Assembly (NCBI RefSeq): GCF_000803645.1
Contig: NZ_CP009122.1
Coordinates: 2,766,501 to 2,830,500 of the forward strand
Direction of reading: 5' to 3'
Origin: Sphingopyxis fribergensis
GTDB taxonomy: Bacteria; Pseudomonadota; Alphaproteobacteria; Sphingomonadales; Sphingomonadaceae
DNA length: 64,000 nt
Positions within the stretch are counted from its first letter, which is position 1, and every line of letters begins with the position of its first letter. A program made the translations under genes and the position numbers. Positions 1 to 64,000 of this stretch are shown in pieces. The notes beneath the pieces were generated by a model that was not told where the DNA came from, did no database searches, and saw only the letters and a list, made by a program, of their open reading frames with translations.

Positions 1-951
1 TTCGGCGGGATTGCGCTGTTCCTCTCGGTGCTGTGGACCGTTGTCACCACCGACGAATATAGCCCCGAACAGATGGCGTCGTTCGAACGCGCAAGCGAGG
101 CGCCCGCAAGTCGCGCGCTCGCATCACACAACTACGGCGCCAGCATGCTGTGGATCGGCGCGGGAATGCTTGTCCTGCTCGTCCAGCATCATTTCGCGCT
201 GCTCCGCGAGGTGCTGCTGCTCGGCGCGCTGCTGATCGGCTATGGCCTCGCCAGCATGGTCGCGATCGCGCTGGCGCGCCGCGGCAACGACAAGAATATG
301 CTGTCGAGCATCGTCGGCGATTTCTCGGGCATGCCCCTGCTGATGAAGCGCCTCGCGCTCGTCCAGTTTTTCAGCTGGTCGGCGCTGTTCATCATGTGGA
401 TCAACACCACCCCGATCGTCGCCCAATATCATTTCGGAACAACCGATGCGGCGAGCGCCGCCTATCAGAAAGCGGGCAATTGGGTCGGCGAGTTGTTCGC
501 GATTTACAATGGCGTCGCCGCGATCGCCGCGCTGACCTTGCTCCCCTGGCTCGCTCGCCGCCTGGGACAGGCGCGTACGCACATCGTCGGGCTCGCGTGC
601 GGCGCGGTCGGATATGCCAGCTTCTTCGTGCTGCGCGATCCGTCACACCTGATCGTCAGCGAAATCTTTATCGGCATATTCTGGGCGTCGGTCCTCGCCA
701 TGCCCTATGCGATTCTCGCCTCCAGCCTGCCGCAAGCGAAGCTCGGCATCTATATGGGCCTCTTCAATGTCTTCATCGTCGTCCCGCAATTGCTCGTCGC
801 AACGGTGATGGGCTCGATCATGACAGCGCTGTTTCCGGGCGAGCCCATATACACGATGGCCTTCGCCGCCTTTGCCCTGCTGCTGGCGATGATTGCGATG
901 CTGCGCGTCGACCAACCGGCTGGAGATCATGGCAAAAACAGCCACGGCTAG
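1..951 (+). CDS. MFS sugar transporter of the SLC45/sucrose-symporter type, 3' part
   Basis: The reading frame is open from base 1, so the N-terminus lies outside the window and 316 codons are visible. It is an inner-membrane protein with at least seven hydrophobic segments. The stretch IGIFWASVLAMPYAI followed by GIYMGLFNVFIVVPQ is characteristic of the SLC45/SUT branch of the major facilitator superfamily, which takes up disaccharides (sucrose, maltose) with protons or sodium. A TonB receptor starts 158 bases downstream on the same strand, so the two may serve the same substrate, one in each membrane. Family assignment is fairly sure. The actual sugar cannot be read from the fragment. Confidence 0.85.
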   Translation, partial: FGGIALFLSVLWTVVTTDEYSPEQMASFERASEAPASRALASHNYGASMLWIGAGMLVLLVQHHFALLREVLLLGALLIGYGLASMVAIALARRGNDKNMLSSIVGDFSGMPLLMKRLALVQFFSWSALFIMWINTTPIVAQYHFGTTDAASAAYQKAGNWVGELFAIYNGVAAIAALTLLPWLARRLGQARTHIVGLACGAVGYASFFVLRDPSHLIVSEIFIGIFWASVLAMPYAILASSLPQAKLGIYMGLFNVFIVVPQLLVATVMGSIMTALFPGEPIYTMAFAAFALLLAMIAMLRVDQPAGDHGKNSHG

Positions 952-1109
952 TCGCGCCCACATACCGTCCTGTCGGACCGAGAAACCGGTGTCACAACAA
1001 CGCCGCACGACTGTCATCATAGCGACCCATCGCCGCCATCGAATCGCAACCCCGAAGCCCTAGCGGACGCCGACCGCAATCGGCGGCAATCCAATCCAGG
1101 GGTTTCAGA

Positions 1110-3623
1110 ATGACGATCAGAGGTCTTGCCTCAGCCACCGCGCTTGTTCTTCTCGCGAGCACGAGCAGCGCCGCGCTTGCGCAATCGGACGCGGGCGACA
1201 CCGCGGCCGCCGATACGGCGGCGCAAGGCGACGAGATCGTGGTGACCGGCCGCGCCGGCGCCGGAGATCGCACACGGGTCGAAACCAGCTATGCGATCAC
1301 CTCGATCGACAACGACACTTTGCGCTCGCGCGCGCCGTCGAGCGTCACCGAAGCGCTGAAGTCGGTTCCCGGCTTCTGGGTCGAGGCATCGGGCGGCGAA
1401 GGCAGCGGCAACGTCCGCGCGCGCGGCATTCCGGTCGACGGCTTCGGATCGATCACCCTGCTCGAAAACGGCCTGCCGGTGCAGCATGACCCGTCGCTCG
1501 GCTATCTGAATGCCGACCAGGCGTTCCGCATCGACGAATCGATCGAGCGCGTCGAAGTGGTGCGCGGCGGCCCGTCTTCGATCTTCTATTCGAACGCCCC
1601 CGGCGGCGCGGTCAACTTCATCACGCGCCAGGCAAAGGACGAACTGACCGGAGTGGCGCGCATCCTCTATGGCCCCACCGCCGACCTGTTCCGCTTCGAC
1701 GGCTGGGTCGGCGCACCGCTCGGCAACGGCTGGAGCTTTGGCGTCGGCGGCTATTACCGCAAGGAAGATGGCGTTCGCGATCCCGGTTTCGCGGGCAATC
1801 AGGGCGGGCAGGTTCGCGCCGACCTCAATTATGATTTCGGCGATGGCCGGATCACCCTCGGCTACAAAAAGATCGACGACAGCACGATCTTCTACACCGG
1901 CATCCCGCTCACCAAGGACCGCAAGGGCAATATCGTCGGCCTGCCGGGCTTCGATCCGCATTATGGAACGACCGCGAGCCGCGCGACCGCCTTCCTGACG
2001 CTGCGCGACGCCAACGGCCCCGTTCGGTTCGACAATGCCGACGGCACCGACGTCAATCTCGACCAGTTCAGCCTGCTCGCCGAATGGGAGCTCGCGCCGG
2101 GCTGGAAGCTCAGCAACCGCGCGCGCTATCGCGACTCGCTGACGGTGCGCAACGGCGTCTATCCGGCGTCGATCAGCACCGCGACCGCGTTTCTCAACCA
2201 GAACCGCGCCTCGCTGCTCGCCGCCTTCCCCGGCGCGGCGAGCGTCCAGCTGCGCTACAGCGACACCGGCGAGGCGTTCGATGTCGCCGGCCAGAACGGC
2301 AATGGCGATGTCTTCATCAACGCCGCGCGGCCGGTCACCGTCGACGAGAGCGAATTCCTCAACGACCTCCGCCTCGCCCACAGCTTCGACATCGGCGGCA
2401 TGACGCACGATGTGTCGATCGGCTTCTACTACGCCCGGATCGAAGAGACCTTCCAGCGATACTCGGCGTCGACCTTGCAGGATGTTTCGGACAATTCGCG
2501 CCTGCTCGACCTCGTCGCGCTTAATGGCGCGGGGCAAGTCGTCGGGTCGGCGACCGAGAACGGCGTCGTCCGCTATGGCTCCGAATTCGCCAACGGCAGC
2601 GGCACGCAGGACACCTTCGCGCTTTATGCTGCGGACGAATGGCAGGTGATGCCCGGTCTCCGCATCGACGCGGGCGTCCGCTGGGAAACGGTCAAGACCC
2701 GCGGCGCGCAAGAGGGCAGCAAGACGGTCGACCTCGGCAACGCGGCAACGCTCGCCGACAACAGCGTGCTGACCGGAAACGGCATCTTCACGCCGTTCGA
2801 TCAAAAGTTCGACAAGGTCGGCTACACGATCGGTGCGGACTGGCAATTCGCGCCGCGCGCCGGGGTCTTCGCACGCTATACGTCGGCCTTCCGTCTGCCG
2901 AGCGTCGGCAGCTTCATCACCAGCGCGACCGCGGTTCCGCGGACGCAGGGCATCGACCTGTGGGAAGCGGGCCTCAAATATCAGTCGCGCTTCGCGAGCG
3001 TCTATCTCACCGGCTTCCTGACCGACTTTAATTCCTATGGGATCGGCAATACAAAGTTCGATCCAGTCACCAACGGCTATGTGTCGCAGACCATCTATAC
3101 CGACACGCGCGCCTATGGCGTTGAGTTCGAAGGGACCGTGCGGCCGACGTCGTGGTTCGACTTCACCCTCAACGCGACGTGGCAGGACCCGACCTTCCGC
3201 AACCTGCGCTATGACGAACTCGCGACGGTCGACGGACAACCGACGCTGGTTCCGCGCGACTATTCGGGCAACCAGCTGATCCGCGTCCCGAAAATGACGC
3301 TGCGCGCGACCCCGGCGGTGACGCTGCTCGGCGATCGGTTGCGCGCGCAGGTCGATGTCGAGCACAATGCGAAGCGCTTTGCCGATGCCGCGAACATATC
3401 GAAGCTGCCGGCATATACCGTCCTCAACGCCAGCGTCCGGTTCAACCTGACCGATCAGATCACGCTCTGGGCCTATGGCGACAATCTGACCAACGAGCTC
3501 GGGTTGACCGAGGGCAACCCGCGCGCGGGCGAGCTGACTAGCGGCCAGGCGAACGACCTCTTGTTCATCGGGCGTCCGATCGTCGGTCGTAACGTCCGCT
3601 TCGCCGTCGACTTCCGCTTCTGA
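1110..3623 (+). CDS. TonB-dependent outer-membrane receptor
   Basis: This 837-residue receptor imports a ligand across the outer membrane using TonB energy. It has a signal peptide (about residues 1-25, ending ALAQ), a TonB box (DEIVVTGR, about residue 44), a plug domain (about 55-175, with ERVEVVRGGPSSIFYSNAPGG) and a long beta-barrel closing in the typical terminal aromatic FAVDFRF. The ATG follows an AGGGG ribosome site. Its stop overlaps the start of the PHP hydrolase by one base (TGATG), so receptor and hydrolase are translationally coupled and probably handle one substrate. The ligand is unknown. No ECF sigma/anti-sigma pair is adjacent, and no N-terminal secretin-type signalling domain is seen. 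Confidence 0.93.
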   Translation: MTIRGLASATALVLLASTSSAALAQSDAGDTAAADTAAQGDEIVVTGRAGAGDRTRVETSYAITSIDNDTLRSRAPSSVTEALKSVPGFWVEASGGEGSGNVRARGIPVDGFGSITLLENGLPVQHDPSLGYLNADQAFRIDESIERVEVVRGGPSSIFYSNAPGGAVNFITRQAKDELTGVARILYGPTADLFRFDGWVGAPLGNGWSFGVGGYYRKEDGVRDPGFAGNQGGQVRADLNYDFGDGRITLGYKKIDDSTIFYTGIPLTKDRKGNIVGLPGFDPHYGTTASRATAFLTLRDANGPVRFDNADGTDVNLDQFSLLAEWELAPGWKLSNRARYRDSLTVRNGVYPASISTATAFLNQNRASLLAAFPGAASVQLRYSDTGEAFDVAGQNGNGDVFINAARPVTVDESEFLNDLRLAHSFDIGGMTHDVSIGFYYARIEETFQRYSASTLQDVSDNSRLLDLVALNGAGQVVGSATENGVVRYGSEFANGSGTQDTFALYAADEWQVMPGLRIDAGVRWETVKTRGAQEGSKTVDLGNAATLADNSVLTGNGIFTPFDQKFDKVGYTIGADWQFAPRAGVFARYTSAFRLPSVGSFITSATAVPRTQGIDLWEAGLKYQSRFASVYLTGFLTDFNSYGIGNTKFDPVTNGYVSQTIYTDTRAYGVEFEGTVRPTSWFDFTLNATWQDPTFRNLRYDELATVDGQPTLVPRDYSGNQLIRVPKMTLRATPAVTLLGDRLRAQVDVEHNAKRFADAANISKLPAYTVLNASVRFNLTDQITLWAYGDNLTNELGLTEGNPRAGELTSGQANDLLFIGRPIVGRNVRFAVDFRF

Positions 3624-5101
3624 TGTTACGCCGCGCGACCCTGTTCGCCCTGGCTCTGACGATGGCCGCCCCCGTGGCGGCCATCGAACAGACGCCGCCC
3701 GATGTCACAGTCACCGGCGAGATCACCGGCGGCGACCATCAGACCTATCGGGAAGTGCCGTTCGACGTGCCCGAGGGGACCGAACGGATCACCGCGGTAC
3801 TAAGCTACGACAAGTCGAACAAGACCGTCGTCGATATGGGCGTATGGGATCCGGCGCGTTTTCGCGGTTGGAGCGGCGGCTCGCGCGACCGCTTCACGAT
3901 TGCGCCGAGCGATGCGACGCCGGGATATCTGCCGGGTGCTTTGCCCGCAGGGCGCTGGCGCGTCATGCTCGGCGTTCCCAATGCGCGGACGGACAGCCGG
4001 GCGCGCTATTCGGTCCAGATCTTCTTCGATCGGGCGGCGGAACGACGCGCCACCGCCGCAATCGCCGATCCGCCGCTCAAACCCGGCCCGGGCTGGTATC
4101 GCGGCGATCTGCACATGCACGACGCGCACAGCGATGGAAGCTGCCAGAGCCGCGGCGGGCGGAAAGTGCCCTGCCCGCTGTTCCGCACGGTAGCCGCGGC
4201 GGCCGAGGCGGGGCTCGATTTCATTGCGGTCACCGATCACAATACCACCGCGCATTTCAGCGGCCTGCGCGAGCTCCAGCCCTATTTCGACACGATGCTG
4301 CTGATTCCGGGGATCGAGGTGACGACGTTCGGCGGTCACGCCAATATCTTCGGCCCAACCCGTTTCGTCGATTTCCGCGTCGGCGCACCCGGCGGCCCCG
4401 AGATCCGCGCGTTGCAGCGCGACGTCGTGGCGGCAGGCGCGATCATGTCGATCAACCATCCTGCCCTGCCCTCGGGCGAGCAATGCATGGGCTGCGGCTG
4501 GACGTGGAAGGACACCGACTATGGTGCGGTCACCGCGATCGAGGCAATCAACGGCACGATGACCGACGGGCCCTTTGCCGGGCTCGGCTTCTGGTATGCG
4601 CGGCTGAACGAAGGCCACCGCCTGACCGGCATTGCCGCCAGCGACAATCATAATCCCGATGTCGCGGCCGGCAATCCGGCGCCCGGGCCGGCGCCGATCG
4701 GCCGGCCGCGCACAGTCGTTCATGCGAGCGCGCTATCGACACCTGCAATCCTCGATGGCCTTCGCGCAGGCAATGTGTTTCTCGATATCGAAGGGACCGA
4801 CACACGCCTGCTCGAGGTGGACGCCACGGCGAAAGGACAGCGCGCGACGATGGGCGAAACATTGCCGGGGCGCCGCCGCACCACCGTCGGCGCGCATATT
4901 GCGGGCGCAACCGGAGCGTTTGCCGAGCTTATCCTTAACGGCCAGCCGACCGGAGAGCGCCAGCTGATCCGCTCGGATGACGCCCGGCTGGACTGGGCGC
5001 TGAACGCGGGGCAGAGCTGCGGCTGGCTTGCGGTCAACGTTCGCGGCAGCACCGGCAAACTGCTGCTCGCCGGCAACCCGGTCTATCTCGCCTGCGGTTA
5101 A
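3623..5101 (+). CDS. CehA/McbA-family PHP-domain metallohydrolase, exported
   Basis: This 492-residue protein starts inside the stop codon of the TonB receptor. Residues 1-20 look like a signal peptide, so it should act in the periplasm or outer membrane. Residues 30-135 form a beta-rich N-terminal domain. From about residue 157 comes a PHP phosphoesterase domain with its metal-binding residues visible: HMH (His164, His166), TDHN (Asp205, His206), Glu232, His239 in GGHANIFG, a later SINHP and ASDNHNP. The CehA/McbA group is named after carbaryl hydrolase, but most members have unknown substrates and probably cleave phosphate or carboxyl esters. Coupling to a TonB receptor suggests the imported ligand is hydrolysed after outer-membrane passage. 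The substrate is inference. Confidence 0.88.
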   Translation: MLRRATLFALALTMAAPVAAIEQTPPDVTVTGEITGGDHQTYREVPFDVPEGTERITAVLSYDKSNKTVVDMGVWDPARFRGWSGGSRDRFTIAPSDATPGYLPGALPAGRWRVMLGVPNARTDSRARYSVQIFFDRAAERRATAAIADPPLKPGPGWYRGDLHMHDAHSDGSCQSRGGRKVPCPLFRTVAAAAEAGLDFIAVTDHNTTAHFSGLRELQPYFDTMLLIPGIEVTTFGGHANIFGPTRFVDFRVGAPGGPEIRALQRDVVAAGAIMSINHPALPSGEQCMGCGWTWKDTDYGAVTAIEAINGTMTDGPFAGLGFWYARLNEGHRLTGIAASDNHNPDVAAGNPAPGPAPIGRPRTVVHASALSTPAILDGLRAGNVFLDIEGTDTRLLEVDATAKGQRATMGETLPGRRRTTVGAHIAGATGAFAELILNGQPTGERQLIRSDDARLDWALNAGQSCGWLAVNVRGSTGKLLLAGNPVYLACG

Positions 5102-5275
5102 ACCTCGGCGGGGATGCGCAATTTGCCGATTGAAATTCAGGACGGACCGGCGGGTCTTCGGCCCGTACCCTGAAGCCAAAGGCCGACGGCACGCATCTGA
5201 GCGATAGTCGACAGTCCTCTTTCATTCGCTTTTGTGCAAAAAGGAGCCGTCAGCGACCCTTCGTGAAGAGGTAAT

Positions 5276-5464
5276 GTGCGTACCAGACTCAGCATTTGCA
5301 AAAAGAAGCACTCCTATCCGTCGGAGGAAGAAGCGCTCGCGGTCGCTCGGCGTGCCGAAATTCCGCTCCGTACCTATCGCTGCGACCGCTGCCGATTGTT
5401 CCATTTGACCAGCCGCACAAAAGGCAAGCCGATGCTTCGACGCGCCGAAAGCCCGCCCTCGTAG
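5276..5464 (+). CDS. Small basic protein with a CxxC motif
   Basis: A 62-residue protein with a GTG start preceded by a GAAGAGG ribosome site. It is rich in Arg and Lys and contains YRCDRCRLFHL, a single CxxC followed by His that could bind zinc together with Cys8. I recall similar short 'KKKHSYPSEEEAL' proteins in sphingomonads and related groups, always annotated as hypothetical. The codon use resembles its neighbours. No function is assigned. It could be nucleic-acid binding, judged only from charge and the CxxC. It stands alone, upstream of a tRNA gene. Confidence 0.6.
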   Translation: MRTRLSICKKKHSYPSEEEALAVARRAEIPLRTYRCDRCRLFHLTSRTKGKPMLRRAESPPS

Positions 5465-5608
5465 CGGTTCGAAGCGCCCTTTCTTTGCCGCACACCCCGC
5501 GTGCAATTCGACGCAAGGCGAGTTAAATCGCCGGAGACGGTGTCAAAACAGATTCTGCGCGACGATGCTTGTCTTCGCCCCGGCACGCTGCTAGTGGCGC
5601 CCCTCGTT

Positions 5609-5684
5609 GCCGCTTTAGCTCAGTTGGTAGAGCACATCATTCGTAATGATGGGGTCACAGGTTCGAGTCCTGTAAGCGGCACCA
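5609..5684 (+). tRNA. tRNA-Thr (anticodon CGT)
   Basis: A 76-base cloverleaf including an encoded CCA end. The acceptor stem GCCGCTT pairs perfectly with AAGCGGC, the D-arm reads TAGCTCAGTTGGTAGAGC, the anticodon stem CATCA/TGATG encloses loop TTCGTAA with anticodon CGT, and the T-arm has GGTTCGAGTCC. It decodes ACG (threonine). No integrase or repeated tRNA 3' end was noticed next to it. Confidence 0.97.
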
Positions 5685-5729
5685 CCTCTCCCGAAAATCA
5701 TTCGAACGAGCGCCAAAGCCGTGGTCCGC

Positions 5730-5939
5730 GTTCACGTATATGCGTTGCCGTTCCGCGCTCGCGCCTTGAAGCTGGCGGCCTATGTCCGCGATCGTTGGCC
5801 GCCTGTGGCCATTATCGTCACGTAGGGCCGGATCGTTCGTGGCGACGGCATTTTGCCAGCCAATGGCGTCTTCCTCGCCAAGCCCTATCGGCCGCAAGAC
5901 CTTGCATCTCAATGGAGGGGCTTCTTGCCAGCGCTCTAA
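5730..5939 (+). pseudogene. Remnant of a response-regulator receiver domain with an in-frame stop
   Basis: Reading forward in one frame gives LKLAAYVRDRWPPVAIIVT, then a TAG at 5823-5825, then GRIVRGDG and GVFLAKPYRPQDL before a TAA at 5937. This is the second half of the small receiver-only response regulators common in Rhizobiales and sphingomonads, in which the position of the stop is normally the Ser of TSG and the KP pair is the conserved lysine-proline. The first half, with the phosphorylatable Asp, is not recognisable. TCG to TAG explains the stop, so this is a decayed gene and not a frame error. I am fairly sure of the family and sure that it is not functional. Confidence 0.55.
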
Positions 5940-6076
5940 GCTTCCGCCGCCGCCGGAAGCAGCGGTCCGGCGGAAATCGATTTGCGATTTGTCGGGCATC
6001 GGCGAAATCCCGCTCACACCGACCGGAAAATTCCGGGCGCGCGGAACGCAGCAAAGCGTCACGGGTTCGGTCATCC

Positions 6077-6319
6077 ATGCCGATCTACTTTTTCAACGTC
6101 TTTAAGGAAAATGCACCGAAGGTCATAGATGAGGAGGGGGCTCATCTGACGGACTTGCGTGCGGCAATCTCCTTCGCTGTTCTCAGCGCCCGGTCCCATG
6201 CGGCTGACGACGTCCTGCGCGGCCAGTTCAAATCGCGCGATCGCATCGAGATCGTAGACGGCGATGGCACCCTGCTGCACAGCGTACGCTTCGACGAAGC
6301 GATCGGGCTTTGCTCCTAG
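6077..6319 (+). CDS. DUF6894-type small protein
   Basis: An 80-residue protein beginning MPIYFFNV and containing DEEGAHLTDL, matching the pattern of DUF6894 proteins ('MPRYFFHV...DEEG..L.D...A..EA'), which are abundant in Rhizobiales and Sphingomonadales and have no known role. The ATG at 6077 is chosen because it aligns with the family N-terminus. An upstream extension would run through the receiver remnant. It is probably cytoplasmic and monocistronic. Confidence 0.72.
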   Translation: MPIYFFNVFKENAPKVIDEEGAHLTDLRAAISFAVLSARSHAADDVLRGQFKSRDRIEIVDGDGTLLHSVRFDEAIGLCS

Positions 6320-6465
6320 GCGGTTCGACAAACAATATTTGCCGCGAGAGGGTATATACCAGTAAGCGAACGCGAGATCAGCGTGCGCAGACAAGGGGTG
6401 GCTCGCGGCCGTTGATCCTCGTCCACGCGCGATGGCCAAATCAGCGCCCTTTAAAGGAAGAAAAT

Positions 6466-7176
6466 GTGACCGACGAAGTCGAATGGTGGGAGTATGACGA
6501 CGTGGCCGAGATGGCGGCTGCGGTCGCGGGCGATATCGCCTTCATTATCGAAAGCGCGATCGACGCCCGCGGCGCCGCGGTGGTCGCGCTCGCCGGCGGA
6601 ACGACGCCGATCCCGATTTATGAGAAGCTCTCATCCGCGAAACTGGACTGGAAGCGCGTCACGGTCGTGCCCGGGGATGAGCGAATTGTTCCGCTCGGCG
6701 ACCCGCTCAGCAATGTCACCGCCCTCGCCAGATATTTTCTTCCCAAGGGAGCCCGCGTTATACCGATCGTACCGAATGCGATCGCGGACTATAAGGCGGC
6801 TGGACGCTCTGCCGATGCCCTGATGCAGGATTTGCACTGGCCGCTCGACCTTTGTCTCCTCGGTGTGGGAAACGACGGACATGCGGCCTCGATCTTTCCG
6901 GGCCCCGATTTCGACGAAGCAGTGAACGGACCGAAAGAGCGCCGAGCCTTAGGCGTGTTGCCGGACCCCATGCCGATCGAGGCACCCGTTCCACGCGTAA
7001 CGCTCAGCCTTGCTGCGATTACGGCGGCGCGAGCACTCCTGATCGCGGTGAGAGGCCAAGAAAAGCGCGATATCATCGAGACAGCGATCAGGCAGGGGCC
7101 GTCTTCGCCTTATCCCGTAGGGCTTGTGCTGGCGGGTACCGACCTGCCGGTCGATATCCATTGGGCGCCGGCATGA
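6466..7176 (+). CDS. pgl: 6-phosphogluconolactonase
   Basis: A 236-residue enzyme of the pentose-phosphate and Entner-Doudoroff routes, hydrolysing 6-phosphogluconolactone to 6-phosphogluconate. Family signatures are VVALAGGTTP near the N-terminus, PGDERIVP (the usual DER motif) and LLGVGNDGHAASIFPG, which carries the catalytic GxDGHxAS-type loop. The start is GTG at 6466: the overlapping ATG two bases earlier reads straight into TGA, and AAGGAAG lies just upstream. It is not next to zwf or edd here, which is unusual for alphaproteobacteria, so this may be an additional copy. Confidence 0.9.
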   Translation: MTDEVEWWEYDDVAEMAAAVAGDIAFIIESAIDARGAAVVALAGGTTPIPIYEKLSSAKLDWKRVTVVPGDERIVPLGDPLSNVTALARYFLPKGARVIPIVPNAIADYKAAGRSADALMQDLHWPLDLCLLGVGNDGHAASIFPGPDFDEAVNGPKERRALGVLPDPMPIEAPVPRVTLSLAAITAARALLIAVRGQEKRDIIETAIRQGPSSPYPVGLVLAGTDLPVDIHWAPA

Positions 7177-7196
7177 CCCTCGGCCTTCTGAACCGG

Positions 7197-7219
7197 ACCG
7201 GCGCTGCCGTGGCGCCGGT
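7197..7219. terminator. Hairpin between convergent pgl and the SLC13 permease gene
   Basis: ACCGGCGC and GCGCCGGT form a perfect 8-bp stem around a 7-base loop, in the short gap between two converging genes. No T-run follows on either strand, so termination efficiency is uncertain. Confidence 0.35.
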
Positions 7220-7270
7220 TCATCGCGACCTCCCGAACAATGCCCGGCATAAACCGCAGTAACAGCGGTC

Positions 7271-9034
7271 TTAGAGCGGCCACGACCAGAGTATCAATGG
7301 CGTTCCGACGCATAATACCAGCAGCGAAAGCGGCGCTCCAAGCCGCGCGTAATCGCCAAAGCGGTATCCGCCTGGTCCCAGAACAAGCGTGTTGCACTGG
7401 TGACCGATCGGGGTCAGGAAATCACAGCCCGCGCCAATAGCCGTCGCGATCAGAAACGCCTCGGGTCGATAGCCCAGATCATGGGCGAACACCGCGGCAA
7501 TGGGCGCCATGACCAGCACCGTGGCGGCATTGTTCAGAAACGGCGTGACCGCCATGGCGGTTACAAGAATGAGCGCGACCGCGCCCCAAGGCGGCATAAG
7601 CGTCGCGGTATGCGCTAGCTGCGTCGCGATGATGTCTGACGCCCCGGTGCTTTGAAGCGTGCCACTGACAGGAATCAGGGCGCCCAGCATGATCAGGATC
7701 GGCCACTCGACCGCCTCATAGGCTTCACCCACCGGAAGCGCGCCCGTCACGACGACGAGCCCGGCAGCGGCGAAAAAGGCGACGGCGACAGGAACGACCC
7801 CCGTCGCGGTGGCGATCATCGCCGCGGCCAGAATGATGATGGGCAGCCAGCCCCGTTTGGAGACGCCAAGCCGGATCGATCGCTCGGCCAGGGGAAGAGC
7901 CCCAAGCTGACCGAGGCGCTGTGGCAGAATGTCCAGCGGCCCTTGCAGGACAAGCACGTCGCCGGCGCGGAGCACGATATGGCCAAGCCGCCGCGTCAGC
8001 CGCTCGCCCGAGCGCGCGACAGCAATAAGGTTGATCCCGAACCTCTCGCGTAAGAGCAGACGGCCCGCAGTCCTGCCAACCATTGCCGACTCGCTCTTCA
8101 CGACGGCCTCGATAACGCCGACCGCGTCGCGGCGGTCGGATTCCGGATCATGACCCGCGAGGCTTAGCTGGTCGCGCGCGATGGCGCGCTCAAGCGCGTC
8201 GGGCTCGCCGCTGAGCAATAACAGGTCACCCTCGCGCAGGTGGACGTTCGGATGCACGGTGCCCTGCATACCGCCACGCAGCAGGCTGACGATATCGACC
8301 TGTTGCTCGTGGCGCTCGACGAACTCGGCGATCGTCTCGCCAATCGCTTGCGACCCTTCGGATACGGTCGCTTCCGTCACATAGTCGGAAATGTTGAGCG
8401 CATCGCCCATCGTCGCGGCGGCACGTCGGTCGCGCGGAAGAAGACGATAGCCAAAGCGCAGAAAGATCAGCCCCACGACCAGAAGCCCCAATCCCGTCGG
8501 AAAATAGTCGAACATGCCGAACGGCTGCCCGGTCATATCCTCGCGTACCTTGCTGACGATGACGTTGGGAGACGTACCCACCAGGGTCATCAATCCGCCG
8601 AGAAGCGATGCGAACGACATTGGCATCAGATAGACCGAAGGGCTGGTGTCGTTCTTTTTCGCCATTTGCACCGCGGCGGGCATGAGCATGGCAAGCGCGC
8701 CGACATTCTTCACGAGCGCCGACGCGACGCCGACCGAGGCGGTGAGCAGAAGAAGCTGCGAGCGGATGCGCGTGATACGCTTCGACACGAAACCTATGGC
8801 TGTTTCGATAATGCCCGAGCGCTGCACGGCGGCGGACATGACGAGCGCCGATCCGACGATGATGACGATGTCATCGGAAAACCCTGCAAAAGCATCTTTG
8901 GGCTTCACGATGCCGAAGAGCAGTGCGGCCAGCAGCGCGATGATCGCCGTCACGTCATAACGGAACCGGCCCCAGACGAAGAGCGCCATCATTCCCGCGA
9001 GCGTGGCAATCGACAGCCATTGTGGCAGCGTCAT
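7271..9034 (-). CDS. SLC13/DASS-family permease with two RCK-C (TrkA-C) domains
   Basis: A 587-residue inner-membrane transporter. The N-terminal half (about residues 1-180) and C-terminal half (about 385-587) are strongly hydrophobic and carry the paired re-entrant motifs of the DASS family (GSALVMSAAVQRSG and GTSPNVIVS in the first half; FLNNAATVLVMAPIA and GHQCNTLVLGPGGYRFGDY in the second). Between them lie two TrkA-C/RCK-C domains (about 205-290 and 295-370) with repeated LREGDLLLLSG and LRAGDVLVLQGP elements. Members move sulfate, dicarboxylates or similar anions with sodium. The two regulatory domains are typical of the sulfate/tellurite-like subgroup. The substrate is not determined. 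It is monocistronic. Confidence 0.9.
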   Translation of the reverse strand: MTLPQWLSIATLAGMMALFVWGRFRYDVTAIIALLAALLFGIVKPKDAFAGFSDDIVIIVGSALVMSAAVQRSGIIETAIGFVSKRITRIRSQLLLLTASVGVASALVKNVGALAMLMPAAVQMAKKNDTSPSVYLMPMSFASLLGGLMTLVGTSPNVIVSKVREDMTGQPFGMFDYFPTGLGLLVVGLIFLRFGYRLLPRDRRAAATMGDALNISDYVTEATVSEGSQAIGETIAEFVERHEQQVDIVSLLRGGMQGTVHPNVHLREGDLLLLSGEPDALERAIARDQLSLAGHDPESDRRDAVGVIEAVVKSESAMVGRTAGRLLLRERFGINLIAVARSGERLTRRLGHIVLRAGDVLVLQGPLDILPQRLGQLGALPLAERSIRLGVSKRGWLPIIILAAAMIATATGVVPVAVAFFAAAGLVVVTGALPVGEAYEAVEWPILIMLGALIPVSGTLQSTGASDIIATQLAHTATLMPPWGAVALILVTAMAVTPFLNNAATVLVMAPIAAVFAHDLGYRPEAFLIATAIGAGCDFLTPIGHQCNTLVLGPGGYRFGDYARLGAPLSLLVLCVGTPLILWSWPL

Positions 9035-9591
9035 GCGGGATGCCGGACAGAGCTATCTCTCGACAGCGAACGAATGAATGTCGTTATGTACGGTAAATTT
9101 TGAGCGAGCCCCATGCCACTGAAACGCCCCGGTGCGCAAAAGGCTTCCCGAAGGCAGCAAGAAAGACGCCAAGCGTCGCAAAGCGAAGGACGTCCACGAA
9201 AGGGCATGATGTGAGACTGCACCTTTATCGCAGTTCCTGTCACGAAGAGATTCCAGAATAACGCCAGGTCACCATCGGCCGTGACCCTTGCGGATGAGGA
9301 TCCCTTCGTCTCGTGCCTCAGACGGCAGTCGAAATACGAAACGGCCGATTGGCTACCGTCCGCATTCGGGCGGACAGCATCATTTTACCCAATTTGTGCG
9401 GTCGAGGTGACAAGGACATCTTCTCGATTGCCAAGCATCTCGGTGCGGACCTGGCCTTGACCCTTTGAGATAAGGATCGGGATCTGCCCGAAGGGTCATA
9501 TTGGCAGTTCGCGGGATTGAACGCATGTCCCCCTCATCCTCGTCGATCGACTTCCCCCCGCAGATCATGAGGCAATTGAAAGGACTGTTCG
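9035..9591. other. Long non-coding stretch before the fasciclin gene
   Basis: About 560 bases hold no convincing gene. A 33-codon frame from 9114 is very basic and has no ribosome site. I see no transposase, RNA gene or recognisable remnant, and I could not place a confident sigma-factor promoter. Confidence 0.4.
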
Positions 9592-10146
9592 ATGAAGCTC
9601 TCGCTGATCACCTTCCCGCTCGCAGCCGCTGCCCTGATCGCCAGCGGCAGCGCCGCACTCGCCCAGAACCCGATGGTCGGCGGCGCCGCGATGTATGAAA
9701 CCAAGAATATCGTCGAGAATGCCGCAACGTCTGCCGACCATACGACCCTTGTTGCCGCGGTGAAGGCTGCCGGGTTGGTCGACACGCTCGCTTCGCCCGG
9801 ACCTTTCACGGTCTTCGCCCCCACCAACGCGGCCTTTGCAAAGCTGCCCGCTGGAACGGTCGAGACGTTGCTCAAGCCGGAAAACAAGGGCACCCTCACC
9901 GCCGTGCTGACCTATCACGTCGTTCCCGGCCGACTGACCGCCGCCGACCTCGCGGCGCAAGCCAAGGCGAATGGCGGCAAGGCGGTCCTCACCACCGTGC
10001 AAGGCGCCAAACTCACTATTTGGCAGAAAAACGGTGATTACTACGTGACCGATGCCAAGGGCGGGGTAGCAAAGATCGGGCCCGCCGACGTTCTGCAATC
10101 GAACGGCGTCATCCACGTTATCGACGGCGTGCTCCTGCCTTCGTAA
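9592..10146 (+). CDS. Exported fasciclin (FAS1) domain protein
   Basis: A 184-residue protein with a signal peptide (about 1-24, ending ALAQ) and one FAS1 domain spanning most of the rest. The two conserved FAS1 blocks are clear: FTVFAPTNAAFAKLP and the C-terminal NGVIHVIDGVLLP, with a YHVVPG element between them. FAS1 proteins are cell-surface or periplasmic adhesion and matrix proteins. In sphingomonads they are often stress-induced small single-domain proteins. An AAAGGA ribosome site precedes the ATG. A hairpin follows the stop, so it is likely transcribed alone. Confidence 0.92.
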   Translation: MKLSLITFPLAAAALIASGSAALAQNPMVGGAAMYETKNIVENAATSADHTTLVAAVKAAGLVDTLASPGPFTVFAPTNAAFAKLPAGTVETLLKPENKGTLTAVLTYHVVPGRLTAADLAAQAKANGGKAVLTTVQGAKLTIWQKNGDYYVTDAKGGVAKIGPADVLQSNGVIHVIDGVLLPS

Positions 10147-10161
10147 TGAGAATGATGGGCT

Positions 10162-10180
10162 CGCCGGGACTGTCCCGGCG
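10162..10180 (+). terminator. Hairpin downstream of the fasciclin gene
   Basis: CGCCGGGAC and GTCCCGGCG are exact reverse complements separated by one base (in practice a 3-base loop), 15 bases after the fasciclin stop. Only a weak T-rich stretch (ATATTT) follows. Confidence 0.45.
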
Positions 10181-10193
10181 GGTCCATATTTCG

Positions 10194-10277
10194 GGCGCCC
10201 GATGTCGCCAGCATCTCGGCGAGTGCCGCGCCGATGCCTCCGCTCGCGCCCAACACGCAAGCTCGCCGGTCCGTCAC
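10194..10277 (-). pseudogene. N-terminal stub of a short-chain dehydrogenase
   Basis: On the minus strand a frame beginning GTG reads VTDRR then ACVLGASGGIGAALAEML, the Rossmann nucleotide-binding start of a classical SDR (GxxxGxG pattern), and stops resembling any SDR after about 28 residues (SGARNMDPPG). The rest of the gene is gone. SDRs of the 'C-factor' type are often found with photolyase and renalase-like genes, so this may be a leftover of the neighbouring light-response locus. That link is inference. Confidence 0.45.
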
Positions 10278-10388
10278 GCCATCCGCCTCGCCATCCTGCA
10301 GTCGCCGCCAGTGCGCTGCCACGACGCGACGAACCGGCGATAGATGGACTAAGGAGCAGATGGTGCGATTCGACCCGCCAGTGGCGCG

Positions 10389-10976
10389 TCAGAAGCCGGC
10401 CTCCACCGCGAGACGAATGGCGTCTGCTGTCGTCTCGACCCCGAGTGAGCGCAGCAGCGCGGCGCGGTGCATCTTGACGGTCCGCTCGGACAGACCGAGT
10501 TCGAAGCTGATCTGCTTGTTGAGATGGCCCCGGGCCATCAGAATCAGGACCTCGCGCTGCCGCGGAGAAAGGCGCTCGACAGCCTGGAGCGCGAGGGCTC
10601 TGCGCTCTGTCAGGCGTACCGCGTCATCGCCCACTTCCATTTGCGAACCCAGAAAATATTCGAGCTCGCCGTCGCTCCCGAAGATCGGCGCAACGAGCAC
10701 CGCATTGCGGAACGGCGATCCATCCTTCTTGTAATTCAGAATCTCGACGAGCACGGGACGTCGGTCGCGGATCGAGGCGCGCAGCATTTCGCTAAGTTCG
10801 GGTTCGGTGTCCGGGCCCGTCAGGAAACGGCAATTGTGGCCGATGATCTCGGCCGCGCCGTAGCCGGTCAGGGCTACAAAAGCATCATTGCATTCGACGA
10901 TTGGATTGTCGGGGAGCTGCGGGTTGCTGATCACGGCCGCGATCGGGCTGGTTGCGATCATCGCCTTGAGGGACAT
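10389..10976 (-). CDS. LOV-HTH (EL222-type) blue-light-responsive transcription factor
   Basis: A 195-residue regulator with a LOV (PAS) domain at about 8-120 and a LuxR-type helix-turn-helix at about 133-195. The LOV signature GHNCRFLTG holds the adduct-forming Cys49, followed by VLVEILNYKKDG and PFRNAVLVAPI for FMN binding. The DNA-binding part reads LSPRQREVLILMARG and LGLSERTVKMHRA. Over the LOV core it is strikingly like EL222 of Erythrobacter litoralis as I remember it. In EL222, light frees the HTH to dimerise on DNA. The ATG at 10976 is chosen because the EL222 PAS core begins just after it; ATG at 11012 would add 12 residues. It is divergent from the renalase-like operon, with a 20-bp dyad in between. 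Confidence 0.9.
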   Translation of the reverse strand: MSLKAMIATSPIAAVISNPQLPDNPIVECNDAFVALTGYGAAEIIGHNCRFLTGPDTEPELSEMLRASIRDRRPVLVEILNYKKDGSPFRNAVLVAPIFGSDGELEYFLGSQMEVGDDAVRLTERRALALQAVERLSPRQREVLILMARGHLNKQISFELGLSERTVKMHRAALLRSLGVETTADAIRLAVEAGF

Positions 10977-11008
10977 GCTGAAAACGAACCTTGCACTGAG
11001 CGGGAACC

Positions 11009-11028
11009 ACATGCCCCAAGGGACATGT
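11009..11028. promoter_or_regulatory. 20-bp imperfect palindrome, candidate operator of the LOV-HTH protein
   Basis: Half-sites ACATG-N-CCC and GGG-N-CATGT flank a central AA. Sixteen of twenty positions are symmetric. It sits 33 bases before the LOV-HTH start and 80 bases before the divergent 68-residue gene, where a dimeric HTH regulator would control both. Binding is inference. Confidence 0.45.
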
Positions 11029-11108
11029 TGCGCCATACGCACGCGCTCATGCAAGTCCCATCCTGCAAGAGCGACGCTTGCGCGCATTCGCCCAAAGAGG
11101 TTCTGTCG

Positions 11109-11315
11109 ATGAATTTTGTTCCCCATAACCGTTTCGCCTCCGGCGAATATCCGGGCGAACGGGTGCCGGCCCCCCTCATCGAGGCGCGGCATGGCTGCAT
11201 GACGGGGCGCGGTGTGCGAACCAAGAGCGTGCACATGCCGACGAGCCGGTTGCTCGGCTGTTTTCTCGACGATCCGGGCAGCCGCCGCGAACTGCTCGCG
11301 CTGATGGGTTACTGA
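11109..11315 (+). CDS. Small conserved-looking protein, first gene of the LOV-adjacent operon
   Basis: A 68-residue protein whose TGA overlaps the ATG of the renalase-like gene by one base (TGATG), strong evidence that it is translated. An AGAGG element lies upstream. It contains AARHG-type basic segments (EARHGCMTGRG) and ends SRRELLALMGY, with two cysteines and no membrane segment. I do not recognise a family. Its position, directly divergent from the LOV-HTH regulator and coupled to an FAD enzyme, suggests a light- or oxidative-stress-related role. That is inferred from context only. Confidence 0.6.
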   Translation: MNFVPHNRFASGEYPGERVPAPLIEARHGCMTGRGVRTKSVHMPTSRLLGCFLDDPGSRRELLALMGY

Positions 11316-12247
11316 TGCAGATCGCGATCGTCGGCGCCGGGATCGCGGGCCTCGCTTGCGCCGAGTGGTTGCGCGACGCCCACCACAGCACCACGCTTTT
11401 CGACAAGGCCCGCGGCGCAGGCGGACGGATGTCGACGCGCCGTACGACGACGCCGCGCGGCGATATCGCATTCGATCATGGTGCGACGCATTTCACCGCG
11501 CGCTCGCGCGAATTCCGCTCGCTCGTCGATCAGTGGCACATGCAGGGGCTGGCTGCGCCCTGGCCGGTAGCCGGCGCACACGCTTGGGTCGGCACACCGT
11601 CGATGAATGCGCCGCTCAAGGCGCAGGCCGACACGCATGATGTCCGGTGGTCGTCGCCAGTCACCGCGCTGACCCGCGACGGACCAAACTGGTGGGTGCA
11701 TATCGAGGCGGAACGACATGGACCCTATGACGCGATCGTGGTCGCCATACCCTCCGAACAGGCAGCGCCGCTGCTGTCGCTCCATGATTTCGACATGGCA
11801 CGCGCCGCAATGTCGGTCCGGTCGCATCCCAGCTGGACCGCGATGTATCTGTTCGCAAAGCCGATCGAGATATTCCCCGATTTCATTCGCGGTGTGGGAC
11901 CGATCACCTATGCGGTCCGCAACAGCGCGAAGCCCGCGCGCGCTCCCGGCGAAACATGGGTAGTCCAGGCCGATTGGGCGTGGTCGGAGAAGCATCTGAC
12001 GCGCGATCCGGCGCTTGTATGCGATCTCCTTCTCAGCGCGCTCGGCGAGGCCGGCGGAACGGCGATGCCCGAGCCGCTGCATGCCGACGCGCATCGCTGG
12101 CTCTTCAGCCAGCCCTCCGGCCGCGACCCCGCCTTGTTGTGGAACAGGGACATCCGGCTTGGCGCGTGCGGCGACTGGCTTTCGCATGGCTTCGTCGAAT
12201 ATGCATGGCAGAGCGGGAACGCGCTGGGACAGGCAATCGTCGGCTGA
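11315..12247 (+). CDS. Renalase-like FAD-dependent amine oxidase/oxidoreductase
   Basis: A 310-residue flavoprotein. The N-terminus is a Rossmann FAD-binding fold (IAIVGAGIAGLACAEWL, then a KARGAGGRMSTRR loop that is the hallmark of the renalase/bacterial NAD(P)-binding protein family). The C-terminus closes with IRLGACGDWLSHGFVEYAWQSG, the second FAD-contacting element. Bacterial renalase-like enzymes oxidise isomeric dihydro-NAD(P) forms in the known cases. In many bacteria they lie near photolyase genes. Here the gene is coupled to a 68-residue protein and divergent from the LOV regulator, so blue-light induction is a reasonable expectation. No photolyase is present in the window. Confidence 0.82.
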   Translation: MQIAIVGAGIAGLACAEWLRDAHHSTTLFDKARGAGGRMSTRRTTTPRGDIAFDHGATHFTARSREFRSLVDQWHMQGLAAPWPVAGAHAWVGTPSMNAPLKAQADTHDVRWSSPVTALTRDGPNWWVHIEAERHGPYDAIVVAIPSEQAAPLLSLHDFDMARAAMSVRSHPSWTAMYLFAKPIEIFPDFIRGVGPITYAVRNSAKPARAPGETWVVQADWAWSEKHLTRDPALVCDLLLSALGEAGGTAMPEPLHADAHRWLFSQPSGRDPALLWNRDIRLGACGDWLSHGFVEYAWQSGNALGQAIVG

Positions 12248-12294
12248 GGTCGGACGCCTGCGCCCTCGCCCCAAAGGACAGGTGAAGGCGTTCC

Positions 12295-12610
12295 GGCGTC
12301 GCTTCCACGCTCGCGCAGGCGACATCTACGACAAGGGGGTGATCGAGGAGGATTTCGCGCTTTATTTTCATCATCCGAGCACAAGCGACGCCTCGCTTGT
12401 TCGCTCGGGCACAGCAGCTTCTATGCCTTGGTACCGGTGCCGCATCTGGGCGATGCGCCGCTCGACTGGGCCATCGAGGGTCGACGTCTTGCAAAGCGGA
12501 TCATCGCCGAAATCGAAAAGCGGCTGCTCCCGGACTTCGGGGCGAGGATCGCCGCCGAATCCCCCCTCCCCTCAGCGTTTGGAGTCGCGAATCGGGCGCT
12601 TACGGTCTGA
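12295..12610 (+). pseudogene. crtI: Remnant of a CrtI-type phytoene desaturase
   Basis: One frame gives KGVIEEDFALYFHHPS, then homology continues one frame over as FYALVPVPHLGDAPLDW and RRLAKRIIAEIEKRLLPDF. These are adjacent segments from the middle of CrtI carotenoid desaturases (the family reads roughly 'ED.SLYLH.PT..DPSLAP.G...FY.L.PVPHLG'). The shift falls at TCGGGCACAGC near 12411, where one C appears lost. The N-terminal FAD motif and the C-terminal portion are absent. It sits directly behind the light-response operon, which fits a former carotenoid gene, but it is certainly not functional. Confidence 0.65.
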
Positions 12611-12650
12611 CAGTTTTCAGGGTTTGAACCGTGAAACCTTACGTGCCGAT

Positions 12651-12775
12651 CGCATCCGCGTTGCCTTGTCCATTGTCACGTCGGACCTACTTCTTCCCGG
12701 CGAGGGCACCCTGAATGCTGACGGCGTTTTTCTGGCCGGCCACCCCAATCCCACTACCTTCCGCTGTACTTCAGC
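12651..12775 (+). pseudogene. Possible second receiver-domain remnant
   Basis: The frame reads IVTSDLLLPGEGTLNADG then VFLAGHPNP, resembling the TSG...LP.DGVFLAKPY end of small receiver domains with the KP pair changed to GH. Similarity is short and weak, with no upstream half. It could be chance. Confidence 0.28.
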
Positions 12776-12998
12776 GTCTTCCTGCCTGCACTGTAAGCAC
12801 CGCAATTCGCCCGCCGGTCGATTGGCGAAGCAGCCATTTCCGGCGCCACGCGTAGAGCAGCCAAGGGCTTTCTTGTAACGGAGACATCGTCATCGAGCTT
12901 CTAGGCGCCGAACAGCGGCGGATCCGGCAGGATCTGTCGAGCTCGGGCGCCGCACGCATTTCGCCAGCCTGATTCAAGATCGACCCAGAGGAGAATAT

Positions 12999-13370
12999 AT
13001 GGCCGAAGTTGACGAACCGACCCAGCTGCTGTGCCAGTCGAATAAGGTCGACGCGATGGCGGTCAAGACCCGCGACGGCGACAAGCTGGGCCATATCCAT
13101 GCCTTCATGATCAACAAACGAAGTGGGCAGGCGGCCTATGCGATCCTCACCATCGGCGGATTTCTCGGTATGGGGAAAGCCTATTATCCACTTCCCTTCC
13201 AACTCCTGGCATTCGAGGCCACGAGCGATTCCTATGTCGTCACGATTGATCGCCGCGTGCTCGAAGGAGGACCGAGCTGGGCCGCGAATGCACCGATGTT
13301 CGACCAATCCTATGCCGACCGCGTCGCGAGCTATTATGAGGTGGCTAGGGAAGATCTGACGCTCGGGTGA
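12999..13370 (+). CDS. PRC-barrel domain protein
   Basis: A 123-residue cytoplasmic protein with a PRC-barrel-like N-terminal half (AMAVKTRDGDKLGHIHAFMI, then AYAILTIGGFLGMGKAYYPLP) and a C-terminal tail with YADRVASYYE. PRC-barrel proteins of this size are common stress-associated proteins in alphaproteobacteria. The fold is shared with RimM and photosynthetic reaction-centre H subunits, but no partner is evident here. The ATG has a strong AGAGGAGA site. Function is unknown beyond the domain. Confidence 0.8.
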   Translation: MAEVDEPTQLLCQSNKVDAMAVKTRDGDKLGHIHAFMINKRSGQAAYAILTIGGFLGMGKAYYPLPFQLLAFEATSDSYVVTIDRRVLEGGPSWAANAPMFDQSYADRVASYYEVAREDLTLG

Positions 13371-13563
13371 CCTCGCTTTTGTGATCGAACGACGTCAAAA
13401 GATCGCCCCTTCAAACAGCCTGACAGGCTTGCCACAACTTTTAGGCGAGGCCTCGCAGCACATATGTAGGCCGGTTCCCGGCTGGGGGCTCTCGGCACGG
13501 GAGCGCCAAAAGCGGTCTTTCATTAATCCGACTTTCGCGGATGTACCAGCTTGCACCGCTTGG

Positions 13564-13821
13564 CTACCTGGGCTGCATGACAACCGCGAACAGCCGGTCA
13601 AGGTTTGACTGGAGGTCCTGCACATCCGGGTTCTCGGCATATTTGGGCAGCCCGAGCGGCAAGCTCATGCTCTCGTACATGGCCGAGGCCTCGGCATCGC
13701 TTAGGAGGCCGCGTTTGCGCAGGATGTTGGCAAGGCTGACAATCCCATTGATCGCCGAAACGTCCGACGCCTCATGAGCCTCAATGAGGTTCATTGCGCC
13801 AAGGACCGGAATATCATCCAT
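13564..13821 (-). CDS. Hypothetical 85-residue protein
   Basis: The protein starts MDDIPVLGAMNLIEAHEA and is predicted mostly helical (SVSAINGIVSLANILRKRGLL... type amphipathic stretches), with no cysteines, signal peptide or membrane segment. A GGGATAGAAAG stretch precedes the ATG. Its composition is that of a real protein, not a GC-rich shadow frame. I do not recognise the family. Confidence 0.55.
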   Translation of the reverse strand: MDDIPVLGAMNLIEAHEASDVSAINGIVSLANILRKRGLLSDAEASAMYESMSLPLGLPKYAENPDVQDLQSNLDRLFAVVMQPR

Positions 13822-13961
13822 TTTGAATCTTTCTATCCCTGGCTCTCGACACGAAAGCGCGGTTAACCGGCTTGGGCAGGCAGGTCGGAAGCAATGAAGA
13901 GCCCTCCGTCATGCTCCAGCGACGATCGGAGACATTTGCCGAAGTCACGGCAGGAGGGCGT

Positions 13962-14324
13962 TCAGGATCTTCCCTTGCGTGCTTTGCGAGCCGCGTATCG
14001 CGCATCGCGTGCCGATTTCAGTTCGGCTTCATCAAGGACGCGCGGCGGTGCTGCAGGTGAAATGTCCGCCGCCAGACGAGCCTCTTCGCGCTTGGCCAGT
14101 TGCTCGGATTCCTTGGTCGCCTGAGCGGCCTTCTTCGCCTCTTGAGTAGCGGCGCGTTTGATTCGCTTCGCTTCATCCTTGGCCGCCCGATCCGCGATGC
14201 GGCGATCTCGTTCAGCGGGATCGACAGGGGCCCTGCTGTTCATCTGCGTAAGCGCCTTGTTTTTGGCACTTTGCGCGACGGCCAGGCGGTCCTGAAAACT
14301 CGGCTCTTTGTAACCTTGCATCAT
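13962..14324 (-). CDS. DUF6481-type lysine/alanine-rich small protein
   Basis: About 120 residues beginning MMQGYKEPSFQDRLAVAQSA and continuing with long charged helices (DRRIADRAAKDEAKR, then EQLAKREEARLAADI), the layout I associate with DUF6481 proteins of sphingomonads. It is almost all predicted alpha-helix or coiled coil, basic overall, ending ARKARKGRS, so it may bind nucleic acid or ribosomes. The start is placed at the MM pair (14324/14321) because AAAAGGT lies 5-8 bases upstream and the family starts there. The longer upstream start lacks a ribosome site. It lies near IF-1 and a cold-shock gene. Confidence 0.68.
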   Translation of the reverse strand: MMQGYKEPSFQDRLAVAQSAKNKALTQMNSRAPVDPAERDRRIADRAAKDEAKRIKRAATQEAKKAAQATKESEQLAKREEARLAADISPAAPPRVLDEAELKSARDARYAARKARKGRS

Positions 14325-14537
14325 ATGTACCTTTTCGTTCGCAGTCGCATTCAATCGACCATTGCGGCGACGAGAAGGCGAAGGTCTTCCGTAGCCAGAT
14401 GGCCATGGCCATGTTGGTCCACAGAGGTTCGACGGTCCGAGTGGTCGTCGGTGAAAATTTCGGTCGTGGGGGAGCTATAGCCACCCCCGTTTGAATTATG
14501 CATATTGTCCTCGATCGGCGGCCTTGGCCGCGCTGAT

Positions 14538-14804
14538 TTATTTTCTGAAATTGTTGCGCCGTTTCGCCAGGCCAGTGTGGTTGGCATCGCGCTCACGAAA
14601 TACGATCCGACCCTTGGTAAGATCGTAGGGGGTCATTTCGAGATGCACCCTGTCACCCACGACCGAGCGGATGCGAAATTTTCGCATCTTGCCGGCCGTA
14701 TAAGCGATAATCTTGTGTGCGTTGTCGAGCCGGACGACGAAGAGTCCATCGGGGAGGATTTCCCCGATGAAGCCTTCGATCGTCAGCAGGTCTTCTTTCG
14801 CCAA
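14538..14804 (-). CDS. infA: Translation initiation factor IF-1 (variant copy)
   Basis: An S1-fold (OB) protein that binds the ribosomal A site during initiation. The conserved IF-1 core is present: [19 protein letters not shown], then [15 protein letters not shown], and [20 protein letters not shown] at 14804 is preferred because it gives the usual N-terminus (MAKEDLL...) with GGA about ten bases upstream. An ATG at 14846 would add 14 atypical residues. The sequence is more divergent than a standard alphaproteobacterial IF-1 and it lies among small stress genes, so it is probably a second, accessory copy. Confidence 0.88.
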
Positions 14805-15070
14805 AGGCTTGAATTCCGATAAGCATAGCTGGCGTCCGCCGGTCATGCGTTGAGCGTGCCGAGGCGGGCAAGGCAATGCAGATCTTCAATTCGAAAGGGG
14901 GATTGCTCCCGCGCCCGACGGCATCGAGACGATGGACCGAGACATCTCATAGGTCGTTGCGGCGCCACCAGAGGGCGGTTCGCCTCAACGAAATGAGGAC
15001 AGGCCGGCGCATCGCCGATTTTCTGCGATCACAGCCACATGCGGGCGACATTTCTGAGGCCCATATAAAT

Positions 15071-15099
15071 GGCGGCGGGCGCTGATGCTGCCCGCCGCC
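15071..15099 (-). terminator. Terminator hairpin after the cold-shock gene
   Basis: GGCGGCGGGC pairs perfectly (10 bp) with GCCCGCCGCC around a 9-base loop, seven bases past the cold-shock stop in the minus direction, followed by ATTTATAT. Confidence 0.6.
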
Positions 15100-15105
15100 A
15101 GAAGA

Positions 15106-15312
15106 TCATGCAGCCTGGAGGTTCACTGCAGAGGTCTTGCCTCGCTGATCGGTCTCCAGTTCGTACGATACGCTCTGATCTTTTTGAAGTGTGCTCATGC
15201 CGGCACGTTCGACGGCCGAGATATGCACAAAGGCATCCTGGCCGCCGTCGTTCGGCGCAATAAAGCCATAGCCCTTGTCGGCGTTAAAAAACTTCACGGT
15301 TCCGGTAGTCAT
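15106..15312 (-). CDS. csp: Cold-shock protein (CspA family)
   Basis: A 68-residue single cold-shock domain. The RNA-binding motifs are KGYGFIAP (RNP1) and DAFVHIS (RNP2), after the usual start MTTGTVKFFNADKG. It should act as an RNA chaperone in the cytoplasm. The ATG at 15312 follows AAAGGAT. A long leader with hairpin-forming sequence lies between it and the next features, as is common for csp messages that are regulated through their 5' end. A terminator hairpin follows. Confidence 0.96.
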   Translation of the reverse strand: MTTGTVKFFNADKGYGFIAPNDGGQDAFVHISAVERAGMSTLQKDQSVSYELETDQRGKTSAVNLQAA

Positions 15313-15927
15313 ATGGGTATCCTTTATCCCAAATATGACGGGCATACGCCAACAGCGACGCATCCCGGCTTCAATAGTGCTAGAAAGGGATAAAGGGATG
15401 GCATTAAGCTGCCGATTATCCGTCGCATGCGACGTAAGCATCACCCTAATATCAGTTAAATCGAAAATTGAAAGATAATTCTGTTCTTTGACGAAATGCC
15501 GATATGAATATTTTCACGCACGGATGAAACTCCACCGCGGATCAACAAGATAATTTAGGCGGCTTTGGCGAACGCAAGGCTATCGTCAGGGGCGCGCCAC
15601 GCCGCTTTGCGAGATTACCGACACCTATTTGCGGGGCGGTTCCGTTCATCGCGCGTTAGAGCCGGCCAACGGCCAAGATGCCCGAGGCGCCCTACCGGGC
15701 GCGACATTATTTCCGATGCTTGCGGCGCCGCTTTTCAACGCGCCGACACCTTGGCCAGCCAAATGCCAACGAAGGTGCAAGGAGGTTAGCGGTTCATCAT
15801 ATCGATGCGGGCGACCGTCCGGGTGCGCGCGTCGATCCGGGCCGATCTGCCGTTTTAGACCGTCTGGCTTTGGATGCGGATCGGATATAGCGGATTTTCC
15901 CTCTCATCTCTCCAGCAGGTCGATTCT
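15313..15927. other. 615-base gene-poor stretch
   Basis: The left part (to about 15520) is comparatively AT-rich and probably holds the promoter and leader of the cold-shock gene. The right part is GC-rich with several overlapping arginine-rich frames that look like shadows. No recognisable gene, remnant or RNA was found. Confidence 0.4.
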
Positions 15928-16854
15928 ATGCCATCACAGAGCGGCAAGCGCATCCTTCTACTTCATAATGCGAAGGCGCGGCAGGGCGATGGCGCGTTGG
16001 AGCCGGTGTGCAATCAACTCAATGCCGGCGGTTTTATCGTCACCGTCGAACCCTTCGACAATCTTCCCGAAATTGCGCGCGACATCACGCGCCTTCACCA
16101 GTCGTCGGACGCGATTGTGGTTTGCGGCGGGGATGGGTCAATATCGTCTTCAGCGCCGGCGGTTATCGAGAGCGGCCTGCCGCTCGGCATCATTCCGGCC
16201 GGCACCGCCAACGATCTCGCACGGACGCTTTCGATCCCTCTCGATTTCGCCGCGGCCGCCGACGTCATAGTTGCCGGCCACAAACGGCAGATCGATATCG
16301 GCATGGTGAATGGCCACGCCTTCTTCAATGTCGCGAGCATCGGTCTCAGCAGCGCGTTGGCGCAGCAACTGGACCCCGGAATCAAGAAGCGTTTCGGAAG
16401 ACTCGGCTATGCCGTTGCCGCGCTCCGCATCATGGCAGGTGCCCGACGCTTCCGCGCGAGGATCGTAGAGAAGGGAAGCGGCACGAGCGTCAGAACCTAC
16501 CAGATCGCAATCGGGAACGGTCGCCTATATGGCGGGGGAAACGTCGTCGAAGAAACGGCTGCTATCGATGACGGCGCACTCGATCTCTACAGCCTGGAAA
16601 TGCGGAACCTCTGGAAATCGGCCCTGATGGTCCGTGCCTTTCGGAGCGGCACCCACGGGGCCTGGAAGGAAGTGCGGACGGCGCGGTGCGTGGAGTTCGA
16701 CATCGAAACACGGCGTCCGATGCCGATCAACACCGATGGCGAGATCGTGACCGCAACGCCGGCACGTTTCAGCGTTTTGCCTGGAGCCGTCACGGTTTTC
16801 GTACCGCTTGAGGCCGGCGCCGTTCATCGGTCCGTACGCCTCTACCATAGCTGA
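15928..16854 (+). CDS. Diacylglycerol-kinase-family lipid kinase (YegS/BmrU type)
   Basis: A 308-residue soluble kinase that phosphorylates a diacylglycerol- or sphingoid-type lipid using ATP. The catalytic domain shows VVCGGDGSISSS (usual GGDGT loop with Ser for Thr) and LGIIPAGTANDLART. The second beta-sandwich domain shows QIAIGNGRLYGGG and INTDGEIVTATP. Sphingomonads use glycosphingolipids in place of LPS, so a sphingolipid substrate is conceivable but not shown. The ATG at 15928 matches the family N-terminus (GKRILLLHNAKA). It is monocistronic. Confidence 0.88.
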   Translation: MPSQSGKRILLLHNAKARQGDGALEPVCNQLNAGGFIVTVEPFDNLPEIARDITRLHQSSDAIVVCGGDGSISSSAPAVIESGLPLGIIPAGTANDLARTLSIPLDFAAAADVIVAGHKRQIDIGMVNGHAFFNVASIGLSSALAQQLDPGIKKRFGRLGYAVAALRIMAGARRFRARIVEKGSGTSVRTYQIAIGNGRLYGGGNVVEETAAIDDGALDLYSLEMRNLWKSALMVRAFRSGTHGAWKEVRTARCVEFDIETRRPMPINTDGEIVTATPARFSVLPGAVTVFVPLEAGAVHRSVRLYHS

Positions 16855-17018
16855 GATACCGCATAGGCTTTCAACCCCGAAGTGGCTGTCACCGCTTCGG
16901 CGAGCGTCTTTATCCGCGGCGACCTGAATCACGACAGGGCGCGAGTGCCGATCATCAACCAACGCCCCTAACTTAAAGATCGATTGCCTGGAAGACGAGG
17001 TAGAGCGTTTGTTTTCGC

Positions 17019-17345
17019 CTAGGCGAGCTGCTGCTGCCGATCAACGACCTCGGACATCTCACCAAAGTCGCGGTTCACATGTCGCATCAAGGACAGGCCA
17101 TAAAGGAAGAGCGGGAAGACAAGCTGGACCGGAGCAACAATTGCGGTTGACGAGAGGGTTGGCGCTGCCTCGGTTGCCGCGGACGCGGGAAGGCCCACGA
17201 ACAGCGAGAAATCCCACAGCGCGTGAACAATGATCAACGGGTAAAGTGAGCCTGTCCTGATACGCAGGGCTAGGGACATCACACCGCTCATGAATGCCGC
17301 AACGGCTTGAATCAGCGCCGCGGGCAGATCGCCGGTGATCAGCAC
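17019..17345 (-). pseudogene. C-terminal fragment of a CPBP-family intramembrane protease
   Basis: The frame reads LITGDLPAALIQAVAAFMSG then SLYPLIIVHALWDFSLFVG and a last hydrophobic segment. The HxxxD-type motif (His-Ala-Leu-Trp-Asp) and its surroundings are the conserved third motif of CPBP/Abi metalloproteases. The upstream motifs (EExxxR and FxxxH) are missing, because at about 17345 the sequence switches abruptly to unrelated coding sequence on the other strand. This is a truncated gene at a rearrangement joint. Confidence 0.6.
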
Positions 17346-17656
17346 GTTCAGCACCACCGCCTCCGCCTCCGCAGGAGGGCGTCGATTGCAATGCCAAGGT
17401 CTATGCTGTCGGCACCGTCGTGTGCAAGAATCCCGATCTGCTCGCCATGGATTGCACGGTTCAACGCGAGGCTCTCGATGCCGGCGCGGAACCGGCCGAA
17501 AGCGCGCTGTTCGAGGCACACGACACCTGGTTCCGTCGCCGTGGTCTTTGCGCGATGATCGATACGGCACACGAATGTGTCGCGGCCGCTTATTCGGAGC
17601 GCTTGGCTGTCCTGAAGGCGTTGCGTGCCAACGCGACACCGTGGCAACCGAAATGA
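17339..17656 (+). pseudogene. 5'-truncated LprI/DUF1311-like protein
   Basis: From 17339 the plus strand is open: six prolines, then QEGVDCNAKVYAVGT, CKNPDLLAMDC and later CAMIDTAHECVAAAY, ending at a TGA at 17654. The paired cysteines and the 'C..P.L..MD' block match the lysozyme-inhibitor LprI N-terminal (DUF1311) domain. No start codon or signal peptide is present ahead of it (a stop lies at 17336), and it abuts the CPBP fragment. It is probably the surviving part of a secreted protein gene. The only possible start, GTG at 17420, would split the domain. Confidence 0.5.
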
Positions 17657-17965
17657 AAGGCATCCCTGCTCCTTGGAAAGGGAGCCTGGGCGTCTCTGTC
17701 ACGCCAGAGTGGATTATGCTCTCCGATGGAAATGGATCGGTCCACGGGGTCGCAGTACCCATAACGACGTCAGGCTGGCGGCCGACCTTGCGTATCCAAA
17801 AAGTGGGAGACGCGAAAGCTGGAACCGCGCGGTGCTGACGGTGTACTCCGGTGCCGAAGGGTGACGGCCAAATCGAGGTAGGACATCATTGCCGCAGTAG
17901 CTTTCGTCTTTTGGCCGATTAAGACAATCCGCTTCTCGATGTTGAACGAAGTAAGTGGGCAAACG

Positions 17966-18265
17966 TCATTCCTTGGCCCCGTCCCCAACCGTTGCCACCG
18001 CGCCACGGATAGCGACGATCGCGGCATCGGGTCGATCGAGCTGAATGAAATGGCTCGTATTGGGCACAATTCGATGCTCACCGCGTGTTGACCAGGATGC
18101 TTCTTCCTCATGAAATCTGCGCCCGTCCCCGTTAAACCTCGCACCAATCGCGTCGGACCAGCCGATTTGTGAAATCATTAGCCTAGCACCGCGCGACGCT
18201 TCCGTAGTCAGGTGTTCGGGCTCAGGGGTGATGAGAGCTCGCCCATAAATCGGCGGCGACATCAC
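17966..18265 (-). pseudogene. C-terminal fragment of an alpha/beta hydrolase
   Basis: The minus-strand frame contains EHRIVP and NTSHFIQLDRPDAAI, the catalytic-His strand and loop of alpha/beta hydrolases, then IRGAVATV. The preceding part (PPIYGRALITPEPEHL and LMISQIGWSDAI) is consistent with the lid region. The nucleophile elbow and N-terminal half are absent, and the segment of about 200 bases downstream shows no recognised gene. I regard it as a decayed gene. Confidence 0.55.
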
Positions 18266-18372
18266 ACTGACACGCGCGGTCGCAATCGCGTAGGCGGAGC
18301 ACTGACCATCATACGACGGGAGAAGACCTGTGTATCTTGTTGCTGCGAGGCTAATTAGGCCACTTTCAACTA

Positions 18373-19416
18373 TCAGGCAAAGCCCGGCACCGTCTCCTTA
18401 TTGTATCCAGAAAGGCAGCCCGATCGGGCCTGACTCGGCGTGAGCCCGAAATAGGCTTTAAATGCGCGATTGAAGCTGCTGATATTCTCGAATCCCATGC
18501 TGAAGGCGACCTGCGTAATGGAAGGGGCATGGCGCCCGTAGCTATTGAGCATCCGCCGGCATTCTTCGAGCCGCTTGGATCGAATAGCGGCTGTCATCGT
18601 CGTGCCGTGACTTGCAAAGAGCTGGCGCAAATAGCGTTCGCTGATCCCGCACCCGGCAGAAATCACGGCTGGTCCCAAATTGGAATTGCGAAGATGCTGA
18701 TCGACGAAGCGATTCACACGGTTGAACATCATTTCGGTGTGGCGGCTGCGCGTGGCGCTATCATCCTCGTCACCCGCGGCGTGGGTGAAGGTAGCCGCCA
18801 CGATGTCGAGCACATTACCGGCAAGAACTCGCGCTTCGTCGTCGCGCAGGGCTTTGCTGGCATGAAGGCAGGCATGGATCATGCGGTTCGCGGCAAAGCC
18901 CAGCCCGGTATCGGTCGAAAGGGCGCGCCCGAGCCAGTCCCGGTATGTAAAGAGGCGGGTCTCGATCGCGGAACGCGGCACTTTCAGCCATATGGCTTTC
19001 CAGGCACTCGCGACCTCCACTTCGTAAGTCTTGCTGCTGTCGACAATCGCAAGCGAACCGCGCTTGATCCTGGCAACCCGTCCCTCCTGCCTCAGCGCGG
19101 CTTCGCCCGCGATCCCGAGCACGACGAGGAACATGTCGACCTTCGACGCTTTCAGAGTGCTCACCGTGCGGGCGATGCGCGCGGGGCTGCCCCAGCTCGA
19201 CGAATAGACGAGATCGGCGTCGCCGAGTTCGGTGCGAAGGAATACGCCGCCGAAGTCCTTGCTTCCCACTTGTTCAAGCTCGTAAAAAATCTCCGACATC
19301 GTCGACGGCACGAAACGCGGCATCCGTGTGATCCGGGCATGCTGCGGCGCGGAAAAGCGGCTTTGATCTGCAGGCAAGGTCGGATCGGCGATTGTTATAG
19401 CAGCGGAAGTTCCCAT
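18373..19416 (-). CDS. AraC-family transcriptional regulator
   Basis: A 347-residue regulator with an N-terminal AraC-binding-like domain (about 40-220) and two C-terminal helix-turn-helix units (about 245-340: LGPAVISAGCGISERYLRQL and then SITQVAFSMGFENISSFNRA). This layout is that of the FeaR/AraC-binding-2 group, which often controls aromatic catabolism. It is the last gene of a leftward run with hydroxyquinol dioxygenase and maleylacetate reductase, starting 75 bases after the dioxygenase stop. It probably activates that operon in response to an aromatic ligand; the ligand is unknown. Confidence 0.88.
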   Translation of the reverse strand: MGTSAAITIADPTLPADQSRFSAPQHARITRMPRFVPSTMSEIFYELEQVGSKDFGGVFLRTELGDADLVYSSSWGSPARIARTVSTLKASKVDMFLVVLGIAGEAALRQEGRVARIKRGSLAIVDSSKTYEVEVASAWKAIWLKVPRSAIETRLFTYRDWLGRALSTDTGLGFAANRMIHACLHASKALRDDEARVLAGNVLDIVAATFTHAAGDEDDSATRSRHTEMMFNRVNRFVDQHLRNSNLGPAVISAGCGISERYLRQLFASHGTTMTAAIRSKRLEECRRMLNSYGRHAPSITQVAFSMGFENISSFNRAFKAYFGLTPSQARSGCLSGYNKETVPGFA

Positions 19417-19491
19417 CTTACATTCCTCTCCTTGGATGTCCCGGCCGAGGTTTTCCCCTTCTTCATGCTCGTGGACGTTAGATAAGCTCGA

Positions 19492-20373
19492 TCAGGCAGC
19501 GGCTGTGGCGGCCGGGGCCACCGTGAAGACATATTCGACAGCCATATGCGTCTCATCGCTATGGGTGCCGTCCGGAAGGACGCCGCCTTCGTTGAGGTGG
19601 AAATCCTGGATGAGCTCGCGCTTGACCCCGAATACCGGATCGGCTTCCACAAAGGGATCGCCCGCGACAAACACCATCGTCGTCAGTTTTTGAGAGCCCG
19701 GCGCATCGATCATGACGTGGACATGGCCGGGCCGCATGTTCGAGCGGTGCGTGGCGCGCATCATCGCACCGACCGGACCGTCGTCGGGGATGGGGTAGGA
19801 TGCAGGCATCACCGACCGGAACCAAAACTGCCCGTCGGCGCCGGTGCGCAGCGAGGCGCGCATGGCGGTCTCGTCCTCGCCGAAGCCGGGCAGCATCATG
19901 TCATAATGCCCCTCGGCGTCGGAATGCCACACGTCGACGGCCGCGTCCGCCACCGGGTTACCTTGTGTATCGCGCACGCTTCCTTTGAAAATGAGCGGGA
20001 CGCCCTCGGCCTTGCCCGAAATGTCCGAACCGTTCGGGAGCGACGGGCGCCCCTCGTAATAAAAGGGACCGAGAACCGAATTGACGGTCGCGCCGGAGGG
20101 GTAGCGATGGTTGATCGCATCCACGAGGGTGGTGACGCCGAGCGTATCCGACAGGAGGATGAACTCCTGCCGGACATCCGAACACATTTGTCCGGTGCGG
20201 GTCAGAAAATCTATGGCGGCGAACCACTCGGCATCGCTGGGCTCGATGTCGCGCACGAACGCGTGAAGATGGGTCACAAGCGATTGCATGATGCGCCGTG
20301 TCCGGTCGTCGGGCGTCCGGTCGATCGCGTCCGTCACCGCCTTCGTGATCGTTTCCTCGTTTACGTCCAACAT
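19492..20373 (-). CDS. Hydroxyquinol 1,2-dioxygenase (intradiol)
   Basis: A 293-residue non-heme Fe(III) enzyme that would cleave 1,2,4-trihydroxybenzene between the adjacent hydroxyls to maleylacetate. An N-terminal helical dimerisation domain precedes the catalytic barrel. Iron ligands are visible in the classical order: Tyr157 (HSDAEGHYD), Tyr193 (PASYPIP), and His217/His219 (RPGHVHV). The N-terminal EFILLSDTLGV and the length fit hydroxyquinol dioxygenases better than catechol ones. It is followed by an AraC regulator and preceded by maleylacetate reductase, the enzyme for its product, which strengthens the call. Chlorocatechol activity cannot be excluded. Confidence 0.88.
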   Translation of the reverse strand: MLDVNEETITKAVTDAIDRTPDDRTRRIMQSLVTHLHAFVRDIEPSDAEWFAAIDFLTRTGQMCSDVRQEFILLSDTLGVTTLVDAINHRYPSGATVNSVLGPFYYEGRPSLPNGSDISGKAEGVPLIFKGSVRDTQGNPVADAAVDVWHSDAEGHYDMMLPGFGEDETAMRASLRTGADGQFWFRSVMPASYPIPDDGPVGAMMRATHRSNMRPGHVHVMIDAPGSQKLTTMVFVAGDPFVEADPVFGVKRELIQDFHLNEGGVLPDGTHSDETHMAVEYVFTVAPAATAAA

Positions 20374-20418
20374 CTGACACTCCCATCATGATTTCGCATT
20401 GGTGGCCTTTCGGCGCAG

Positions 20419-21483
20419 TCACGGTTTCGGCGGTTCTCCGGCCCACGCACGCCGCATCATGCTTTCGAGCGCTTCGGCATCCAGCGGGCGAGGGTTCCAA
20501 TAGGCATTTTCGAAGGTCAGCCGACCGGCCTCCACCGCGGCGTCGAGCGTCAACCCGAGCTCGCGGAGCGACCGCCTTGCGCCGACGGCACCGGCCAGGT
20601 CGAAGAGCGCGCGGGCGGGATCCGGAGACCCCAGCGCCCGCGAAAGGCTCGCCATCGCTTCGGGCGCGGCGGGCGCATTATAGGCCGTGACATGCGGCAG
20701 CATGACGGTGTGCGTTTCGGCGTGCGGCATGCCGAAGCTTCCGCCCAGCACATGGCATATCTTGTGGTGGAGCGCCGCTCCCGTCGATCCGAGACACATG
20801 CCGCAGAGCCACGCGCCGTACAGGGCTCCGCCGCGCGGATCCACTGCGCCGGGGTCCGCAACGATGCGGGGCAGCGCCTCGGCCAGCGCACGAACCGCTT
20901 CTTCGGCCATCAAAGAGATGACGGGGTTACGGTCTTGCGCATAAAGCGCCTCGACCGCATGCGCGATGGCATTGATGCCCGAGGTGCCAGCCATCGCGGG
21001 GGGCAGCGACATCGTAAGATCGACATCGTAGATAACCACTTCGGGCTGCACCCGCGGCGTCGTCTGCGTGGTTTTACGGCCTCCTTCGGTTTGTCCGATG
21101 ATCGCCGTCATTTCCGATCCGGCGTAGCTTGTCGGCAGCACGATCTGCGGCAGATCCGTGCGGAGCGCGATCGCCTTCGAAAGACCGATCGTGGACCCTC
21201 CGCCTATCGCCACGACGACGTCGGCGTTGCAGGCGGTGACCGTCGTCATGGCGTCGTCCGTCACTTCGACTGGCGTATGCATCGTCGCATTGGAATAAAT
21301 CCCGATGTCACGATCGCCCACGGTCGCGGCGATGGCTTCGGCATCGCCTGCCTGCTCAGGCGTCGAGAGAAACAGTGCCCGCCTGACCGATAGAAGCTCC
21401 ATTTCGGCGGCAAGCTGCGACACCGTGCCCGAACCAAAGATCACCCTTGTCGGGGCGCTCTTGTATATGAACGACTGCATCAC
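20419..21483 (-). CDS. Maleylacetate reductase
   Basis: A 354-residue iron-alcohol-dehydrogenase-fold enzyme reducing maleylacetate to 3-oxoadipate with NAD(P)H. The nucleotide loop is VVAIGGGSTIGLSKA (GGGS at 94-97), followed by PTSYAGSEMT, typical of maleylacetate reductases. The C-terminal domain has the His cluster ALHHKICHVLGG and MPHAETHTVMLPH. It sits 45 bases upstream of the hydroxyquinol dioxygenase in the same operon, so product and substrate match. A second, more divergent homologue lies at 54438-55553. Confidence 0.9.
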   Translation of the reverse strand: MMQSFIYKSAPTRVIFGSGTVSQLAAEMELLSVRRALFLSTPEQAGDAEAIAATVGDRDIGIYSNATMHTPVEVTDDAMTTVTACNADVVVAIGGGSTIGLSKAIALRTDLPQIVLPTSYAGSEMTAIIGQTEGGRKTTQTTPRVQPEVVIYDVDLTMSLPPAMAGTSGINAIAHAVEALYAQDRNPVISLMAEEAVRALAEALPRIVADPGAVDPRGGALYGAWLCGMCLGSTGAALHHKICHVLGGSFGMPHAETHTVMLPHVTAYNAPAAPEAMASLSRALGSPDPARALFDLAGAVGARRSLRELGLTLDAAVEAGRLTFENAYWNPRPLDAEALESMMRRAWAGEPPKP

Positions 21484-21528
21484 GGCCTCCCGAATGTCTT
21501 GCCGCGGAAAAGGAGCCGAGCGATCGCC

Positions 21529-22404
21529 TCAATCCAGAAGCGCGCGCGCGGTCTGGAACGATCGCGCGGCCGCTTCGTCCAGGGGCAGCTTGCGGTGAAC
21601 GGCGGAAATGATTTCCACGCCCCAAGGTCCCTGGAAGCCAGTCTTGCGTATATTTTCGACAAAGCTCTTGAGGTCCCAGTCCCCTTCACCGCACAACTGG
21701 CGGTGATGCGCCGTATCGTTCCACAGCGTCCCGTTCACCTTGTCGCGCGCGTCGTTGAGTTCGACGCAGGTCATGTATTTTGCGGGGATTCTGGCGAGGT
21801 CGGCGTAGTCGTTGCCGCCGCGGGTGATGTGCCAGACGTCGATATCGAGACCGCCATTGGGCTGGTCAGCGCCTTCGACGATGGCGAGGCCAACATCCAC
21901 GGTGCGCACATTTCCGAACGGCATGAGTTCCATCGCGATCGACGTGCCGACCTTGGCCGCGTCCTGACAGAGTTTTGCGAAAGCGTCCTGCATCAAGGGG
22001 ATGTCGGGGGTCAGCTCCGCCTCGGTCGGATTGTCGATATCGGCACCGACCCCCGGACCGATCTTGATCGCGCGCGCGCCGAGGCCTTCGGCGGCATCGA
22101 GCATCGACTTTCGAAGCGCATCCGATGCGGTCCGGCGCTCGCCGTCAAGGAACCAGTCGATCAAAAATTCCAGTTCGACGTGCCGAATGCCGTTGGCATC
22201 CAGAATACGCCGCATCTCGGGAAAACCGAGACGTTCGACATTTGCGTAAACATCGTCGGTGAAGAAGCCAATTCCAGTGTAACCCGCCTTCGCGGCCGCC
22301 TCCACCCGCTCCTGGAAACTGAAAGGGCTCACATGGTCGGGACCATAAGGATAGACGTCGCCCGCCAGGGTAAAATAGGCAGCAAGCAGCTCAGGCTGGG
22401 ACAT
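21529..22404 (-). CDS. Sugar-phosphate isomerase/epimerase-like TIM-barrel protein
   Basis: A 291-residue xylose-isomerase-like TIM barrel (AP endonuclease 2 superfamily). Typical elements are AAKAGYTGIGFF, ARAIKIGPGVG, SIAMELMPFG (metal-binding Glu), LDIDVWHITRGG (Asp and His) and GPWGVEIIS (Glu). Family members include hydroxypyruvate isomerase, inosose dehydratase and 3-dehydroshikimate dehydratase. The start at 22404 has AGGAGAGG upstream. As the first gene of the hydroxyquinol operon it presumably prepares a substrate for that pathway, but the reaction cannot be deduced. It is divergent from a LysR gene. Confidence 0.8.
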   Translation of the reverse strand: MSQPELLAAYFTLAGDVYPYGPDHVSPFSFQERVEAAAKAGYTGIGFFTDDVYANVERLGFPEMRRILDANGIRHVELEFLIDWFLDGERRTASDALRKSMLDAAEGLGARAIKIGPGVGADIDNPTEAELTPDIPLMQDAFAKLCQDAAKVGTSIAMELMPFGNVRTVDVGLAIVEGADQPNGGLDIDVWHITRGGNDYADLARIPAKYMTCVELNDARDKVNGTLWNDTAHHRQLCGEGDWDLKSFVENIRKTGFQGPWGVEIISAVHRKLPLDEAAARSFQTARALLD

Positions 22405-22538
22405 GGAATAACCTCTCCTAAAACGCTGCCGAGTCCATCGCTCGCAGCTGATTTCATTTGTCTCGACTATCGGTAACGCGTAGATGAGAGGGCGCCAATT
22501 AGGCTTTTGTTCCGCAGAGAGTGTCCTCAGGATCAACA

Positions 22539-23450
22539 ATGTCGCTCGGTGATCGTCTCAGCAGTATCGCGGTTTTCATCGAGGTCGCGCGGAGCGGGAG
22601 CTTCACCACCGCCGCCAACCGGCTCGGCCTGACGAAGTCGGCAGTCAGCAAGAGCGTAGGGCGTCTCGAGGAACGGCTCGGCGTCAAATTGATCTACCGC
22701 AGTACGCGATCGCTGAGCCTCACGTCCGACGGAGAGGCCTTTTTCGCCCGCTGCTCGGTTGCGTTCGACGAAATCGCCGATGCCGAAACCAATTTGTCCG
22801 AACTCAAGATCGGACCGCGCGGACGCCTTCGTATCGACATGCCCGCCATGTACGGCCGCAAGATCATCTTGCCGCTCTTGCTGGAGGTCGCGAAGTCGCA
22901 CCCGGATTTGCATCTCTCGACGACATTCCGGGACTGGGTGATCAACCCCGTCGAGGAAGGCGTCGATCTGGTGCTCCGTTTCGGAGACCTCAAGGATACG
23001 ACAGGACTTATTTCCCGCAAACTGGTCGAGCAACGCTTCTACTTCTGCGCTTCGCCGGACTATATCCAGCGGCGCGGCGCGCCCTTAAGCTGGGAAGAAA
23101 TCAAGGATCACGAATGTGTGGTGAGCTACCGCAACGGCGCGCCGCATAGCTGGGTGGTCGTCAATGAGTCGGGGGAGACGATCCGCTTCATCCCGCCCCC
23201 TACGCATGAAATGGGCGATGGCGACGCGATGCTCGCCGCGGCGGTTGCAGGCTGCGGCATCCTTCACATGCCCGAAGCGCTTGTGCGTCCCAGTCTTGAA
23301 TCGGGAGAGCTCGTCCCGCTGCTGCAACATCTGACGCCGGCCCGCGGATCGCTCTATGCGGTGTGGCCGACGACGCGCAGCCTCATGCCCAAGATCCGCT
23401 TCGTGGTCGACGCGTTGGTCAACGCCGCGCGCGTCGGCCGGCTGGGTTGA
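22539..23450 (+). CDS. LysR-family transcriptional regulator
   Basis: A 303-residue regulator: winged HTH at about 8-65 (FIEVARSGSFTTAANRLGLT, then SAVSKSVGRLEERLG) and a substrate-binding domain from about 90. It belongs to the CrgA/DmlR-like branch (sequence style 'RGRLRIDMPAMYGRKIILP'). ATG at 22539 has AGGATC upstream and is preferred over the GTG at 22521. It is divergent from the isomerase-dioxygenase operon with 134 bases between, the usual arrangement for a LysR controlling its neighbour; that operon also has its own AraC protein. Confidence 0.88.
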   Translation: MSLGDRLSSIAVFIEVARSGSFTTAANRLGLTKSAVSKSVGRLEERLGVKLIYRSTRSLSLTSDGEAFFARCSVAFDEIADAETNLSELKIGPRGRLRIDMPAMYGRKIILPLLLEVAKSHPDLHLSTTFRDWVINPVEEGVDLVLRFGDLKDTTGLISRKLVEQRFYFCASPDYIQRRGAPLSWEEIKDHECVVSYRNGAPHSWVVVNESGETIRFIPPPTHEMGDGDAMLAAAVAGCGILHMPEALVRPSLESGELVPLLQHLTPARGSLYAVWPTTRSLMPKIRFVVDALVNAARVGRLG

Positions 23451-23471
23451 CCGGCCGCCGCGGGGCGTCCT

Positions 23472-24632
23472 TCAGCCGCGCAGCCCTCTGAAGAAACGGC
23501 GAATATCTTCGATTACCAGCCGGGGTTCTTCGAATGCCGCAAAATGGCCGCCTTCGGGATATTGGGTCCACTGCTGCAGATTATAATATTTCTCGGCCCA
23601 TTTTTTCGGCTGCAGGACCAGTTCGTTCAGGAACACGGCAATTCCCGTGGGCGCGCCGACGACGGGCAAATTGCCGTGCGACGGCTGCCAGAGATTGTGC
23701 ACCGCCTCATAATAATAGCGCGCCGAGGTGCCGAAGCTGTCGGTAAGCCAATAAAGCATGACCGTCGTCAGCATATCGTCCTTGGAGAAACGGCTTTCGA
23801 TATCGCCGCGCGTATGTCCCCAAGTGCGGCGTTTCTCAACGAGCCATGCGCACAGGCCGGCGGGCGAGTCCTGCATCGCGAAAGCAAGCGTCTGGGGTTT
23901 TGTCGCCTGCAGCGAATAATAGCCCGACTCTTTTGCGAAGAAATCGATATTCTTCTGCTCCCAGCCTTCCTCTCCCTCGCCCCACAGCGGGTCGACCTGA
24001 CCGCCGCCGAACATGTCGAGCGGGAACATGGTCGTGAAATGCACGCCGATCATCCGGTCCGCATATTTGTGGCCGAGCTGCGCGGTCAGAAACGCTCCCC
24101 AATCCTCGCCGTGCGAGGCGAAGCGGGGATAGCCTAGTCCTTCCATGAGCTTTACCCACAGGTCGGCGGTGGTCCAGAAATTCTGTCCCGGTTTCGTCAG
24201 CGGCGTGGAAAACACATAGCCTGGAAGGGACGGGATCACGAGGTCGAACGCATCTGCCGGATCGCCGCCATAGGCGGCGGGGTCGGTGAGCGGTCCGATA
24301 AGGTCGCGATAATCCCAGAAGGTCCAGGGCCAGCCATGCGTGAGAACGAGCGGGGTGGGATTTGGCCCTTTACCCTTGACGTGGATGAAGTGGATGGGGA
24401 CGCCATCGATCTCGGTCTTGAAATGCGGCCAGGCGTTGATCGCAGTTTCTTGCGCCCGCCAGTCATATTCGTCGAGCCAATAGGATATGAGTTCGCGCAG
24501 ATATTCGCCGTTGAAGCCATAACGCCAGTCTTCGTTGGCGAAATCGGCGGCAAAGCGCGTGCGCTCGAGCCGGGTGCGCAAGTCCGCGAGCGCGGCGTCG
24601 CTTGCCCGGAATTCAAAGGGGGTTATGTCCAT
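23472..24632 (-). CDS. Epoxide hydrolase (alpha/beta-hydrolase fold, EHN-type)
   Basis: A 386-residue enzyme with an N-terminal EHN segment (PFEFRASDAALADLRTRLE, about 5-110) and an alpha/beta-hydrolase core. The oxyanion motif HGWP (99-102), nucleophile elbow HGEDWGA with Asp177, and catalytic His363 (EGGHFAAFEEP) are visible. It would open an epoxide or hydrolyse a related ester to a diol. It is the last gene of a seven-gene leftward operon behind a TonB receptor. The start at 24632 is taken from the family N-terminus. Juvenile-hormone-like epoxide hydrolases and some lactone hydrolases share this architecture, so the substrate is open. Confidence 0.87.
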   Translation of the reverse strand: MDITPFEFRASDAALADLRTRLERTRFAADFANEDWRYGFNGEYLRELISYWLDEYDWRAQETAINAWPHFKTEIDGVPIHFIHVKGKGPNPTPLVLTHGWPWTFWDYRDLIGPLTDPAAYGGDPADAFDLVIPSLPGYVFSTPLTKPGQNFWTTADLWVKLMEGLGYPRFASHGEDWGAFLTAQLGHKYADRMIGVHFTTMFPLDMFGGGQVDPLWGEGEEGWEQKNIDFFAKESGYYSLQATKPQTLAFAMQDSPAGLCAWLVEKRRTWGHTRGDIESRFSKDDMLTTVMLYWLTDSFGTSARYYYEAVHNLWQPSHGNLPVVGAPTGIAVFLNELVLQPKKWAEKYYNLQQWTQYPEGGHFAAFEEPRLVIEDIRRFFRGLRG

Positions 24633-24654
24633 ATTCCCGATCCCTCGACGGCTG

Positions 24655-25020
24655 CTAGATTTCCCAGGGCGTGGTAACTTGCAAGACGGCTTCCACCAGC
24701 GTGTCGCTCCGCAGATGGAACCCTGCCTTGAAATCGGGGTCGTGAAGGATCGCGAAGAAGCCGGCCTTGCTCGGATAGCGCACCAGCCAGACGGCGTCCC
24801 ACGTCTGTCCCTCCTCGCCGACGAGGACATGCCCGCCCTTGCCGAGATACATGAACTCGGCGCCATGCCGGGGACCGTGAATCTTGCAATGGCGCACATA
24901 GGCTTCATATTCTTCCATTCCGCCCTCGCGAAAGCGAAGAAGGTTGAGCATGTAGATGGGGCCATCGTGATCGATGTCGGCAAGTGCCTGAACAGCGGCG
25001 TCGGTGGGGTCAATAGCCAT
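24655..25020 (-). CDS. DUF1330/NIPSNAP-like ferredoxin-fold protein
   Basis: A 121-residue dimeric alpha-beta barrel candidate with GPIYMLNLLRFREGGMEEY, GHVLVGEEGQTWDAVWLVRYP and FFAILHDPDFKAG, the pattern of DUF1330. Such proteins accompany aromatic and steroid catabolic operons and may bind or isomerise pathway intermediates, but no reaction is established. It lies between an SDR and the epoxide hydrolase with short gaps, so it is cotranscribed. Confidence 0.78.
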   Translation of the reverse strand: MAIDPTDAAVQALADIDHDGPIYMLNLLRFREGGMEEYEAYVRHCKIHGPRHGAEFMYLGKGGHVLVGEEGQTWDAVWLVRYPSKAGFFAILHDPDFKAGFHLRSDTLVEAVLQVTTPWEI

Positions 25021-25057
25021 GGTGATTCACCTTTTTTGAACAACAAGCCGTGCGTGG

Positions 25058-25807
25058 TCAGGCGGAGGCGGCCCAGCCGCCGTCGATGACAAGTTCGACG
25101 CCGGTGATATAGCTGGCCTCGTCGGAGGCGAGGAACAAGGCGCCGTTCGCGACATCGACGGGCCGACCGAGGTCACCCATCGGAATCCGTGCGCGCTGCA
25201 ACTGTTCCTGCTCCTCGGTGATGCCGGCCTGGGTACGTGTCCGCATCGGACCGGGAATGATCGTGTTGACGCGAACGCCATCCTTTACCCATTCCATCGC
25301 GGCCACGCGCGTCATCGCACCGATCGCGCCCTTTGTTGCCGAATAGCCGAGGCTGCCGGGCATACCTCTCAGCGCCGTGAGCGATCCGATATTCACGACC
25401 GCGCCATTGCCGCTCTTGACGAGTGCCGCGCGGGCAGCCTGCATGCCGAGGAAGACGCTCGTCTGGTTGACCGCAATGACCTTGTTCCAGCCGTCGAGGC
25501 CCTGCTCCTCGATCGTGGCGAGCGGCGTCACGCCGACATTGTTGCACAAGGTCGTCAGCGCGCCGAAGGCGGCGATGGTCGCGGCGACGGCGTCCGCCCA
25601 GCTTTGCGCACTCGTCGCGTCGAGCCGCACGAAGCGGACGTCGCCGCCAAAGGCCCTGATTTCCGCCAGCGTTTCTTCGGCCAGCGGCTCGTCGATATCG
25701 CCGATAACGACCTTGGCGCCTTCCTGGCAGAAGCGGGTCGCCTGCGCGGCCCCCAATCCCGTGGCCGCGCCCGAGATCAAAGCCACCTTGCCTGTCATCC
25801 TGCCCAT
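25058..25807 (-). CDS. SDR-family oxidoreductase (classical)
   Basis: A 249-residue NAD(P)-dependent alcohol dehydrogenase or ketoreductase. Cofactor motif SGAATGLGAAQA, NNVG segment, and catalytic Ser-Tyr-Lys in IGSLTALRG and LGYSATKGA are all present. It ends in the ITGVELVIDGGWAASA tail shared with the two SDRs at 32423 and 33707, which marks the three as close paralogues. The ATG at 25807, one codon after a GTG, has AGGAGAG upstream. It is part of the operon of FAD monooxygenase and epoxide hydrolase; the substrate is unknown. Confidence 0.9.
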   Translation of the reverse strand: MGRMTGKVALISGAATGLGAAQATRFCQEGAKVVIGDIDEPLAEETLAEIRAFGGDVRFVRLDATSAQSWADAVAATIAAFGALTTLCNNVGVTPLATIEEQGLDGWNKVIAVNQTSVFLGMQAARAALVKSGNGAVVNIGSLTALRGMPGSLGYSATKGAIGAMTRVAAMEWVKDGVRVNTIIPGPMRTRTQAGITEEQEQLQRARIPMGDLGRPVDVANGALFLASDEASYITGVELVIDGGWAASA

Positions 25808-25842
25808 CACACTCTCCTCTGCATTATCTTTTTATCGGTCGC

Positions 25843-27051
25843 TCAATCGATTCCGGCAGCGTAGGTGAGGCTCTCCCCCATGCTCCAGCGATACAGGAAA
25901 GCGGCACGCATGTCGTCGTCGGCGGCAACCTGTTCGAGATGGTCCATCGCCGCCGACCGCTTGTCGAGATCGGTTTCCTCATTCCGCTCTTTGTTTTCGA
26001 CCGACACACGCTGCACCCATTCCCAATTGGTTTTCCGGCGTTGGCGATCATATTGGTCGAGAATGGCATCGTCGGCGCCGTCGAGCCAGACGGCCGAGAA
26101 TTTCTCGATCAGGTTGAAGGCGTCGTGAACGCCGCAGTTCAGCCCCTGCCCGCCGATCGGGTTGTTGAGGTGCGCGGCATCGCCAGCGAGGACGACACGC
26201 CCCTTTCGGTACGTATCGGCAACGCGCTGATGGACGTTATAGATCGTGGCATTTTCGACTGTGTAGGGCTGGTCCGAAGGCCGAACCGACTGCAACCGGG
26301 CCTGGATCGAGGCTGGCGTGAGCAGGGTATCCGGATCGTCGTCGGGGCCAACCCGGCTGACGATCCGATAGAGCCAGTCATCCTTGCCCGGCCCATATGG
26401 AACCCGAATGACCAGACGCCAGTTCGGACCGTCGGCCCGATAGTCGAGCCGGCCGTGCTCGGGTTCGAAATCGTGGCGGGTATTGATCATGAGGAAACGA
26501 TCGGGGAAGGTATAGCCGCCGAACCCGATGTCCTGGCTGATGCGTGTCGGGCTGCTGCCGCCGTCGCATCCCAGAAGCCAGTCGGCGCGGATCGATGTGG
26601 CCATGCCGCCAATCTCGACCGCGATGTCGACGCCATCTTGAACCTGCGTGACGCCAGTGACCCGGTGGTTGAAAAGAAACTCGCAGTCCTGATCCTTCAG
26701 CAACTCATAGCCCGCATGCGTGAACCAGTTTTGCGCCGCGGAAATCGAGTATCCGTGACCATAGCGGCGCGCCATCACATCGAGATCGATCGTCACCGAC
26801 CGTCCAAGACCCGCGTCGGTAAAGCGGAATGTGCGATCGCGCGTCCCGCCCTCCAGCAGCTTGTCGATGAACCCGATTTGCTCGAGCATCTCGACCGAGG
26901 GCGGATGATAATAGGTCGCGCGCAGATCCTGGCAGACGGTGGAACTTGCTTCCAATATCGTGACGGGAATTCCGCGGCGACATAGGCCAAGCGCGGTGAT
27001 CAGGCCAACCGGCCCTGCCCCGCTGATATATACTCGCTTCTTGTTCTGCAT
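25843..27051 (-). CDS. FAD-dependent aromatic monooxygenase (group A)
   Basis: A 402-residue flavoprotein hydroxylase. FAD-binding GxGxxG is ISGAGPVGLITALGLC, the DG motif is LLGCDGGSSPTR, and the GD motif is VVLAGDAAHLNNPIGGQGLN. These place it with the p-hydroxybenzoate/phenol hydroxylase family that inserts one oxygen into a phenolic ring using NAD(P)H. It is an attractive source of hydroquinone or hydroxyquinol for the ring-cleavage genes nearby, but that role is inferred from context. ATG at 27051 is preferred (GACGGACG upstream). An ATG six codons earlier lacks a ribosome site. Confidence 0.88.
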   Translation of the reverse strand: MQNKKRVYISGAGPVGLITALGLCRRGIPVTILEASSTVCQDLRATYYHPPSVEMLEQIGFIDKLLEGGTRDRTFRFTDAGLGRSVTIDLDVMARRYGHGYSISAAQNWFTHAGYELLKDQDCEFLFNHRVTGVTQVQDGVDIAVEIGGMATSIRADWLLGCDGGSSPTRISQDIGFGGYTFPDRFLMINTRHDFEPEHGRLDYRADGPNWRLVIRVPYGPGKDDWLYRIVSRVGPDDDPDTLLTPASIQARLQSVRPSDQPYTVENATIYNVHQRVADTYRKGRVVLAGDAAHLNNPIGGQGLNCGVHDAFNLIEKFSAVWLDGADDAILDQYDRQRRKTNWEWVQRVSVENKERNEETDLDKRSAAMDHLEQVAADDDMRAAFLYRWSMGESLTYAAGID

Positions 27052-27078
27052 TTTTCGTCCGTCTCGCATGGCAAAGGC

Positions 27079-27822
27079 TCAGCCCAATTGTTCGGGCCGT
27101 TCCATCAGATCCTTGAAATGTCCCAGATAGGCCGCGACCGGACCCGCGGAGAGCGCGCGATGATCGAACGCCAAACAGAAATTGGCCATCGGGGTCGACC
27201 GGATGATCCCGTTGGAATCGACGATCGGCGTATCGATCGCGGCCGCCACGAAGAAATGGGACACGGCAGGCAGAATGCTCATCGCCGAGAAGAAGTTGAC
27301 CGGCGCGATCATGCCGATGTTCGAAATGCCGATATTGGGCGTTTGCGACATGATCTTGAACGTCGCCAGCGAGTCCTTCTCACCCACCCCGCCCGTCCGG
27401 ATACGCGCGACTTCGGCCTGCATTTCCGCCGCGATTTCAGCGAGCGATTTGGCGCTCGCCCCCTGAATCAGGAGGGGAAAAGCCGAACCGTCCACCATGA
27501 CCGGCCCCTGAACCGCGATCGCGTCCGGCCCCGGAACGATCAAACGCTCCCGCCCGCCTTCCTCGAACATTGCCGCCATCATCGGATGCTCGCGGGCCGC
27601 CTGTGCAACCGCCTTCTGGATGACGTTCATCGCTGAAACGGGCATGCCATGTTTTCGTGCATAGTCCTGGCGAAACCGTTCGGCGGGCGCCATGTCGATG
27701 CCGATCCCGACATGGACGACGGGGGTTTCGCGCCAATTGGCTTCGAAGACATCCCCGACCACCTTCTGAAGGCCGGTGATTTCGTGCACGGTTGACGCGC
27801 CGGGGGACGAGTTGTTCATCAT
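27079..27822 (-). CDS. Stand-alone 2-oxoacid dehydrogenase E2-like acyltransferase domain
   Basis: A 247-residue protein equivalent to only the catalytic core of dihydrolipoyl acyltransferases. No lipoyl or subunit-binding domain is present. Core features include FEANWRETPVVHVGIGIDM and ISNIGMIAPVNFFSAM. The terminal active-site motif is FDHRALSAG, whereas catalytic E2s carry HxxxDG: the His is kept, but Ser-Ala replaces Asp-Gly. It may therefore be a different acyl transferase/thioesterase-like enzyme or a structural relative. It is embedded in the operon between an MBL hydrolase and an FAD monooxygenase. No E1 or E3 gene is nearby. Confidence 0.8.
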   Translation of the reverse strand: MMNNSSPGASTVHEITGLQKVVGDVFEANWRETPVVHVGIGIDMAPAERFRQDYARKHGMPVSAMNVIQKAVAQAAREHPMMAAMFEEGGRERLIVPGPDAIAVQGPVMVDGSAFPLLIQGASAKSLAEIAAEMQAEVARIRTGGVGEKDSLATFKIMSQTPNIGISNIGMIAPVNFFSAMSILPAVSHFFVAAAIDTPIVDSNGIIRSTPMANFCLAFDHRALSAGPVAAYLGHFKDLMERPEQLG

Positions 27823-27832
27823 CTGCCGCCCC

Positions 27833-28693
27833 TCAAGGTTCGTTGACCGGCGGAATTTCCCGCATGGCCACCTTGGTCGAATTGCCGAGCAGAAATCCGT
27901 CGAGCACGTCGACGGTTTCGGGATAGTCGCGCTCGATACGCTTCGCCAGATCGGCCGAATCGCTCGCTTCCGCGAGATGCTTCTCGAAGCCCAGGATATA
28001 GTCGCGGGTATAGTTCCACGACGTGATATCGTCCGGCAGATGCGGTCGCTTATGTCCGGCGACGATCACTTCGGGATCGAGCGACTTGATCTGATCGAGC
28101 GCTTTCAGCCAGGCACCCCGATGCTCCTCGAAATGTTCGCCGAACCACAGATGCACCTCGTTGAACAGGACATCGCTCGCAACCAGCGTCTTGAGCTGCG
28201 GAACCCAGATCATCGTGATCCGGTTGGCATCGCCCGGAACGGGCCCGACCAGTTCGATGCGCTCGTCCTCGAGCATCACATGGTCGAGATCCCACGCTTT
28301 CGGAATGGCGACGTAGCGCGGCGCGAGCTTCCCGATCTTTTCCTGCCACCGGTCCAGACCGCGCGGGGCGTCGATGAGAATATCCTCGACGACCGACGGG
28401 TGGGCGAGAGCGACCGCATTCGGGAATGTGTCGAGCAGCAGGTCGAGACCGAAGAAATGATCGGGATGATCGTGGGTGATGATGATCTTTTCCAGATCCT
28501 TGCCCGTTTCCAGAATATCCCCGATCAACCGATGCGTGTCGGCGCGCGAAAAGGGCGCGTCGACGAGGATCATCGATCGCTCGCCCTTGATGAGGGCGTG
28601 ATTGGTGTGGAGGCTGCTGGCCCGGGTGGTGACGATCTCGATCTCGAGCTTGGTGCCCGGGCGCGTGACGATGTTCGGGGCGTTATTGGTCAA
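27833..28693 (-). CDS. MBL-fold metallohydrolase
   Basis: A 286-residue metallo-beta-lactamase-fold hydrolase with the zinc motif ITHDHPDHFFG (HxHxDH) and a later VIVAGHKRPH. The start is the TTG at 28693, which overlaps the stop of the upstream SDR (TTGA) and has AGGAGAATGG ahead of it; the nearby ATG runs into a stop after five codons. Members hydrolyse lactones, thioesters or phosphoesters. In this operon it could hydrolyse a lactone or CoA-ester intermediate, which is inference. About 11 bases separate it from the E2-like gene. Confidence 0.85.
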   Translation of the reverse strand: MTNNAPNIVTRPGTKLEIEIVTTRASSLHTNHALIKGERSMILVDAPFSRADTHRLIGDILETGKDLEKIIITHDHPDHFFGLDLLLDTFPNAVALAHPSVVEDILIDAPRGLDRWQEKIGKLAPRYVAIPKAWDLDHVMLEDERIELVGPVPGDANRITMIWVPQLKTLVASDVLFNEVHLWFGEHFEEHRGAWLKALDQIKSLDPEVIVAGHKRPHLPDDITSWNYTRDYILGFEKHLAEASDSADLAKRIERDYPETVDVLDGFLLGNSTKVAMREIPPVNEP

Positions 28694-29472
28694 AGTCCAT
28701 TCTCCTGAGCGAGATAGTGAGCGGCGACGCCGCCATCGGCGGGTATGTTCGCACCCCGGATCCACGCGGAAGCGCCGGAGAGCAGGAAGGCGATCACCGG
28801 CGCGATGTCGGCGGGCGCACCGGACCGCTCGACGATGTCGGAGTCCTTTTTCGTCCGCTCGCCCATCACGCCCGCAAAAGCGTCGAGGAGCGGCGTCGAA
28901 ACGGCGGCGGGGGAGACGCAGTTCATGCGGATGCCGCGATCGACCCAGGTACGGCGTTGCCGAATGCACCAGGCGAGTAACGCTTCCTTGGTGAGGAAAT
29001 AGGACCGGCCAGGCTGGTCGTCGATGCGATGCTTTTCGACGAAAGCATCGATTTTGCCGAAGCTCAGATCGAGCGCCTCTTTGATTTGATCGATCGATTG
29101 TTGCCAGTGAAAGGCCGCAATGGAGGACAGGTTGACGATGCCCGATCCATAGGTGAGCCGCGGGAGCAGCGCGTTCGTCAACGCCATGGTGCCCACCAGA
29201 TTGACCCGGATTACCTGGGCCGCGGGCACCGTCGGCGCGAGCCCGGCGACATTGGCGAGGCCGTCGATTTTTTCCGGAAGGCGCGCCACGGCTTCGTCGA
29301 TCGACTTGCGCGACGACAGATCGATCGCGATATGCTCGTCCGCATTGTCGGAAGGGCGGATATCCAGCCCGATCACATAAGCGCCGTGCGCGCGCAGATA
29401 ATCGACCGTCGCAGCCCCGATACCTGAAGCACTTCCGGTCACAGCCAGGGCTTTTCCCTTGAGGTCAAACAT
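28690..29472 (-). CDS. SDR-family dehydrogenase (3-alpha-HSD/coniferyl-alcohol-dehydrogenase-like)
   Basis: A 260-residue SDR with TGSASGIGAATV, a short IDGLANVAGLAPT segment and catalytic Tyr-Lys in SYFLTKEALLAW, with a preceding LSSIAAFHW serine. The long insertion between Ser and Tyr (with HWQQSIDQIKEALD) is the feature of the 3-alpha-hydroxysteroid/coniferyl alcohol dehydrogenase subgroup, which acts on bulky or phenylpropanoid alcohols. ATG at 29472 follows AGGGGAT. It is the first enzyme gene after the TonB receptor and overlaps the MBL hydrolase by two bases. Confidence 0.87.
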   Translation of the reverse strand: MFDLKGKALAVTGSASGIGAATVDYLRAHGAYVIGLDIRPSDNADEHIAIDLSSRKSIDEAVARLPEKIDGLANVAGLAPTVPAAQVIRVNLVGTMALTNALLPRLTYGSGIVNLSSIAAFHWQQSIDQIKEALDLSFGKIDAFVEKHRIDDQPGRSYFLTKEALLAWCIRQRRTWVDRGIRMNCVSPAAVSTPLLDAFAGVMGERTKKDSDIVERSGAPADIAPVIAFLLSGASAWIRGANIPADGGVAAHYLAQENGL

Positions 29473-29565
29473 AGAATCCCCTGTTGATTGGACGCTCAGT
29501 TTGCGCCGCGAGCACATCGCTGTCTTTGCGTAGGCGGCGGTAAATCTTGTCTTTTCCGGCAGATG

Positions 29566-29602
29566 GCCGCGCCGCCGGACTCCGGATATCCGGCGGCGCG
29601 GC
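29566..29602 (-). terminator. Strong intercistronic hairpin behind the TonB receptor
   Basis: GCCGCGCCGCCGGA pairs perfectly over 14 bp with TCCGGCGGCGCGGC around a 9-base loop. A smaller AGCCC-GAAA-GGGCT hairpin precedes it in the minus direction. It lies between the receptor stop (29623) and the next gene (29472). It may terminate most transcripts, letting the receptor be made in excess over the downstream enzymes. Confidence 0.55.
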
Positions 29603-29622
29603 AGCCCTTTCGGGCTGGGAGG

Positions 29623-32115
29623 TCAGAAGCGAAAGCTCGTCCGGATGCCATATGTCCGCGGCATCGCGGCATAGCGAACCGTCGTGTCGTAAAGCAGCGC
29701 GACGTTGGTCCAGTAGAATTCGTTGGTCAGATTCTTGACCCAGGCCTGGACCGACCATTGTCCGTCGGGCGACGACAGGCCAATCCGCGCATCGACGGTA
29801 GTAAAGGGCTTCAGTCGCCCCACCGTCAGCGTTACGGGGTCATGCCCGATCACAGCCTGCGCGCGGCTGTTGTACGCCATGCTCGCACCCAGATCGAGGG
29901 TGAGATCGGACGTCAGCGGCCGGCTATAATTCGCCCCGGCCGCAACATTCCATTTGGGCGTGTAGGGCAGCATGTCACCCGCAAAATCCCCGATATCGCC
30001 AAACAGGTTGATGCCGGTGAAGCGCTTGATCTTCCCGTCGAGATAGGTGACCGACCCATTGAGGTTGAGGCCATCGACAGGTTGCCAGGCCAGCGTCGCT
30101 TCGGCGCCCTTGATCGTCGACTTCGGAATGTTGGTCAGCGCAAAGACGGTTCCGAAAACCGGCTCGGCGAACCCGCTTTTGAGCTGCTTGCCACGATAGT
30201 CGTAGTAGAAGGCGGCGCCGGTCAGGTTGAGCGTGCGATCGAACAGCTTCTGCTTGAATCCGATCTCATAGGCCAGAACCGATTCCTGAGTGACCGGGCG
30301 TACCTGGTTCGTCGTCGAGGCGGAAATCGAAGGATAACCGCCCGATTTATATCCCTTGGTGACGTTGGCATAAATCAGCGTGTCGGAACTGGGCTTGAAA
30401 TCCACGCCCCCCTTCCACGAGACATTGTCTTCGCGCAAATGGGTGTCGAAAAGGCCCGGCAGATAGCTGTCGGGGGTGATGATCGGATTGCCCGCCGCAT
30501 CGGTCTGCGGCGCATGGATCAGCGTGCAGGCCCCCGGCTCGAGCGGGGGTGCGGCGGGCAGTCCGGCCGAACTGCGCAATGCGCCGATGATGCCGTTGAA
30601 CAGGACGCGCTGCGCATCGTCCCCCCAGACAGGGTCGAAATTATTGTCGTAGGTGCAACCGATGAAGCGCCGATCCGAATTGGTGTAGCGCGCCCCGGCC
30701 TTCAGGGTCAGCGTCTCCGTCACGTCATAATCGACATTCCCGAAAAGCGCCCAGTTTTCGACGCGTTGGTCGCTGAAATCGCCCGCCCGCGAAAAACGAA
30801 CTCCGAACGATGCCGTGCTCGCGCCATAGGCCAGAAGATTGCGTTCGACGACCTTGCTGTTCTGATAATTGCCGCCGACTGTGAAACGGATGGTGTTGGC
30901 CGCGTCGTTGGCGAGACGCAGTTCCTGGCTCCAGTCGCGAATTTTCCCGATATTGGCGACAATATCATAATTGTTGATAGCGACGCCGTCGTCTCCGGCG
31001 ATGCCGTTTCGCTTGAGCTGCGCATAGGCGGTAATCGACGTCAGCGTGAGGTCATCGCTCAGATTGTAGTCCGCCCGTAGCGACGACTGCCACATCGTAT
31101 CGCGTTTTCGCGGCGTGATGTTCTGATTGCTTCCATCGGCAATGACCGAGGTCCAGTCCGCAGCGCGCGCCTTGTTCGGCGCCAGCGGCGTGGCGATCAG
31201 TTCGGGCGGGGTGAAACCAAAGCCGTCGGGGCCGGATGTCAGGTTCGGCCGAAAGAAGATGAATTGCCCAGCTTGGGGTTGGCCACGGTCGATCCAGCCA
31301 TTCGCATTGAACTGGACGTTCAATCGTTCGGTCGGCTGCCAATCGAGAAGGATGCGGCCCACATATTCGCGGCGGCGACCCAATGTGTCGCCCGGACGCG
31401 CGTAATAGGATTGCTGCCAGCCATCCATGTAAGCCGCCTTGACCGCCACGCGCCCCCTCAGCGTATTCGTGATGGGACCGCTGATAAAGGCGGTGGCCTC
31501 GATCTGGTTGAAGCGCCCATATTCGAAATCGAGACCCGTCTCGAGCCGGTCGGTCGGCTTGTTCGCGATATAGTTGATCGCGCCGCCGGTCGAATTCTGG
31601 CCAAAAAGGATGCCCTGCGGTCCCTTCAGCACCTCGACGCGTTCGACATCGAGGCCGACCGCCAGCGACGTGAGCGCCGTATAGCTATAGGGTACCTGAT
31701 CCATGTAGACGCTGACGGCCGGCGCCCCGGACAGTGCGGAATCGAAATAGCCGACGCCGCGGAGCGTAAAGACCGGGGTGTTGAACGCGGAGCGGGCGAA
31801 TGTCAGGCCCGGCACCACCTTGGTCAGATCCGCGACGTTCGTGATGCCCTGGGCTCTAAGGTCGTCACCGCTGACTGCCGCAATCGCGAGACCGACACGG
31901 TTGATCGATTCCGACCTCTTGGTAGCCGTGACGACGATATCGCCGATGCCCGGCTCGGATACATAGTCTTGCGGCGCTTCGTCCTGCTGGACGGACTGAT
32001 CCTGCACCGCATCCTGAATTGCCGCCTGGTCCTGCGCTGACGCGGGGGCTGCAATGCTTGCAACACCTACCGAAGCCAGCAGGCCGAATACACGGCGCGT
32101 GCCATTCATGTACAT
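29623..32115 (-). CDS. TonB-dependent outer-membrane receptor
   Basis: An 830-residue receptor with signal peptide (about 1-27, ending ASAQ), TonB box (GDIVVTATKR, about residue 59), plug domain (about 70-180 with VERVEVLKGPQGILFGQNS) and a barrel ending YGIRTSFRF. It is of the sphingomonad FyuA/BtuB-like type usually annotated as siderophore receptor but frequently linked to uptake of organic substrates. It heads the seven-enzyme leftward operon, so its ligand is likely the compound degraded there, not iron. ATG at 32115 with GATGAGAG upstream. It is divergent from an SDR gene at 32423 across about 300 bases. Confidence 0.93.
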   Translation of the reverse strand: MYMNGTRRVFGLLASVGVASIAAPASAQDQAAIQDAVQDQSVQQDEAPQDYVSEPGIGDIVVTATKRSESINRVGLAIAAVSGDDLRAQGITNVADLTKVVPGLTFARSAFNTPVFTLRGVGYFDSALSGAPAVSVYMDQVPYSYTALTSLAVGLDVERVEVLKGPQGILFGQNSTGGAINYIANKPTDRLETGLDFEYGRFNQIEATAFISGPITNTLRGRVAVKAAYMDGWQQSYYARPGDTLGRRREYVGRILLDWQPTERLNVQFNANGWIDRGQPQAGQFIFFRPNLTSGPDGFGFTPPELIATPLAPNKARAADWTSVIADGSNQNITPRKRDTMWQSSLRADYNLSDDLTLTSITAYAQLKRNGIAGDDGVAINNYDIVANIGKIRDWSQELRLANDAANTIRFTVGGNYQNSKVVERNLLAYGASTASFGVRFSRAGDFSDQRVENWALFGNVDYDVTETLTLKAGARYTNSDRRFIGCTYDNNFDPVWGDDAQRVLFNGIIGALRSSAGLPAAPPLEPGACTLIHAPQTDAAGNPIITPDSYLPGLFDTHLREDNVSWKGGVDFKPSSDTLIYANVTKGYKSGGYPSISASTTNQVRPVTQESVLAYEIGFKQKLFDRTLNLTGAAFYYDYRGKQLKSGFAEPVFGTVFALTNIPKSTIKGAEATLAWQPVDGLNLNGSVTYLDGKIKRFTGINLFGDIGDFAGDMLPYTPKWNVAAGANYSRPLTSDLTLDLGASMAYNSRAQAVIGHDPVTLTVGRLKPFTTVDARIGLSSPDGQWSVQAWVKNLTNEFYWTNVALLYDTTVRYAAMPRTYGIRTSFRF

Positions 32116-32422
32116 CTCTCATCCCCTACTCATGCCAAGGCATGATGTTATTATCCAAAAGCGTCACCGCGCCGGTCCAAAGACCATTTTCCGCTACGCT
32201 TTCGCGCGCCTCCCGAGTGACGTTTCGGCGCCTTCGCTGTGTGAACCCTCGAAGATGAGCGATCTTTGCACCCGCGGTCGGAAAGCTGTGCGGTTCCGGC
32301 GCTCAAGGCGTTTTGGGCCGGTTCACGCTTGTTCTTGCCCCAACAACGGCTTCTATCTCGAACCGCCCGGCCGAGTTCTCAACAAAGAACCTTCGCGACA
32401 CGGGCAATGCAGGAGAGGATAG

Positions 32423-33175
32423 ATGGGCAATCGACTTGCTGGAAAAGTTGCGGTCGTTACCGGAGGCGCGAGCGGCCTCGGTGCCGCGCAGGCCATATTG
32501 TTCGCGCGCGAAGGCGCTGATGTCATGATTGCGGACCTGCAGGCCGACCAAGGCGAAGCTGTCGCCAGGACGATCTGCGACGTGGGCGGACGGGCCCGCT
32601 TCGCCCGGCATGATGTAGCCAGCGAATCGAGTTGGCGCCTGCTGATGGATGCGACCCGAAAGGAATTCGGTCCGCTGTCGATCCTGTCCAACACCGCAGG
32701 CGTCATTCATCCGGGCGCCGCCACCGAAGAAAGCCTCGACGGCTGGAACAAGATCCTTTCGGTCAATCAGACAGGGACATTCCTCGGGATGCGCGCCGCC
32801 CTGCCCGTGATGGCGGCCAACGGCGGCGGCTCGATCGTCAATATCAGCTCGCTGCTGGGCTTGCTCGGATTTCCGGGAATGATTGCCTACAGCGCCAGCA
32901 AAGGGGCGATCCGGACGATGACCAAGGCCGTCGCAATGGAATGCGTGGCAAGCCATATTCGCGTCAACACAATCGTCCCGGGCGCCATGCAGACGCCGAT
33001 CCAGGCGAATGTCACGGCGGAGGCAGATGCCTGGCAGCGGTCGAGAATTCCCATGGGCGACCTTGGCGAACCCGACGATATCGCGTTCGGCGCCCTCTAT
33101 CTCGCTTCCGACGAGGCCAAATATGTCACCGGCGCCGAACTGGTCATCGATGGCGGCTGGTCGGTCAGCGCCTGA
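32423..33175 (+). CDS. SDR-family oxidoreductase, paralogue 1
   Basis: A 250-residue classical SDR: TGGASGLGAAQA, NTAGVIHPG, catalytic ISSLLGLLG and IAYSASKGA. It ends VTGAELVIDGGWSVSA, almost the same as the SDR at 33707, and resembles the one at 25058. A strong AGGAGAGG site precedes the ATG. It begins a short rightward operon, SDR, SnoaL-like, SDR, divergent from the TonB receptor. It probably oxidises or reduces an alicyclic alcohol or ketone; substrate unknown. Confidence 0.9.
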   Translation: MGNRLAGKVAVVTGGASGLGAAQAILFAREGADVMIADLQADQGEAVARTICDVGGRARFARHDVASESSWRLLMDATRKEFGPLSILSNTAGVIHPGAATEESLDGWNKILSVNQTGTFLGMRAALPVMAANGGGSIVNISSLLGLLGFPGMIAYSASKGAIRTMTKAVAMECVASHIRVNTIVPGAMQTPIQANVTAEADAWQRSRIPMGDLGEPDDIAFGALYLASDEAKYVTGAELVIDGGWSVSA

Positions 33176-33195
33176 TCCAGAAGAAAGGATATTTT

Positions 33196-33642
33196 ATGAC
33201 AGATTTAGATCAGCTTACCAGCCGTTTCGCGCTCATCGATCTCGTTTCCGATTATGCTCTTGGCGTCGACAAGCACGAGCTCGATCGCTTTCGTAACATC
33301 TGGTGGGACGATGCGGTCTGGGACATCGAATTCGTCAAGACCTTCAACGGTCTCGACGAGATTACCGGCGCCGTCGAAAATCTCATTTGGCCGATGTGGG
33401 AAAGCACGACCCATTATTGCGCCAATCATCGCGTCTCGTTCGATGGCCCGGACAGCGCCAAGGGAATCTGCGACGTTTATTGCATCGGTAATCTGGCGGA
33501 CGGCCAGGCCGCGCACGTCGTCGCCAGCTACCATGACGATTATGAGCGGCGGGGCGGCAGGTGGGCGATCGCCCGGCGCTATGTCAATCAGCGCGTCTTC
33601 AGCCCCCTGGCCGGACAGGTTCTTGCTCCTCCCGGCGCTTGA
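33196..33642 (+). CDS. SnoaL-like (NTF2-fold) protein
   Basis: A 148-residue NTF2-superfamily protein: an N-terminal ALIDLVSDYALGVDKHELDR helix pair, a WDDAVWDI segment and a C-terminal DDYERRGGRWAIARRYVNQR sheet. This polyketide-cyclase/SnoaL-like group includes dehydratases, isomerases and small ring-hydroxylating-dioxygenase relatives. Several polar residues (Asp, His) line what would be the pocket, but no catalytic set can be assigned. It lies between two near-identical SDRs, 20 bases after the first, with AAAGGAT upstream. Confidence 0.82.
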   Translation: MTDLDQLTSRFALIDLVSDYALGVDKHELDRFRNIWWDDAVWDIEFVKTFNGLDEITGAVENLIWPMWESTTHYCANHRVSFDGPDSAKGICDVYCIGNLADGQAAHVVASYHDDYERRGGRWAIARRYVNQRVFSPLAGQVLAPPGA

Positions 33643-33706
33643 AGCCGCCAAAATCGCACCGCCGATCGATCAAACCGCAGAATGAACCAATAATCAGGAG
33701 AGGCAA

Positions 33707-34456
33707 ATGACTGACAGGTTGAAAGACAAGGTTGTTCTTGTCACGGGCGCGGCGAGCGGGCTCGGCGCTGCGCAAGCACGCGTGTTCGCGCGCGAAGGCG
33801 CGCGGGTAATGCTTGCCGATATTTCGGAACGCGGCGCCGAAAATGCCGCGGCGATCCAGGCCGATGGCGGCAAGGCGGATTTCGTCCGGCTCGACGTCTC
33901 CGACGGCGATAGCTGGAAGGCCGCTGTCTCGGCCACGCTTGCCGCTTTCGGGTCGCTCACCTCGCTTTCGAACACCGCCGGTATCATCCACTATGCCGGG
34001 GTCGAGGATGAGACGATCGAAGGGTGGAACCGCATTATTGCGATCAACCAGACCGGGGTGCTGCTTGGCATGCAGGCGGCGCTGCCGGCGCTGGTGGCGA
34101 GCGGAAACGGCGCCATCGTGAACGTCAGCTCGCTGATCGCCCTGATCGCGGCGCCCGCGGCGATCAGCTATAGCGCCAGCAAGAGCGCCCTGCGAATGAT
34201 GTCGCGCGTCACCGCAATGGAATATGTCCGCAAGGGTGTGAGAGTGAACACGATCATGCCCGGCCCCATGAAGACCCCGATCACGGCCGACGTCCCGCCG
34301 GACATCCTCGCTCAGCAGGTAGCCAAGATCCCGATGGGCGACCTCGGAGAACCCGAGGACATCGCCTATGCAGCCACCTATCTTCTGTCCAACGAGGCGA
34401 AATATGTCACCGGCGCGGAACTCGTCGTCGACGGCGGGTGGTCGGTCAGCGCCTGA
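33707..34456 (+). CDS. SDR-family oxidoreductase, paralogue 2
   Basis: A 249-residue classical SDR: TGAASGLGAAQA, NTAGIIHYAG, catalytic VSSLIALIA and ISYSASKSA. Its C-terminal VTGAELVVDGGWSVSA and overall layout match the SDR at 32423, so the pair arose by duplication around the SnoaL-like gene. AGGAGAGG precedes the ATG. A good terminator follows 40 bases after the stop. Probably same reaction type as paralogue 1 with different specificity. Confidence 0.9.
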   Translation: MTDRLKDKVVLVTGAASGLGAAQARVFAREGARVMLADISERGAENAAAIQADGGKADFVRLDVSDGDSWKAAVSATLAAFGSLTSLSNTAGIIHYAGVEDETIEGWNRIIAINQTGVLLGMQAALPALVASGNGAIVNVSSLIALIAAPAAISYSASKSALRMMSRVTAMEYVRKGVRVNTIMPGPMKTPITADVPPDILAQQVAKIPMGDLGEPEDIAYAATYLLSNEAKYVTGAELVVDGGWSVSA

Positions 34457-34497
34457 TCGGGCAGGCCAAGCCTTTCGCTCCCTAAAGGCGGAACCGG

Positions 34498-34530
34498 AAA
34501 GGGGCTGGCGTATCGCGTCAGCCCCTTTTT
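34498..34530 (+). terminator. Rho-independent terminator of the SDR/SnoaL/SDR operon
   Basis: AAGGGGCTG and CAGCCCCTT form a 9-bp stem around a GCG-rich loop, followed by a T-run that reaches the converging OYE gene. It may work in both directions. Confidence 0.8.
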
Positions 34531-34531
34531 C

Positions 34532-35668
34532 TTATTGCGGCATGATCGGAACCAGCGCCTCGTCCGCGCTTTGCTGCTGCTCTGCATCGCGATTGGCATG
34601 GACGGGGTAATCGATATAGCCGTCGGGACCCTGGCAATAATAGGTCGCCACATGCGGCCGGTTCACCGTCCAGCCATTACGATAGCGCTCCACCAGGTCG
34701 GGATTGGCGATGAAGGCCTGACCGAAAGCCACCATGTCGGCACCGCTTTTTTCGATCGCGCTTATGGCCGAAGCCCGGTTGAAGCCGACGTTGAAGATCA
34801 TCGGCCCATCGAACAGCGGCCTGATCGTACCGAAGACGTCCCATTCGATACCGTAGTTGCCCACGTGCAGATAGGCGATCGAGCGGCGCCCAAGCTGCGT
34901 TGCCAGATAGCGGTAGGTGGCGATCGGGTCGCTGTCGTCGACTTGGTTGAAATTCCAGCCAGGCGAAAGCTTTACCGAAACGAAACCGGGAGACGTCGCG
35001 GCGGCGATGGCATCGACAAGTGCCAGAAGAAAGGCCGACCGGCCCTCGATGCTGCCGCCCCATTGGTCGGTACGCAAGTTGGCATTTGTCGAGAGGAATT
35101 GCATGGGCAGATAACCCGAAGCGGCGTGAATTTCGACACCGTCGAGCCCGGCGTCCCGCGCCAGGCGGGCGCTTGCGACGAAATCGTCGATGGTCGCGAG
35201 AATGTCGGCATGCGACAGTTCACGCGGCACGACATAGGGCTTTTTCGGTTTCGGCCAGGGCGAATCATAGGGCTCGCAGGCGGGCGGGGCGACCGCCGAT
35301 GGGGCAACGGGCGTCTCGCCGTCGAGGAGCAGCGGGTCCGATATTCTGCCGGCATGCATGAGCTGGACGAATATTGTCCCACCTTCGCCATGGACGGCGT
35401 CAGCGACGCGTCGCCAGCCTTTGGCGTGCGCCTCTTCGTACAGGCTCGGCGTGAACAGATATCCGCGTCCCATCGCGCTCGGCGCGGTTCCCTCGGTGAC
35501 GAGCAGCCCCGCCGAGGCCCGTTGCCGGTAATATTCCACGTTAAGATCGGTTGGTACACCCGAAAGCGCGGCGCGGTGGCGGCTCATAGGCGCCATGACC
35601 ACGCGATTTTTCACGGTCCTGTCACCTATTTTCAATGGCGAAAAAAGCCTGGTTTGCTGGGGTTCCAT
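34532..35668 (-). CDS. Old-yellow-enzyme family alkene reductase
   Basis: A 378-residue FMN-dependent TIM-barrel ene-reductase of the NemA/OYE type: LFSPLKIGDRTVKNRVVMAP, VQLMHAGRIS, and DQWGGSIEGRSAF are standard. It would reduce activated C=C bonds (enones, maleimides) or nitro groups. The substrate-binding pair, usually His..Asn or His..His in 'EIHxANGYL', reads EIHAASGYL here, so the second residue is Ser. A GAGGA site precedes the ATG. It converges on the SDR operon. In hydroquinone or alicyclic catabolism it could reduce a quinone-like or enone intermediate (inference). Confidence 0.88.
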   Translation of the reverse strand: MEPQQTRLFSPLKIGDRTVKNRVVMAPMSRHRAALSGVPTDLNVEYYRQRASAGLLVTEGTAPSAMGRGYLFTPSLYEEAHAKGWRRVADAVHGEGGTIFVQLMHAGRISDPLLLDGETPVAPSAVAPPACEPYDSPWPKPKKPYVVPRELSHADILATIDDFVASARLARDAGLDGVEIHAASGYLPMQFLSTNANLRTDQWGGSIEGRSAFLLALVDAIAAATSPGFVSVKLSPGWNFNQVDDSDPIATYRYLATQLGRRSIAYLHVGNYGIEWDVFGTIRPLFDGPMIFNVGFNRASAISAIEKSGADMVAFGQAFIANPDLVERYRNGWTVNRPHVATYYCQGPDGYIDYPVHANRDAEQQQSADEALVPIMPQ

Positions 35669-35748
35669 GTCGTCCTCTTACAAATATTGCCGGGCACGCG
35701 GCCGATTGTTTGTCCGACAGGCCCGGTGCCGACCTGCCGTTGTCTAAT

Positions 35749-36162
35749 TCAAGGATCGCCGCGATCGATGGAGCCCGCGGCGACGATCAGCACAATCCAG
35801 CCGGCAAGCAGGCCCGCCGACCCGATGCAGCCGGCCGCAAGCTGGAAAGGGCCGCGATAATAAGGCGCAAGGTAGAGCGATCCGCACAGGAAGAATGAGC
35901 CCGCTAAAAAGAACCCCGGGGCATGCCGGGCTTTGTGCGCACCCAGATTCATGAATGTCGCGCTGCCGAAGCAGGTCATCGAATGGATGAACTGTATCTG
36001 CGCGGCGAGCCGGAAATAGCGCGTTTCAAGGTCGCTCCCGCTCAGATTTCCCCATATCCAGATGACCATGGCCATGCAGCCGCTGATCGCGGCGCACCGC
36101 ATCCACAGGCGGCGCGTCCACAGCCCTGCCGGACGGGGGAACAGGGCGCTATCGATCGCCAT
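35749..36162 (-). CDS. DUF423-like small membrane protein
   Basis: A 137-residue inner-membrane protein with four hydrophobic helices (MRCAAISGCMAMVIWIWG; FIHSMTCFGSATFMNLG; FFLAGSFFLCGSLYLAPY; GSAGLLAGWIVLIVAAG). The arrangement and GSLY...G..G pattern resemble DUF423/YgdD proteins, whose function is unknown. Its start overlaps the end of the GST gene by 14 bases, indicating one transcript. The family call is moderate; a four-helix membrane protein is certain. Confidence 0.7.
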   Translation of the reverse strand: MAIDSALFPRPAGLWTRRLWMRCAAISGCMAMVIWIWGNLSGSDLETRYFRLAAQIQFIHSMTCFGSATFMNLGAHKARHAPGFFLAGSFFLCGSLYLAPYYRGPFQLAAGCIGSAGLLAGWIVLIVAAGSIDRGDP

Positions 36163-36775
36163 AATCCGGCATCGCTCCCAACGCGGCCGCCACCGCGGGC
36201 CGCGCTTGCACCGCCCGACCCACGGCATGGAGCCGAGGCGTCGCCTGGATGAGGTTGCGGATCTGCGGCCGGCGGGACCATTGCGCAAAGACCATGGCAT
36301 AGGCGTCGCACAGCGAAAAACCCGTCGGCAACACGCTCGCCTCCCCGACAATTTCCCTTTCCAGCCGGCCGAGCACGCTATCGAGCATCAGGACGCCGGT
36401 GCTCCGCACATCGGCTTGCGCCTGAAGGTTGGTTGCCAGGCGGTCGGGCCGAAGAACCGGCCGGAATGCGATGTGGACGGTACTCGCAAGCAGCGCGAGG
36501 AACGATAGGGTCTGCGCCCGTTCGACCGAAGCGGGAGGTGGAAGGAGATGCCGTCCGGGAACGCGATCCGCGACATAGGACAGGATTGCGACCGTTTCGG
36601 TAAGAATGACGCCGCTCTCCAGCACCAGTGTCGGCACGCGTCCCCAACCGTTGACGTCGGCGATTTCAGCGCGATCGTTCGCGTCGACGATGCGAAGTTC
36701 ATAGTCCAAGCCGCTTTCCGCAAGCGCGACGAGCGACGCCGCCGAGCACGAACCGGGGGTATGATAGAGGATCAT
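36149..36775 (-). CDS. Glutathione S-transferase
   Basis: A 208-residue GST with a thioredoxin-like N-terminal domain (LYHTPGSCSAASLVALAESG, then GRVPTLVLESGVILTETVAI with the Glu-Thr that binds the gamma-glutamyl group) and an all-helical C-terminal domain. The SCSAAS stretch near the N-terminus is the beta-class-like catalytic region with Cys10. It could conjugate or de-conjugate an electrophilic catabolite. It is cotranscribed with the DUF423-like gene and divergent from an SDR at 37063. Confidence 0.85.
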   Translation of the reverse strand: MILYHTPGSCSAASLVALAESGLDYELRIVDANDRAEIADVNGWGRVPTLVLESGVILTETVAILSYVADRVPGRHLLPPPASVERAQTLSFLALLASTVHIAFRPVLRPDRLATNLQAQADVRSTGVLMLDSVLGRLEREIVGEASVLPTGFSLCDAYAMVFAQWSRRPQIRNLIQATPRLHAVGRAVQARPAVAAALGAMPDYGDR

Positions 36776-37062
36776 TGTCGGTGCCGTTCAATAGCCACCG
36801 GGCCCGGCGGCTGTGCGGGGCCGATCATGTCCATATCCATTCGCAATTCGCCGTCCGATCATATTGTCAAAATCAACGATGACCTCGCGATGACATCTGA
36901 CGGCCGTGGCTGTCTTTGCGCTTGCGGCGCAATCGGTACGCAGCCGCGGCATGGCGGCGCGTCGCGGCTTGGCGGCGTCTTTGCAGGCTGACAAGACGGC
37001 CACAGGTTGGCGCGGCTCTCCCCCGGATCCGCCCCCTTAAAACTTAAACTCAAGGAGCTGAC

Positions 37063-37815
37063 ATGTCAGGCATAGAAAATAAGGTCATCCTCATTACCGG
37101 CGGCGGCAGCGGTATCGGCCTCGCCGCCGCGCTGGCCTTCGCACGCGAAGGCGCGAAAGTGCTGATAACGGGCCGAAGGGCAGCGGCGCTCGATGAGATT
37201 ACCGCCGCCAACCCGACCATAGAAGGCTTTGTGGCAGACGCGGCCGACCCGGCTTCGGCAGGCGCCGCCGTCGAGCACGCCGTCAAATTGTGGGGACGCC
37301 TCGATGTCGTGGTCAACAATGTGGGAGACGGCGGCGTTGGCCCCATGGAATTGGTCGATGCCGAGCGCATCGCGGCCATTTTCAAGGTGAATGTCGTGTA
37401 TCCGAGCATGGTCTGCGCGGCCGCGCTGCCCCACCTCGCGGCAAGCGAAGGTCTGATCGTCAACATGTCGAGCACCTATGGCAGCAAGGCGGGCGCTCCG
37501 CTTTCCTATTATGCCGCAAGCAAGGCCGCCGTCGAGCATCTCACGCGCTGCTGGGCGCTCGAATTCGCGCCGAAGAAAATCCGGGTCAATGCCATCGCGT
37601 CGGGGCCGGTCGAGACGACCTTCATGCAGAAGCAGATGGGACTTCCCGACGACGTGATCGAGGCCATCAAGGAACATGAACGCGGGACCATTCCGCTCGG
37701 CCGTCGCGGCGTACCGGCCGATGTCGGTGAATGGATCGTGACTCTCGCCCGCCCCGAACTCGGATGGATCACCGGCCAGATCATCGCAGTCGACGGAGGT
37801 CTTCAGATTACGTGA
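37063..37815 (+). CDS. SDR-family oxidoreductase
   Basis: A 250-residue classical SDR: TGGGSGIGLAAAL, VNNVGDGG, catalytic MSSTYGSKAG and SYYAASKAA, ending TGQIIAVDGGLQIT. It belongs to a different SDR subgroup from the paralogues at 32423 and 33707. AAGGAG lies ahead of the ATG. It is followed on the same strand by a LysR gene after a hairpin, the same pairing of SDR with LysR that recurs at 39719-41463. Substrate unknown. Confidence 0.9.
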   Translation: MSGIENKVILITGGGSGIGLAAALAFAREGAKVLITGRRAAALDEITAANPTIEGFVADAADPASAGAAVEHAVKLWGRLDVVVNNVGDGGVGPMELVDAERIAAIFKVNVVYPSMVCAAALPHLAASEGLIVNMSSTYGSKAGAPLSYYAASKAAVEHLTRCWALEFAPKKIRVNAIASGPVETTFMQKQMGLPDDVIEAIKEHERGTIPLGRRGVPADVGEWIVTLARPELGWITGQIIAVDGGLQIT

Positions 37816-37857
37816 AGTCTCCCGGCGCCTCGCATCTTCCTGCACGGCCCTCCTTCA

Positions 37858-37883
37858 GTGGCCCCGGCATCTGTCGGGGCCAC
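37858..37883 (+). terminator. Hairpin between SDR and LysR genes
   Basis: GTGGCCCCG pairs with CGGGGCCAC (9 bp, 8-base loop) 40 bases after the SDR stop. No T-run. Confidence 0.42.
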
Positions 37884-37928
37884 GCGAGAGATGCCGAAAA
37901 CAGCGCGCAGGTTGCGACTGGCAGACGG

Positions 37929-38831
37929 ATGAAGAGAGCCCACCGCTGGACCGGAGTTTTGGCCTTCGTAAGGACGGTCGAGTCCGGTTCGTTCAGCGGT
38001 GCGGCGCGGCACGGAGGAACGACGCCGTCCGCCGTATCGAGGGTCATCGAGCGGCTCGAACGACAACTGGGCGCGAAATTATTCCATCGCACGACCCGGT
38101 TGCTTTCGCTGACCGAGGAGGGCGCCGCTTATTATGAGCGCGTCGCGCCGCTGCTTCGCGCGCTCGAAGACGTGGGCGAGATATTCGAGGACAAGGGCAA
38201 TACCGGGACGCGGGGAAAGCTGAGGGTCAGCTTGCCCGTCGCCATAGCGCCTTTGCTCGTCGATGCGCTGACCGCCGATTTCATGGTGCACCATCCCGCA
38301 ATCGCCCTTGAGATATCGGTCACCGACCGACATGTCGACATGACCCGCGAGGGTTTCGACATCTTGCTGACTTTCGGTGGAGGCATGACGGACGGCACAA
38401 CCACGTGCCTCATCGCAAATCTGCCGATCACCCTGGCCGCCGCGCCGGCCTATCTCGATCGGCATGGCTATCCGCGTTCCCCGGAAGAACTCGGCGGGGC
38501 GGCGCATATCCGGCATCTGGTTGCCGAGCGGCCGCGCCCGATTGTCTTTGCGGATGGGTCCAAGCTCATGGCTCGAGGTGTGTTCGATACCGATTCGATG
38601 GAGGCCATGCGGGTCGCAGCATTAAGGGGGCTTGGCATCGCATCCCTGCCCCGCCTTATCATAGCAGAAGATTTGCGCGCGGGACGCCTTCTGGAAATCG
38701 TGCCTCACGCATCGCTCACGCCAGTGGTATTGCACATGCGGCATGCGTTCGGCCCCTTTCTGCCGCGGCGCGCGATCCTGCTTACCGAGTTCATCAAAAA
38801 TGTGCTGATGTCTCGCGCCGATCGCACCTGA
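37929..38831 (+). CDS. LysR-family regulator (paralogue of 40567-41463)
   Basis: A 300-residue CrgA/DmlR-branch LysR protein: HTH with FVRTVESGSFSGAARHGGTT and SAVSRVIERLERQLG, then a ligand domain with LEISVTDRHVDMTREGFDI. The start is set at ATG 37929 by family alignment. It is clearly a paralogue of the LysR at 40567, which has ISITDRHVDLVREGYDV at the same place. Its probable target is the SDR directly upstream. No palindrome was picked out here. Confidence 0.88.
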   Translation: MKRAHRWTGVLAFVRTVESGSFSGAARHGGTTPSAVSRVIERLERQLGAKLFHRTTRLLSLTEEGAAYYERVAPLLRALEDVGEIFEDKGNTGTRGKLRVSLPVAIAPLLVDALTADFMVHHPAIALEISVTDRHVDMTREGFDILLTFGGGMTDGTTTCLIANLPITLAAAPAYLDRHGYPRSPEELGGAAHIRHLVAERPRPIVFADGSKLMARGVFDTDSMEAMRVAALRGLGIASLPRLIIAEDLRAGRLLEIVPHASLTPVVLHMRHAFGPFLPRRAILLTEFIKNVLMSRADRT

Positions 38832-38856
38832 CACCGTCCCCAGACCTGGACAACTG

Positions 38857-39086
38857 AGGCGCGTCGTCGTGGTCATGAACCATGCCGACAAGGCCGGAAA
38901 TCCCAAAATCGTTGACCGGTGCAGCCTTCCCCTCACCGGCACAACGGCCATCGACGCGATCGTGTCGGACTTGGGCCGCTTCCTTCTCGACCGCGAAACG
39001 GTTGGCTGGTCGTTCAGGAAATTGCCGACGGCATCGATCTGGACGCCATCCGATCGCGGACGGCGACCCCCGTCATCAGTGCATAG
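38857..39086 (+). pseudogene. C-terminal remnant of a 3-oxoacid CoA-transferase B subunit
   Basis: The frame starting near 38860 reads VVVMNHADKAGNPKI then CSLPLTGTTAIDAIVSDLG, as in the C-terminal third of CoA-transferase B subunits. After about 39000 the homology moves one frame over to WLVVQEIADGIDLDAIR and a terminal TPVISA. So a frameshift lies at GAAACGGTTGGCTGG, and everything before the last third, including the catalytic SENG loop, is gone. An intact A/B pair is present at 47259-48579, so this is a leftover of another copy. Confidence 0.7.
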
Positions 39087-39255
39087 GCGCGACATTTAAC
39101 GGGCCTGATAGTCGGCAGCGACATCGATCGAGGCAAGCAAATCGCCTGCCTCGATCGAGCAATCGTCAAAACTACCCTTCCCGCCGCGCCGAGCATCGAG
39201 GCCAAAGGGCCGCACCGATGGACCCGCCGGCGAGAAGGTGGCGAGGGACGGATCC

Positions 39256-39681
39256 TCAGGCCGCCTGCCGGCGTGCCGGCAGGAAGTTGCCATCGATTCC
39301 GCCGGGCCAGGGAGTCACGGTTTCACCCGCCACCATCCAACGGCCGCTGTCCTTCCGCAGCCGGAGTTCGTACATTGCCGCGGGGGCATCAGGGCTCATG
39401 CGGCGATAGAGGATCGCGGTCGCATGATCGCCCTGCTGTTCGACGTGAAGCACCCGGTGTTCGGTCGACAGCGGCGGTTCGCCGGCGTCGCGGCGCGAAC
39501 GAAATTCGGCCAATGAATCGGTCCGGCTGACGCGCGTTACCTCGCCGTTGCTGCCGAGCACCAGAAAGCTTTGGTCGGCGGTGTAAAGCTGTTCCATGCC
39601 GTCGATGTCATAAGCGCTGCCGACATGAACAACGTCATGGATCAGCGTGTCGATCGCGGGGTCGATGGGGGATTTTGTCAT
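39256..39681 (-). CDS. SnoaL-like (NTF2-fold) protein
   Basis: A 141-residue NTF2-fold protein: DTLIHDVVHVGSAYDIDGME helix, FLVLGSNGEVTRVSRTDSL, and a sheet end ELRLRKDSGRWMVAGE. It belongs to the DUF4440/SnoaL-like superfamily; reaction unknown. ATG at 39681 with AAAGGAAAG upstream. It is 37 bases downstream of an SDR on the same strand, repeating the SDR plus SnoaL pairing seen at 32423-33642. Confidence 0.78.
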   Translation of the reverse strand: MTKSPIDPAIDTLIHDVVHVGSAYDIDGMEQLYTADQSFLVLGSNGEVTRVSRTDSLAEFRSRRDAGEPPLSTEHRVLHVEQQGDHATAILYRRMSPDAPAAMYELRLRKDSGRWMVAGETVTPWPGGIDGNFLPARRQAA

Positions 39682-39718
39682 TGTCTTTCCTTTTATTGGG
39701 GGAGGTGGAAGTGGGGAT

Positions 39719-40468
39719 TCAGAGCAGTGCCATGCCGCCATCGACGCGCAGGTTGATGCCGGTCACGAAGCTGCTTGCGTCGGACGCGAGAAAGAGTGCG
39801 GCCTCTGCGAGTTCTTCGGGGCGCCCGAAGCGGCCAAGCGGAATCGCGCCCGCCATCATCGCTTCGAACCCTTCGATATCCTCGGGGGCCACGCCGAGCT
39901 TTTCGATGATCGCCGTATCCGTCGGCCCGGGGCTCAGCATGTTGACGCGGATGCCGCGCGCTTTGAATTCAAGCGCCCAACTGCGCGCGAAAGCGCCGAT
40001 CGCGGCCTTCGTCCCGGCATAGACGGGATGGCCGTCGAGCACCTTGTCGCTCGCCAGCGATCCAAGGCAGATGATCGAGCCGCCGTCGCGCAAGACGGGG
40101 GCCATATTCTGCACCCCGAAAAAGGTGCCGCGCGCATTGATCGCGAATTGCGTGTCATATTCGGCCTCGGACACATTGTGCGAGTCCGTGATCGTGATGA
40201 CCCCCGCATTGGCGATATAGATATCGGCGCCGTCAAAGCGTTCGCGGACGAAATCGGCGAGCTGGCGGTGATGGGAGGGATCGGCCGAATCGCCCTGGAT
40301 ACCGATCGCGCCGGCGCCGATTTCCCGCACCGCATCATCGACGACCTGCTTGCGGCGGCCCGTGATCACGACCTGCGCGCCTTCTTCGGCAAAAAGCTTC
40401 GCAGTCGCGAGGCCAATGCCGCTATTGCCGCCGGTGATCACCGCCACCTTTCCTTTTAAACGAGACAT
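39719..40468 (-). CDS. SDR-family oxidoreductase
   Basis: A 249-residue classical SDR: TGGNSGIGLATAK, IANAGVITI, catalytic LGSLASDKV and PVYAGTKAA, ending FVTGINLRVDGGMALL. The N[S/G] variation near the cofactor loop suggests NADP preference (TGRRKQ after beta-2). The ATG at 40468 has AAAGGAA seven bases upstream; another ATG two codons earlier is possible. It is divergent from the LysR at 40567, its probable regulator. Confidence 0.9.
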   Translation of the reverse strand: MSRLKGKVAVITGGNSGIGLATAKLFAEEGAQVVITGRRKQVVDDAVREIGAGAIGIQGDSADPSHHRQLADFVRERFDGADIYIANAGVITITDSHNVSEAEYDTQFAINARGTFFGVQNMAPVLRDGGSIICLGSLASDKVLDGHPVYAGTKAAIGAFARSWALEFKARGIRVNMLSPGPTDTAIIEKLGVAPEDIEGFEAMMAGAIPLGRFGRPEELAEAALFLASDASSFVTGINLRVDGGMALL

Positions 40469-40546
40469 TGTCATTTCCTTTGCATTGCAGAAGGACGCGA
40501 TATGGCCGTTCCTGAAAGACAGATAAGAGTGGACAAAGGCACATAA

Positions 40547-40559
40547 TTTTTGCCAAAAA
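40547..40559. promoter_or_regulatory. LysR-type T-N11-A dyad (TTTTTG-C-CAAAAA)
   Basis: Arms TTTTTG and CAAAAA are perfect reverse complements around one base, giving a T-N11-A box in the SDR-LysR divergent gap. It is only seven bases before the LysR ATG, where binding would block the regulator's own translation start region. Candidate autoregulatory site. Confidence 0.4.
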
Positions 40560-40566
40560 CTATCGA

Positions 40567-41463
40567 ATGAACGGATTGGAACACGCCACGGGCCTTTTGG
40601 CGTTTGTCCGCGCCGTCGAAGCCGGATCGTTCAGCGCAGCCGCCCGATTAGCGGGATCGAGCCCTTCGGCGGTCTCGAAGAGCGTGGAGCGTCTCGAACG
40701 CCAGCTCGGAATGAAGCTGTTTCTCAGATCGACGCGGTCATTGTCGCTGACCGCCGACGGCGCAGCTTATTATGAGCGCATCGCCCCCCTGCTTCAGGCT
40801 CTCGATGATGCGGACGAAGTGCTCGGCGATGCGGGTAGCGCGCGCGGCCGGCTGCGGATCAGCCTGCCCGGAATATTGGGTCCGATCCTCGTCGACGCTC
40901 TGACGCGGGATTTCATCTCGCTTTATCCGAAGATCGCGCTCGAAATCAGTATCACCGACCGGCACGTCGACCTGGTGCGCGAAGGTTATGATGTGGCGCT
41001 GCGGGCGGGCGAGGTCGCGGCGGTCGATTGGATCACCCGATCGATCGGCAACCTGCCCTTGATCCTTGTTGCATCGCCCGCTTATCTTGCGCGAGCGGGA
41101 TCGCCCGCGTCGATCGAGGATCTCGCCGATGCTGCGCATATCCGTTACCTGTTGGGGGCTCGCGCTTCGCCGATCGTCTTCGCCGACGGCTCCCGGATCG
41201 AAACCCGCGGGGTCCTCGACACCGATTCCGGTCAGGCGATGCGGATTGCCGCCTTAAACGGCATCGGCATCGCGCAATTGCTGCGCGCCGCCGTCGTCAC
41301 CGAATTGGAAACAGGCCGCCTTGTCGAGATCATGCCGACAAATCCGCTCGCCCCTGTTCCCGTTCAGACGCTCCACGCCTTTGGCCGGTTCCCGCCCCAT
41401 CGGGTCCGCCTGTTCAACGACTTCATCGCCGCAACCTTGGCGCCGCACGCACTCAAGCACTGA
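40567..41463 (+). CDS. LysR-family regulator (paralogue of 37929-38831)
   Basis: A 298-residue CrgA/DmlR-branch LysR protein with HTH FVRAVEAGSFSAAARLAGSS and SAVSKSVERLERQLG and a ligand domain with LEISITDRHVDLVREGYDV. It is divergent from the SDR at 39719 with a T-N11-A dyad in between, so it probably regulates that SDR and itself. Paralogous to the LysR 2.6 kb upstream, indicating a duplicated SDR/LysR cassette. Confidence 0.9.
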   Translation: MNGLEHATGLLAFVRAVEAGSFSAAARLAGSSPSAVSKSVERLERQLGMKLFLRSTRSLSLTADGAAYYERIAPLLQALDDADEVLGDAGSARGRLRISLPGILGPILVDALTRDFISLYPKIALEISITDRHVDLVREGYDVALRAGEVAAVDWITRSIGNLPLILVASPAYLARAGSPASIEDLADAAHIRYLLGARASPIVFADGSRIETRGVLDTDSGQAMRIAALNGIGIAQLLRAAVVTELETGRLVEIMPTNPLAPVPVQTLHAFGRFPPHRVRLFNDFIAATLAPHALKH

Positions 41464-41873
41464 ATCTCGACATTCAATGCCACAGGACGGGTCCAGAGGA
41501 TGACTGAACCCAAAGGGTCGGCTTCGGCGATACCGCCAAGGCGCGCGCGATCGGGGACGGATTTCAGATGCACGCGCGCACGGCAATCCACGCGCTGTGC
41601 GCATCGACCGCTCGCGGCGCGCGCGTTCGGACGAGGCGCGCAGGAGTAGGATAATTTACCACTCGAACATTGCAAGTCGCGGCGGATGAACCGGGTGACG
41701 GAGACACGATTGAGCATGGGGCCGAAACCTTTAGCCCCGCATGGGCCTGGACATGCGCTTCGACCACCCCGCCTTTGCCCGTCAGCGACTTCAATGACGA
41801 CTGTCGGCGTCGATTGCACGGTACTCCGCAGGTCTAGCAGCCCAACCGACGCTTTTGATGCGATGCGATGAGT
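41464..41873. other. 410-base stretch without a recognised gene
   Basis: Several overlapping frames exist on both strands but none has a ribosome site, family motif or normal composition. I see no repeat or remnant that I can name. Confidence 0.4.
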
Positions 41874-42257
41874 CTAATTGGCACTACCGCTCGAAACGTG
41901 CAGGATGTTGTCGTCGGGGTCGCGAAACCAGATTACGCTCAGCGTGCCCCTGGTATGGATGCCGTCGATCACGGTGTCGTAGCCATCCGGATATTCGTCG
42001 AGCGTGACGCCCTTGGCCCGCAGGTCCGCCGCGATCCTTTTGATTTCGTCACCAACTGACCAGACGACGGCATTGGCTCGGTTGGAGCGAGCGTAGTCGC
42101 TCAAATAGACATTGAGCTTGGTCGCACCAGTTCCAAAAACCAGGCCAACACCGTGATCAGCGATGAGCGGCAGACCAAGGACTTCACCATAGAAGGCTTT
42201 TGCGCGCACCAGATCTGAGCTTGGCACGATCGCCGACGAAGCATAATCCTTGAACAT
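41874..42257 (-). CDS. VOC (glyoxalase/bleomycin-resistance fold) protein
   Basis: A 127-residue single-pair VOC protein: SAIVPSSDLVRAKAFYGEVL, LVFGTGATKLNVYLSDY, and the C-terminal VIWFRDPDDNILHVSS. The metal-binding His/Glu set is incomplete (no His in the first strand), so it may bind a ligand without catalysing dioxygenation. It stands alone between a non-coding stretch and the Fe-S segment. Substrate unknown. Confidence 0.8.
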   Translation of the reverse strand: MFKDYASSAIVPSSDLVRAKAFYGEVLGLPLIADHGVGLVFGTGATKLNVYLSDYARSNRANAVVWSVGDEIKRIAADLRAKGVTLDEYPDGYDTVIDGIHTRGTLSVIWFRDPDDNILHVSSGSAN

Positions 42258-42336
42258 CGTGAATCCTTCTAAAATTTCCTGCGACTATTTCTGCGCACCT
42301 GAGTGATCGTCTCAAGATATCCTTTGGGATGGGTAT

Positions 42337-42591
42337 TTAGGAGCAGGCCACCGCAATCCATCGAACGGGCGGCGCCTGCTCTGCTTTGCCGTCGAGGCGA
42401 TCATAGGTCAGCGCGCCCGAGGGGCATTGGCGGACGATAGCGCAGACTGTCTCGAGGTCGGTCGCGTCGGGCATGATCCAGGCACCGTCATGATTGGCAA
42501 GAAAGCTATCGGGTGCCTGGGTCACGCAAACCCTGCTGTGGATGCAGCGCTTCCCCTCGAAATTGATGGCAAGCTCGTTTCCTTCCGCGCG
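42337..42591 (-). CDS. 4Fe-4S mono-cluster (Fer4_19/YjdI-like) domain without a proper start codon
   Basis: Directly after the TAG of the VioB-like gene, in the same frame, the minus strand encodes INFEGKRCIHSRVC, LANHDGAWIMPDATD and CAIVRQCPSGALTYDR, a complete divergent 4Fe-4S domain of the YjdI/COG3592 type with four cysteines (RC, VC, VC, QC). Between the TAG and the first Cys there is no ATG, GTG or TTG. The first normal start (GTG at 42525) lies after two of the four cysteines. Either the TAG is read through to give a ferritin-FeS fusion, an unusual start (ATC at about 42567) is used, or it is a recently broken gene. Confidence 0.6.
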   Translation of the reverse strand, partial: RAEGNELAINFEGKRCIHSRVCVTQAPDSFLANHDGAWIMPDATDLETVCAIVRQCPSGALTYDRLDGKAEQAPPVRWIAVACS

Positions 42592-43914
42592 CTAGGCTCC
42601 GTCCTTCGAGATCGTCGATGGCGGCACGGGAGCAGGCACGGCTGTAACAGGTGCGGCCGTGATCGCCGGGGTCGACGCAGCAGGCGCATTTCTTAATCTG
42701 TCGACCTGTTTTTCCAATATGGTCGAGGCGCGCACAGCGCGGGGATCGCTCTTGTCCATGGTCGCAGCCACCGCTGCCAATTGCTCGGCCCGCTCCAGAT
42801 AGAAGCGCCGTGCGCTAGGTCCGTGAGGGAGCGACGCCGCTTCGCGTAGCGCCGTGAAGGTGACGCCGGCGTTGCAATCCGGATTCGAAGGGCCGGCCGG
42901 CAAACGTGCCGCACGCTCGGCAACGGCGGTCAACGCATGCATCAAGCCCAGCGAGCAGCCGATATAGAGCGCCTTTTCGGAATTCTCGTGCGGGACCGCG
43001 AAAGCCCCCGCAAGAAGGCGTAGCGCTAGGGTATAGATGGCATTCGCGAGATCGACGGTCGCGATCGCATCCTTATCCTCCAGCCACACGCGCCCCTCGG
43101 GCTGCGGCGGCTTGCGGAGGACCGGATTGATCGCCGCCGGATGGGCCGGTGCAAAACCGGGATTGGCGGCGGAGAGCGCCTCCATCTCGGAGCGGACATT
43201 GAGGAAGCGCTGAAAATGCGAATTCTCGCGGTGCGCCGGGGCCCCTTCGCCTTCGATGATGATCTCGGTCAGCGCTGCAAGCGCGCTTTCGAGATCGGTA
43301 ACGGGCCGAGCGCCCGCCAGGTTCACCTCAGATTGGGAGATCTGGAGCGAAGGGTCTCCGCAGAAAACCGCGTCCTCACCGACCGCGTCAACGAACGCGC
43401 GAAGGTCCGCCTCGATCATCTGATAAAAAGTGCCGATCGTTGCATAGTCATAGCCCGACGGCGTGAGGTTCGGCACCAATGGCGTGCGAGGCGGCGGGTT
43501 CGGCACGGCGAACCCCTCCCCATCGGGCTCGGATGCCCCCTCGGGTCTCTCGAGGAAGATAAAGTGCTGGATGACCGCTGGGCTAAATGGCGCGAGCTTG
43601 ACCGAGATGCCCGCGGGAAGATAGCCGGCATCGAGCGGAAAATTGGCGCGCCCGAACCGCGGGGCGCCACCGAGGGCCGAGGTGATGTTCCATACCGCAA
43701 CAAGGTGGCTCATCTCGTCGATGGCAACGTTGAGAATGGCGCGCCGCCATCCCGCGACCGCAACAGCTTCCGCGGCAGTCAGCCCTTCTCCCTCGCCGTC
43801 CTTGAGGCTGAAAGCAGCATAGAGATAGGTGCAGAGCAGATTTTGCTCGAGTTCGGCGGCTTCATAGAGCGCGTGCACGATTTTTTCGCGCGTCACAGCA
43901 GTCTTGGCGTCCAT
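42592..43914 (-). CDS. VioB-like ferritin-fold protein
   Basis: A 440-residue protein with an N-terminal ferritin-like four-helix domain: AAELEQNLLCTYLYAAF and ILNVAIDEMSHLVAVWN carry the Glu and ExxH metal-binding positions. It corresponds to the PF12902 ferritin-like family, whose best known member is the iminophenyl-pyruvate dimer synthase VioB/RebD region. About 45 proline/alanine-rich residues end the protein (ITAAPVTAVPAPVPP). ATG at 43914 with AGGAGGG upstream. The in-frame Fe-S domain after its stop resembles the ferritin-FeS(-CDGSH) fusions I recall in other bacteria. The reaction here is unknown. Confidence 0.78.
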   Translation of the reverse strand: MDAKTAVTREKIVHALYEAAELEQNLLCTYLYAAFSLKDGEGEGLTAAEAVAVAGWRRAILNVAIDEMSHLVAVWNITSALGGAPRFGRANFPLDAGYLPAGISVKLAPFSPAVIQHFIFLERPEGASEPDGEGFAVPNPPPRTPLVPNLTPSGYDYATIGTFYQMIEADLRAFVDAVGEDAVFCGDPSLQISQSEVNLAGARPVTDLESALAALTEIIIEGEGAPAHRENSHFQRFLNVRSEMEALSAANPGFAPAHPAAINPVLRKPPQPEGRVWLEDKDAIATVDLANAIYTLALRLLAGAFAVPHENSEKALYIGCSLGLMHALTAVAERAARLPAGPSNPDCNAGVTFTALREAASLPHGPSARRFYLERAEQLAAVAATMDKSDPRAVRASTILEKQVDRLRNAPAASTPAITAAPVTAVPAPVPPSTISKDGA

Positions 43915-44151
43915 TTCTGGCCCTCCTTTTCTGCTCGCAGAATAAGGAGGGTGACACCGGGCGGTTAGATGCGTTTGGTGAAAAGAAGACGGTACCAAGG
44001 CCCGTCGCCCTGGGTTCGATCACCACAAATTGCGAGAGGGAGAGGGTGTGATCCTAAACCATCGGATAGGCTCGACAAGCTGCTGCGGGCGGAGCATCGG
44101 CACGACCAAACCGCCAAAAACGATCATGAGGTGGAGCGTGACTGAACGATG

Positions 44152-44204
44152 CCGACAAATTTCCAGCCGCGCTTCTTGAGATCTTTCGCCATCGCGATCG
44201 ACGC
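44152..44204 (-). pseudogene. Short remnant of DNA-3-methyladenine glycosylase I (tag)
   Basis: One minus-strand frame reads MAKDLKKRGWKFVG, an almost exact copy of the conserved C-terminal block of TagA-type glycosylases ('s.aLskdLKKRGfkFVGpt'). Neighbouring residues do not continue the match on either side, and the segment overlaps the tail of the broken MFS gene. A gene fragment, too short to function. Confidence 0.5.
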
Positions 44205-44956
44205 CGGCGATCGTCGCGAGGGCGGCAAGAAGCCCTAAAAGCACCCGCCCCTTGATTTCCCCGCTGCTCGACCAGGCCGTGAGGCTCCAGGTAAGAAGGC
44301 CGAGACCGATCGTGACAGTCCAATGAAGTTCTGCTGCCCTTGTCGTTCGGGATATACCGCCACGCGATCGCGATGGCCGCAAGGCCCAACGGCAAATTGA
44401 GAAAGAAGATCGCCCGCCACCCTGCAACCTCGATCAACCAACCGCCGAGTGGCGGACCGACGGCGTTCGCCATGGCCTCAAACGCCGCCCATGTCCCGAT
44501 GGCGCGGCCCTTGGCCTCGCCCCTGAAGCTGTTGCCGAGAATGCCAAGGCTGTTCGGCATCAACATCGCAGCGCCGATGCCTTGCACCGTACGCGCAGCG
44601 AGCAGAATCCCGATTGTCGGGGCGAAAGCGCAAGCCAGCGACGCCAGAAGAAAGATCGTAATTCCCGAAACCAGCAGCCTGCGCTGACCGAATTGGTCCC
44701 CCGCCGCGCCGCCCAGGAGCAGCAGGGCACTCAGCGGGAGCAGATAGGCGCTGACCGCCCATTGCTGTTCGGCAGCGGCCGCACCAAAGCTATGGCCGAT
44801 CGCTGACAGCGAGACGTTTACGACTGACCCGTCGATGAAGGCGAGACTCGACGCGAGGATCGTCGCAGCGAGTGTCCAGCGCGGATCGGTTGCTTCCGGC
44901 CCGCGCGCATTGTCGAGCACCGCGCTGTCGCAGGGAGCGGGTACGGCGGTGGTCAT
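44205..44956 (-). pseudogene. Truncated, frameshifted DHA2-type MFS drug transporter
   Basis: The first 205 residues are a good EmrB/QacA-family start: SSLAFIDGSVVNVSLSAIG (motif D1), GDQFGQRRLL (motif A) and ARTVQGIGAAMLMPNSLGI (motif C region), with six membrane helices. After YIPNDKG the frame breaks near 44345 and transporter-like sequence resumes in another frame (GLGLLTWSLTAWSSSGE, then LLGLLAALATIAG) before running into the TagA remnant. About half of the usual 470-500 residues are missing, so it is almost certainly dead. Confidence 0.7.
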
Positions 44957-45111
44957 TCATTCCCTTTCTCGCGCGCGGGATTATTCTCTAGCAACACGGC
45001 GATCGACCTAAACGACGCCACGCAGCGTAACCTAAAAATCCCTGACGCCGAGCAGGGTCGTGCCATGAAGCTGGGTCCGGAGCGCGCACGGCGCCCCGGA
45101 TCCGACATTGC

Positions 45112-46026
45112 TCAATAATCCCAGAAGCCCGCGATCCAGCGGAACTTGTCGCCATCTTCGGCAACGCGGCCTACCGAGGGAAACGGCAGATGGGTCGCGA
45201 TGAACACTTCATTGGTCGCCGCCGCCTCGCGGAGGAGGCGAAGACGAACCTGAAACGCCTCTTCGGGATCATGTTCGAAGCCATTCTGCCAATCGGGGTG
45301 ATCGAAGCCGACCGGGAAGATGGCATCGCCTGCAAAGGTGAGGCGCTCCTCGCCTGCGGTGATGCGCACCACGCAATGGCCCGGCGTATGTCCACCGGTC
45401 CGCACAGCGCGCACGCCCGGCGCGATTTCACACTCTTCCTCGAACGTCCGAATCCGGCTGCCATAGGCCTCGAGGAATTGCAACGCCGTCGCGCGAAGCA
45501 CTTCGGGTACGGGCGACGGCATCACCGTATGCGAGAAGTCAGGAGACTTCCAGAAATCGACCTCGGCGGCCGCGACGTGAATCCGGATGTCGGGCCGAAG
45601 ACGATTCTTCACATCTTCGACGAGCAGCCCGCCGCAATGATCCATGTGCAGATGGGTAAGTACCACGTCGGTCACCGACCCGAGATCGATCCCGGCCGCT
45701 TCCAGTCGCTTGGGACCCAGCCCGGCACGCGGGAAGCCGGGAAACTGGCCGCCGAGCCCGGCATCGACCAAGATGGTCTGATCGCCGCTCCGGACCGCGA
45801 GCATGTTCAATGCCCAGTCGAAGGCATCGGGGCCCTGGAACATACTCTTGAACCAGGCCTTCCGGATTTCGGGCTCAACATTTGTCGACATTGTGGACGT
45901 CGATATAGGCAGTACGCCGTCGCTGATGACCAGCACTTCGATATCGCCGATCCGAAGCGCATAGCGCGACGGGACCAGCTCTTCGGTTCCGGTTCCGGCG
46001 GGACGCTCGATTGCATTCACTCGCAT
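45112..46026 (-). CDS. MBL-fold metallohydrolase (lactonase/AHL-lactonase-like group)
   Basis: A 304-residue metallo-beta-lactamase-fold enzyme: ILVDAGLGGQFPG, zinc motif LTHLHMDHCGG (HxHxDH), TGGHTPGHCVV, and TFAGDAIFPVG. This set fits the MBL subgroup with N-acyl-homoserine lactonases and methyl parathion hydrolase-like enzymes. ATG at 46026 with CAGGAGA upstream. No AHL synthase or receptor is nearby, so hydrolysis of a catabolic lactone or ester is at least as likely as quorum quenching. It stands between broken MFS and IclR genes. Confidence 0.87.
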   Translation of the reverse strand: MRVNAIERPAGTGTEELVPSRYALRIGDIEVLVISDGVLPISTSTMSTNVEPEIRKAWFKSMFQGPDAFDWALNMLAVRSGDQTILVDAGLGGQFPGFPRAGLGPKRLEAAGIDLGSVTDVVLTHLHMDHCGGLLVEDVKNRLRPDIRIHVAAAEVDFWKSPDFSHTVMPSPVPEVLRATALQFLEAYGSRIRTFEEECEIAPGVRAVRTGGHTPGHCVVRITAGEERLTFAGDAIFPVGFDHPDWQNGFEHDPEEAFQVRLRLLREAAATNEVFIATHLPFPSVGRVAEDGDKFRWIAGFWDY

Positions 46027-46382
46027 AATTCATTCTCCTGCACCCGGCTAACTAATGCGCGAACCAATGAGGTGCAGGCCATACCGTGGTATAGGTCGTA
46101 TCCGGAGGTAGGCTGCGACGCGCCAAAGACCGCAGCGATGCGCGCAGCTATGCTCGCAAGCCGGGTTGGAGACGAGGGTTCTGGGTCGCGCGAGCCCGCA
46201 CTTTGGCGGTGGCGACTGAGGGGCGATTGCCACCTGCCCTATCGCTTTCAATGCCTCAATTCTGCCGCGGCCATGCGCGTCGCGCGCTACGATGTCCTGC
46301 ACCGTCCACCGCGGAAAGCGGATATCGCCCTGGCGCTTCCCGCGACTGCAGGACAGGCTTCAAAATGAGGATGGCGGCGCCC
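46027..46382. other. 356-base stretch without a recognised gene
   Basis: No convincing frame, RNA, repeat or remnant was found. Presumably the promoter of the MBL gene at its left edge and the 3' flank of the IclR gene at its right. Confidence 0.35.
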
Positions 46383-47150
46383 TCAAAAACTTCCCATCGC
46401 CGACAGATCCCGCGAGGCGCGCCGCAAAGCCGGAAGGAAACGGACGCGCAGATCCGTCGCCGCGATACGGTCGGCCTGCGTCCCGATATTGATCGATGCT
46501 GCCACGCCCTTGCGGCCGAAAACAGGCACCGCCACCGAGCGCAGACCGATTTCGAGTTCCTGATCGACGAGCGCGAACCCCTCTTCCGCGACCCGCGTCA
46601 GGACTGTGTCGAGGCGCCCCCGGTCGGTAATCGTATGCGGCGTGAGCGGGACAAGCCGCGTTCGGCGGAGATAAGCCTCCCTGTCTTCCCGCGAAAGACC
46701 GGCGAGCAGCACCCTCCCCATCGACGTTGCATACAGTGGTAGCCGGCTCCCGGGACGCAGCGCGATGGATATGATCCGCGACGATTCAGCCCGCGCGACA
46801 TAATAGACCTCGTCCTCCTCGATCACCCCTAGTGAGCAGGATTCATGCAGTTCATCGCGCAACTGCTCGAGGATAGGCTGCGCCTTGGCAACGAGAGTGC
46901 TCGAAGAGAGATAGGCGTAACCCAGCGCGAGCGCTTTGGGACGAAGCATATAGTGGGGCCCCTCCTGAACGGCATAACCAAGCTGCGTCAGCGTGTGGAG
47001 GCATCGCCGCACCGAGGCACGACTCAAACCGGTGGCGCCACTCGCCTGCGCGACGGTCATCGGCTTCTGCTGCTCTGCAAAGCAACGGAGCACCGCAAGT
47101 CCCCTGGCGAGCGATTCCATGAAATCCGGGTCTCCCGATCGCTCTGCCAC
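46383..47150 (-). CDS. pcaR: IclR-family regulator, PcaR type
   Basis: A 255-residue regulator with an N-terminal winged HTH (SLARGLAVLRCFAEQQKPMT, GATGLSRASVRRCLHTLTQ) and a C-terminal IclR effector domain (about 80-250, with LYATSMGRVLLAGL). The first block closely matches PcaR/PcaU/PobR regulators of the 3-oxoadipate pathway. It is divergent from pcaIJF across 108 bases that hold a perfect inverted repeat, so it should regulate both sides, probably with 3-oxoadipate as inducer as in Pseudomonas PcaR. The GTG at 47150 gives the longer form; ATG at 47120 is an alternative. Confidence 0.86.
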   Translation of the reverse strand: MAERSGDPDFMESLARGLAVLRCFAEQQKPMTVAQASGATGLSRASVRRCLHTLTQLGYAVQEGPHYMLRPKALALGYAYLSSSTLVAKAQPILEQLRDELHESCSLGVIEEDEVYYVARAESSRIISIALRPGSRLPLYATSMGRVLLAGLSREDREAYLRRTRLVPLTPHTITDRGRLDTVLTRVAEEGFALVDQELEIGLRSVAVPVFGRKGVAASINIGTQADRIAATDLRVRFLPALRRASRDLSAMGSF

Positions 47151-47164
47151 AGACTACCCTTCAT

Positions 47165-47210
47165 GCCGTCAACCGATAATCGCACAATATGCCGTTTATC
47201 GGTTGACGGC
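47165..47210. promoter_or_regulatory. Perfect 15-bp inverted repeat, candidate PcaR operator
   Basis: GCCGTCAACCGATAA at 47165-47179 and its exact reverse complement at 47196-47210, 16 bases apart, centred between pcaR and pcaI. The left arm runs into TCGCACAATAT, and 'CGATAATCGCACAA' is like the PcaR/PcaU site I remember from Pseudomonas and Acinetobacter. Confidence 0.75.
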
Positions 47211-47258
47211 AATACCCTCGGGGAGAAGTATCCGCGCAGACGGCTTGAAGGAATCGCC

Positions 47259-47930
47259 ATGATCGACAAGGAAGTCGCCACCGCAGCAGCTGGGGTAGCG
47301 GACATCACAGACGGATCGTCAGTGATGATCGGAGGATTCGGCACGGCCGGTATGCCTGACGATCTGATCGACGCCCTTATCGAACGCGGTGTGAGCGATC
47401 TGACGATCATCAACAACAATGCGGGAAACGGCGAGACCGGCCTCGCAGCCCTGATCCGTGAGGGCCGTGTTCGCAAAGTGATCTGTTCGTTCCCGCGCCA
47501 AGGGGATTCGCATCACTTCGACGCCGCCTACCGCGCGGGACGTCTGGAACTCGAACTCGTCCCCCAAGGCAATCTTGCCGCGCGTATCCACGCTGCGGGC
47601 TCGGGACTAGGCGCGATCTTCACGCCGACAGGATACGGGACCTTGCTTGCCGAGGGCAAGGAAACGCGCGAGATCGACGGACGTCATTATGTACTCGAAT
47701 ATCCCATCCAAGCGGATTTCGCGCTGATCAAGGCCCGTAAGGGGGATCGCTGGGGCAATCTTGTCTATCGCAAGACCGCCCGGAACTTCGGACCGATCAT
47801 GGCCATGGCAGCGAAGACCACGATCGCGCAGGTATCTGAGATCGCACCGCTGGGAACGCTCGATCCTGAAGTCGTGGTCACGCCGGGTATCTTCGTTCAG
47901 CGTGTCGTGTCGATCCCGGCATCGAGTTAA
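47259..47930 (+). CDS. pcaI: 3-oxoadipate CoA-transferase, subunit A
   Basis: A 223-residue alpha subunit that, with the next gene, transfers CoA from succinyl-CoA to 3-oxoadipate. Signatures are SVMIGGFGTAGMPDDLIDAL at the N-terminus (the CoA-binding G-rich loop) and GNLAARIHAAGSGLGAIFTP. ATG at 47259 has GAAGGA upstream. It is separated by 10 bases from subunit B and lies downstream of the PcaR operator. The gene pair and thiolase form the standard pcaIJF order. It could also accept other 3-oxoacids, but context favours 3-oxoadipate. Confidence 0.9.
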   Translation: MIDKEVATAAAGVADITDGSSVMIGGFGTAGMPDDLIDALIERGVSDLTIINNNAGNGETGLAALIREGRVRKVICSFPRQGDSHHFDAAYRAGRLELELVPQGNLAARIHAAGSGLGAIFTPTGYGTLLAEGKETREIDGRHYVLEYPIQADFALIKARKGDRWGNLVYRKTARNFGPIMAMAAKTTIAQVSEIAPLGTLDPEVVVTPGIFVQRVVSIPASS

Positions 47931-47940
47931 GGACGAACCG

Positions 47941-48579
47941 ATGACGAACCCCCTCAGCCGCGACCAGATGGCCGCCCGCGTTGCCCGCGACATCGCCGAC
48001 GGCGCTTATGTGAACCTCGGAATTGGCCTCCCTACGAGGGTCGCCAACTATCTGCCGCAAGACCGCGATATTTTCCTGCAAAGCGAAAACGGCTTGCTCG
48101 GCATGGGGCCGGCGCCGGCGCCGGGCGACGAGGATCCCGAGCTCATCAACGCAGGCAAGCAGCCGGTAACATTGCTATCCGGCGGGTGTTTCTTCCACCA
48201 TGCCGACAGCTTCGCGATGATGCGCGGCGGACATCTCGATGTCTGCGTGCTTGGGGCCTATCAGGTCTCGGTGACGGGCGACCTTGCCAACTGGCATACA
48301 GGCGAGCGCGATGCGATTCCTGCCGTCGGGGGGGCGATGGATCTTGCTATCGGGGCGAAGCAGACCTTTGTCATGATGGACCTGCTCACGAAAACGGGAG
48401 CGAGCAAGCTTGTCGAGGCATGCACCTATCCGCTGACTGGTCTTGGCTGTGTTTCGCGGGTCTATACCGATCTCGCCATTTTTGCCGTGGGACCGTCCGG
48501 CGCAAGCGTGATCGAAACGGTCGACGGCCTCTCGATCGCCGATCTGCGCAAACTGACCGGCCTCGCTTTCGAAAGCTGA
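47941..48579 (+). CDS. pcaJ: 3-oxoadipate CoA-transferase, subunit B
   Basis: A 212-residue beta subunit containing the catalytic glutamate in FLQSENGLLG (Glu49), which forms the glutamyl-CoA intermediate. NLGIGLPTRVANYLP and FFHHADSFAMMRGGHLDV are further family blocks. It completes the CoA-transferase with the upstream subunit and is followed 10 bases later by the thiolase. A broken copy of the same subunit type is present at 38857-39086. Confidence 0.92.
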   Translation: MTNPLSRDQMAARVARDIADGAYVNLGIGLPTRVANYLPQDRDIFLQSENGLLGMGPAPAPGDEDPELINAGKQPVTLLSGGCFFHHADSFAMMRGGHLDVCVLGAYQVSVTGDLANWHTGERDAIPAVGGAMDLAIGAKQTFVMMDLLTKTGASKLVEACTYPLTGLGCVSRVYTDLAIFAVGPSGASVIETVDGLSIADLRKLTGLAFES

Positions 48580-48589
48580 GAAGAAGCCC

Positions 48590-49798
48590 ATGTCCCATGC
48601 CTTTATCTGCGACGCAATCAGAACTCCGATCGGCCGCTACGGAGGCATCCTTGCCGATGTGCGAGCCGACGATCTCGGCGCCCTTCCCATGAAGGCCCTG
48701 CTGGCGCGCAACAGCGAGCTCGATCCCGGCGCGATCGAGGAAGTCTTTTACGGCTGCGCGAACCAGTCGGGCGAGGACAATCGCAACGTCGCGCGCATGA
48801 GCCTGCTCCTTGCCGGACTTCCGGTTTCGGTGCCCGGCGTTACGCTCAACCGGCTGTGCGCATCGGGCCTTGAGGCGGTCGCTGCCGCGGCGCGCACGAT
48901 CCGCTCGGGCGAAATGGATCTGGCCATCGCGGGCGGCGTCGAAAGCATGACGCGCGCGCCCTTTGTGATGGGAAAGTCGAGCAAGCCCTACGGGCGCGCC
49001 CAGATGCTCGAGGACACGACGATGGGATGGCGGTTCGTGAATCCGGCGCTCGATGCGGCCTATGGTTCGGACACAATGCCCCGGACCGGCGAGAATGTGG
49101 CTCGGGAATATGCCGTCGATCGCGACGATCAGGATGCCTTCGCGTTGCGCAGCCAACAGCGCGCGGCAGCGGCGCAGCGAAACGGATTTCATGCCGAGGA
49201 AATCCTGCCGGTGGCTGTTGCGGGCCAATCAAGGGATGAGACGGTCGAAATATCGATCGACGAGCATCCTCGCGCGGACACGAGCATCGACACCCTCGCA
49301 AAGCTCAAGCCGCTGTTTGGCGACGGCGGGAGCGTCACGGCAGGCAATGCGTCGGGGATCAACGACGGCGCGGCGGCGATGATCGTCGCCGGAGAGGCAG
49401 CCATCGGGTTACACCGATTGACACCTCGGGCGCGGATCCTTGGGTTCGCATCGGCCGGGGTCGAACCGCGGGTGATGGGGATCGGTCCCGTACCGGCGAC
49501 CGAGAAGCTCATGGCGCGGCTCGGCTTGTCGATCGATGATTTCGATGCGATCGAGCTCAACGAAGCCTTTGCGAGCCAGAGCCTCGCAGTCCTGCGCAGG
49601 CTCGGCGTTCCCGACGACGCACCGCATGTGAACGCCAACGGCGGAGCCATCGCGCTTGGCCATCCGCTCGGGATGTCGGGTGCACGCCTCGCGATGACGC
49701 TGACCCACCAGCTCGAACGCGAGGGTGGCCGCCTTGGCCTTGCAACGCTTTGTGTCGGCGTCGGGATCGGCGTGGCGCTCGCGATCGAGCGCGTCTAA
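48590..49798 (+). CDS. pcaF: 3-oxoadipyl-CoA thiolase
   Basis: A 402-residue type-II thiolase that splits 3-oxoadipyl-CoA to succinyl-CoA and acetyl-CoA. The acyl-accepting Cys90 is in TLNRLCASGLEAVAAAARTI, and the terminal GGAIALGHPLGMSGAR and LCVGVGIG supply the His and second Cys. The GYGS-like segment and length fit PcaF better than acetoacetyl-CoA thiolases. Last gene of the pcaIJF operon. A hairpin follows before the converging dioxygenase gene. Confidence 0.92.
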   Translation: MSHAFICDAIRTPIGRYGGILADVRADDLGALPMKALLARNSELDPGAIEEVFYGCANQSGEDNRNVARMSLLLAGLPVSVPGVTLNRLCASGLEAVAAAARTIRSGEMDLAIAGGVESMTRAPFVMGKSSKPYGRAQMLEDTTMGWRFVNPALDAAYGSDTMPRTGENVAREYAVDRDDQDAFALRSQQRAAAAQRNGFHAEEILPVAVAGQSRDETVEISIDEHPRADTSIDTLAKLKPLFGDGGSVTAGNASGINDGAAAMIVAGEAAIGLHRLTPRARILGFASAGVEPRVMGIGPVPATEKLMARLGLSIDDFDAIELNEAFASQSLAVLRRLGVPDDAPHVNANGGAIALGHPLGMSGARLAMTLTHQLEREGGRLGLATLCVGVGIGVALAIERV

Positions 49799-49856
49799 CA
49801 GTTAGCGCCAAAAGGCCCGTCGGGCTTGCACCGCATCGCTAGGGAAGTTGCACGAA

Positions 49857-49886
49857 AAGGGCGGACCGGCTTCTACCGGCCCGCCC
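49857..49886. terminator. Hairpin between converging pcaF and the PcpA-like gene
   Basis: GGGCGG-A-CCGG and CCGG-C-CCGCCC form a 10-bp stem with one mismatch around CTTCTA in the 120-base convergent gap. No T-run. Confidence 0.5.
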
Positions 49887-49920
49887 TCCGGCGGGAGCCC
49901 TGGTTCGACGCGGTGTCGAA

Positions 49921-50871
49921 TTAAACGGAGATCGGTTCTAGGCGACCCAGCAGCTCCTCCTCCCGCTCGCGCAGCCAGGGCGGAAGCTGGAACTCCTCCC
50001 CAAAGTGGCCGGGCTCCTCGTCGATGGCAAAACCGATATCGGTGGTTGCTGCCTCGAACATCACGCCCCCCGGCATCTTAAAATACATCGAACGGAAATA
50101 GTTGCGATTGACCGATTCCGACGCGTCGATATGACCCATCGACATCAACCGCTCCTTGATCCGCATCTGTTCCTCGACATTGTCGACCGCGAAAGCCACA
50201 TGGTGGATCGTGCCTTCCCCATAGATCGACGAGCCCTGCAGGCGGTCCGGCTCATGCTGAAATTCGACCACCAGCCCGGGCGCGCCGTCTCCGACTTCGA
50301 AGCGGTGGAAATCGCCCGACTGGCCCGCGTAGCGAAAGTCGAGGGCATCCTGCATGAAGATGACCGATTCGGCGACCTCGCGCAGCGAGAGGGTGATGCT
50401 GTGCACGCCGCGAATGGCAAATTCGGCGGGAATATCGGCAGCGACGCACGGCATACGCATGTCCCGGTCGGAGGCGACCAAGTCGAATTCGATGCCGCAC
50501 GGATGCTCGAAGCGCAGCCGTTGCTCGCCGAAACGCTCGACCTCAACCTCGGAAAAGACGATGCCGAAATCCTTGAAACGCGCGCGCCAAAAGGCCAGCG
50601 CACCTTGCGGGACCGAGTAGTTTATCACGCGGATCTGGCCGGAGCCGGGCCGCGCCATAACCCCCTTCTGGCGGAAGGGGAAGGACGTCACGAGGGTTCC
50701 TGCATCGCCCTGCGGATTGCCGTAATATAGGTGGTAGATAGGATCCTCGCCGTCGAGGAGAACGGTCTTCTTGACCAGACTTTGCCCGAGGAGCTTCACG
50801 TAGAAGTCCACGTCCTCCTGCGCGTGCCGGACACCCGCCGTCAAATGATGAAATCCCTTGATGATCGACAC
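49921..50871 (-). CDS. PcpA/LinE-type (hydro)quinone ring-cleavage dioxygenase
   Basis: A 316-residue two-domain VOC enzyme. Fe(II) ligands appear as His9 (GFHHLTAG), His224 (TIHHVAFAVDN) and Glu273 (GGVMFEAATT). The blocks LLGQSLVKKTVLLDG, IYHLYYGNPQGDAGTL and RGVHSITLSLREV follow PcpA and LinE, which open (chloro)hydroquinones between C1 and C2 to give maleylacetate or its acyl chloride/semialdehyde. It is a homologue in the wider 'ring-cleaving dioxygenase' (MhqO-like) family, so a non-chlorinated hydroquinone substrate is possible. It converges on pcaF, and two maleylacetate reductases are in the window. Confidence 0.82.
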   Translation of the reverse strand: MSIIKGFHHLTAGVRHAQEDVDFYVKLLGQSLVKKTVLLDGEDPIYHLYYGNPQGDAGTLVTSFPFRQKGVMARPGSGQIRVINYSVPQGALAFWRARFKDFGIVFSEVEVERFGEQRLRFEHPCGIEFDLVASDRDMRMPCVAADIPAEFAIRGVHSITLSLREVAESVIFMQDALDFRYAGQSGDFHRFEVGDGAPGLVVEFQHEPDRLQGSSIYGEGTIHHVAFAVDNVEEQMRIKERLMSMGHIDASESVNRNYFRSMYFKMPGGVMFEAATTDIGFAIDEEPGHFGEEFQLPPWLREREEELLGRLEPISV

Positions 50872-51330
50872 GCTGCTCTCCTTTTACTTCCGGATCGGTG
50901 ATATCTTCCAGCAAGAGCTGTCCCCTGCCCCGCTGGTTGTCAGGCGAAGGGCAGCGACGGAGCTCAAAAGTCATTTCGCGCGGGGGTGCGGGACCGAGAC
51001 GGCCTCCGGCGCCGTCGCCGCGACTGTTGCCGAACGCTAGATTCGATTTCGCAAGAAGAGAAGATGCCCACTCTGCACGCTGGGTTTGGCATTCTTGAAC
51101 GATGTCGGCTCTCCGCGCCAGACGGCGCGAAACGTCCGCCGCCGGGGCGTAACGAAGTATTGCTGATGAGGTTCGCCGGCACCACGGCGCCCGTCCAACG
51201 TCATGGACGCTGCATCCAAGTCCGAGCCTCTTATGTCTCCGGTCGATCAAAGATAGCTCTCAGCCCAAGCGTCCGGTTCGCTTCGCCCCTTTGATTCCGA
51301 ACGCGAACATTCAGCCAGTCGGAGAAAAAT
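50872..51330. other. 459-base intergenic stretch
   Basis: It holds the divergent promoters of the PcpA-like and azoreductase genes. Small arginine-rich frames on both strands look spurious. No clear dyad was recognised. Confidence 0.35.
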
Positions 51331-51969
51331 ATGTCCAAACTACTCGTCATAGAGGTCAGCCCGCGCTTCGAATTCTCGGTGTCGCGGGCGCTTGCGGCCC
51401 GATTTGTCGAAAACTGGAAAGCAGCTCATCCCCAGGGGGAGGTCGTGAGTCGCGATCTCGCAACGATGAATTTGCCTTTCGTCGACTTGCCCTGGATCGG
51501 CGGCGCCTTCTCTCCGCCGGAACAGCATACCGAGGAGCATCTCGACGCGATCAGCCTGTCGAACGAGCTGATCGCGGAACTTCAATCGGCGAGCGATATC
51601 GTCATCGCGACTCCGATGTACAATTTCACCGTCCCCGCGGTCCTCAAGGCCTATGTCGATCAGATCATTCGCCCCGGGGTGACGGTGTCGGCGACCTATG
51701 AGGGCTTGGTGACCGGAAAGACCGCGACAGTCATCGTCGTCACTGGCGGCGATTTCCGGCCGGGCGCTCCCTTCGCCGCAGCGAACGCTGTCGGCCCATA
51801 TCTGCAGCAGGCGCTCGGCTTCATCGGTATAACCGACCTCGACATCGTGCTCGCGTGCCGCACCCGCATGGTGGATGAAGGCGAAGTCACCATCACTGAA
51901 TTCATCGTCGAGCACGAGGAGATGATCGCGGCCGCAGCCGTCCGCAGCTTCTCGCCGGTCGCCGCCTGA
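51331..51969 (+). CDS. FMN-dependent NADH-azoreductase / quinone reductase
   Basis: A 212-residue flavodoxin-fold enzyme of the AzoR family: SPRFEFSVSRALAARFVENW at the phosphate-binding loop, TPMYNFTVPAVLKAYVDQI, and a VVTGGDFRPGAPF FMN loop. Such enzymes reduce azo dyes but more generally quinones by two electrons, preventing redox cycling. Beside a hydroquinone dioxygenase the likely role is to keep the substrate in the hydroquinone state, as PcpD does in another fold. It is divergent from the dioxygenase and converges on a LysR gene. Confidence 0.88.
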   Translation: MSKLLVIEVSPRFEFSVSRALAARFVENWKAAHPQGEVVSRDLATMNLPFVDLPWIGGAFSPPEQHTEEHLDAISLSNELIAELQSASDIVIATPMYNFTVPAVLKAYVDQIIRPGVTVSATYEGLVTGKTATVIVVTGGDFRPGAPFAAANAVGPYLQQALGFIGITDLDIVLACRTRMVDEGEVTITEFIVEHEEMIAAAAVRSFSPVAA

Positions 51970-51977
51970 CGCCAATC

Positions 51978-52005
51978 GTCCGGGCGGACGTCGCTCGGCC
52001 CGGAC
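51978..52005. terminator. Hairpin between converging azoreductase and LysR genes
   Basis: GTCCGGGC and GCCCGGAC form a perfect 8-bp stem in the 61-base gap between two converging genes. No T-run. Confidence 0.42.
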
Positions 52006-52030
52006 CGTGGCACACGCATCGCCCGGCCGT

Positions 52031-52954
52031 TCAGCCCGTCGGCGCTGCCGGGTTGAACGCCGTGATGGTCGGGAGTTCGGAGGCAGCAAAGTCGAGGAGG
52101 GCGCGCACAGCCGGCAGGATACCCCCTCGGTTGGGGACAAGCGTTGAGATCCGGGCGTCCGATGCGATCCAGCCCGGCAGGACCGGCCGGAGCAACCCCG
52201 ACTGCAATTCCGCGCGGCAAATATAACCCGGGAGGGCAGCGATGCCCAGATTAGAGCATGCAGCCTCTTTCAGCGACACCATATTGTTGGTGCGGAAGCG
52301 CGGTTCGATCGAGACCGCTGTTGTCCGCCCGTCGGGATCGCGAAGGTTCCAGACCGCAGCGCCGTCGCGGAGCAGCGACAACGTTCCATGCCGGGTAACA
52401 TCCTCCGGTGTGGTCGGCTCCCCGCTCCGCTGAAGATAGCCGCTGCCGGCGAAGAGATACCAGGGCACATCGGCAACATGGCGCTGAATGAGGGACGAGT
52501 TCTGCAGCGAACCCACATGGCCGCGCAGCGCGATGTCGAAACCGTCAGCGACGATATCGACGAGTTGGTCCGTCGCCACTTCGACGATCTGAACCTTGGG
52601 GTGCCGGTTGAGGAAGGCCGGGATGAGATGGCACAGGGCGAACTGGGATATTTCGATCGCGGTCGTAATTCTGATGACGCCGCTCGGTTCGGTCAGACGC
52701 TGCCCCATCGCTTCCTCGGCGGACTGGGAAACTCGAAGCATCTCCTGCCCGTACCGGTAGAATTCCTGCCCCACCTCGGTCAGCGACAATTGGCGCGATG
52801 TCCTGTTGAGCAGGCGGATATTGAGATAGGCTTCGAGCTCCCTAACCCGATGACTCAACGTCGATTTCGGCAGATGCAGCACGCGCCCGGCCGATGTAAA
52901 ACCGCCGTGATCGACGACCTGGACGAAATAGAAGACATCTTTGAGGTCAAGCAT
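52031..52954 (-). CDS. LysR-family transcriptional regulator
   Basis: A 307-residue LysR protein: FVQVVDHGGFTSAGRVLHLP and STLSHRVRELEAYLN in the HTH, then a ligand domain with VIRITTAIEISQFALCHLIP. It lies between azoreductase and nitroreductase genes and is probably the regulator of the quinone/hydroquinone module, a position comparable to PcpR or LinR. That comparison is by context; sequence alone does not show it. No T-N11-A site was picked out in the gap to the nitroreductase. Confidence 0.88.
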   Translation of the reverse strand: MLDLKDVFYFVQVVDHGGFTSAGRVLHLPKSTLSHRVRELEAYLNIRLLNRTSRQLSLTEVGQEFYRYGQEMLRVSQSAEEAMGQRLTEPSGVIRITTAIEISQFALCHLIPAFLNRHPKVQIVEVATDQLVDIVADGFDIALRGHVGSLQNSSLIQRHVADVPWYLFAGSGYLQRSGEPTTPEDVTRHGTLSLLRDGAAVWNLRDPDGRTTAVSIEPRFRTNNMVSLKEAACSNLGIAALPGYICRAELQSGLLRPVLPGWIASDARISTLVPNRGGILPAVRALLDFAASELPTITAFNPAAPTG

Positions 52955-53278
52955 CGCGTCACCCGGTTCCCGATCCGCCGAGTGGCGATGGCGGATCTCA
53001 TTCTGTCATGGCGCCGGACGGGGATCAGGCAGCTCGCCGCGAGGCAAGCCAAATCGCGCCCTGTTCGCCGTCAGCCTGTCGGCGTCGCCCCGCTCTCCCG
53101 CAGCGGCTGCTTTGCCCGTTCTCCCACGCAACCTGCAAAATGCAAGGTCGATGTCCGTGGAAAGTATAATATGTGGCTGGCGCCAGCTTCCATGACCCCA
53201 CCGAGGGGCCGTCGGCGTCTATTTGCCGACCACGAAACCGACCAGATGATCGGCGATGATCGGCGATAGCTCCGACGC
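52955..53278. other. 324-base stretch without a recognised gene
   Basis: Promoter region of the LysR gene and 3' flank of the nitroreductase. A small tandem of GATCGGCGAT occurs near 53250-53268. No other feature found. Confidence 0.35.
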
Positions 53279-54001
53279 CTAAGAGTCCCTGAAAATGGCG
53301 AAATCGTCGACGTCGAGCTTTGCGAGTTGTATCTGGTTTTGCGGCTGGCGGTCATCCGCCCAGCCGAGCGACATGCCGGCCACCACCATTTCATGTTCCG
53401 GAAGACCGAGTTCCACCTGAAGCAGAGGATGCATCAGCGACCAGATCTGCTGCGCGCACGTGTCAAGCCCCCGCGCACGCGCCGCGATCATGATCGACTG
53501 GAGAAATGTGCCGTAACAGATGAAGCTCGCATAGGCGAGGCGTCGATCCATAGTGAATATCATTCCGATCGGGGCACCGAAAAACTGGAACTGACGCTCA
53601 AGATACCGGTCGCGGCCAACCTTGTCCTCCCGTGCGACACCATAAGCATCGCCCAACGTACCGCCGAAATCATGGCGCCTCGAAAGAAAAGGCTCGTGCA
53701 GTTCGGGCGGGAAATAAGGATATTCCGGGAAAAGATCGTCGCCCTCCTCGCGCCAGCGAGCGACTGCGGCACGGCTCAGGCGCTCGCGCGCGGTACCCGT
53801 CAGGACATAGGTGCGCCAGGGCTGGGTGTTGCTGGAACTCGGCGACCATGCCGCCACAGCCAGGATATCGCGCAGCGTGTTGAGGTCAACCGGCCGGTCG
53901 AGATACCCCCGCTTGGTTCTGCGGCTTGCTATCGCCCGGTCGACGAAATCGACCTGATCAGAACTCCACTCATCATGACGAACTTCCGCGATCATCCCCA
54001 T
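53279..54001 (-). CDS. Nitroreductase family protein
   Basis: A 240-residue FMN-dependent nitroreductase-fold enzyme: AIASRRTKRGYLDRPVD (FMN-phosphate-binding Arg pair), WSPSSSNTQPWRTYVLTG and FLQSIMIAARARGLDTCAQ are the standard blocks; GMSLGWAD comes near the end. It would reduce nitroaromatics or quinones using NAD(P)H. Within this cluster quinone or nitrophenol reduction both fit. It is transcribed away from the operon at 54438. Confidence 0.88.
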   Translation of the reverse strand: MGMIAEVRHDEWSSDQVDFVDRAIASRRTKRGYLDRPVDLNTLRDILAVAAWSPSSSNTQPWRTYVLTGTARERLSRAAVARWREEGDDLFPEYPYFPPELHEPFLSRRHDFGGTLGDAYGVAREDKVGRDRYLERQFQFFGAPIGMIFTMDRRLAYASFICYGTFLQSIMIAARARGLDTCAQQIWSLMHPLLQVELGLPEHEMVVAGMSLGWADDRQPQNQIQLAKLDVDDFAIFRDS

Positions 54002-54437
54002 GTCTCCGATTGCTCCCCGTGATTTTGGAATCGACCGGAAATCCGGCTCAACGATCCGATGACAATGAGGTTACAGGAGGTCCGAGGCGTGAGAAGACCG
54101 CTCGAACAAGACGCATCGTATCAAAAATGCGAACGATCTTGAAGTTTTTGATCGCCGCCCCTGCCGGCACCCGATGTTCCGCTGCGTGGGCGACCGATAT
54201 CGAGACGAACCGGCATTTCACCGAGTTCGCCAGCCATCGTCCAATAACTTGCACGCAAAGTTCGAGTTCGGGGACTTCCGCTGGCTTTCGGCTGGACATA
54301 GCCTGCGTGACGAAACCGGTCGGCGGGGTCGGTTCATCGCGGTTCGACGCGGCAGAAAAGGCGACCCCCGGGCTCAGGCAGCGGCCGGTTTGCGTGCAAG
54401 GGATGTCCGCGCACGCTAGCAGAAACGGAGATTGATC
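54002..54437. other. 436-base region upstream of the reductase-amidase-TDO-like operon
   Basis: Presumably holds divergent promoters. A 102-codon frame from 54127 ends at the ribosome site of the next gene and starts with a hydrophobic stretch, but its later half is unlike a protein; I do not call it. No dyad or remnant was recognised. Confidence 0.35.
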
Positions 54438-55553
54438 ATGGCGCAACTGCTGCCGCTGCCGCAGAATTTGATCGTATGGGGAGAAAATGTGCTGGCGAGT
54501 ACGATTTCGGCGTTCCCTGAGCACGGGATCGAGCGTCCGATCGTCTTCTCGGTAGATTTTCTGGATGCGATGCGCCGCGATCTGGTGGAACCGCATCTGG
54601 TCGGCAGCGTCGGCAACTATTTGAACTTGCCGGCACACGCCCCCGACATCGCGATCGAGGAAAGCCTCGAACGGATCCGGTCGCTGGGCGCACGCTCGAT
54701 CATCGCGCACGGCGGCGGATCAGTCCTCGATGCCGCCAAGGCTGCATCGCATCTCCATCACGAACGCACCGGGACCTTTCTGCCTATCGCCGCCCTGCCC
54801 ACCACCCTCTCGGGATCCGAATTTTCGCACTATTTCGGGATAACCGAGACCAACGGCCCGGTGCGTTTCAAGCGCAGCTACGCCGTCCGGGAAACCGTTC
54901 CAACCATCGTCGTCCTCGATCCGTTGCTGCTGCTCGACACCCCGGTCGAGCTTCTGCTTTCATCGGCCATCAAGGGCATGGATCATGCGGTCGAAGGCAT
55001 GCGAACGGTCGATGTCGATCATCCGCATGCGATCATGGCGGCGAGTGGTCTCAATCAATTTGCCGCCGTTCTCGAAAGATGGCCGCGCGGCTTACCCCCC
55101 CGGCTGGCCATCGAGAGCGGCGCAGTGACCCATCGCGATCTGCTGTCGCTGCAACTCGCGGCCTGGCATTGCTATTTTGCTCCCGCTTCCGTCATCTACG
55201 GTCTCAGTCACCGCATCGGACACATATTGGGCGGAACCTACGGCCTGCCGCATAGCGTCACCTCGTGCATCACGCTCGCCCCGGTCATCCGGGCGTGCGC
55301 CGACCGGTACGGCCCGAAACTCTCGATCTTCGGCGAAAGCAGGATTGCGCCCGCGGCCGCGCAACTCGCGAACCGTATCGAGGGGCTGGTGACCGCGCAG
55401 GGCCTCCCCGACAGGGTCGGTCCGCTGGGTCTCGACCGATCGATCCTCCCTGACGTTCACGATCTTCTGGTGCGCTCCTATCCCGCCGAAGTCGCCGATC
55501 TCGGCGACGCGGCCGAGGCAAAGCTTACCAGCCTGCTGGACAGCCTGTGGTGA
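54438..55553 (+). CDS. Iron-containing alcohol dehydrogenase, maleylacetate-reductase-like
   Basis: A 371-residue iron-ADH-fold enzyme: nucleotide loop IIAHGGGSVLDAAKAA (GGGS at 92-95), ALPTTLSGSEFSHYFGIT, and a C-terminal SHRIGHILGGTYGLPHS metal/substrate segment. These motifs put it near maleylacetate reductases (PcpE/LinF), but it diverges from the clear copy at 20419. ATG at 54438 with GGAG upstream. It overlaps the amidase gene, and the amidase overlaps a TDO-like gene, so all three are made together. It may reduce maleylacetate or an analogue made by that pathway. Confidence 0.8.
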   Translation: MAQLLPLPQNLIVWGENVLASTISAFPEHGIERPIVFSVDFLDAMRRDLVEPHLVGSVGNYLNLPAHAPDIAIEESLERIRSLGARSIIAHGGGSVLDAAKAASHLHHERTGTFLPIAALPTTLSGSEFSHYFGITETNGPVRFKRSYAVRETVPTIVVLDPLLLLDTPVELLLSSAIKGMDHAVEGMRTVDVDHPHAIMAASGLNQFAAVLERWPRGLPPRLAIESGAVTHRDLLSLQLAAWHCYFAPASVIYGLSHRIGHILGGTYGLPHSVTSCITLAPVIRACADRYGPKLSIFGESRIAPAAAQLANRIEGLVTAQGLPDRVGPLGLDRSILPDVHDLLVRSYPAEVADLGDAAEAKLTSLLDSLW

Positions 55554-56932
55554 CCGAACGGACTTCGGGCTGGCTAGCCAAGACATCGCTCGTCGGCCAG
55601 CTCTCTGGGCTCGTCACGGGCGAGGTGACATCGGTCGATCTTGTCACGAAGGCGCTCGTCGACGCGCGAATGTGCCAGACGATATGCAACGCCTTTGCCA
55701 GCATCGCGGAAGAACAGGCGCTCGCGGCGGCCCGGTCGAGCGACACAAAGCGCACGCGGCGAGGCAAGGTCGAGGGGTTGCCCATCCTGCTCAAGGACAA
55801 TATCGATACGCACGACATCGTTACCGCTTATGGGTCGCGGGCCTATCGGAACCATGTTCCTGAGCGCGACGCACCGCTTGTCCGGCGATTGAAGGCCGAA
55901 GGGGGTATCATCCTTGGCAAGACGACGACCCATGAATTTGCGTGGGGCGTAACGACGCAGAGCACCGCATTCGGCATCACGAGAAATCCCCACGACCGGT
56001 CCCGGATACCCGGCGGATCGAGCGGGGGGCTTGCCGCCGCGATCGCATCGGGGGTGGCAGGCGCCGGCATTGGAAGCGATACGGGGGGATCGGTCCGGAT
56101 CCCGGCGGCGCTCTGCGGCGTGGTGGGTTTCAAGCCCAGCGCCGGGCTCTGGCCGCTTGAAGGCTTCTTCCCGCTTGCCGCGACGCTCGATCACCCGGGG
56201 ATCATCGGTGCCAGTGTCGACGATGTAATAGTCCTTGCTTCCGCGTTGGGGCTCGACCTCGCGGAAGATACGGGTGCTCCTCGCGTCGAATATCTCGAGG
56301 ATCTGCCCGGCGCCCCGCTCGACAGCGAGGTCCGGAACCGGGTCAAGGAGGCGATCGACGCCATCGCGATGTCGCTGCCTGTCCAGCTGTCGAACCTCCG
56401 CCCGCTCTTTGCCCATCTCTTTCCGGTTTTTGCAGGCACCGTGCTCGCGGAAGCCGGGATGGTTCATTTTGCCCGTAGCAGCGCAGACACGATCGCATCG
56501 CTCTATGACCCGGATACGCAGTCGAGGCTTGAGCGGTCGCGCCTTACATCGCTAGCCGAATATGAAGCCTGCCAGCAGCAGCGGCGATCTTTCGTACAGG
56601 CGTTCAAAAAGGAGTTCCGATCCGACTTCCTCATTCTCCCGACCTGCATCTGCACGGCGCCCCGCATCGGCGAAGACGAAATTTCAATCGGGAGCTGGGC
56701 GGGAACGGTTCGCGAGGCGCTGATGGCCTATACCTCGCCATTCAACCTGAACGGCTACCCCGCGATCTCACTACCCTTGCCGACGACGGCCGGCTCACTC
56801 CCGGCAGGCATTCAGATCGTCGGACGGCCGGGCGGCGACGGGCATTTGCTCCGCTTCGCGGCCACCGTGGAGGCGATACTCGCCTCCCCACGCCGATCAA
56901 CCTTACCCAGCAAGGAGACCGAATATGGTTAG
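55547..56932 (+). CDS. Amidase (amidase-signature family)
   Basis: A 461-residue serine hydrolase with the Ser-cisSer-Lys triad visible: Lys83 in ILLKDNIDTHD, Ser158/159 in IPGGSSGGLAAA and nucleophile Ser182 in GSDTGGSVRIPAAL. Such enzymes hydrolyse amides, formamides and related C-N bonds. It starts seven bases inside the preceding reductase gene and its stop overlaps the next start by eight bases. Next to a TDO-like ring-opening enzyme, hydrolysis of an N-formyl or anilide intermediate is a sensible hypothesis. Confidence 0.9.
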   Translation: MVTERTSGWLAKTSLVGQLSGLVTGEVTSVDLVTKALVDARMCQTICNAFASIAEEQALAAARSSDTKRTRRGKVEGLPILLKDNIDTHDIVTAYGSRAYRNHVPERDAPLVRRLKAEGGIILGKTTTHEFAWGVTTQSTAFGITRNPHDRSRIPGGSSGGLAAAIASGVAGAGIGSDTGGSVRIPAALCGVVGFKPSAGLWPLEGFFPLAATLDHPGIIGASVDDVIVLASALGLDLAEDTGAPRVEYLEDLPGAPLDSEVRNRVKEAIDAIAMSLPVQLSNLRPLFAHLFPVFAGTVLAEAGMVHFARSSADTIASLYDPDTQSRLERSRLTSLAEYEACQQQRRSFVQAFKKEFRSDFLILPTCICTAPRIGEDEISIGSWAGTVREALMAYTSPFNLNGYPAISLPLPTTAGSLPAGIQIVGRPGGDGHLLRFAATVEAILASPRRSTLPSKETEYG

Positions 56933-57764
56933 CCAAATCGTCGAGAACGACGCGTCGGGTTCGACGCCCTACAGTTCCTATGTACAGACCGAGCAGCTCC
57001 ACAGTCTGCAGGCGCTGGTCAGCGACAGTCCGGTCGAGATGGCCTTCCTTGTCAATGTGCAGATCATGGAGCTCTACTGGGCGCTGACCGTGCACGAGCT
57101 GCAAACCGCGCAGGCCAACCTTTGTGCGGACAATGTCGCGGAAGCCAATCGCACGCTGGCGCGGATCGTCTCGCATATGAAGGCGTCCAACGCGACCTGG
57201 GGATCGCTATCCTGGATGACGCCGTCCGACCTCCTGCCGATCCTCATGGGCCTTGCCGCAACGCACGGCCGAGATACGGCGCTCCAGGGTTGGACCTATC
57301 GGCACATGGTCTATTTGCTCGGTATCAAATCGGCCGAACAGCTCGTCTATTTCGAGCCGCAGCCGATCCGTTACCGGCAGCTCGAAGCCGCCCTCAAGGC
57401 TCCAAGCCTCTACGACGAAGTGCTTCGTGCCCTTCGTCGCTCCGGCGCCGACGTTCCCGAGGCGGCTGCCGAGCGCGACTTCGCCATTCCTTATGAGCCT
57501 TCGGGGGCAGTCGACCGCGTCTGGCTGGACATCTATTCCCGGGACGACCCTGCGGACCCCTGGCGCGCCCTGGCCGAGAACCTCACCGATATCGCCGTGG
57601 AATTCACCAACTGGAAATATCTCCATCTCCTCGCGACGCGGCGCACCTTTGGCCGCCGGCCTGCCTACCACGGCGTCGACGCAGTGGATTGGCTGACGCC
57701 GACCATGGAAGAGATTCCGTTTCCCGAGCTTTGGAACGCGCGCAGTTCGGTTGGCGGGATATGA
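56925..57764 (+). CDS. Tryptophan-2,3-dioxygenase-family heme protein with altered substrate loop
   Basis: A 279-residue all-helical protein aligning with tryptophan 2,3-dioxygenase along its length: YSSYVQTEQLHSLQ, FLVNVQIMELYWALTVHEL, ALQGWTYRHMVYLLG (keeping Arg126, equivalent to the carboxylate-binding Arg) and NWKYLHLLATRRTFG with heme-ligand His234, then IPFPELWNAR. Two differences stand out: Val45 replaces the distal His (His55 in the Xanthomonas enzyme), and the GTGGSSG substrate loop after the heme His is replaced by RRPAYHG. It is therefore unlikely to be a true tryptophan dioxygenase and may act on another indole or aniline-type compound. Confidence 0.8.
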   Translation: MVSQIVENDASGSTPYSSYVQTEQLHSLQALVSDSPVEMAFLVNVQIMELYWALTVHELQTAQANLCADNVAEANRTLARIVSHMKASNATWGSLSWMTPSDLLPILMGLAATHGRDTALQGWTYRHMVYLLGIKSAEQLVYFEPQPIRYRQLEAALKAPSLYDEVLRALRRSGADVPEAAAERDFAIPYEPSGAVDRVWLDIYSRDDPADPWRALAENLTDIAVEFTNWKYLHLLATRRTFGRRPAYHGVDAVDWLTPTMEEIPFPELWNARSSVGGI

Positions 57765-57770
57765 ACCCGA

Positions 57771-58412
57771 TCAGCTGAGCAGCAGCTTCATTTCCGGGTC
57801 CGCCTTTTGCATGGCTGCAATATAGGCGGGTCGGCTGGATATTCGGCCGAGATAAGCGAGGATGCCCGGATAGGGCGCCAGGTCCATGGGAAGAAAATAG
57901 CGCATCGTCGAAAGCGTGAAACCGATCATAACGTCGGCTGCGGTAAACATCTCTCCGGCGAGATAGGGCACGGCGGCCACGCGCTCATCGGTTTGGCGCA
58001 TGGCGATCGCTGTCCGTTCGGAGATCGCGCGCAGCGTCGGATTGTCCGGCGCTACGCGCGCCCGGTTCATCATCATGACGCGCCCGAGCAAGGCTTGGAG
58101 CGTGGCGTTCGAGAAATGATACCAGTAGAGGTAATCGGGAAATTGCGTGTCCGAGACGGACGGCACCAATTTCGCATCCCCGTAGCGCGCCAAAATATAA
58201 TCGATGATCGCACCGGATTCGGCGAGCACCAGATCGCCGTCGGTGATGACGGGCGCGGCGCCCAGCGGGTGCAATGCCTTATACTCGAGCGGAGCGAGCA
58301 TCGTGACGGGGTCGCGCTCATATCGTTCGAGGCGGTAGTCGATACCCAGCTCCTCGCAAAGCCACACAATGCGTTCCGATTGCGACTTTCCGAGGTGATG
58401 AACCGTCAGCAT
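57771..58412 (-). CDS. Glutathione S-transferase
   Basis: A 213-residue GST: N-terminal HHLGKSQSERIVWLCEELG with the catalytic Ser/Tyr region, AAPVITDGDLVLAESGAI (Glu-Ser GSH contact), and a helical C-terminal domain with FTAADVMIGFTLSTM. It resembles GstB/URE2-like bacterial GSTs. It ends seven bases from the converging TDO-like gene. The start at ATG 58412 is set by family alignment. Likely partner of the other two GSTs downstream on the same strand; specificity unknown. Confidence 0.87.
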   Translation of the reverse strand: MLTVHHLGKSQSERIVWLCEELGIDYRLERYERDPVTMLAPLEYKALHPLGAAPVITDGDLVLAESGAIIDYILARYGDAKLVPSVSDTQFPDYLYWYHFSNATLQALLGRVMMMNRARVAPDNPTLRAISERTAIAMRQTDERVAAVPYLAGEMFTAADVMIGFTLSTMRYFLPMDLAPYPGILAYLGRISSRPAYIAAMQKADPEMKLLLS

Positions 58413-58612
58413 CAGCGCAACTCCGTTTCGCCATGTTCGCGGTGCCCTGCCCCACGCACACACCGCCGGTCGACATGATAGCCGCGTGTCCGGCCAATGG
58501 AACAACCAAAATGGATCAATTCATCGGGAACGGGAACCGCCGGCGCGGCTCCGGAGACAGGCAGCCCGGTCATGCCACCGCAAGCGGTTGCCGGAATGCC
58601 CGGCGGCGCGGG

Positions 58613-59539
58613 TCATTGGCGCGGCACCGGACCTCGGGGTACGATGCCCGACGGATTGATGTTCCGCTGGCTGTTATAATAATGATGTTTGATGTGATGC
58701 ATGTCGATCGTGGGCGCGATTTCCTCGATCGACGCGATTCTACGCGTATAGGCGCTGAGATGCGGATAATCCTCGATCCGGCGCAGGTTGCACTTGAAAT
58801 GCCCGTGGTACACCGCGTCGAACCGGATCAAGGTCGTGAACAGGCGGATGTCGGCTTCAGTGAACCGGTCCCCGACCAGCCAGCCCTGCCTGCTTAACCG
58901 GTCCTCCAACCAGTCCAGACTTTCGAACAGCGGCCCTACGGCCTCGTCATAGGCCTGCTGGGTCGTAGCAAATCCCGCTCTGTAAACGCCATTGTTGACG
59001 GTCGGATAAATACGAGCGTTCAGCGCATCGATTTCCGTACGGAGCTCAGCGGGGTAATAGTCTCCGGATTTGGCGCCGAGGTCGTCAAATGCGTCGTTCA
59101 GCATCCGCAGTATTTCGGAAGATTCATTGTTGACGATTGTCCGTGTGTGCTTGTCCCAGAGCACCGGCACGGTCACCTTCCCCGTATAGGTCGGGAGCGC
59201 GCGCGTATAGATTTCGTGCAGGAAAGAAGCCCCCTCGGGATCCGGGATCACACCCCCACCGGGTTCGAAGCTCCAACCTCCGTCGAGCATCAGCCAGTTC
59301 ACGATCGAAATCGGAAGCAGTTCGTCGAGCCCCTTTAGCGCCCTCATAATCAGCACGCGATGCGCCCATGGACAAGCAAGGCTGACATAGAGATGATATC
59401 GATCGTCGGCGGCCGCAAAACGGCCGGACACGCGCGTAACCGAATCGCGGAAGAGCGATTCCGATCTGCGGAAAGTGCCATCGCCGACACCATCTCCGCG
59501 GGCATCGCAAGACCATCGGCCGCCAACCAGCATTCCCAT
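58613..59539 (-). CDS. Glutathionyl-hydroquinone reductase (PcpF/LinG/YqjG type)
   Basis: A 308-residue Xi-class GST. The defining motif is YVSLACPWAHRVLIMRALKG with catalytic Cys56, followed by PVLWDKHTRTIVNNESSEI and ALNARIYPTVNNGVYRAGF, all standard in GS-hydroquinone reductases. These enzymes remove glutathione from glutathionyl-(chloro)hydroquinones, rescuing the by-product of enzymes such as PcpC. Having it next to a LinD/PcpC-like gene and a PcpA-like dioxygenase repeats the pcp/lin logic. Most bacteria keep one housekeeping copy, so location is the argument for a catabolic role. Confidence 0.9.
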   Translation of the reverse strand: MGMLVGGRWSCDARGDGVGDGTFRRSESLFRDSVTRVSGRFAAADDRYHLYVSLACPWAHRVLIMRALKGLDELLPISIVNWLMLDGGWSFEPGGGVIPDPEGASFLHEIYTRALPTYTGKVTVPVLWDKHTRTIVNNESSEILRMLNDAFDDLGAKSGDYYPAELRTEIDALNARIYPTVNNGVYRAGFATTQQAYDEAVGPLFESLDWLEDRLSRQGWLVGDRFTEADIRLFTTLIRFDAVYHGHFKCNLRRIEDYPHLSAYTRRIASIEEIAPTIDMHHIKHHYYNSQRNINPSGIVPRGPVPRQ

Positions 59540-59615
59540 CTGCCTCTCCCGTCACTCCGGTATCTGCATAGATACTGACACCGCCGCGAGCCGGTCGGGC
59601 CCCTTCGGCGCCGCC

Positions 59616-60677
59616 TCAGTTCGCCACCGCGGCCTCCAGCCGCGCAAGATAGATCGACGGAGGCAGGCTCCGTTCGGACGCACCGATCGCTTCCCGCCGC
59701 AAGGAAGGTCGGTCTTTTAGCGCCGCGAAATATCTGGCGACGTTCCGATGATCGTCCCACAGCGATCCAAGACCGAGATAGGCGAGCCTGACGAGGTTCA
59801 CGCCCCAGAAAATGTCGGCGAGTGTGACGTCGCCCCCATTTGCATAAGGAAGTGAACCGGCAGCGACATCGGCATCAAGATGGTGCAGAAGGTCCGCGGC
59901 TCGGCCGCGCGTGGCGCGCTGGAAATCGGGATCGCGCGACACGGCTTTGCCCCCCGTCTCCTTGGCGATCTTCGCGCGATAGGCTCTGACCAGATCGGCA
60001 TCGTCGGCGTTCTCGGCGATCATTTTTTCAAGCACCATGACTTTGAGGTCATAGACCGTCCCCATCATGTCCTTCATCTCGTCGGGGCGCAGGTCGGTAT
60101 CGGGATGGAATCCATAAAGAAGCGCACCATTCGGAATCTTGTCGACGATCGACATCTGCCGCAGCACTTCGGTCAGTGCTGCGGTTCCCGTTGGCAAGAG
60201 GTTGCCGGCGGCACCCTGCACTTCTGAAAGATACAAGCAGATGCGCTTGGAATCTGCGATCACGAGGCCCGCCTCATAGTCGATCAGGAGAGGCACGACG
60301 CAAGGATCGAAGCCTTCCGACGCGACGGAGGTTACGCCGCTATAACCGCTCACCAATTTCCCGCCGGCGTCGCCGGCGCCCAGCATTCTCAGGCGCACAT
60401 AGGACGGGTCGTAATGTTCGGCCGGAATCAGGCGCGAGCCGTCCATATGCGAGAGGATGAGCATGTCGTTCGAACGATAGGAAAGGCCGGTCTCGAACAG
60501 GACGGCACGGACTTTTTGCGAGCAAAGCGAACTCGCGGCGTGGAAGAGCTCGAACCGGGGCTGGCGATCGTCGCCGACAAGCGTGATCCGTTCGGGATCC
60601 ACGATATTCGATCGCGCTGCCGCCACCATGTCAGCCAGCAGGAATTCGTTTTCCACCGTTGTCTCCACTTCCATCAT
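59616..60677 (-). CDS. LinD/PcpC-like glutathione-dependent (chloro)hydroquinone reductive dechlorinase homologue
   Basis: About 353 residues (LinD is about 346). The thioredoxin-fold start FELFHAASSLCSQKVRAVLF holds Ser and Cys in the S-x-C arrangement of PcpC Ser11/Cys13. It continues SNDMLILS, YVRLRMLG, SEGFDPCVVPLLIDYEAG and IADSKRICLYL, block for block like LinD (2,5-dichlorohydroquinone reductive dechlorinase of lindane degraders) as I recall it. The helical domain has DVTLADIFWGVNLVRLAYLG. The reaction would be GSH-dependent removal of halide from a hydroquinone, though a GSH-dependent isomerase or lyase is possible. The start is uncertain: ATG 60677/60674, or GTG 60764. Confidence 0.83.
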   Translation of the reverse strand: MMEVETTVENEFLLADMVAAARSNIVDPERITLVGDDRQPRFELFHAASSLCSQKVRAVLFETGLSYRSNDMLILSHMDGSRLIPAEHYDPSYVRLRMLGAGDAGGKLVSGYSGVTSVASEGFDPCVVPLLIDYEAGLVIADSKRICLYLSEVQGAAGNLLPTGTAALTEVLRQMSIVDKIPNGALLYGFHPDTDLRPDEMKDMMGTVYDLKVMVLEKMIAENADDADLVRAYRAKIAKETGGKAVSRDPDFQRATRGRAADLLHHLDADVAAGSLPYANGGDVTLADIFWGVNLVRLAYLGLGSLWDDHRNVARYFAALKDRPSLRREAIGASERSLPPSIYLARLEAAVAN

Positions 60678-60947
60678 CTGACGGACACAAGCCGGATCGC
60701 CGGACCGAAACTCGTCTTCAACGCTGCCGATCGCAGGATATGTTCGCCAGTTCCCGGCGACCACGTCAGCGATATGGATGCCCGTCCCGCTTGAATAGAC
60801 GCAACTATTCGGACGCTAGGTTCGAAACCCTTGGACGACGCGACAGCGACGCATTCGGACGCGGCGCGATCGATGGACGCCTTCGCCCCGTTGCAAACGC
60901 GTGGCGCACCGCCCCACCCGCTCCTTTCGTCCATGTGACACCGCGAG

Positions 60948-60977
60948 GACCGGACCGGCGCCAATGCCGGTCCGGTC
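60948..60977 (-). terminator. Terminator-like hairpin after the third TonB receptor
   Basis: GACCGGACCGGC pairs perfectly over 12 bp with GCCGGTCCGGTC around GCCAAT, just past the receptor stop (60983) in the minus direction. No T-run follows, so partial read-through into the GST genes is possible. Confidence 0.5.
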
Positions 60978-60982
60978 ACACG

Positions 60983-63310
60983 TCAAAATCGGACGCGGGC
61001 CGACAATGTGATCGTCCTGAGCGCGTTCGGGCTCGCAACATGCGCTCCATAATATATCGAGAAGCGCGCGTCGGGCGGCGGGCTGGCGAAATCTTCCGAA
61101 ACCGCATTGGTGATATTCTTGGCAACGAGATCAATGCCCCACCGCTCGTCGGAAGACTCGATCCCGATGGACGCGTCATATGTCGTCAGCGCCTTGGAAA
61201 ACTGCTGCTCCTGCCGGGTATTATACATGGAGTTGCGATGCCGTACGCTGCCGCCCAGCCGCAAATTGACGTCCGAGTTTATCGGAATATCGAAATCGAT
61301 CCCGGCATTGTATATCAGTTTCGGCGCCTGGGTCCGCCGATAGCGCGCAAATATGGGGTTGCCGTCGGCATCGACCGCGGGGTTCCCCGCCGCATCGAAT
61401 GGCTGGATCACGGCCGTCGCATCAGCATAGGTCGCGCCGGCGTTGAATTGGATATGCGGCGTCAACTGGAAAGCCGTATCCATCTCGAAGCCTTTGCTCC
61501 TCGATGGACCGTTAAAGGTTAGGAACCCTAGGGGGCCACCGGTGAACACCGTGTCCTGAAAATTCTTTATCTTTGTCAGGAAGGCCGTCAGATTCAGGCG
61601 CAGGCGCCGATCGAGGAGCGTTGTCTTGAAGCCGGCTTCGTAGCTCGTCGTGAATTCGTCCTTGATGGCCGCGCCGGACGCGACGAGAGCGGCTGGGACC
61701 TTCCCGCCGACCAGGACGCTGGGATCGGCCACCACGCTGATCGTGTTGGTTTCGACGAAACCGCCCGATTTGCTGCCATGCCCGTAAGATATATAGGCCA
61801 TGACATTCTGGTCGATGTCATATTGCAGACTGACATTGCCGTCGAAAAAATCGGAGTTATGGTTGAGGGCCGTGGGATCGAACGGCGGATTGACGATGGT
61901 GTTCCATGCCGTCAGCGGCCCGAAATTCGTGCGACCGAACACGACGTCCTTCGCCTCGCGCGTGTAACGGAGTCCGCCGGCCAAGCGCAACGTGTCCAAT
62001 ATGTGCCATGTGCCCGAGGCGAATGCTGAATAGGTCTTGGAGTCCTGAACGAAGTTGTTGGTGAAGGGGCCGTTGAAGAACTGTCCTGGAGGGACCGGAA
62101 AACCGCTTCCCGGCGGCGGCAGGCCGGGAACTGCCCAAAGCTGATCCTCCTGCGAATTCCAGTGGCTGTCGAGATAGTAAAGGCCCGCCATATATTCGAG
62201 CGCGTCGCCGGTGGGCGATTGGATACGCAGTTCCTGAGAAAGCTGCGAATATTTCTCGTTACGCACAAAGTTGATCGCGTCGTCCTTGTTAAAATCGAGA
62301 TCGTCAAGATTGTAGAGATTGTAGGCGACGTAGGATGTCTGCGAAACGAGCGTATGGTCGCCTAATTCGAGTTCGGCTTTCAGGCTTGCAATGTGCGACC
62401 TGGTCCGATGGTAGGCATCGCCGTTCTTCGTCATGCTGGTATAATGGAGTAAGGGCCCGCGGAGCGTCCCCGGTCCATATTCCGGGGGGATATTGCCGAC
62501 GAGATGATAGCTGGCGCCGATCTGGATATTATTCGAATATTGGTAGGATCCCGTCAGCTTGAGCGTGTTCGTGACCTCGGCCCGCAACGTCGCGCGCAGT
62601 CCGAAGTCCTTGTGCTGCGGGCCCTGATGACCATTGATGGCGTTCCGAACCCATCCGTCTAGATCATTATAATGAGCCGCCACACGAACGCCGACATTAT
62701 CGTTGAGCGGCACATTCGCGACCCCGTCGAACGTATATCCGCCCCGTTCCAGTTCGTATGCCGCACGCGCTTCGAAACCGAGATCCTGGGTTGGCTGGCG
62801 CGACACGATGCTGATCGCGCCGATGCTCGCATTCTTTCCCAGCAGCGTCGATTGCGTACCCTTTATGAACTCGATGCGATCGGTATCGAAAAAGGACGTC
62901 GAGTAGAGCCGCCCCTTTCCGAGAAAGACACCGTCGGTGAAGACCGCGACAGATTGCTCGAACGCTTGCGGCCTGGCTGACGATCCAAGTCCGCGAATTG
63001 TCAGCGCCAAACCGTCATCGGGAGCTCGCGAGAAGACCATGCCGGGGACAAGGTCGGCAACCTGGAAGAGATCCTTGATGCCCTCTTGCGCTATCTGGTC
63101 CCCTCCGACCGCGAGCACGGTAACCGGGATATCCTGGATCGACTCACTGCGTTTTTGCGCTGTCACGACGATATCGGTTAGGCCCGATGTCTCGGTCTCA
63201 GCGATATTCGCGATCGGTGCTTGCGGCGCGACGTCCTGCGCGGCCGCGGCATTACAAATTCCGAGAGTCCCCAGTGCAGTGGTCCAATACAGCCAACGTC
63301 CGTTTTGCAT
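60983..63310 (-). CDS. TonB-dependent outer-membrane receptor
   Basis: A 775-residue receptor: signal peptide (about 1-25, ending AAAAQ), TonB box (TDIVVTAQKR, about 45), plug (about 55-165, with DRIEFIKGTQSTLLGKNAS), barrel and terminal ITLSARVRF. ATG at 63310 with AAGGGGGTGAAG upstream. It is oriented towards the GST genes and may be cotranscribed with them, suggesting import of the aromatic substrate they handle. The region before it is unusually AT-rich and probably holds its promoter. Type and length fit sphingomonad receptors associated with aromatic uptake; the ligand is unknown. Confidence 0.92.
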   Translation of the reverse strand: MQNGRWLYWTTALGTLGICNAAAAQDVAPQAPIANIAETETSGLTDIVVTAQKRSESIQDIPVTVLAVGGDQIAQEGIKDLFQVADLVPGMVFSRAPDDGLALTIRGLGSSARPQAFEQSVAVFTDGVFLGKGRLYSTSFFDTDRIEFIKGTQSTLLGKNASIGAISIVSRQPTQDLGFEARAAYELERGGYTFDGVANVPLNDNVGVRVAAHYNDLDGWVRNAINGHQGPQHKDFGLRATLRAEVTNTLKLTGSYQYSNNIQIGASYHLVGNIPPEYGPGTLRGPLLHYTSMTKNGDAYHRTRSHIASLKAELELGDHTLVSQTSYVAYNLYNLDDLDFNKDDAINFVRNEKYSQLSQELRIQSPTGDALEYMAGLYYLDSHWNSQEDQLWAVPGLPPPGSGFPVPPGQFFNGPFTNNFVQDSKTYSAFASGTWHILDTLRLAGGLRYTREAKDVVFGRTNFGPLTAWNTIVNPPFDPTALNHNSDFFDGNVSLQYDIDQNVMAYISYGHGSKSGGFVETNTISVVADPSVLVGGKVPAALVASGAAIKDEFTTSYEAGFKTTLLDRRLRLNLTAFLTKIKNFQDTVFTGGPLGFLTFNGPSRSKGFEMDTAFQLTPHIQFNAGATYADATAVIQPFDAAGNPAVDADGNPIFARYRRTQAPKLIYNAGIDFDIPINSDVNLRLGGSVRHRNSMYNTRQEQQFSKALTTYDASIGIESSDERWGIDLVAKNITNAVSEDFASPPPDARFSIYYGAHVASPNALRTITLSARVRF

Positions 63311-63903
63311 ATCTTCACCCCCTTGTGAAAGAGCGCAATATATTGCACTCGAAAATAAAAAATGCTCCGCCCGCAAATTTAATATTGTTTTTTATTGCCG
63401 TAATTATTTTCAGAGAATGCTAAATTGTGACCGTAATACATAATAATGCACGGATTATTGCTTCAGATTTTTTCAAATCTGATTTCAATTTATTGAATAT
63501 ACGCGCCTGACGAGCGCCGATTTGGTCACCTTAGTCGGGATGTCGAAAGAGGAAAGACAGCCATTTCGGAACCCATCGTTCACCAATCTAGACGATCGAA
63601 TGCGAACTGAGGGCAGCCGGCCGCCGCTCGTTATAGCTGTACCGGTCGCCAAAAGGACCACAGCGACGCCGCCAGCGAGGCGCTCGCGACCAATGACCCG
63701 GACGTTTTCCGCGCGCGCGTGAAAACAAAAAAGGCGACGCACGACTTGCGGGACGAGGCTTTCTGAAAAGCCCGCAGGTGGATGCAACGTGACCGTATCG
63801 AACGCCCGTTCAGTCGGGCTCATGCCTCGAAGGCGCTATCCAAGTCCGGCGCGCCGTATCGGTCAACCGCGCCGACGCCGTCTGCGACCAGGGATATATC
63901 GGA
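63311..63903. other. AT-rich upstream region and gene-poor stretch
   Basis: Bases 63340-63500 are clearly AT-richer than the rest of the window and include an inverted repeat CAGATTT-TTTC-AAATCTG at 63464-63481. The remainder to 63903 has overlapping frames on both strands without motifs. Probably the promoter region of the receptor plus non-coding sequence. Confidence 0.45.
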
Positions 63904-64000
63904 CTAGCCTATCGCCTTTTCGATCGCAGCCAGCAGACCATCTGGATCCACCGGCTTCGCAAAAAAGGCCACCGCCCCTCCCTTTTCGGCCTGTTCACGG
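63904..64000 (-). CDS. C-terminal end of a response-regulator receiver domain (partial)
   Basis: The minus-strand frame running in from the window edge reads EKGGAVAFFAKPVDPDGLL and AAIEKAIG before TAG. GAVAFFAKP is the beta-5 strand and conserved Lys-Pro of CheY-like receivers, followed by the last helix. Because the protein ends with the receiver, it is either a single-domain regulator or the tail of a hybrid histidine kinase. The phosphorylated Asp lies outside the window. Confidence 0.75.
   Translation of the reverse strand, partial: REQAEKGGAVAFFAKPVDPDGLLAAIEKAIG

Follow-up and report, generated by a model that had tools for sequence, protein, structure and literature searches.

A chromosomal mnp-type catabolic module in Sphingopyxis fribergensis with a TDO-like gene as a probable core member

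The pathways that most resemble the locus are the pcp pathway, which comprises PcpC, PcpF, PcpA and PcpE, the lin lower pathway (LinD, LinE) of Sphingobium indicum UT26, and the mnp pathway for meta-nitrophenol and 2-chloro-5-nitrophenol of Cupriavidus pinatubonensis JMP134 and Cupriavidus sp. CNP-8. In the first of these, PcpF repairs glutathione conjugates for PcpC, and Ser-x-Cys is the active-site motif of the LinD/PcpC reductive dehalogenases. The mnp cluster of CNP-8 holds MnpA, MnpC, MnpD, MnpE, MnpF and MnpR. In the CNP-8 paper, MnpC is reported to degrade hydroquinone and chlorohydroquinone, and it is proposed to split the ring between C1 and C2, yielding an amide acid; MnpD could not be purified in the same study. 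No enzyme within the published cluster is assigned to step 2, the formation of aminohydroquinone. In JMP134 and CNP-8 this step is carried out by the 3-hydroxylaminophenol mutase MnpB, which is encoded elsewhere, with mnpB on a separate contig from the cluster.

Gene content and affinities of the module

In the window (the whole 64,000-nucleotide stretch of DNA that was analysed), a nitroreductase, a LinE-like dioxygenase, a LinD-like GST, an amidase, a maleylacetate reductase and a LysR gene occur together (Table 1), giving the same gene content as the CNP-8 cluster. Judged by homology, the MnpA, MnpC, MnpD, MnpE, MnpF and MnpR types and a quinone reductase are all present, and pcaIJF (47259-49798, each gene above its curated NCBIfam cut-off) adjoin the module. 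It is highly probable that the locus is a chromosomal mnp-type catabolic module with the tryptophan 2,3-dioxygenase (TDO)-like gene as a core member. Plasmid p2 of C. pinatubonensis HN-2 carries the same gene set, TDO-like gene included, in a different order, and the window proteins share 47-79% identity with their HN-2 homologues. What connects the locus with the characterised Mnp enzymes is its gene content, the spacing of locus tags and the identities to LinD and LinE that a paper quotes. A six-gene run of HN-2, from GST to nitroreductase, fits the locus tags quoted for JMP134, Reut_C5979 (GST) and Reut_C5984 (nitroreductase). The MnpA and MnpC types are assigned against the HN-2 homologues (61% and 79%) rather than the JMP134/CNP-8 proteins themselves.

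Table 1. Genes of the module and its flanks, in window coordinates
Feature	Position	Strand	Evidence
FAD_binding_3-type monooxygenase	25843..27069		~23 kb from module
MBL lactonase-like gene, neighbour	45112..46026		AidB-lactonase-like, 133 bits vs NCBIfam cut-off 360
PcaR/PcaU-type IclR regulator	46383..47150	-	TIGR02431, 303.6 bits vs cut-off 284.75
pcaI, 3-oxoacid CoA-transferase subunit A	47259..47930	+	TIGR02429 above cut-off; start codon picked by eye
pcaJ, 3-oxoacid CoA-transferase subunit B	47941..48579	+	TIGR02428 above cut-off; start codon picked by eye
pcaF, 3-oxoadipyl-CoA thiolase	48590..49798	+	TIGR02430 above cut-off
MnpC-type (amino)hydroquinone 1,2-dioxygenase	49921..50871	-	HN-2 identity, PDB match, metal ligands, tree
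AzoR-type quinone reductase	51331..51969	+	Flavodoxin_2, FMN-dependent azoreductase type, under NCBIfam cut-off
MnpR-type LysR regulator	52031..52954	-	LysR; 63% to HN-2 homologue
MnpA-type nitroreductase	53279..54001	-	PF00881; 61% to HN-2 homologue
MnpF-type maleylacetate reductase	54432..55553	+	Fe-ADH; 60% to HN-2 homologue; top PDB match 9ph0 MAR1, matches include 3w5s and 3hl0 maleylacetate reductase
MnpE-type amidase	55547..56932	+	PF01425; LLKD, GGSSGG and TGGS motifs; 47% to HN-2 homologue; shares 7 bases with the maleylacetate reductase gene and 8 with the TDO-like gene
TDO-like heme protein (predicted), core gene	56925..57764	+	
GST	57771..58505	-	GST_N
S-glutathionyl-hydroquinone reductase (PcpF/YqjG/Xi type)	58613..59539	-	PDB matches (E 3e-124 to 4fqu, 3e-101 to YqjG, 3r3e); catalytic-type Cys56
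MnpD-type (LinD/PcpC-like) GST	59616..60764	-	59% to HN-2, 39% to LinD; S-x-C-S motif; real start probably further inside ORF

A first-pass annotation had listed a PcpA/LinE-type dioxygenase, a quinone-reducing azoreductase, a LysR gene, a maleylacetate-reductase-like enzyme, a glutathionyl-hydroquinone reductase with Cys56 and a LinD/PcpC-like protein, with pcaIJF next door. All of these are intact open reading frames of the types named. The dioxygenase is a PcpA-like two-domain VOC sequence, whose closest solved relative is the 2,6-dichloro-p-hydroquinone 1,2-dioxygenase 4huz (E 4e-73, full-length alignment), which we take to be PcpA. Its His9, His224 and Glu273, also named in that annotation, form a His-His-Glu set and are presumably the iron ligands. 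The LinD-like protein carries its S-x-C-S motif with Cys81 in alignment with LinD.

The same annotation had read the locus as a lin/pcp combination, and here the comparison points elsewhere. The dioxygenase shares 79% identity with its mnp-type counterpart in HN-2 and 40% with LinE; the tree places it among mnp-type proteins (support 99/98) and outside the LinE clade (100/99). Three very long branches in that tree, those of the S. medicae VOC, the Agrobacterium and the Rhodococcus rows, were left uninterpreted. Likewise, the LinD-like protein is closer to its HN-2 homologue (59%) than to LinD of UT26 (39%). Both proteins thus fall inside another described group, an outcome named beforehand as counting against the combination, and neither is an orthologue of its lin counterpart. 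In the 13-kb linD/linE stretch of UT26, a nitroreductase, an amidase and a TDO-like gene are not among the annotated genes. The likeness to the pcp pathway holds for the 4huz match and for the PcpF-like reductase beside the LinD/PcpC-like gene, and not for the rest: the module has no internal FAD monooxygenase, and the nitroreductase, amidase and TDO-like genes are additional.

Compared with the mnp cluster, the window has pcaIJF and a TonB receptor alongside, and an AzoR-type reductase that perhaps stands in for the WrbA-type enzyme found in other mnp-type clusters. It also holds an extra GST and the glutathionyl-hydroquinone reductase, a member of the Xi/PcpF sequence family; neither has a counterpart in 56 mnp-type loci (30% identity, half length, E 1e-10). 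The nitroreductase, amidase, TDO-like gene and extra GST had not been on the earlier list, and the first three are decisive for the identity of the module. The presence of nitroreductase and amidase suggests that the main substrate is an amino-substituted hydroquinone and not a halohydroquinone. Of the earlier proposal, the outline of hydroquinone cleavage, maleylacetate and 3-oxoadipate, with pcaIJF adjacent, is supported; the assignment to a lin/pcp combination is not.

The TDO-like protein and its association with MnpC

The TDO-like protein scores 217.4 bits against TIGR03036, under the curated cut-off of 390.7. Its predicted structure has a TDO-type helical fold, and the Foldseek and VIA lists contain TDO, MarE and IDO. 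The heme-ligand histidine (His234 in the window protein) is kept in 57/59 subfamily rows. In contrast, the distal, indole-binding histidine is found in none of the 59 rows (V, A or T in all) and the carboxylate-binding arginine likewise in none, versus 7/7 comparison TDOs in both cases; these seven comprise four annotated kynA, kynA of the same genome (by context) and the unannotated records L069 and L070. Both substrate loops of canonical TDO are replaced as well in the subfamily alignment. The predicted fold and the histidyl heme ligand agree with membership of the heme-dependent aromatic oxygenase superfamily. Within it, the subfamily, with members in Alpha-, Beta- and Gammaproteobacteria and Acidobacteriota, stands separate: TDO and MarE differ from it in the distal histidine, the arginine and both substrate loops, and in their pathway context. 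With the tryptophan-holding residues replaced and the heme-ligand histidine kept, it is very improbable that the protein acts as a tryptophan dioxygenase. The name "tryptophan 2,3-dioxygenase", which many of the 120 matches listed carry where a name is given, is very probably wrong for these proteins. The word "tryptophan" is absent from the CNP-8 mnp paper.

MnpC orthologues are present in 23/60 Cupriavidus and 19/101 Variovorax genomes. The TDO-like gene occurs in all 42 of these MnpC-bearing genomes versus 1 of the 119 others (161 genomes; Fisher test 1e-15 and 6e-21 for the two genera, where genomes of the same genus are not independent). Other members of the cluster are less constant. LinD has no match at E 1e-60 in 3/23 MnpC-bearing Cupriavidus, and one of the 19 MnpC-bearing Variovorax has no nitroreductase above 35% (best 35%), so that a close nitroreductase and the TDO-like gene coincide in 18/19. 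The exceptional Variovorax locus retains amidase, TDO-like, MnpC, WrbA-like, LysR and reductase genes and may represent a decaying cluster.

The genus-wide searches carry this test of retention; the 56 loci cannot, because they were found via the TDO-like gene. They comprise 53 of the 54 loci from the locus search plus L001-L003, with two from C. necator A5-1; L055 (same place as L001), L004, L005 and L071-L073 (own genome) were dropped. In 12 of the 56, the surroundings of the TDO-like gene lack one or more of nitroreductase, reductase, amidase and LysR. Among those, two acidobacterial loci retain the TDO-like gene alone and four (L007, L010, L024, L029) the TDO-like and LinD-like genes alone. 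Some gene-poor loci sit at contig ends. The L028 genome has the TDO-like gene, on a contig that stops just beyond it, and shows no relative of MnpC at E 1e-40. One comparison set the window against 9 rhizobial and 15 hand-picked beta/gamma loci, omitting the alphaproteobacterial L014 and L059, which branch elsewhere in the TDO tree. Apart from the genes already known, screening for conserved neighbours yielded a WrbA-like family (at least 24 loci; annotated wrbA in HN-2), a GST-like family in 16 loci and a scatter of others, all named by eye. These counts are lower bounds, as greedy ORF calling regained the TDO-like gene in only 38 loci. Many other clusters from this search resemble antisense artefacts.

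Proposed pathway and competing explanations

By analogy with the published mnp pathway, a nitro- or aminophenol would be converted to aminohydroquinone, whose ring the MnpC-type enzyme would open at the C1-C2 bond, yielding an amide acid. The MnpE-type amidase would then split off ammonia, maleylacetate reductase would yield 3-oxoadipate, and PcaIJ followed by PcaF would complete the route. The LinD-like GST may strip a ring substituent or isomerise an intermediate, with the neighbouring glutathionyl-hydroquinone reductase repairing glutathione conjugates. We consider it a real possibility, held just short of probable, that the TDO-like subfamily is an overlooked aminohydroquinone maker, acting by aminophenol para-hydroxylation or hydroxylaminophenol rearrangement and feeding mnp ring cleavage. 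The best guess at its step, held at somewhat less than even odds, is the O2-dependent para-hydroxylation of an aminophenol, which would supply aminohydroquinone. If the subfamily has such a role, it would be the first case known to us of this superfamily in amino- or nitrophenol breakdown. The protein need not perform step 2, because MnpB exists in JMP134 and CNP-8. MnpB is glutamine-synthetase-like and colourless. No such mutase is encoded among the window genes scanned; elsewhere in the genome, the GlnA model finds one gene above cut-off and two weaker glutamine-synthetase-like ones, all >750 kb from the window.

The protein could instead be a heme-dependent hydroxylaminophenol mutase, in which binding of the hydroxylamine nitrogen to ferric heme is followed by cleavage of the N-O bond and addition of water in para position, giving aminohydroquinone without O2. 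The unassigned step 2 of the published cluster, the retained heme ligand, the hydrophobic pocket suggested by V, A or T at the distal position, and the pairing with a close nitroreductase in 18/19 Variovorax agree with this. A different mutase, MnpB, is however already known, the remaining Variovorax has no obvious source of hydroxylamine, and we know of no TDO relative with such chemistry, so we regard it as unlikely. Similarly improbable is a role in opening an indole-like upstream substrate, with the amidase taking off the acyl group and an N-heterocycle as the true substrate. The predicted TDO fold and the overlap between the amidase and TDO-like ORFs in the window would suit it, but the indole-binding histidine and carboxylate-binding arginine are absent throughout the subfamily, amidase and TDO-like genes are separated in many loci, and the amidase already has a likely role if the MnpC product is an amide.

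We give little credence to a lin/pcp-like lower pathway, with LinD-like dehalogenation of a halohydroquinone, LinE-like cleavage and maleylacetate reductase. It would account for the retained S-x-C-S motif, the adjoining PcpF-like reductase and the activity of MnpC on chlorohydroquinone; yet identities to LinD and LinE are just 39-40%, the dioxygenase clades are separate, three MnpC-bearing Cupriavidus genomes show no LinD-like gene, and such a pathway offers no place for nitroreductase, amidase or TDO-like protein. Equally doubtful is a module for plant-derived benzoxazolinone or 2-aminophenol, in which the MBL lactonase would open the ring and the TDO-like protein hydroxylate 2-aminophenol. 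Its precedent (PMC11297187) is BxdA, which is assigned by annotation to the N-acyl homoserine lactonases and converts MBOA via an aminophenol. The neighbouring MBL protein is AidB-lactonase-like, with homologues of 54-71% in 7 TDO-like loci, and record titles mark many of the carriers as rhizobia or root bacteria. The MBL score is nevertheless far under its cut-off, and with 853 matching plasmid records the family is too common to lend the lactonase idea weight.

Two further candidates were set aside. A Variovorax isoflavone catabolism cluster had been raised by legume-associated carriers, and gene content pointed elsewhere; in auxin (iad) degradation the oxygenase is of Rieske type, not TDO, according to the accessible part of PMC12633357. 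The accessible part of PMC4636328 contains nothing on the gene cluster.

The mnp-type pathway is of a known kind, and the TDO-like core gene is the new part. Should its product prove to be an enzyme of the pathway, the mnp scheme accepted so far would be incomplete, and amino- and nitro-aromatic degradation would become a new role for a heme fold known from tryptophan. To our knowledge, mnp-type pathways are otherwise known only from pollutants; their occurrence in rhizobia and root bacteria suggests that a natural compound from plants or soil serves as substrate.

Gene content and likeness to the mnp cluster

The contig that contains the window is 4.99 Mb long, in a genome of 5.2 Mb. From 46.4 to 60.8 kb of the window, a PcaR-type regulator gene and pcaIJF are followed by genes for a dioxygenase of the PcpA/LinE type, a quinone reductase of the azoreductase type, a LysR regulator, a nitroreductase, a protein of the maleylacetate reductase type, an amidase, a tryptophan 2,3-dioxygenase-like (TDO-like) protein and, last, a GST, a GS-hydroquinone reductase and a LinD-like GST. 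The residues named in the first-pass annotation for the dioxygenase (His9, His224, Glu273) and the GS-hydroquinone reductase (Cys56) are correct in the window proteins. The ORFs for reductase, amidase and TDO-like protein overlap by 7 and 8 bases at their predicted starts, so that these genes probably form one operon.

Searches of plasmid records with the window proteins hit the same entries repeatedly. Four of these entries (three Cupriavidus, one Variovorax) hold close relatives of the dioxygenase (77-83% identity), the LinD-like protein (58-60%) and the TDO-like protein (55-57%); the rhizobial entries (nine Sinorhizobium medicae, one Ensifer, two Rhizobium) hold relatives of the latter two, at 43-46% and 62-65%. 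On plasmid p2 of C. pinatubonensis HN-2 the annotated genes run in the order GST, TDO family protein, amidase, iron ADH, LysR, nitroreductase, ring-cleaving dioxygenase and wrbA. According to PMC5604080, the Cupriavidus CNP-8 mnp cluster comprises MnpA (nitroreductase), MnpC (aminohydroquinone dioxygenase), MnpD (LinD-like), MnpE (amidase), MnpF (maleylacetate reductase) and MnpR, the same set as in HN-2 but without a TDO-like gene. In our literature searches this was the one paper found to describe the set, and "tryptophan" occurs 0 times in its text; Yin 2010, Yin and Zhou 2010, Schenzle 1999 and Perez-Pantoja 2008 could mention the gene. MnpC is quoted at 42% to LinE and MnpD at 40% to LinD (PMC5604080), compared with 40% and 39% for the window proteins. 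In the JMP134 genome paper (PMC2842291), Reut_C5979 is a GST-type reductive dehalogenase and Reut_C5984 a nitroreductase, tags that fit six consecutive genes in HN-2 order. Judged by gene content, layout and the quoted LinE and LinD identities, the window module is very probably of the mnp type.

The PcpF-type GS-hydroquinone reductase gene adjoins the LinD-like gene across a 77-base gap. It has no match in the 56 other loci described below (30% identity, half length, E 1e-10), and on this comparison is the window's own addition to the module. In the PcpC/PcpF pairing, PcpF repairs glutathione adducts, and by analogy the window enzyme would do the same.

Conservation of the TDO-like gene

A pattern-based scan of genome contigs yielded 54 TDO-like loci from Rhizobiaceae, Phyllobacteriaceae, Burkholderiaceae, Comamonadaceae, Oxalobacteraceae, Pseudomonadaceae and Acidobacteriota. 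The 56 loci compared here (53 of these plus L001-L003) were collected via the TDO-like gene and hence do not test its retention. Near it lie LysR (49 loci), nitroreductase (49), reductase (47), LinD-like (47), amidase (46) and MnpC (41) genes; nitroreductase, reductase, amidase and LysR are all present in 44 of 56. Among the remaining 12, some of them truncated by contig ends, two acidobacterial loci have the TDO-like gene by itself, and four have it together with the LinD-like gene only. In the two former (L031, Edaphobacter; L054, an acidobacterial MAG), with no other tested gene within 10 kb, the TDO-like gene adjoins a cysteine-hydrolase-like ORF, and in L054 an apparent amidase C-terminal remnant precedes it (both read by eye). 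Second TDO-like copies, downstream of maleylacetate reductase in the Variovorax loci L025 and L040, have lost the heme-ligand histidine.

Genus-wide counts (E up to 1e-120 for MnpC, 1e-60 for TDO-like) were preferred as the test of core membership. In Cupriavidus, MnpC occurs in 23 and the TDO-like gene in 24 of 60 genomes, all 23 being common to both; in Variovorax the two occupy the identical 19 of 101 genomes. The Fisher values (1e-15 and 6e-21) exaggerate the weight of this evidence, since genomes of one genus share descent. Start distances in the 23 Cupriavidus genomes range from 1.9 to 7.1 kb, and one (G012) has a second MnpC/TDO-like pair, 216 kb apart. In G257, the Cupriavidus genome that breaks the pattern, the TDO-like match is partial; LinD and a partial nitroreductase are present, but MnpC is not. 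Nitroreductase reaches at least 56% in all 23 Cupriavidus genomes with MnpC and 58-64% in 18 of the 19 Variovorax genomes; in the other, G286, the best match is just 35%. By coordinates G286 is the genome of locus L043, which holds genes for the amidase, the TDO-like protein, MnpC, a WrbA-like protein, LysR and the reductase, but none for a nitroreductase or LinD. Three of the MnpC-bearing Cupriavidus genomes (G239, G247, G258) have no LinD match at E 1e-60. In these genomes and in G286, then, the TDO-like gene persists despite a missing LinD-like gene or nitroreductase.

Origin and mosaic make-up

Among 199 sampled genomes of the window's own family, the TDO-like gene was found at E 1e-60 in the window's genome alone, indicating that the module was probably acquired. 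Mean identities to nine rhizobial and 15 chosen beta/gamma loci suggest a mosaic: the TDO-like protein is closer to the rhizobial set (64% vs 57%), whereas LinD (60% vs 46%), nitroreductase (60% vs 56%) and reductase (63% vs 58%) are closer to the beta/gamma set, and the amidase hardly differs (49% vs 47%). Apart from the window, MnpC orthologues were found with beta/gamma loci only. Of the 17 genomes searched, 13 lie outside Cupriavidus, Variovorax and Pseudomonas; 11 of these have MnpC relatives at no more than 38%, and none was found at E 1e-40 in those of L054 and L028, a Paraburkholderia locus whose contig stops just beyond the TDO-like gene. No MnpC orthologue was found at L002 (S. medicae pSymA), where a 387-aa VOC protein adjoins maleylacetate reductase and may be a different ring-cleaving enzyme.

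Proposed pathway and role of the TDO-like protein

PMC5604080 proposes that MnpC cleaves aminohydroquinone between C1 and C2, giving 6-amino-4-hydroxy-6-oxohexa-2,4-dienoate. This product being an amide, the amidase in the cluster would be explained by its conversion to maleylacetate, and the reductase, in turn, by reduction of maleylacetate to 3-oxoadipate, which would pass to PcaIJ and PcaF, encoded beside the cluster. For the LinD-like protein, dechlorination of 2-amino-5-chlorohydroquinone, which that paper suggests, is one candidate role and action as an isomerase another.

In the pathway as read, a step can be assigned to every cluster enzyme save the TDO-like protein. MnpB is glutamine-synthetase-like. 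The formation of aminohydroquinone is assigned to MnpB, encoded outside the cluster, in PMC5604080. We tentatively favor para-hydroxylation of an aminophenol to aminohydroquinone by the TDO-like protein, a reading we hold somewhat short of an even chance: the step otherwise lacks an in-cluster enzyme, and single-oxygen transfers are known from relatives such as MarE, SfmD and TyrH (PMC12633357). The lack of a close nitroreductase in G286 points the same way, favoring a substrate with an amino group over one with a hydroxylamino group. Alternatively, the protein may be a mutase, may catalyze an indole-type upstream step, or may have some other role not thought of here.

The window also holds a second aromatic lower pathway, with an SDR, an epoxide hydrolase and a TonB receptor besides the enzymes tabulated; pcaIJF may be common to the two maleylacetate routes. 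The window further encodes an AidB-lactonase-like MBL protein, of a very common family; at seven loci its homologues (54-71%) are found in the neighborhood of the TDO-like gene (L003, L006, L010, L029, L040, L048, L052).

Coordinates of features in the window and in two compared loci
Feature	Sequence	Position	Context
Second aromatic lower pathway	window	18373-32115	
Intradiol (hydroxyquinol/catechol-type) dioxygenase	window	19492-20373	second aromatic lower pathway
Second maleylacetate-reductase-like Fe-ADH	window	20419-21483	second aromatic lower pathway
FAD monooxygenase	window	25843-27069	second aromatic lower pathway
AidB-lactonase-like MBL protein	window	45112-46026	
TDO-like protein	window	56925-57764 (+)	mnp-type module
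387-aa VOC protein	L002	3253-4416	S. medicae pSymA
Second TDO-like copy	L025	16325-17116	Variovorax
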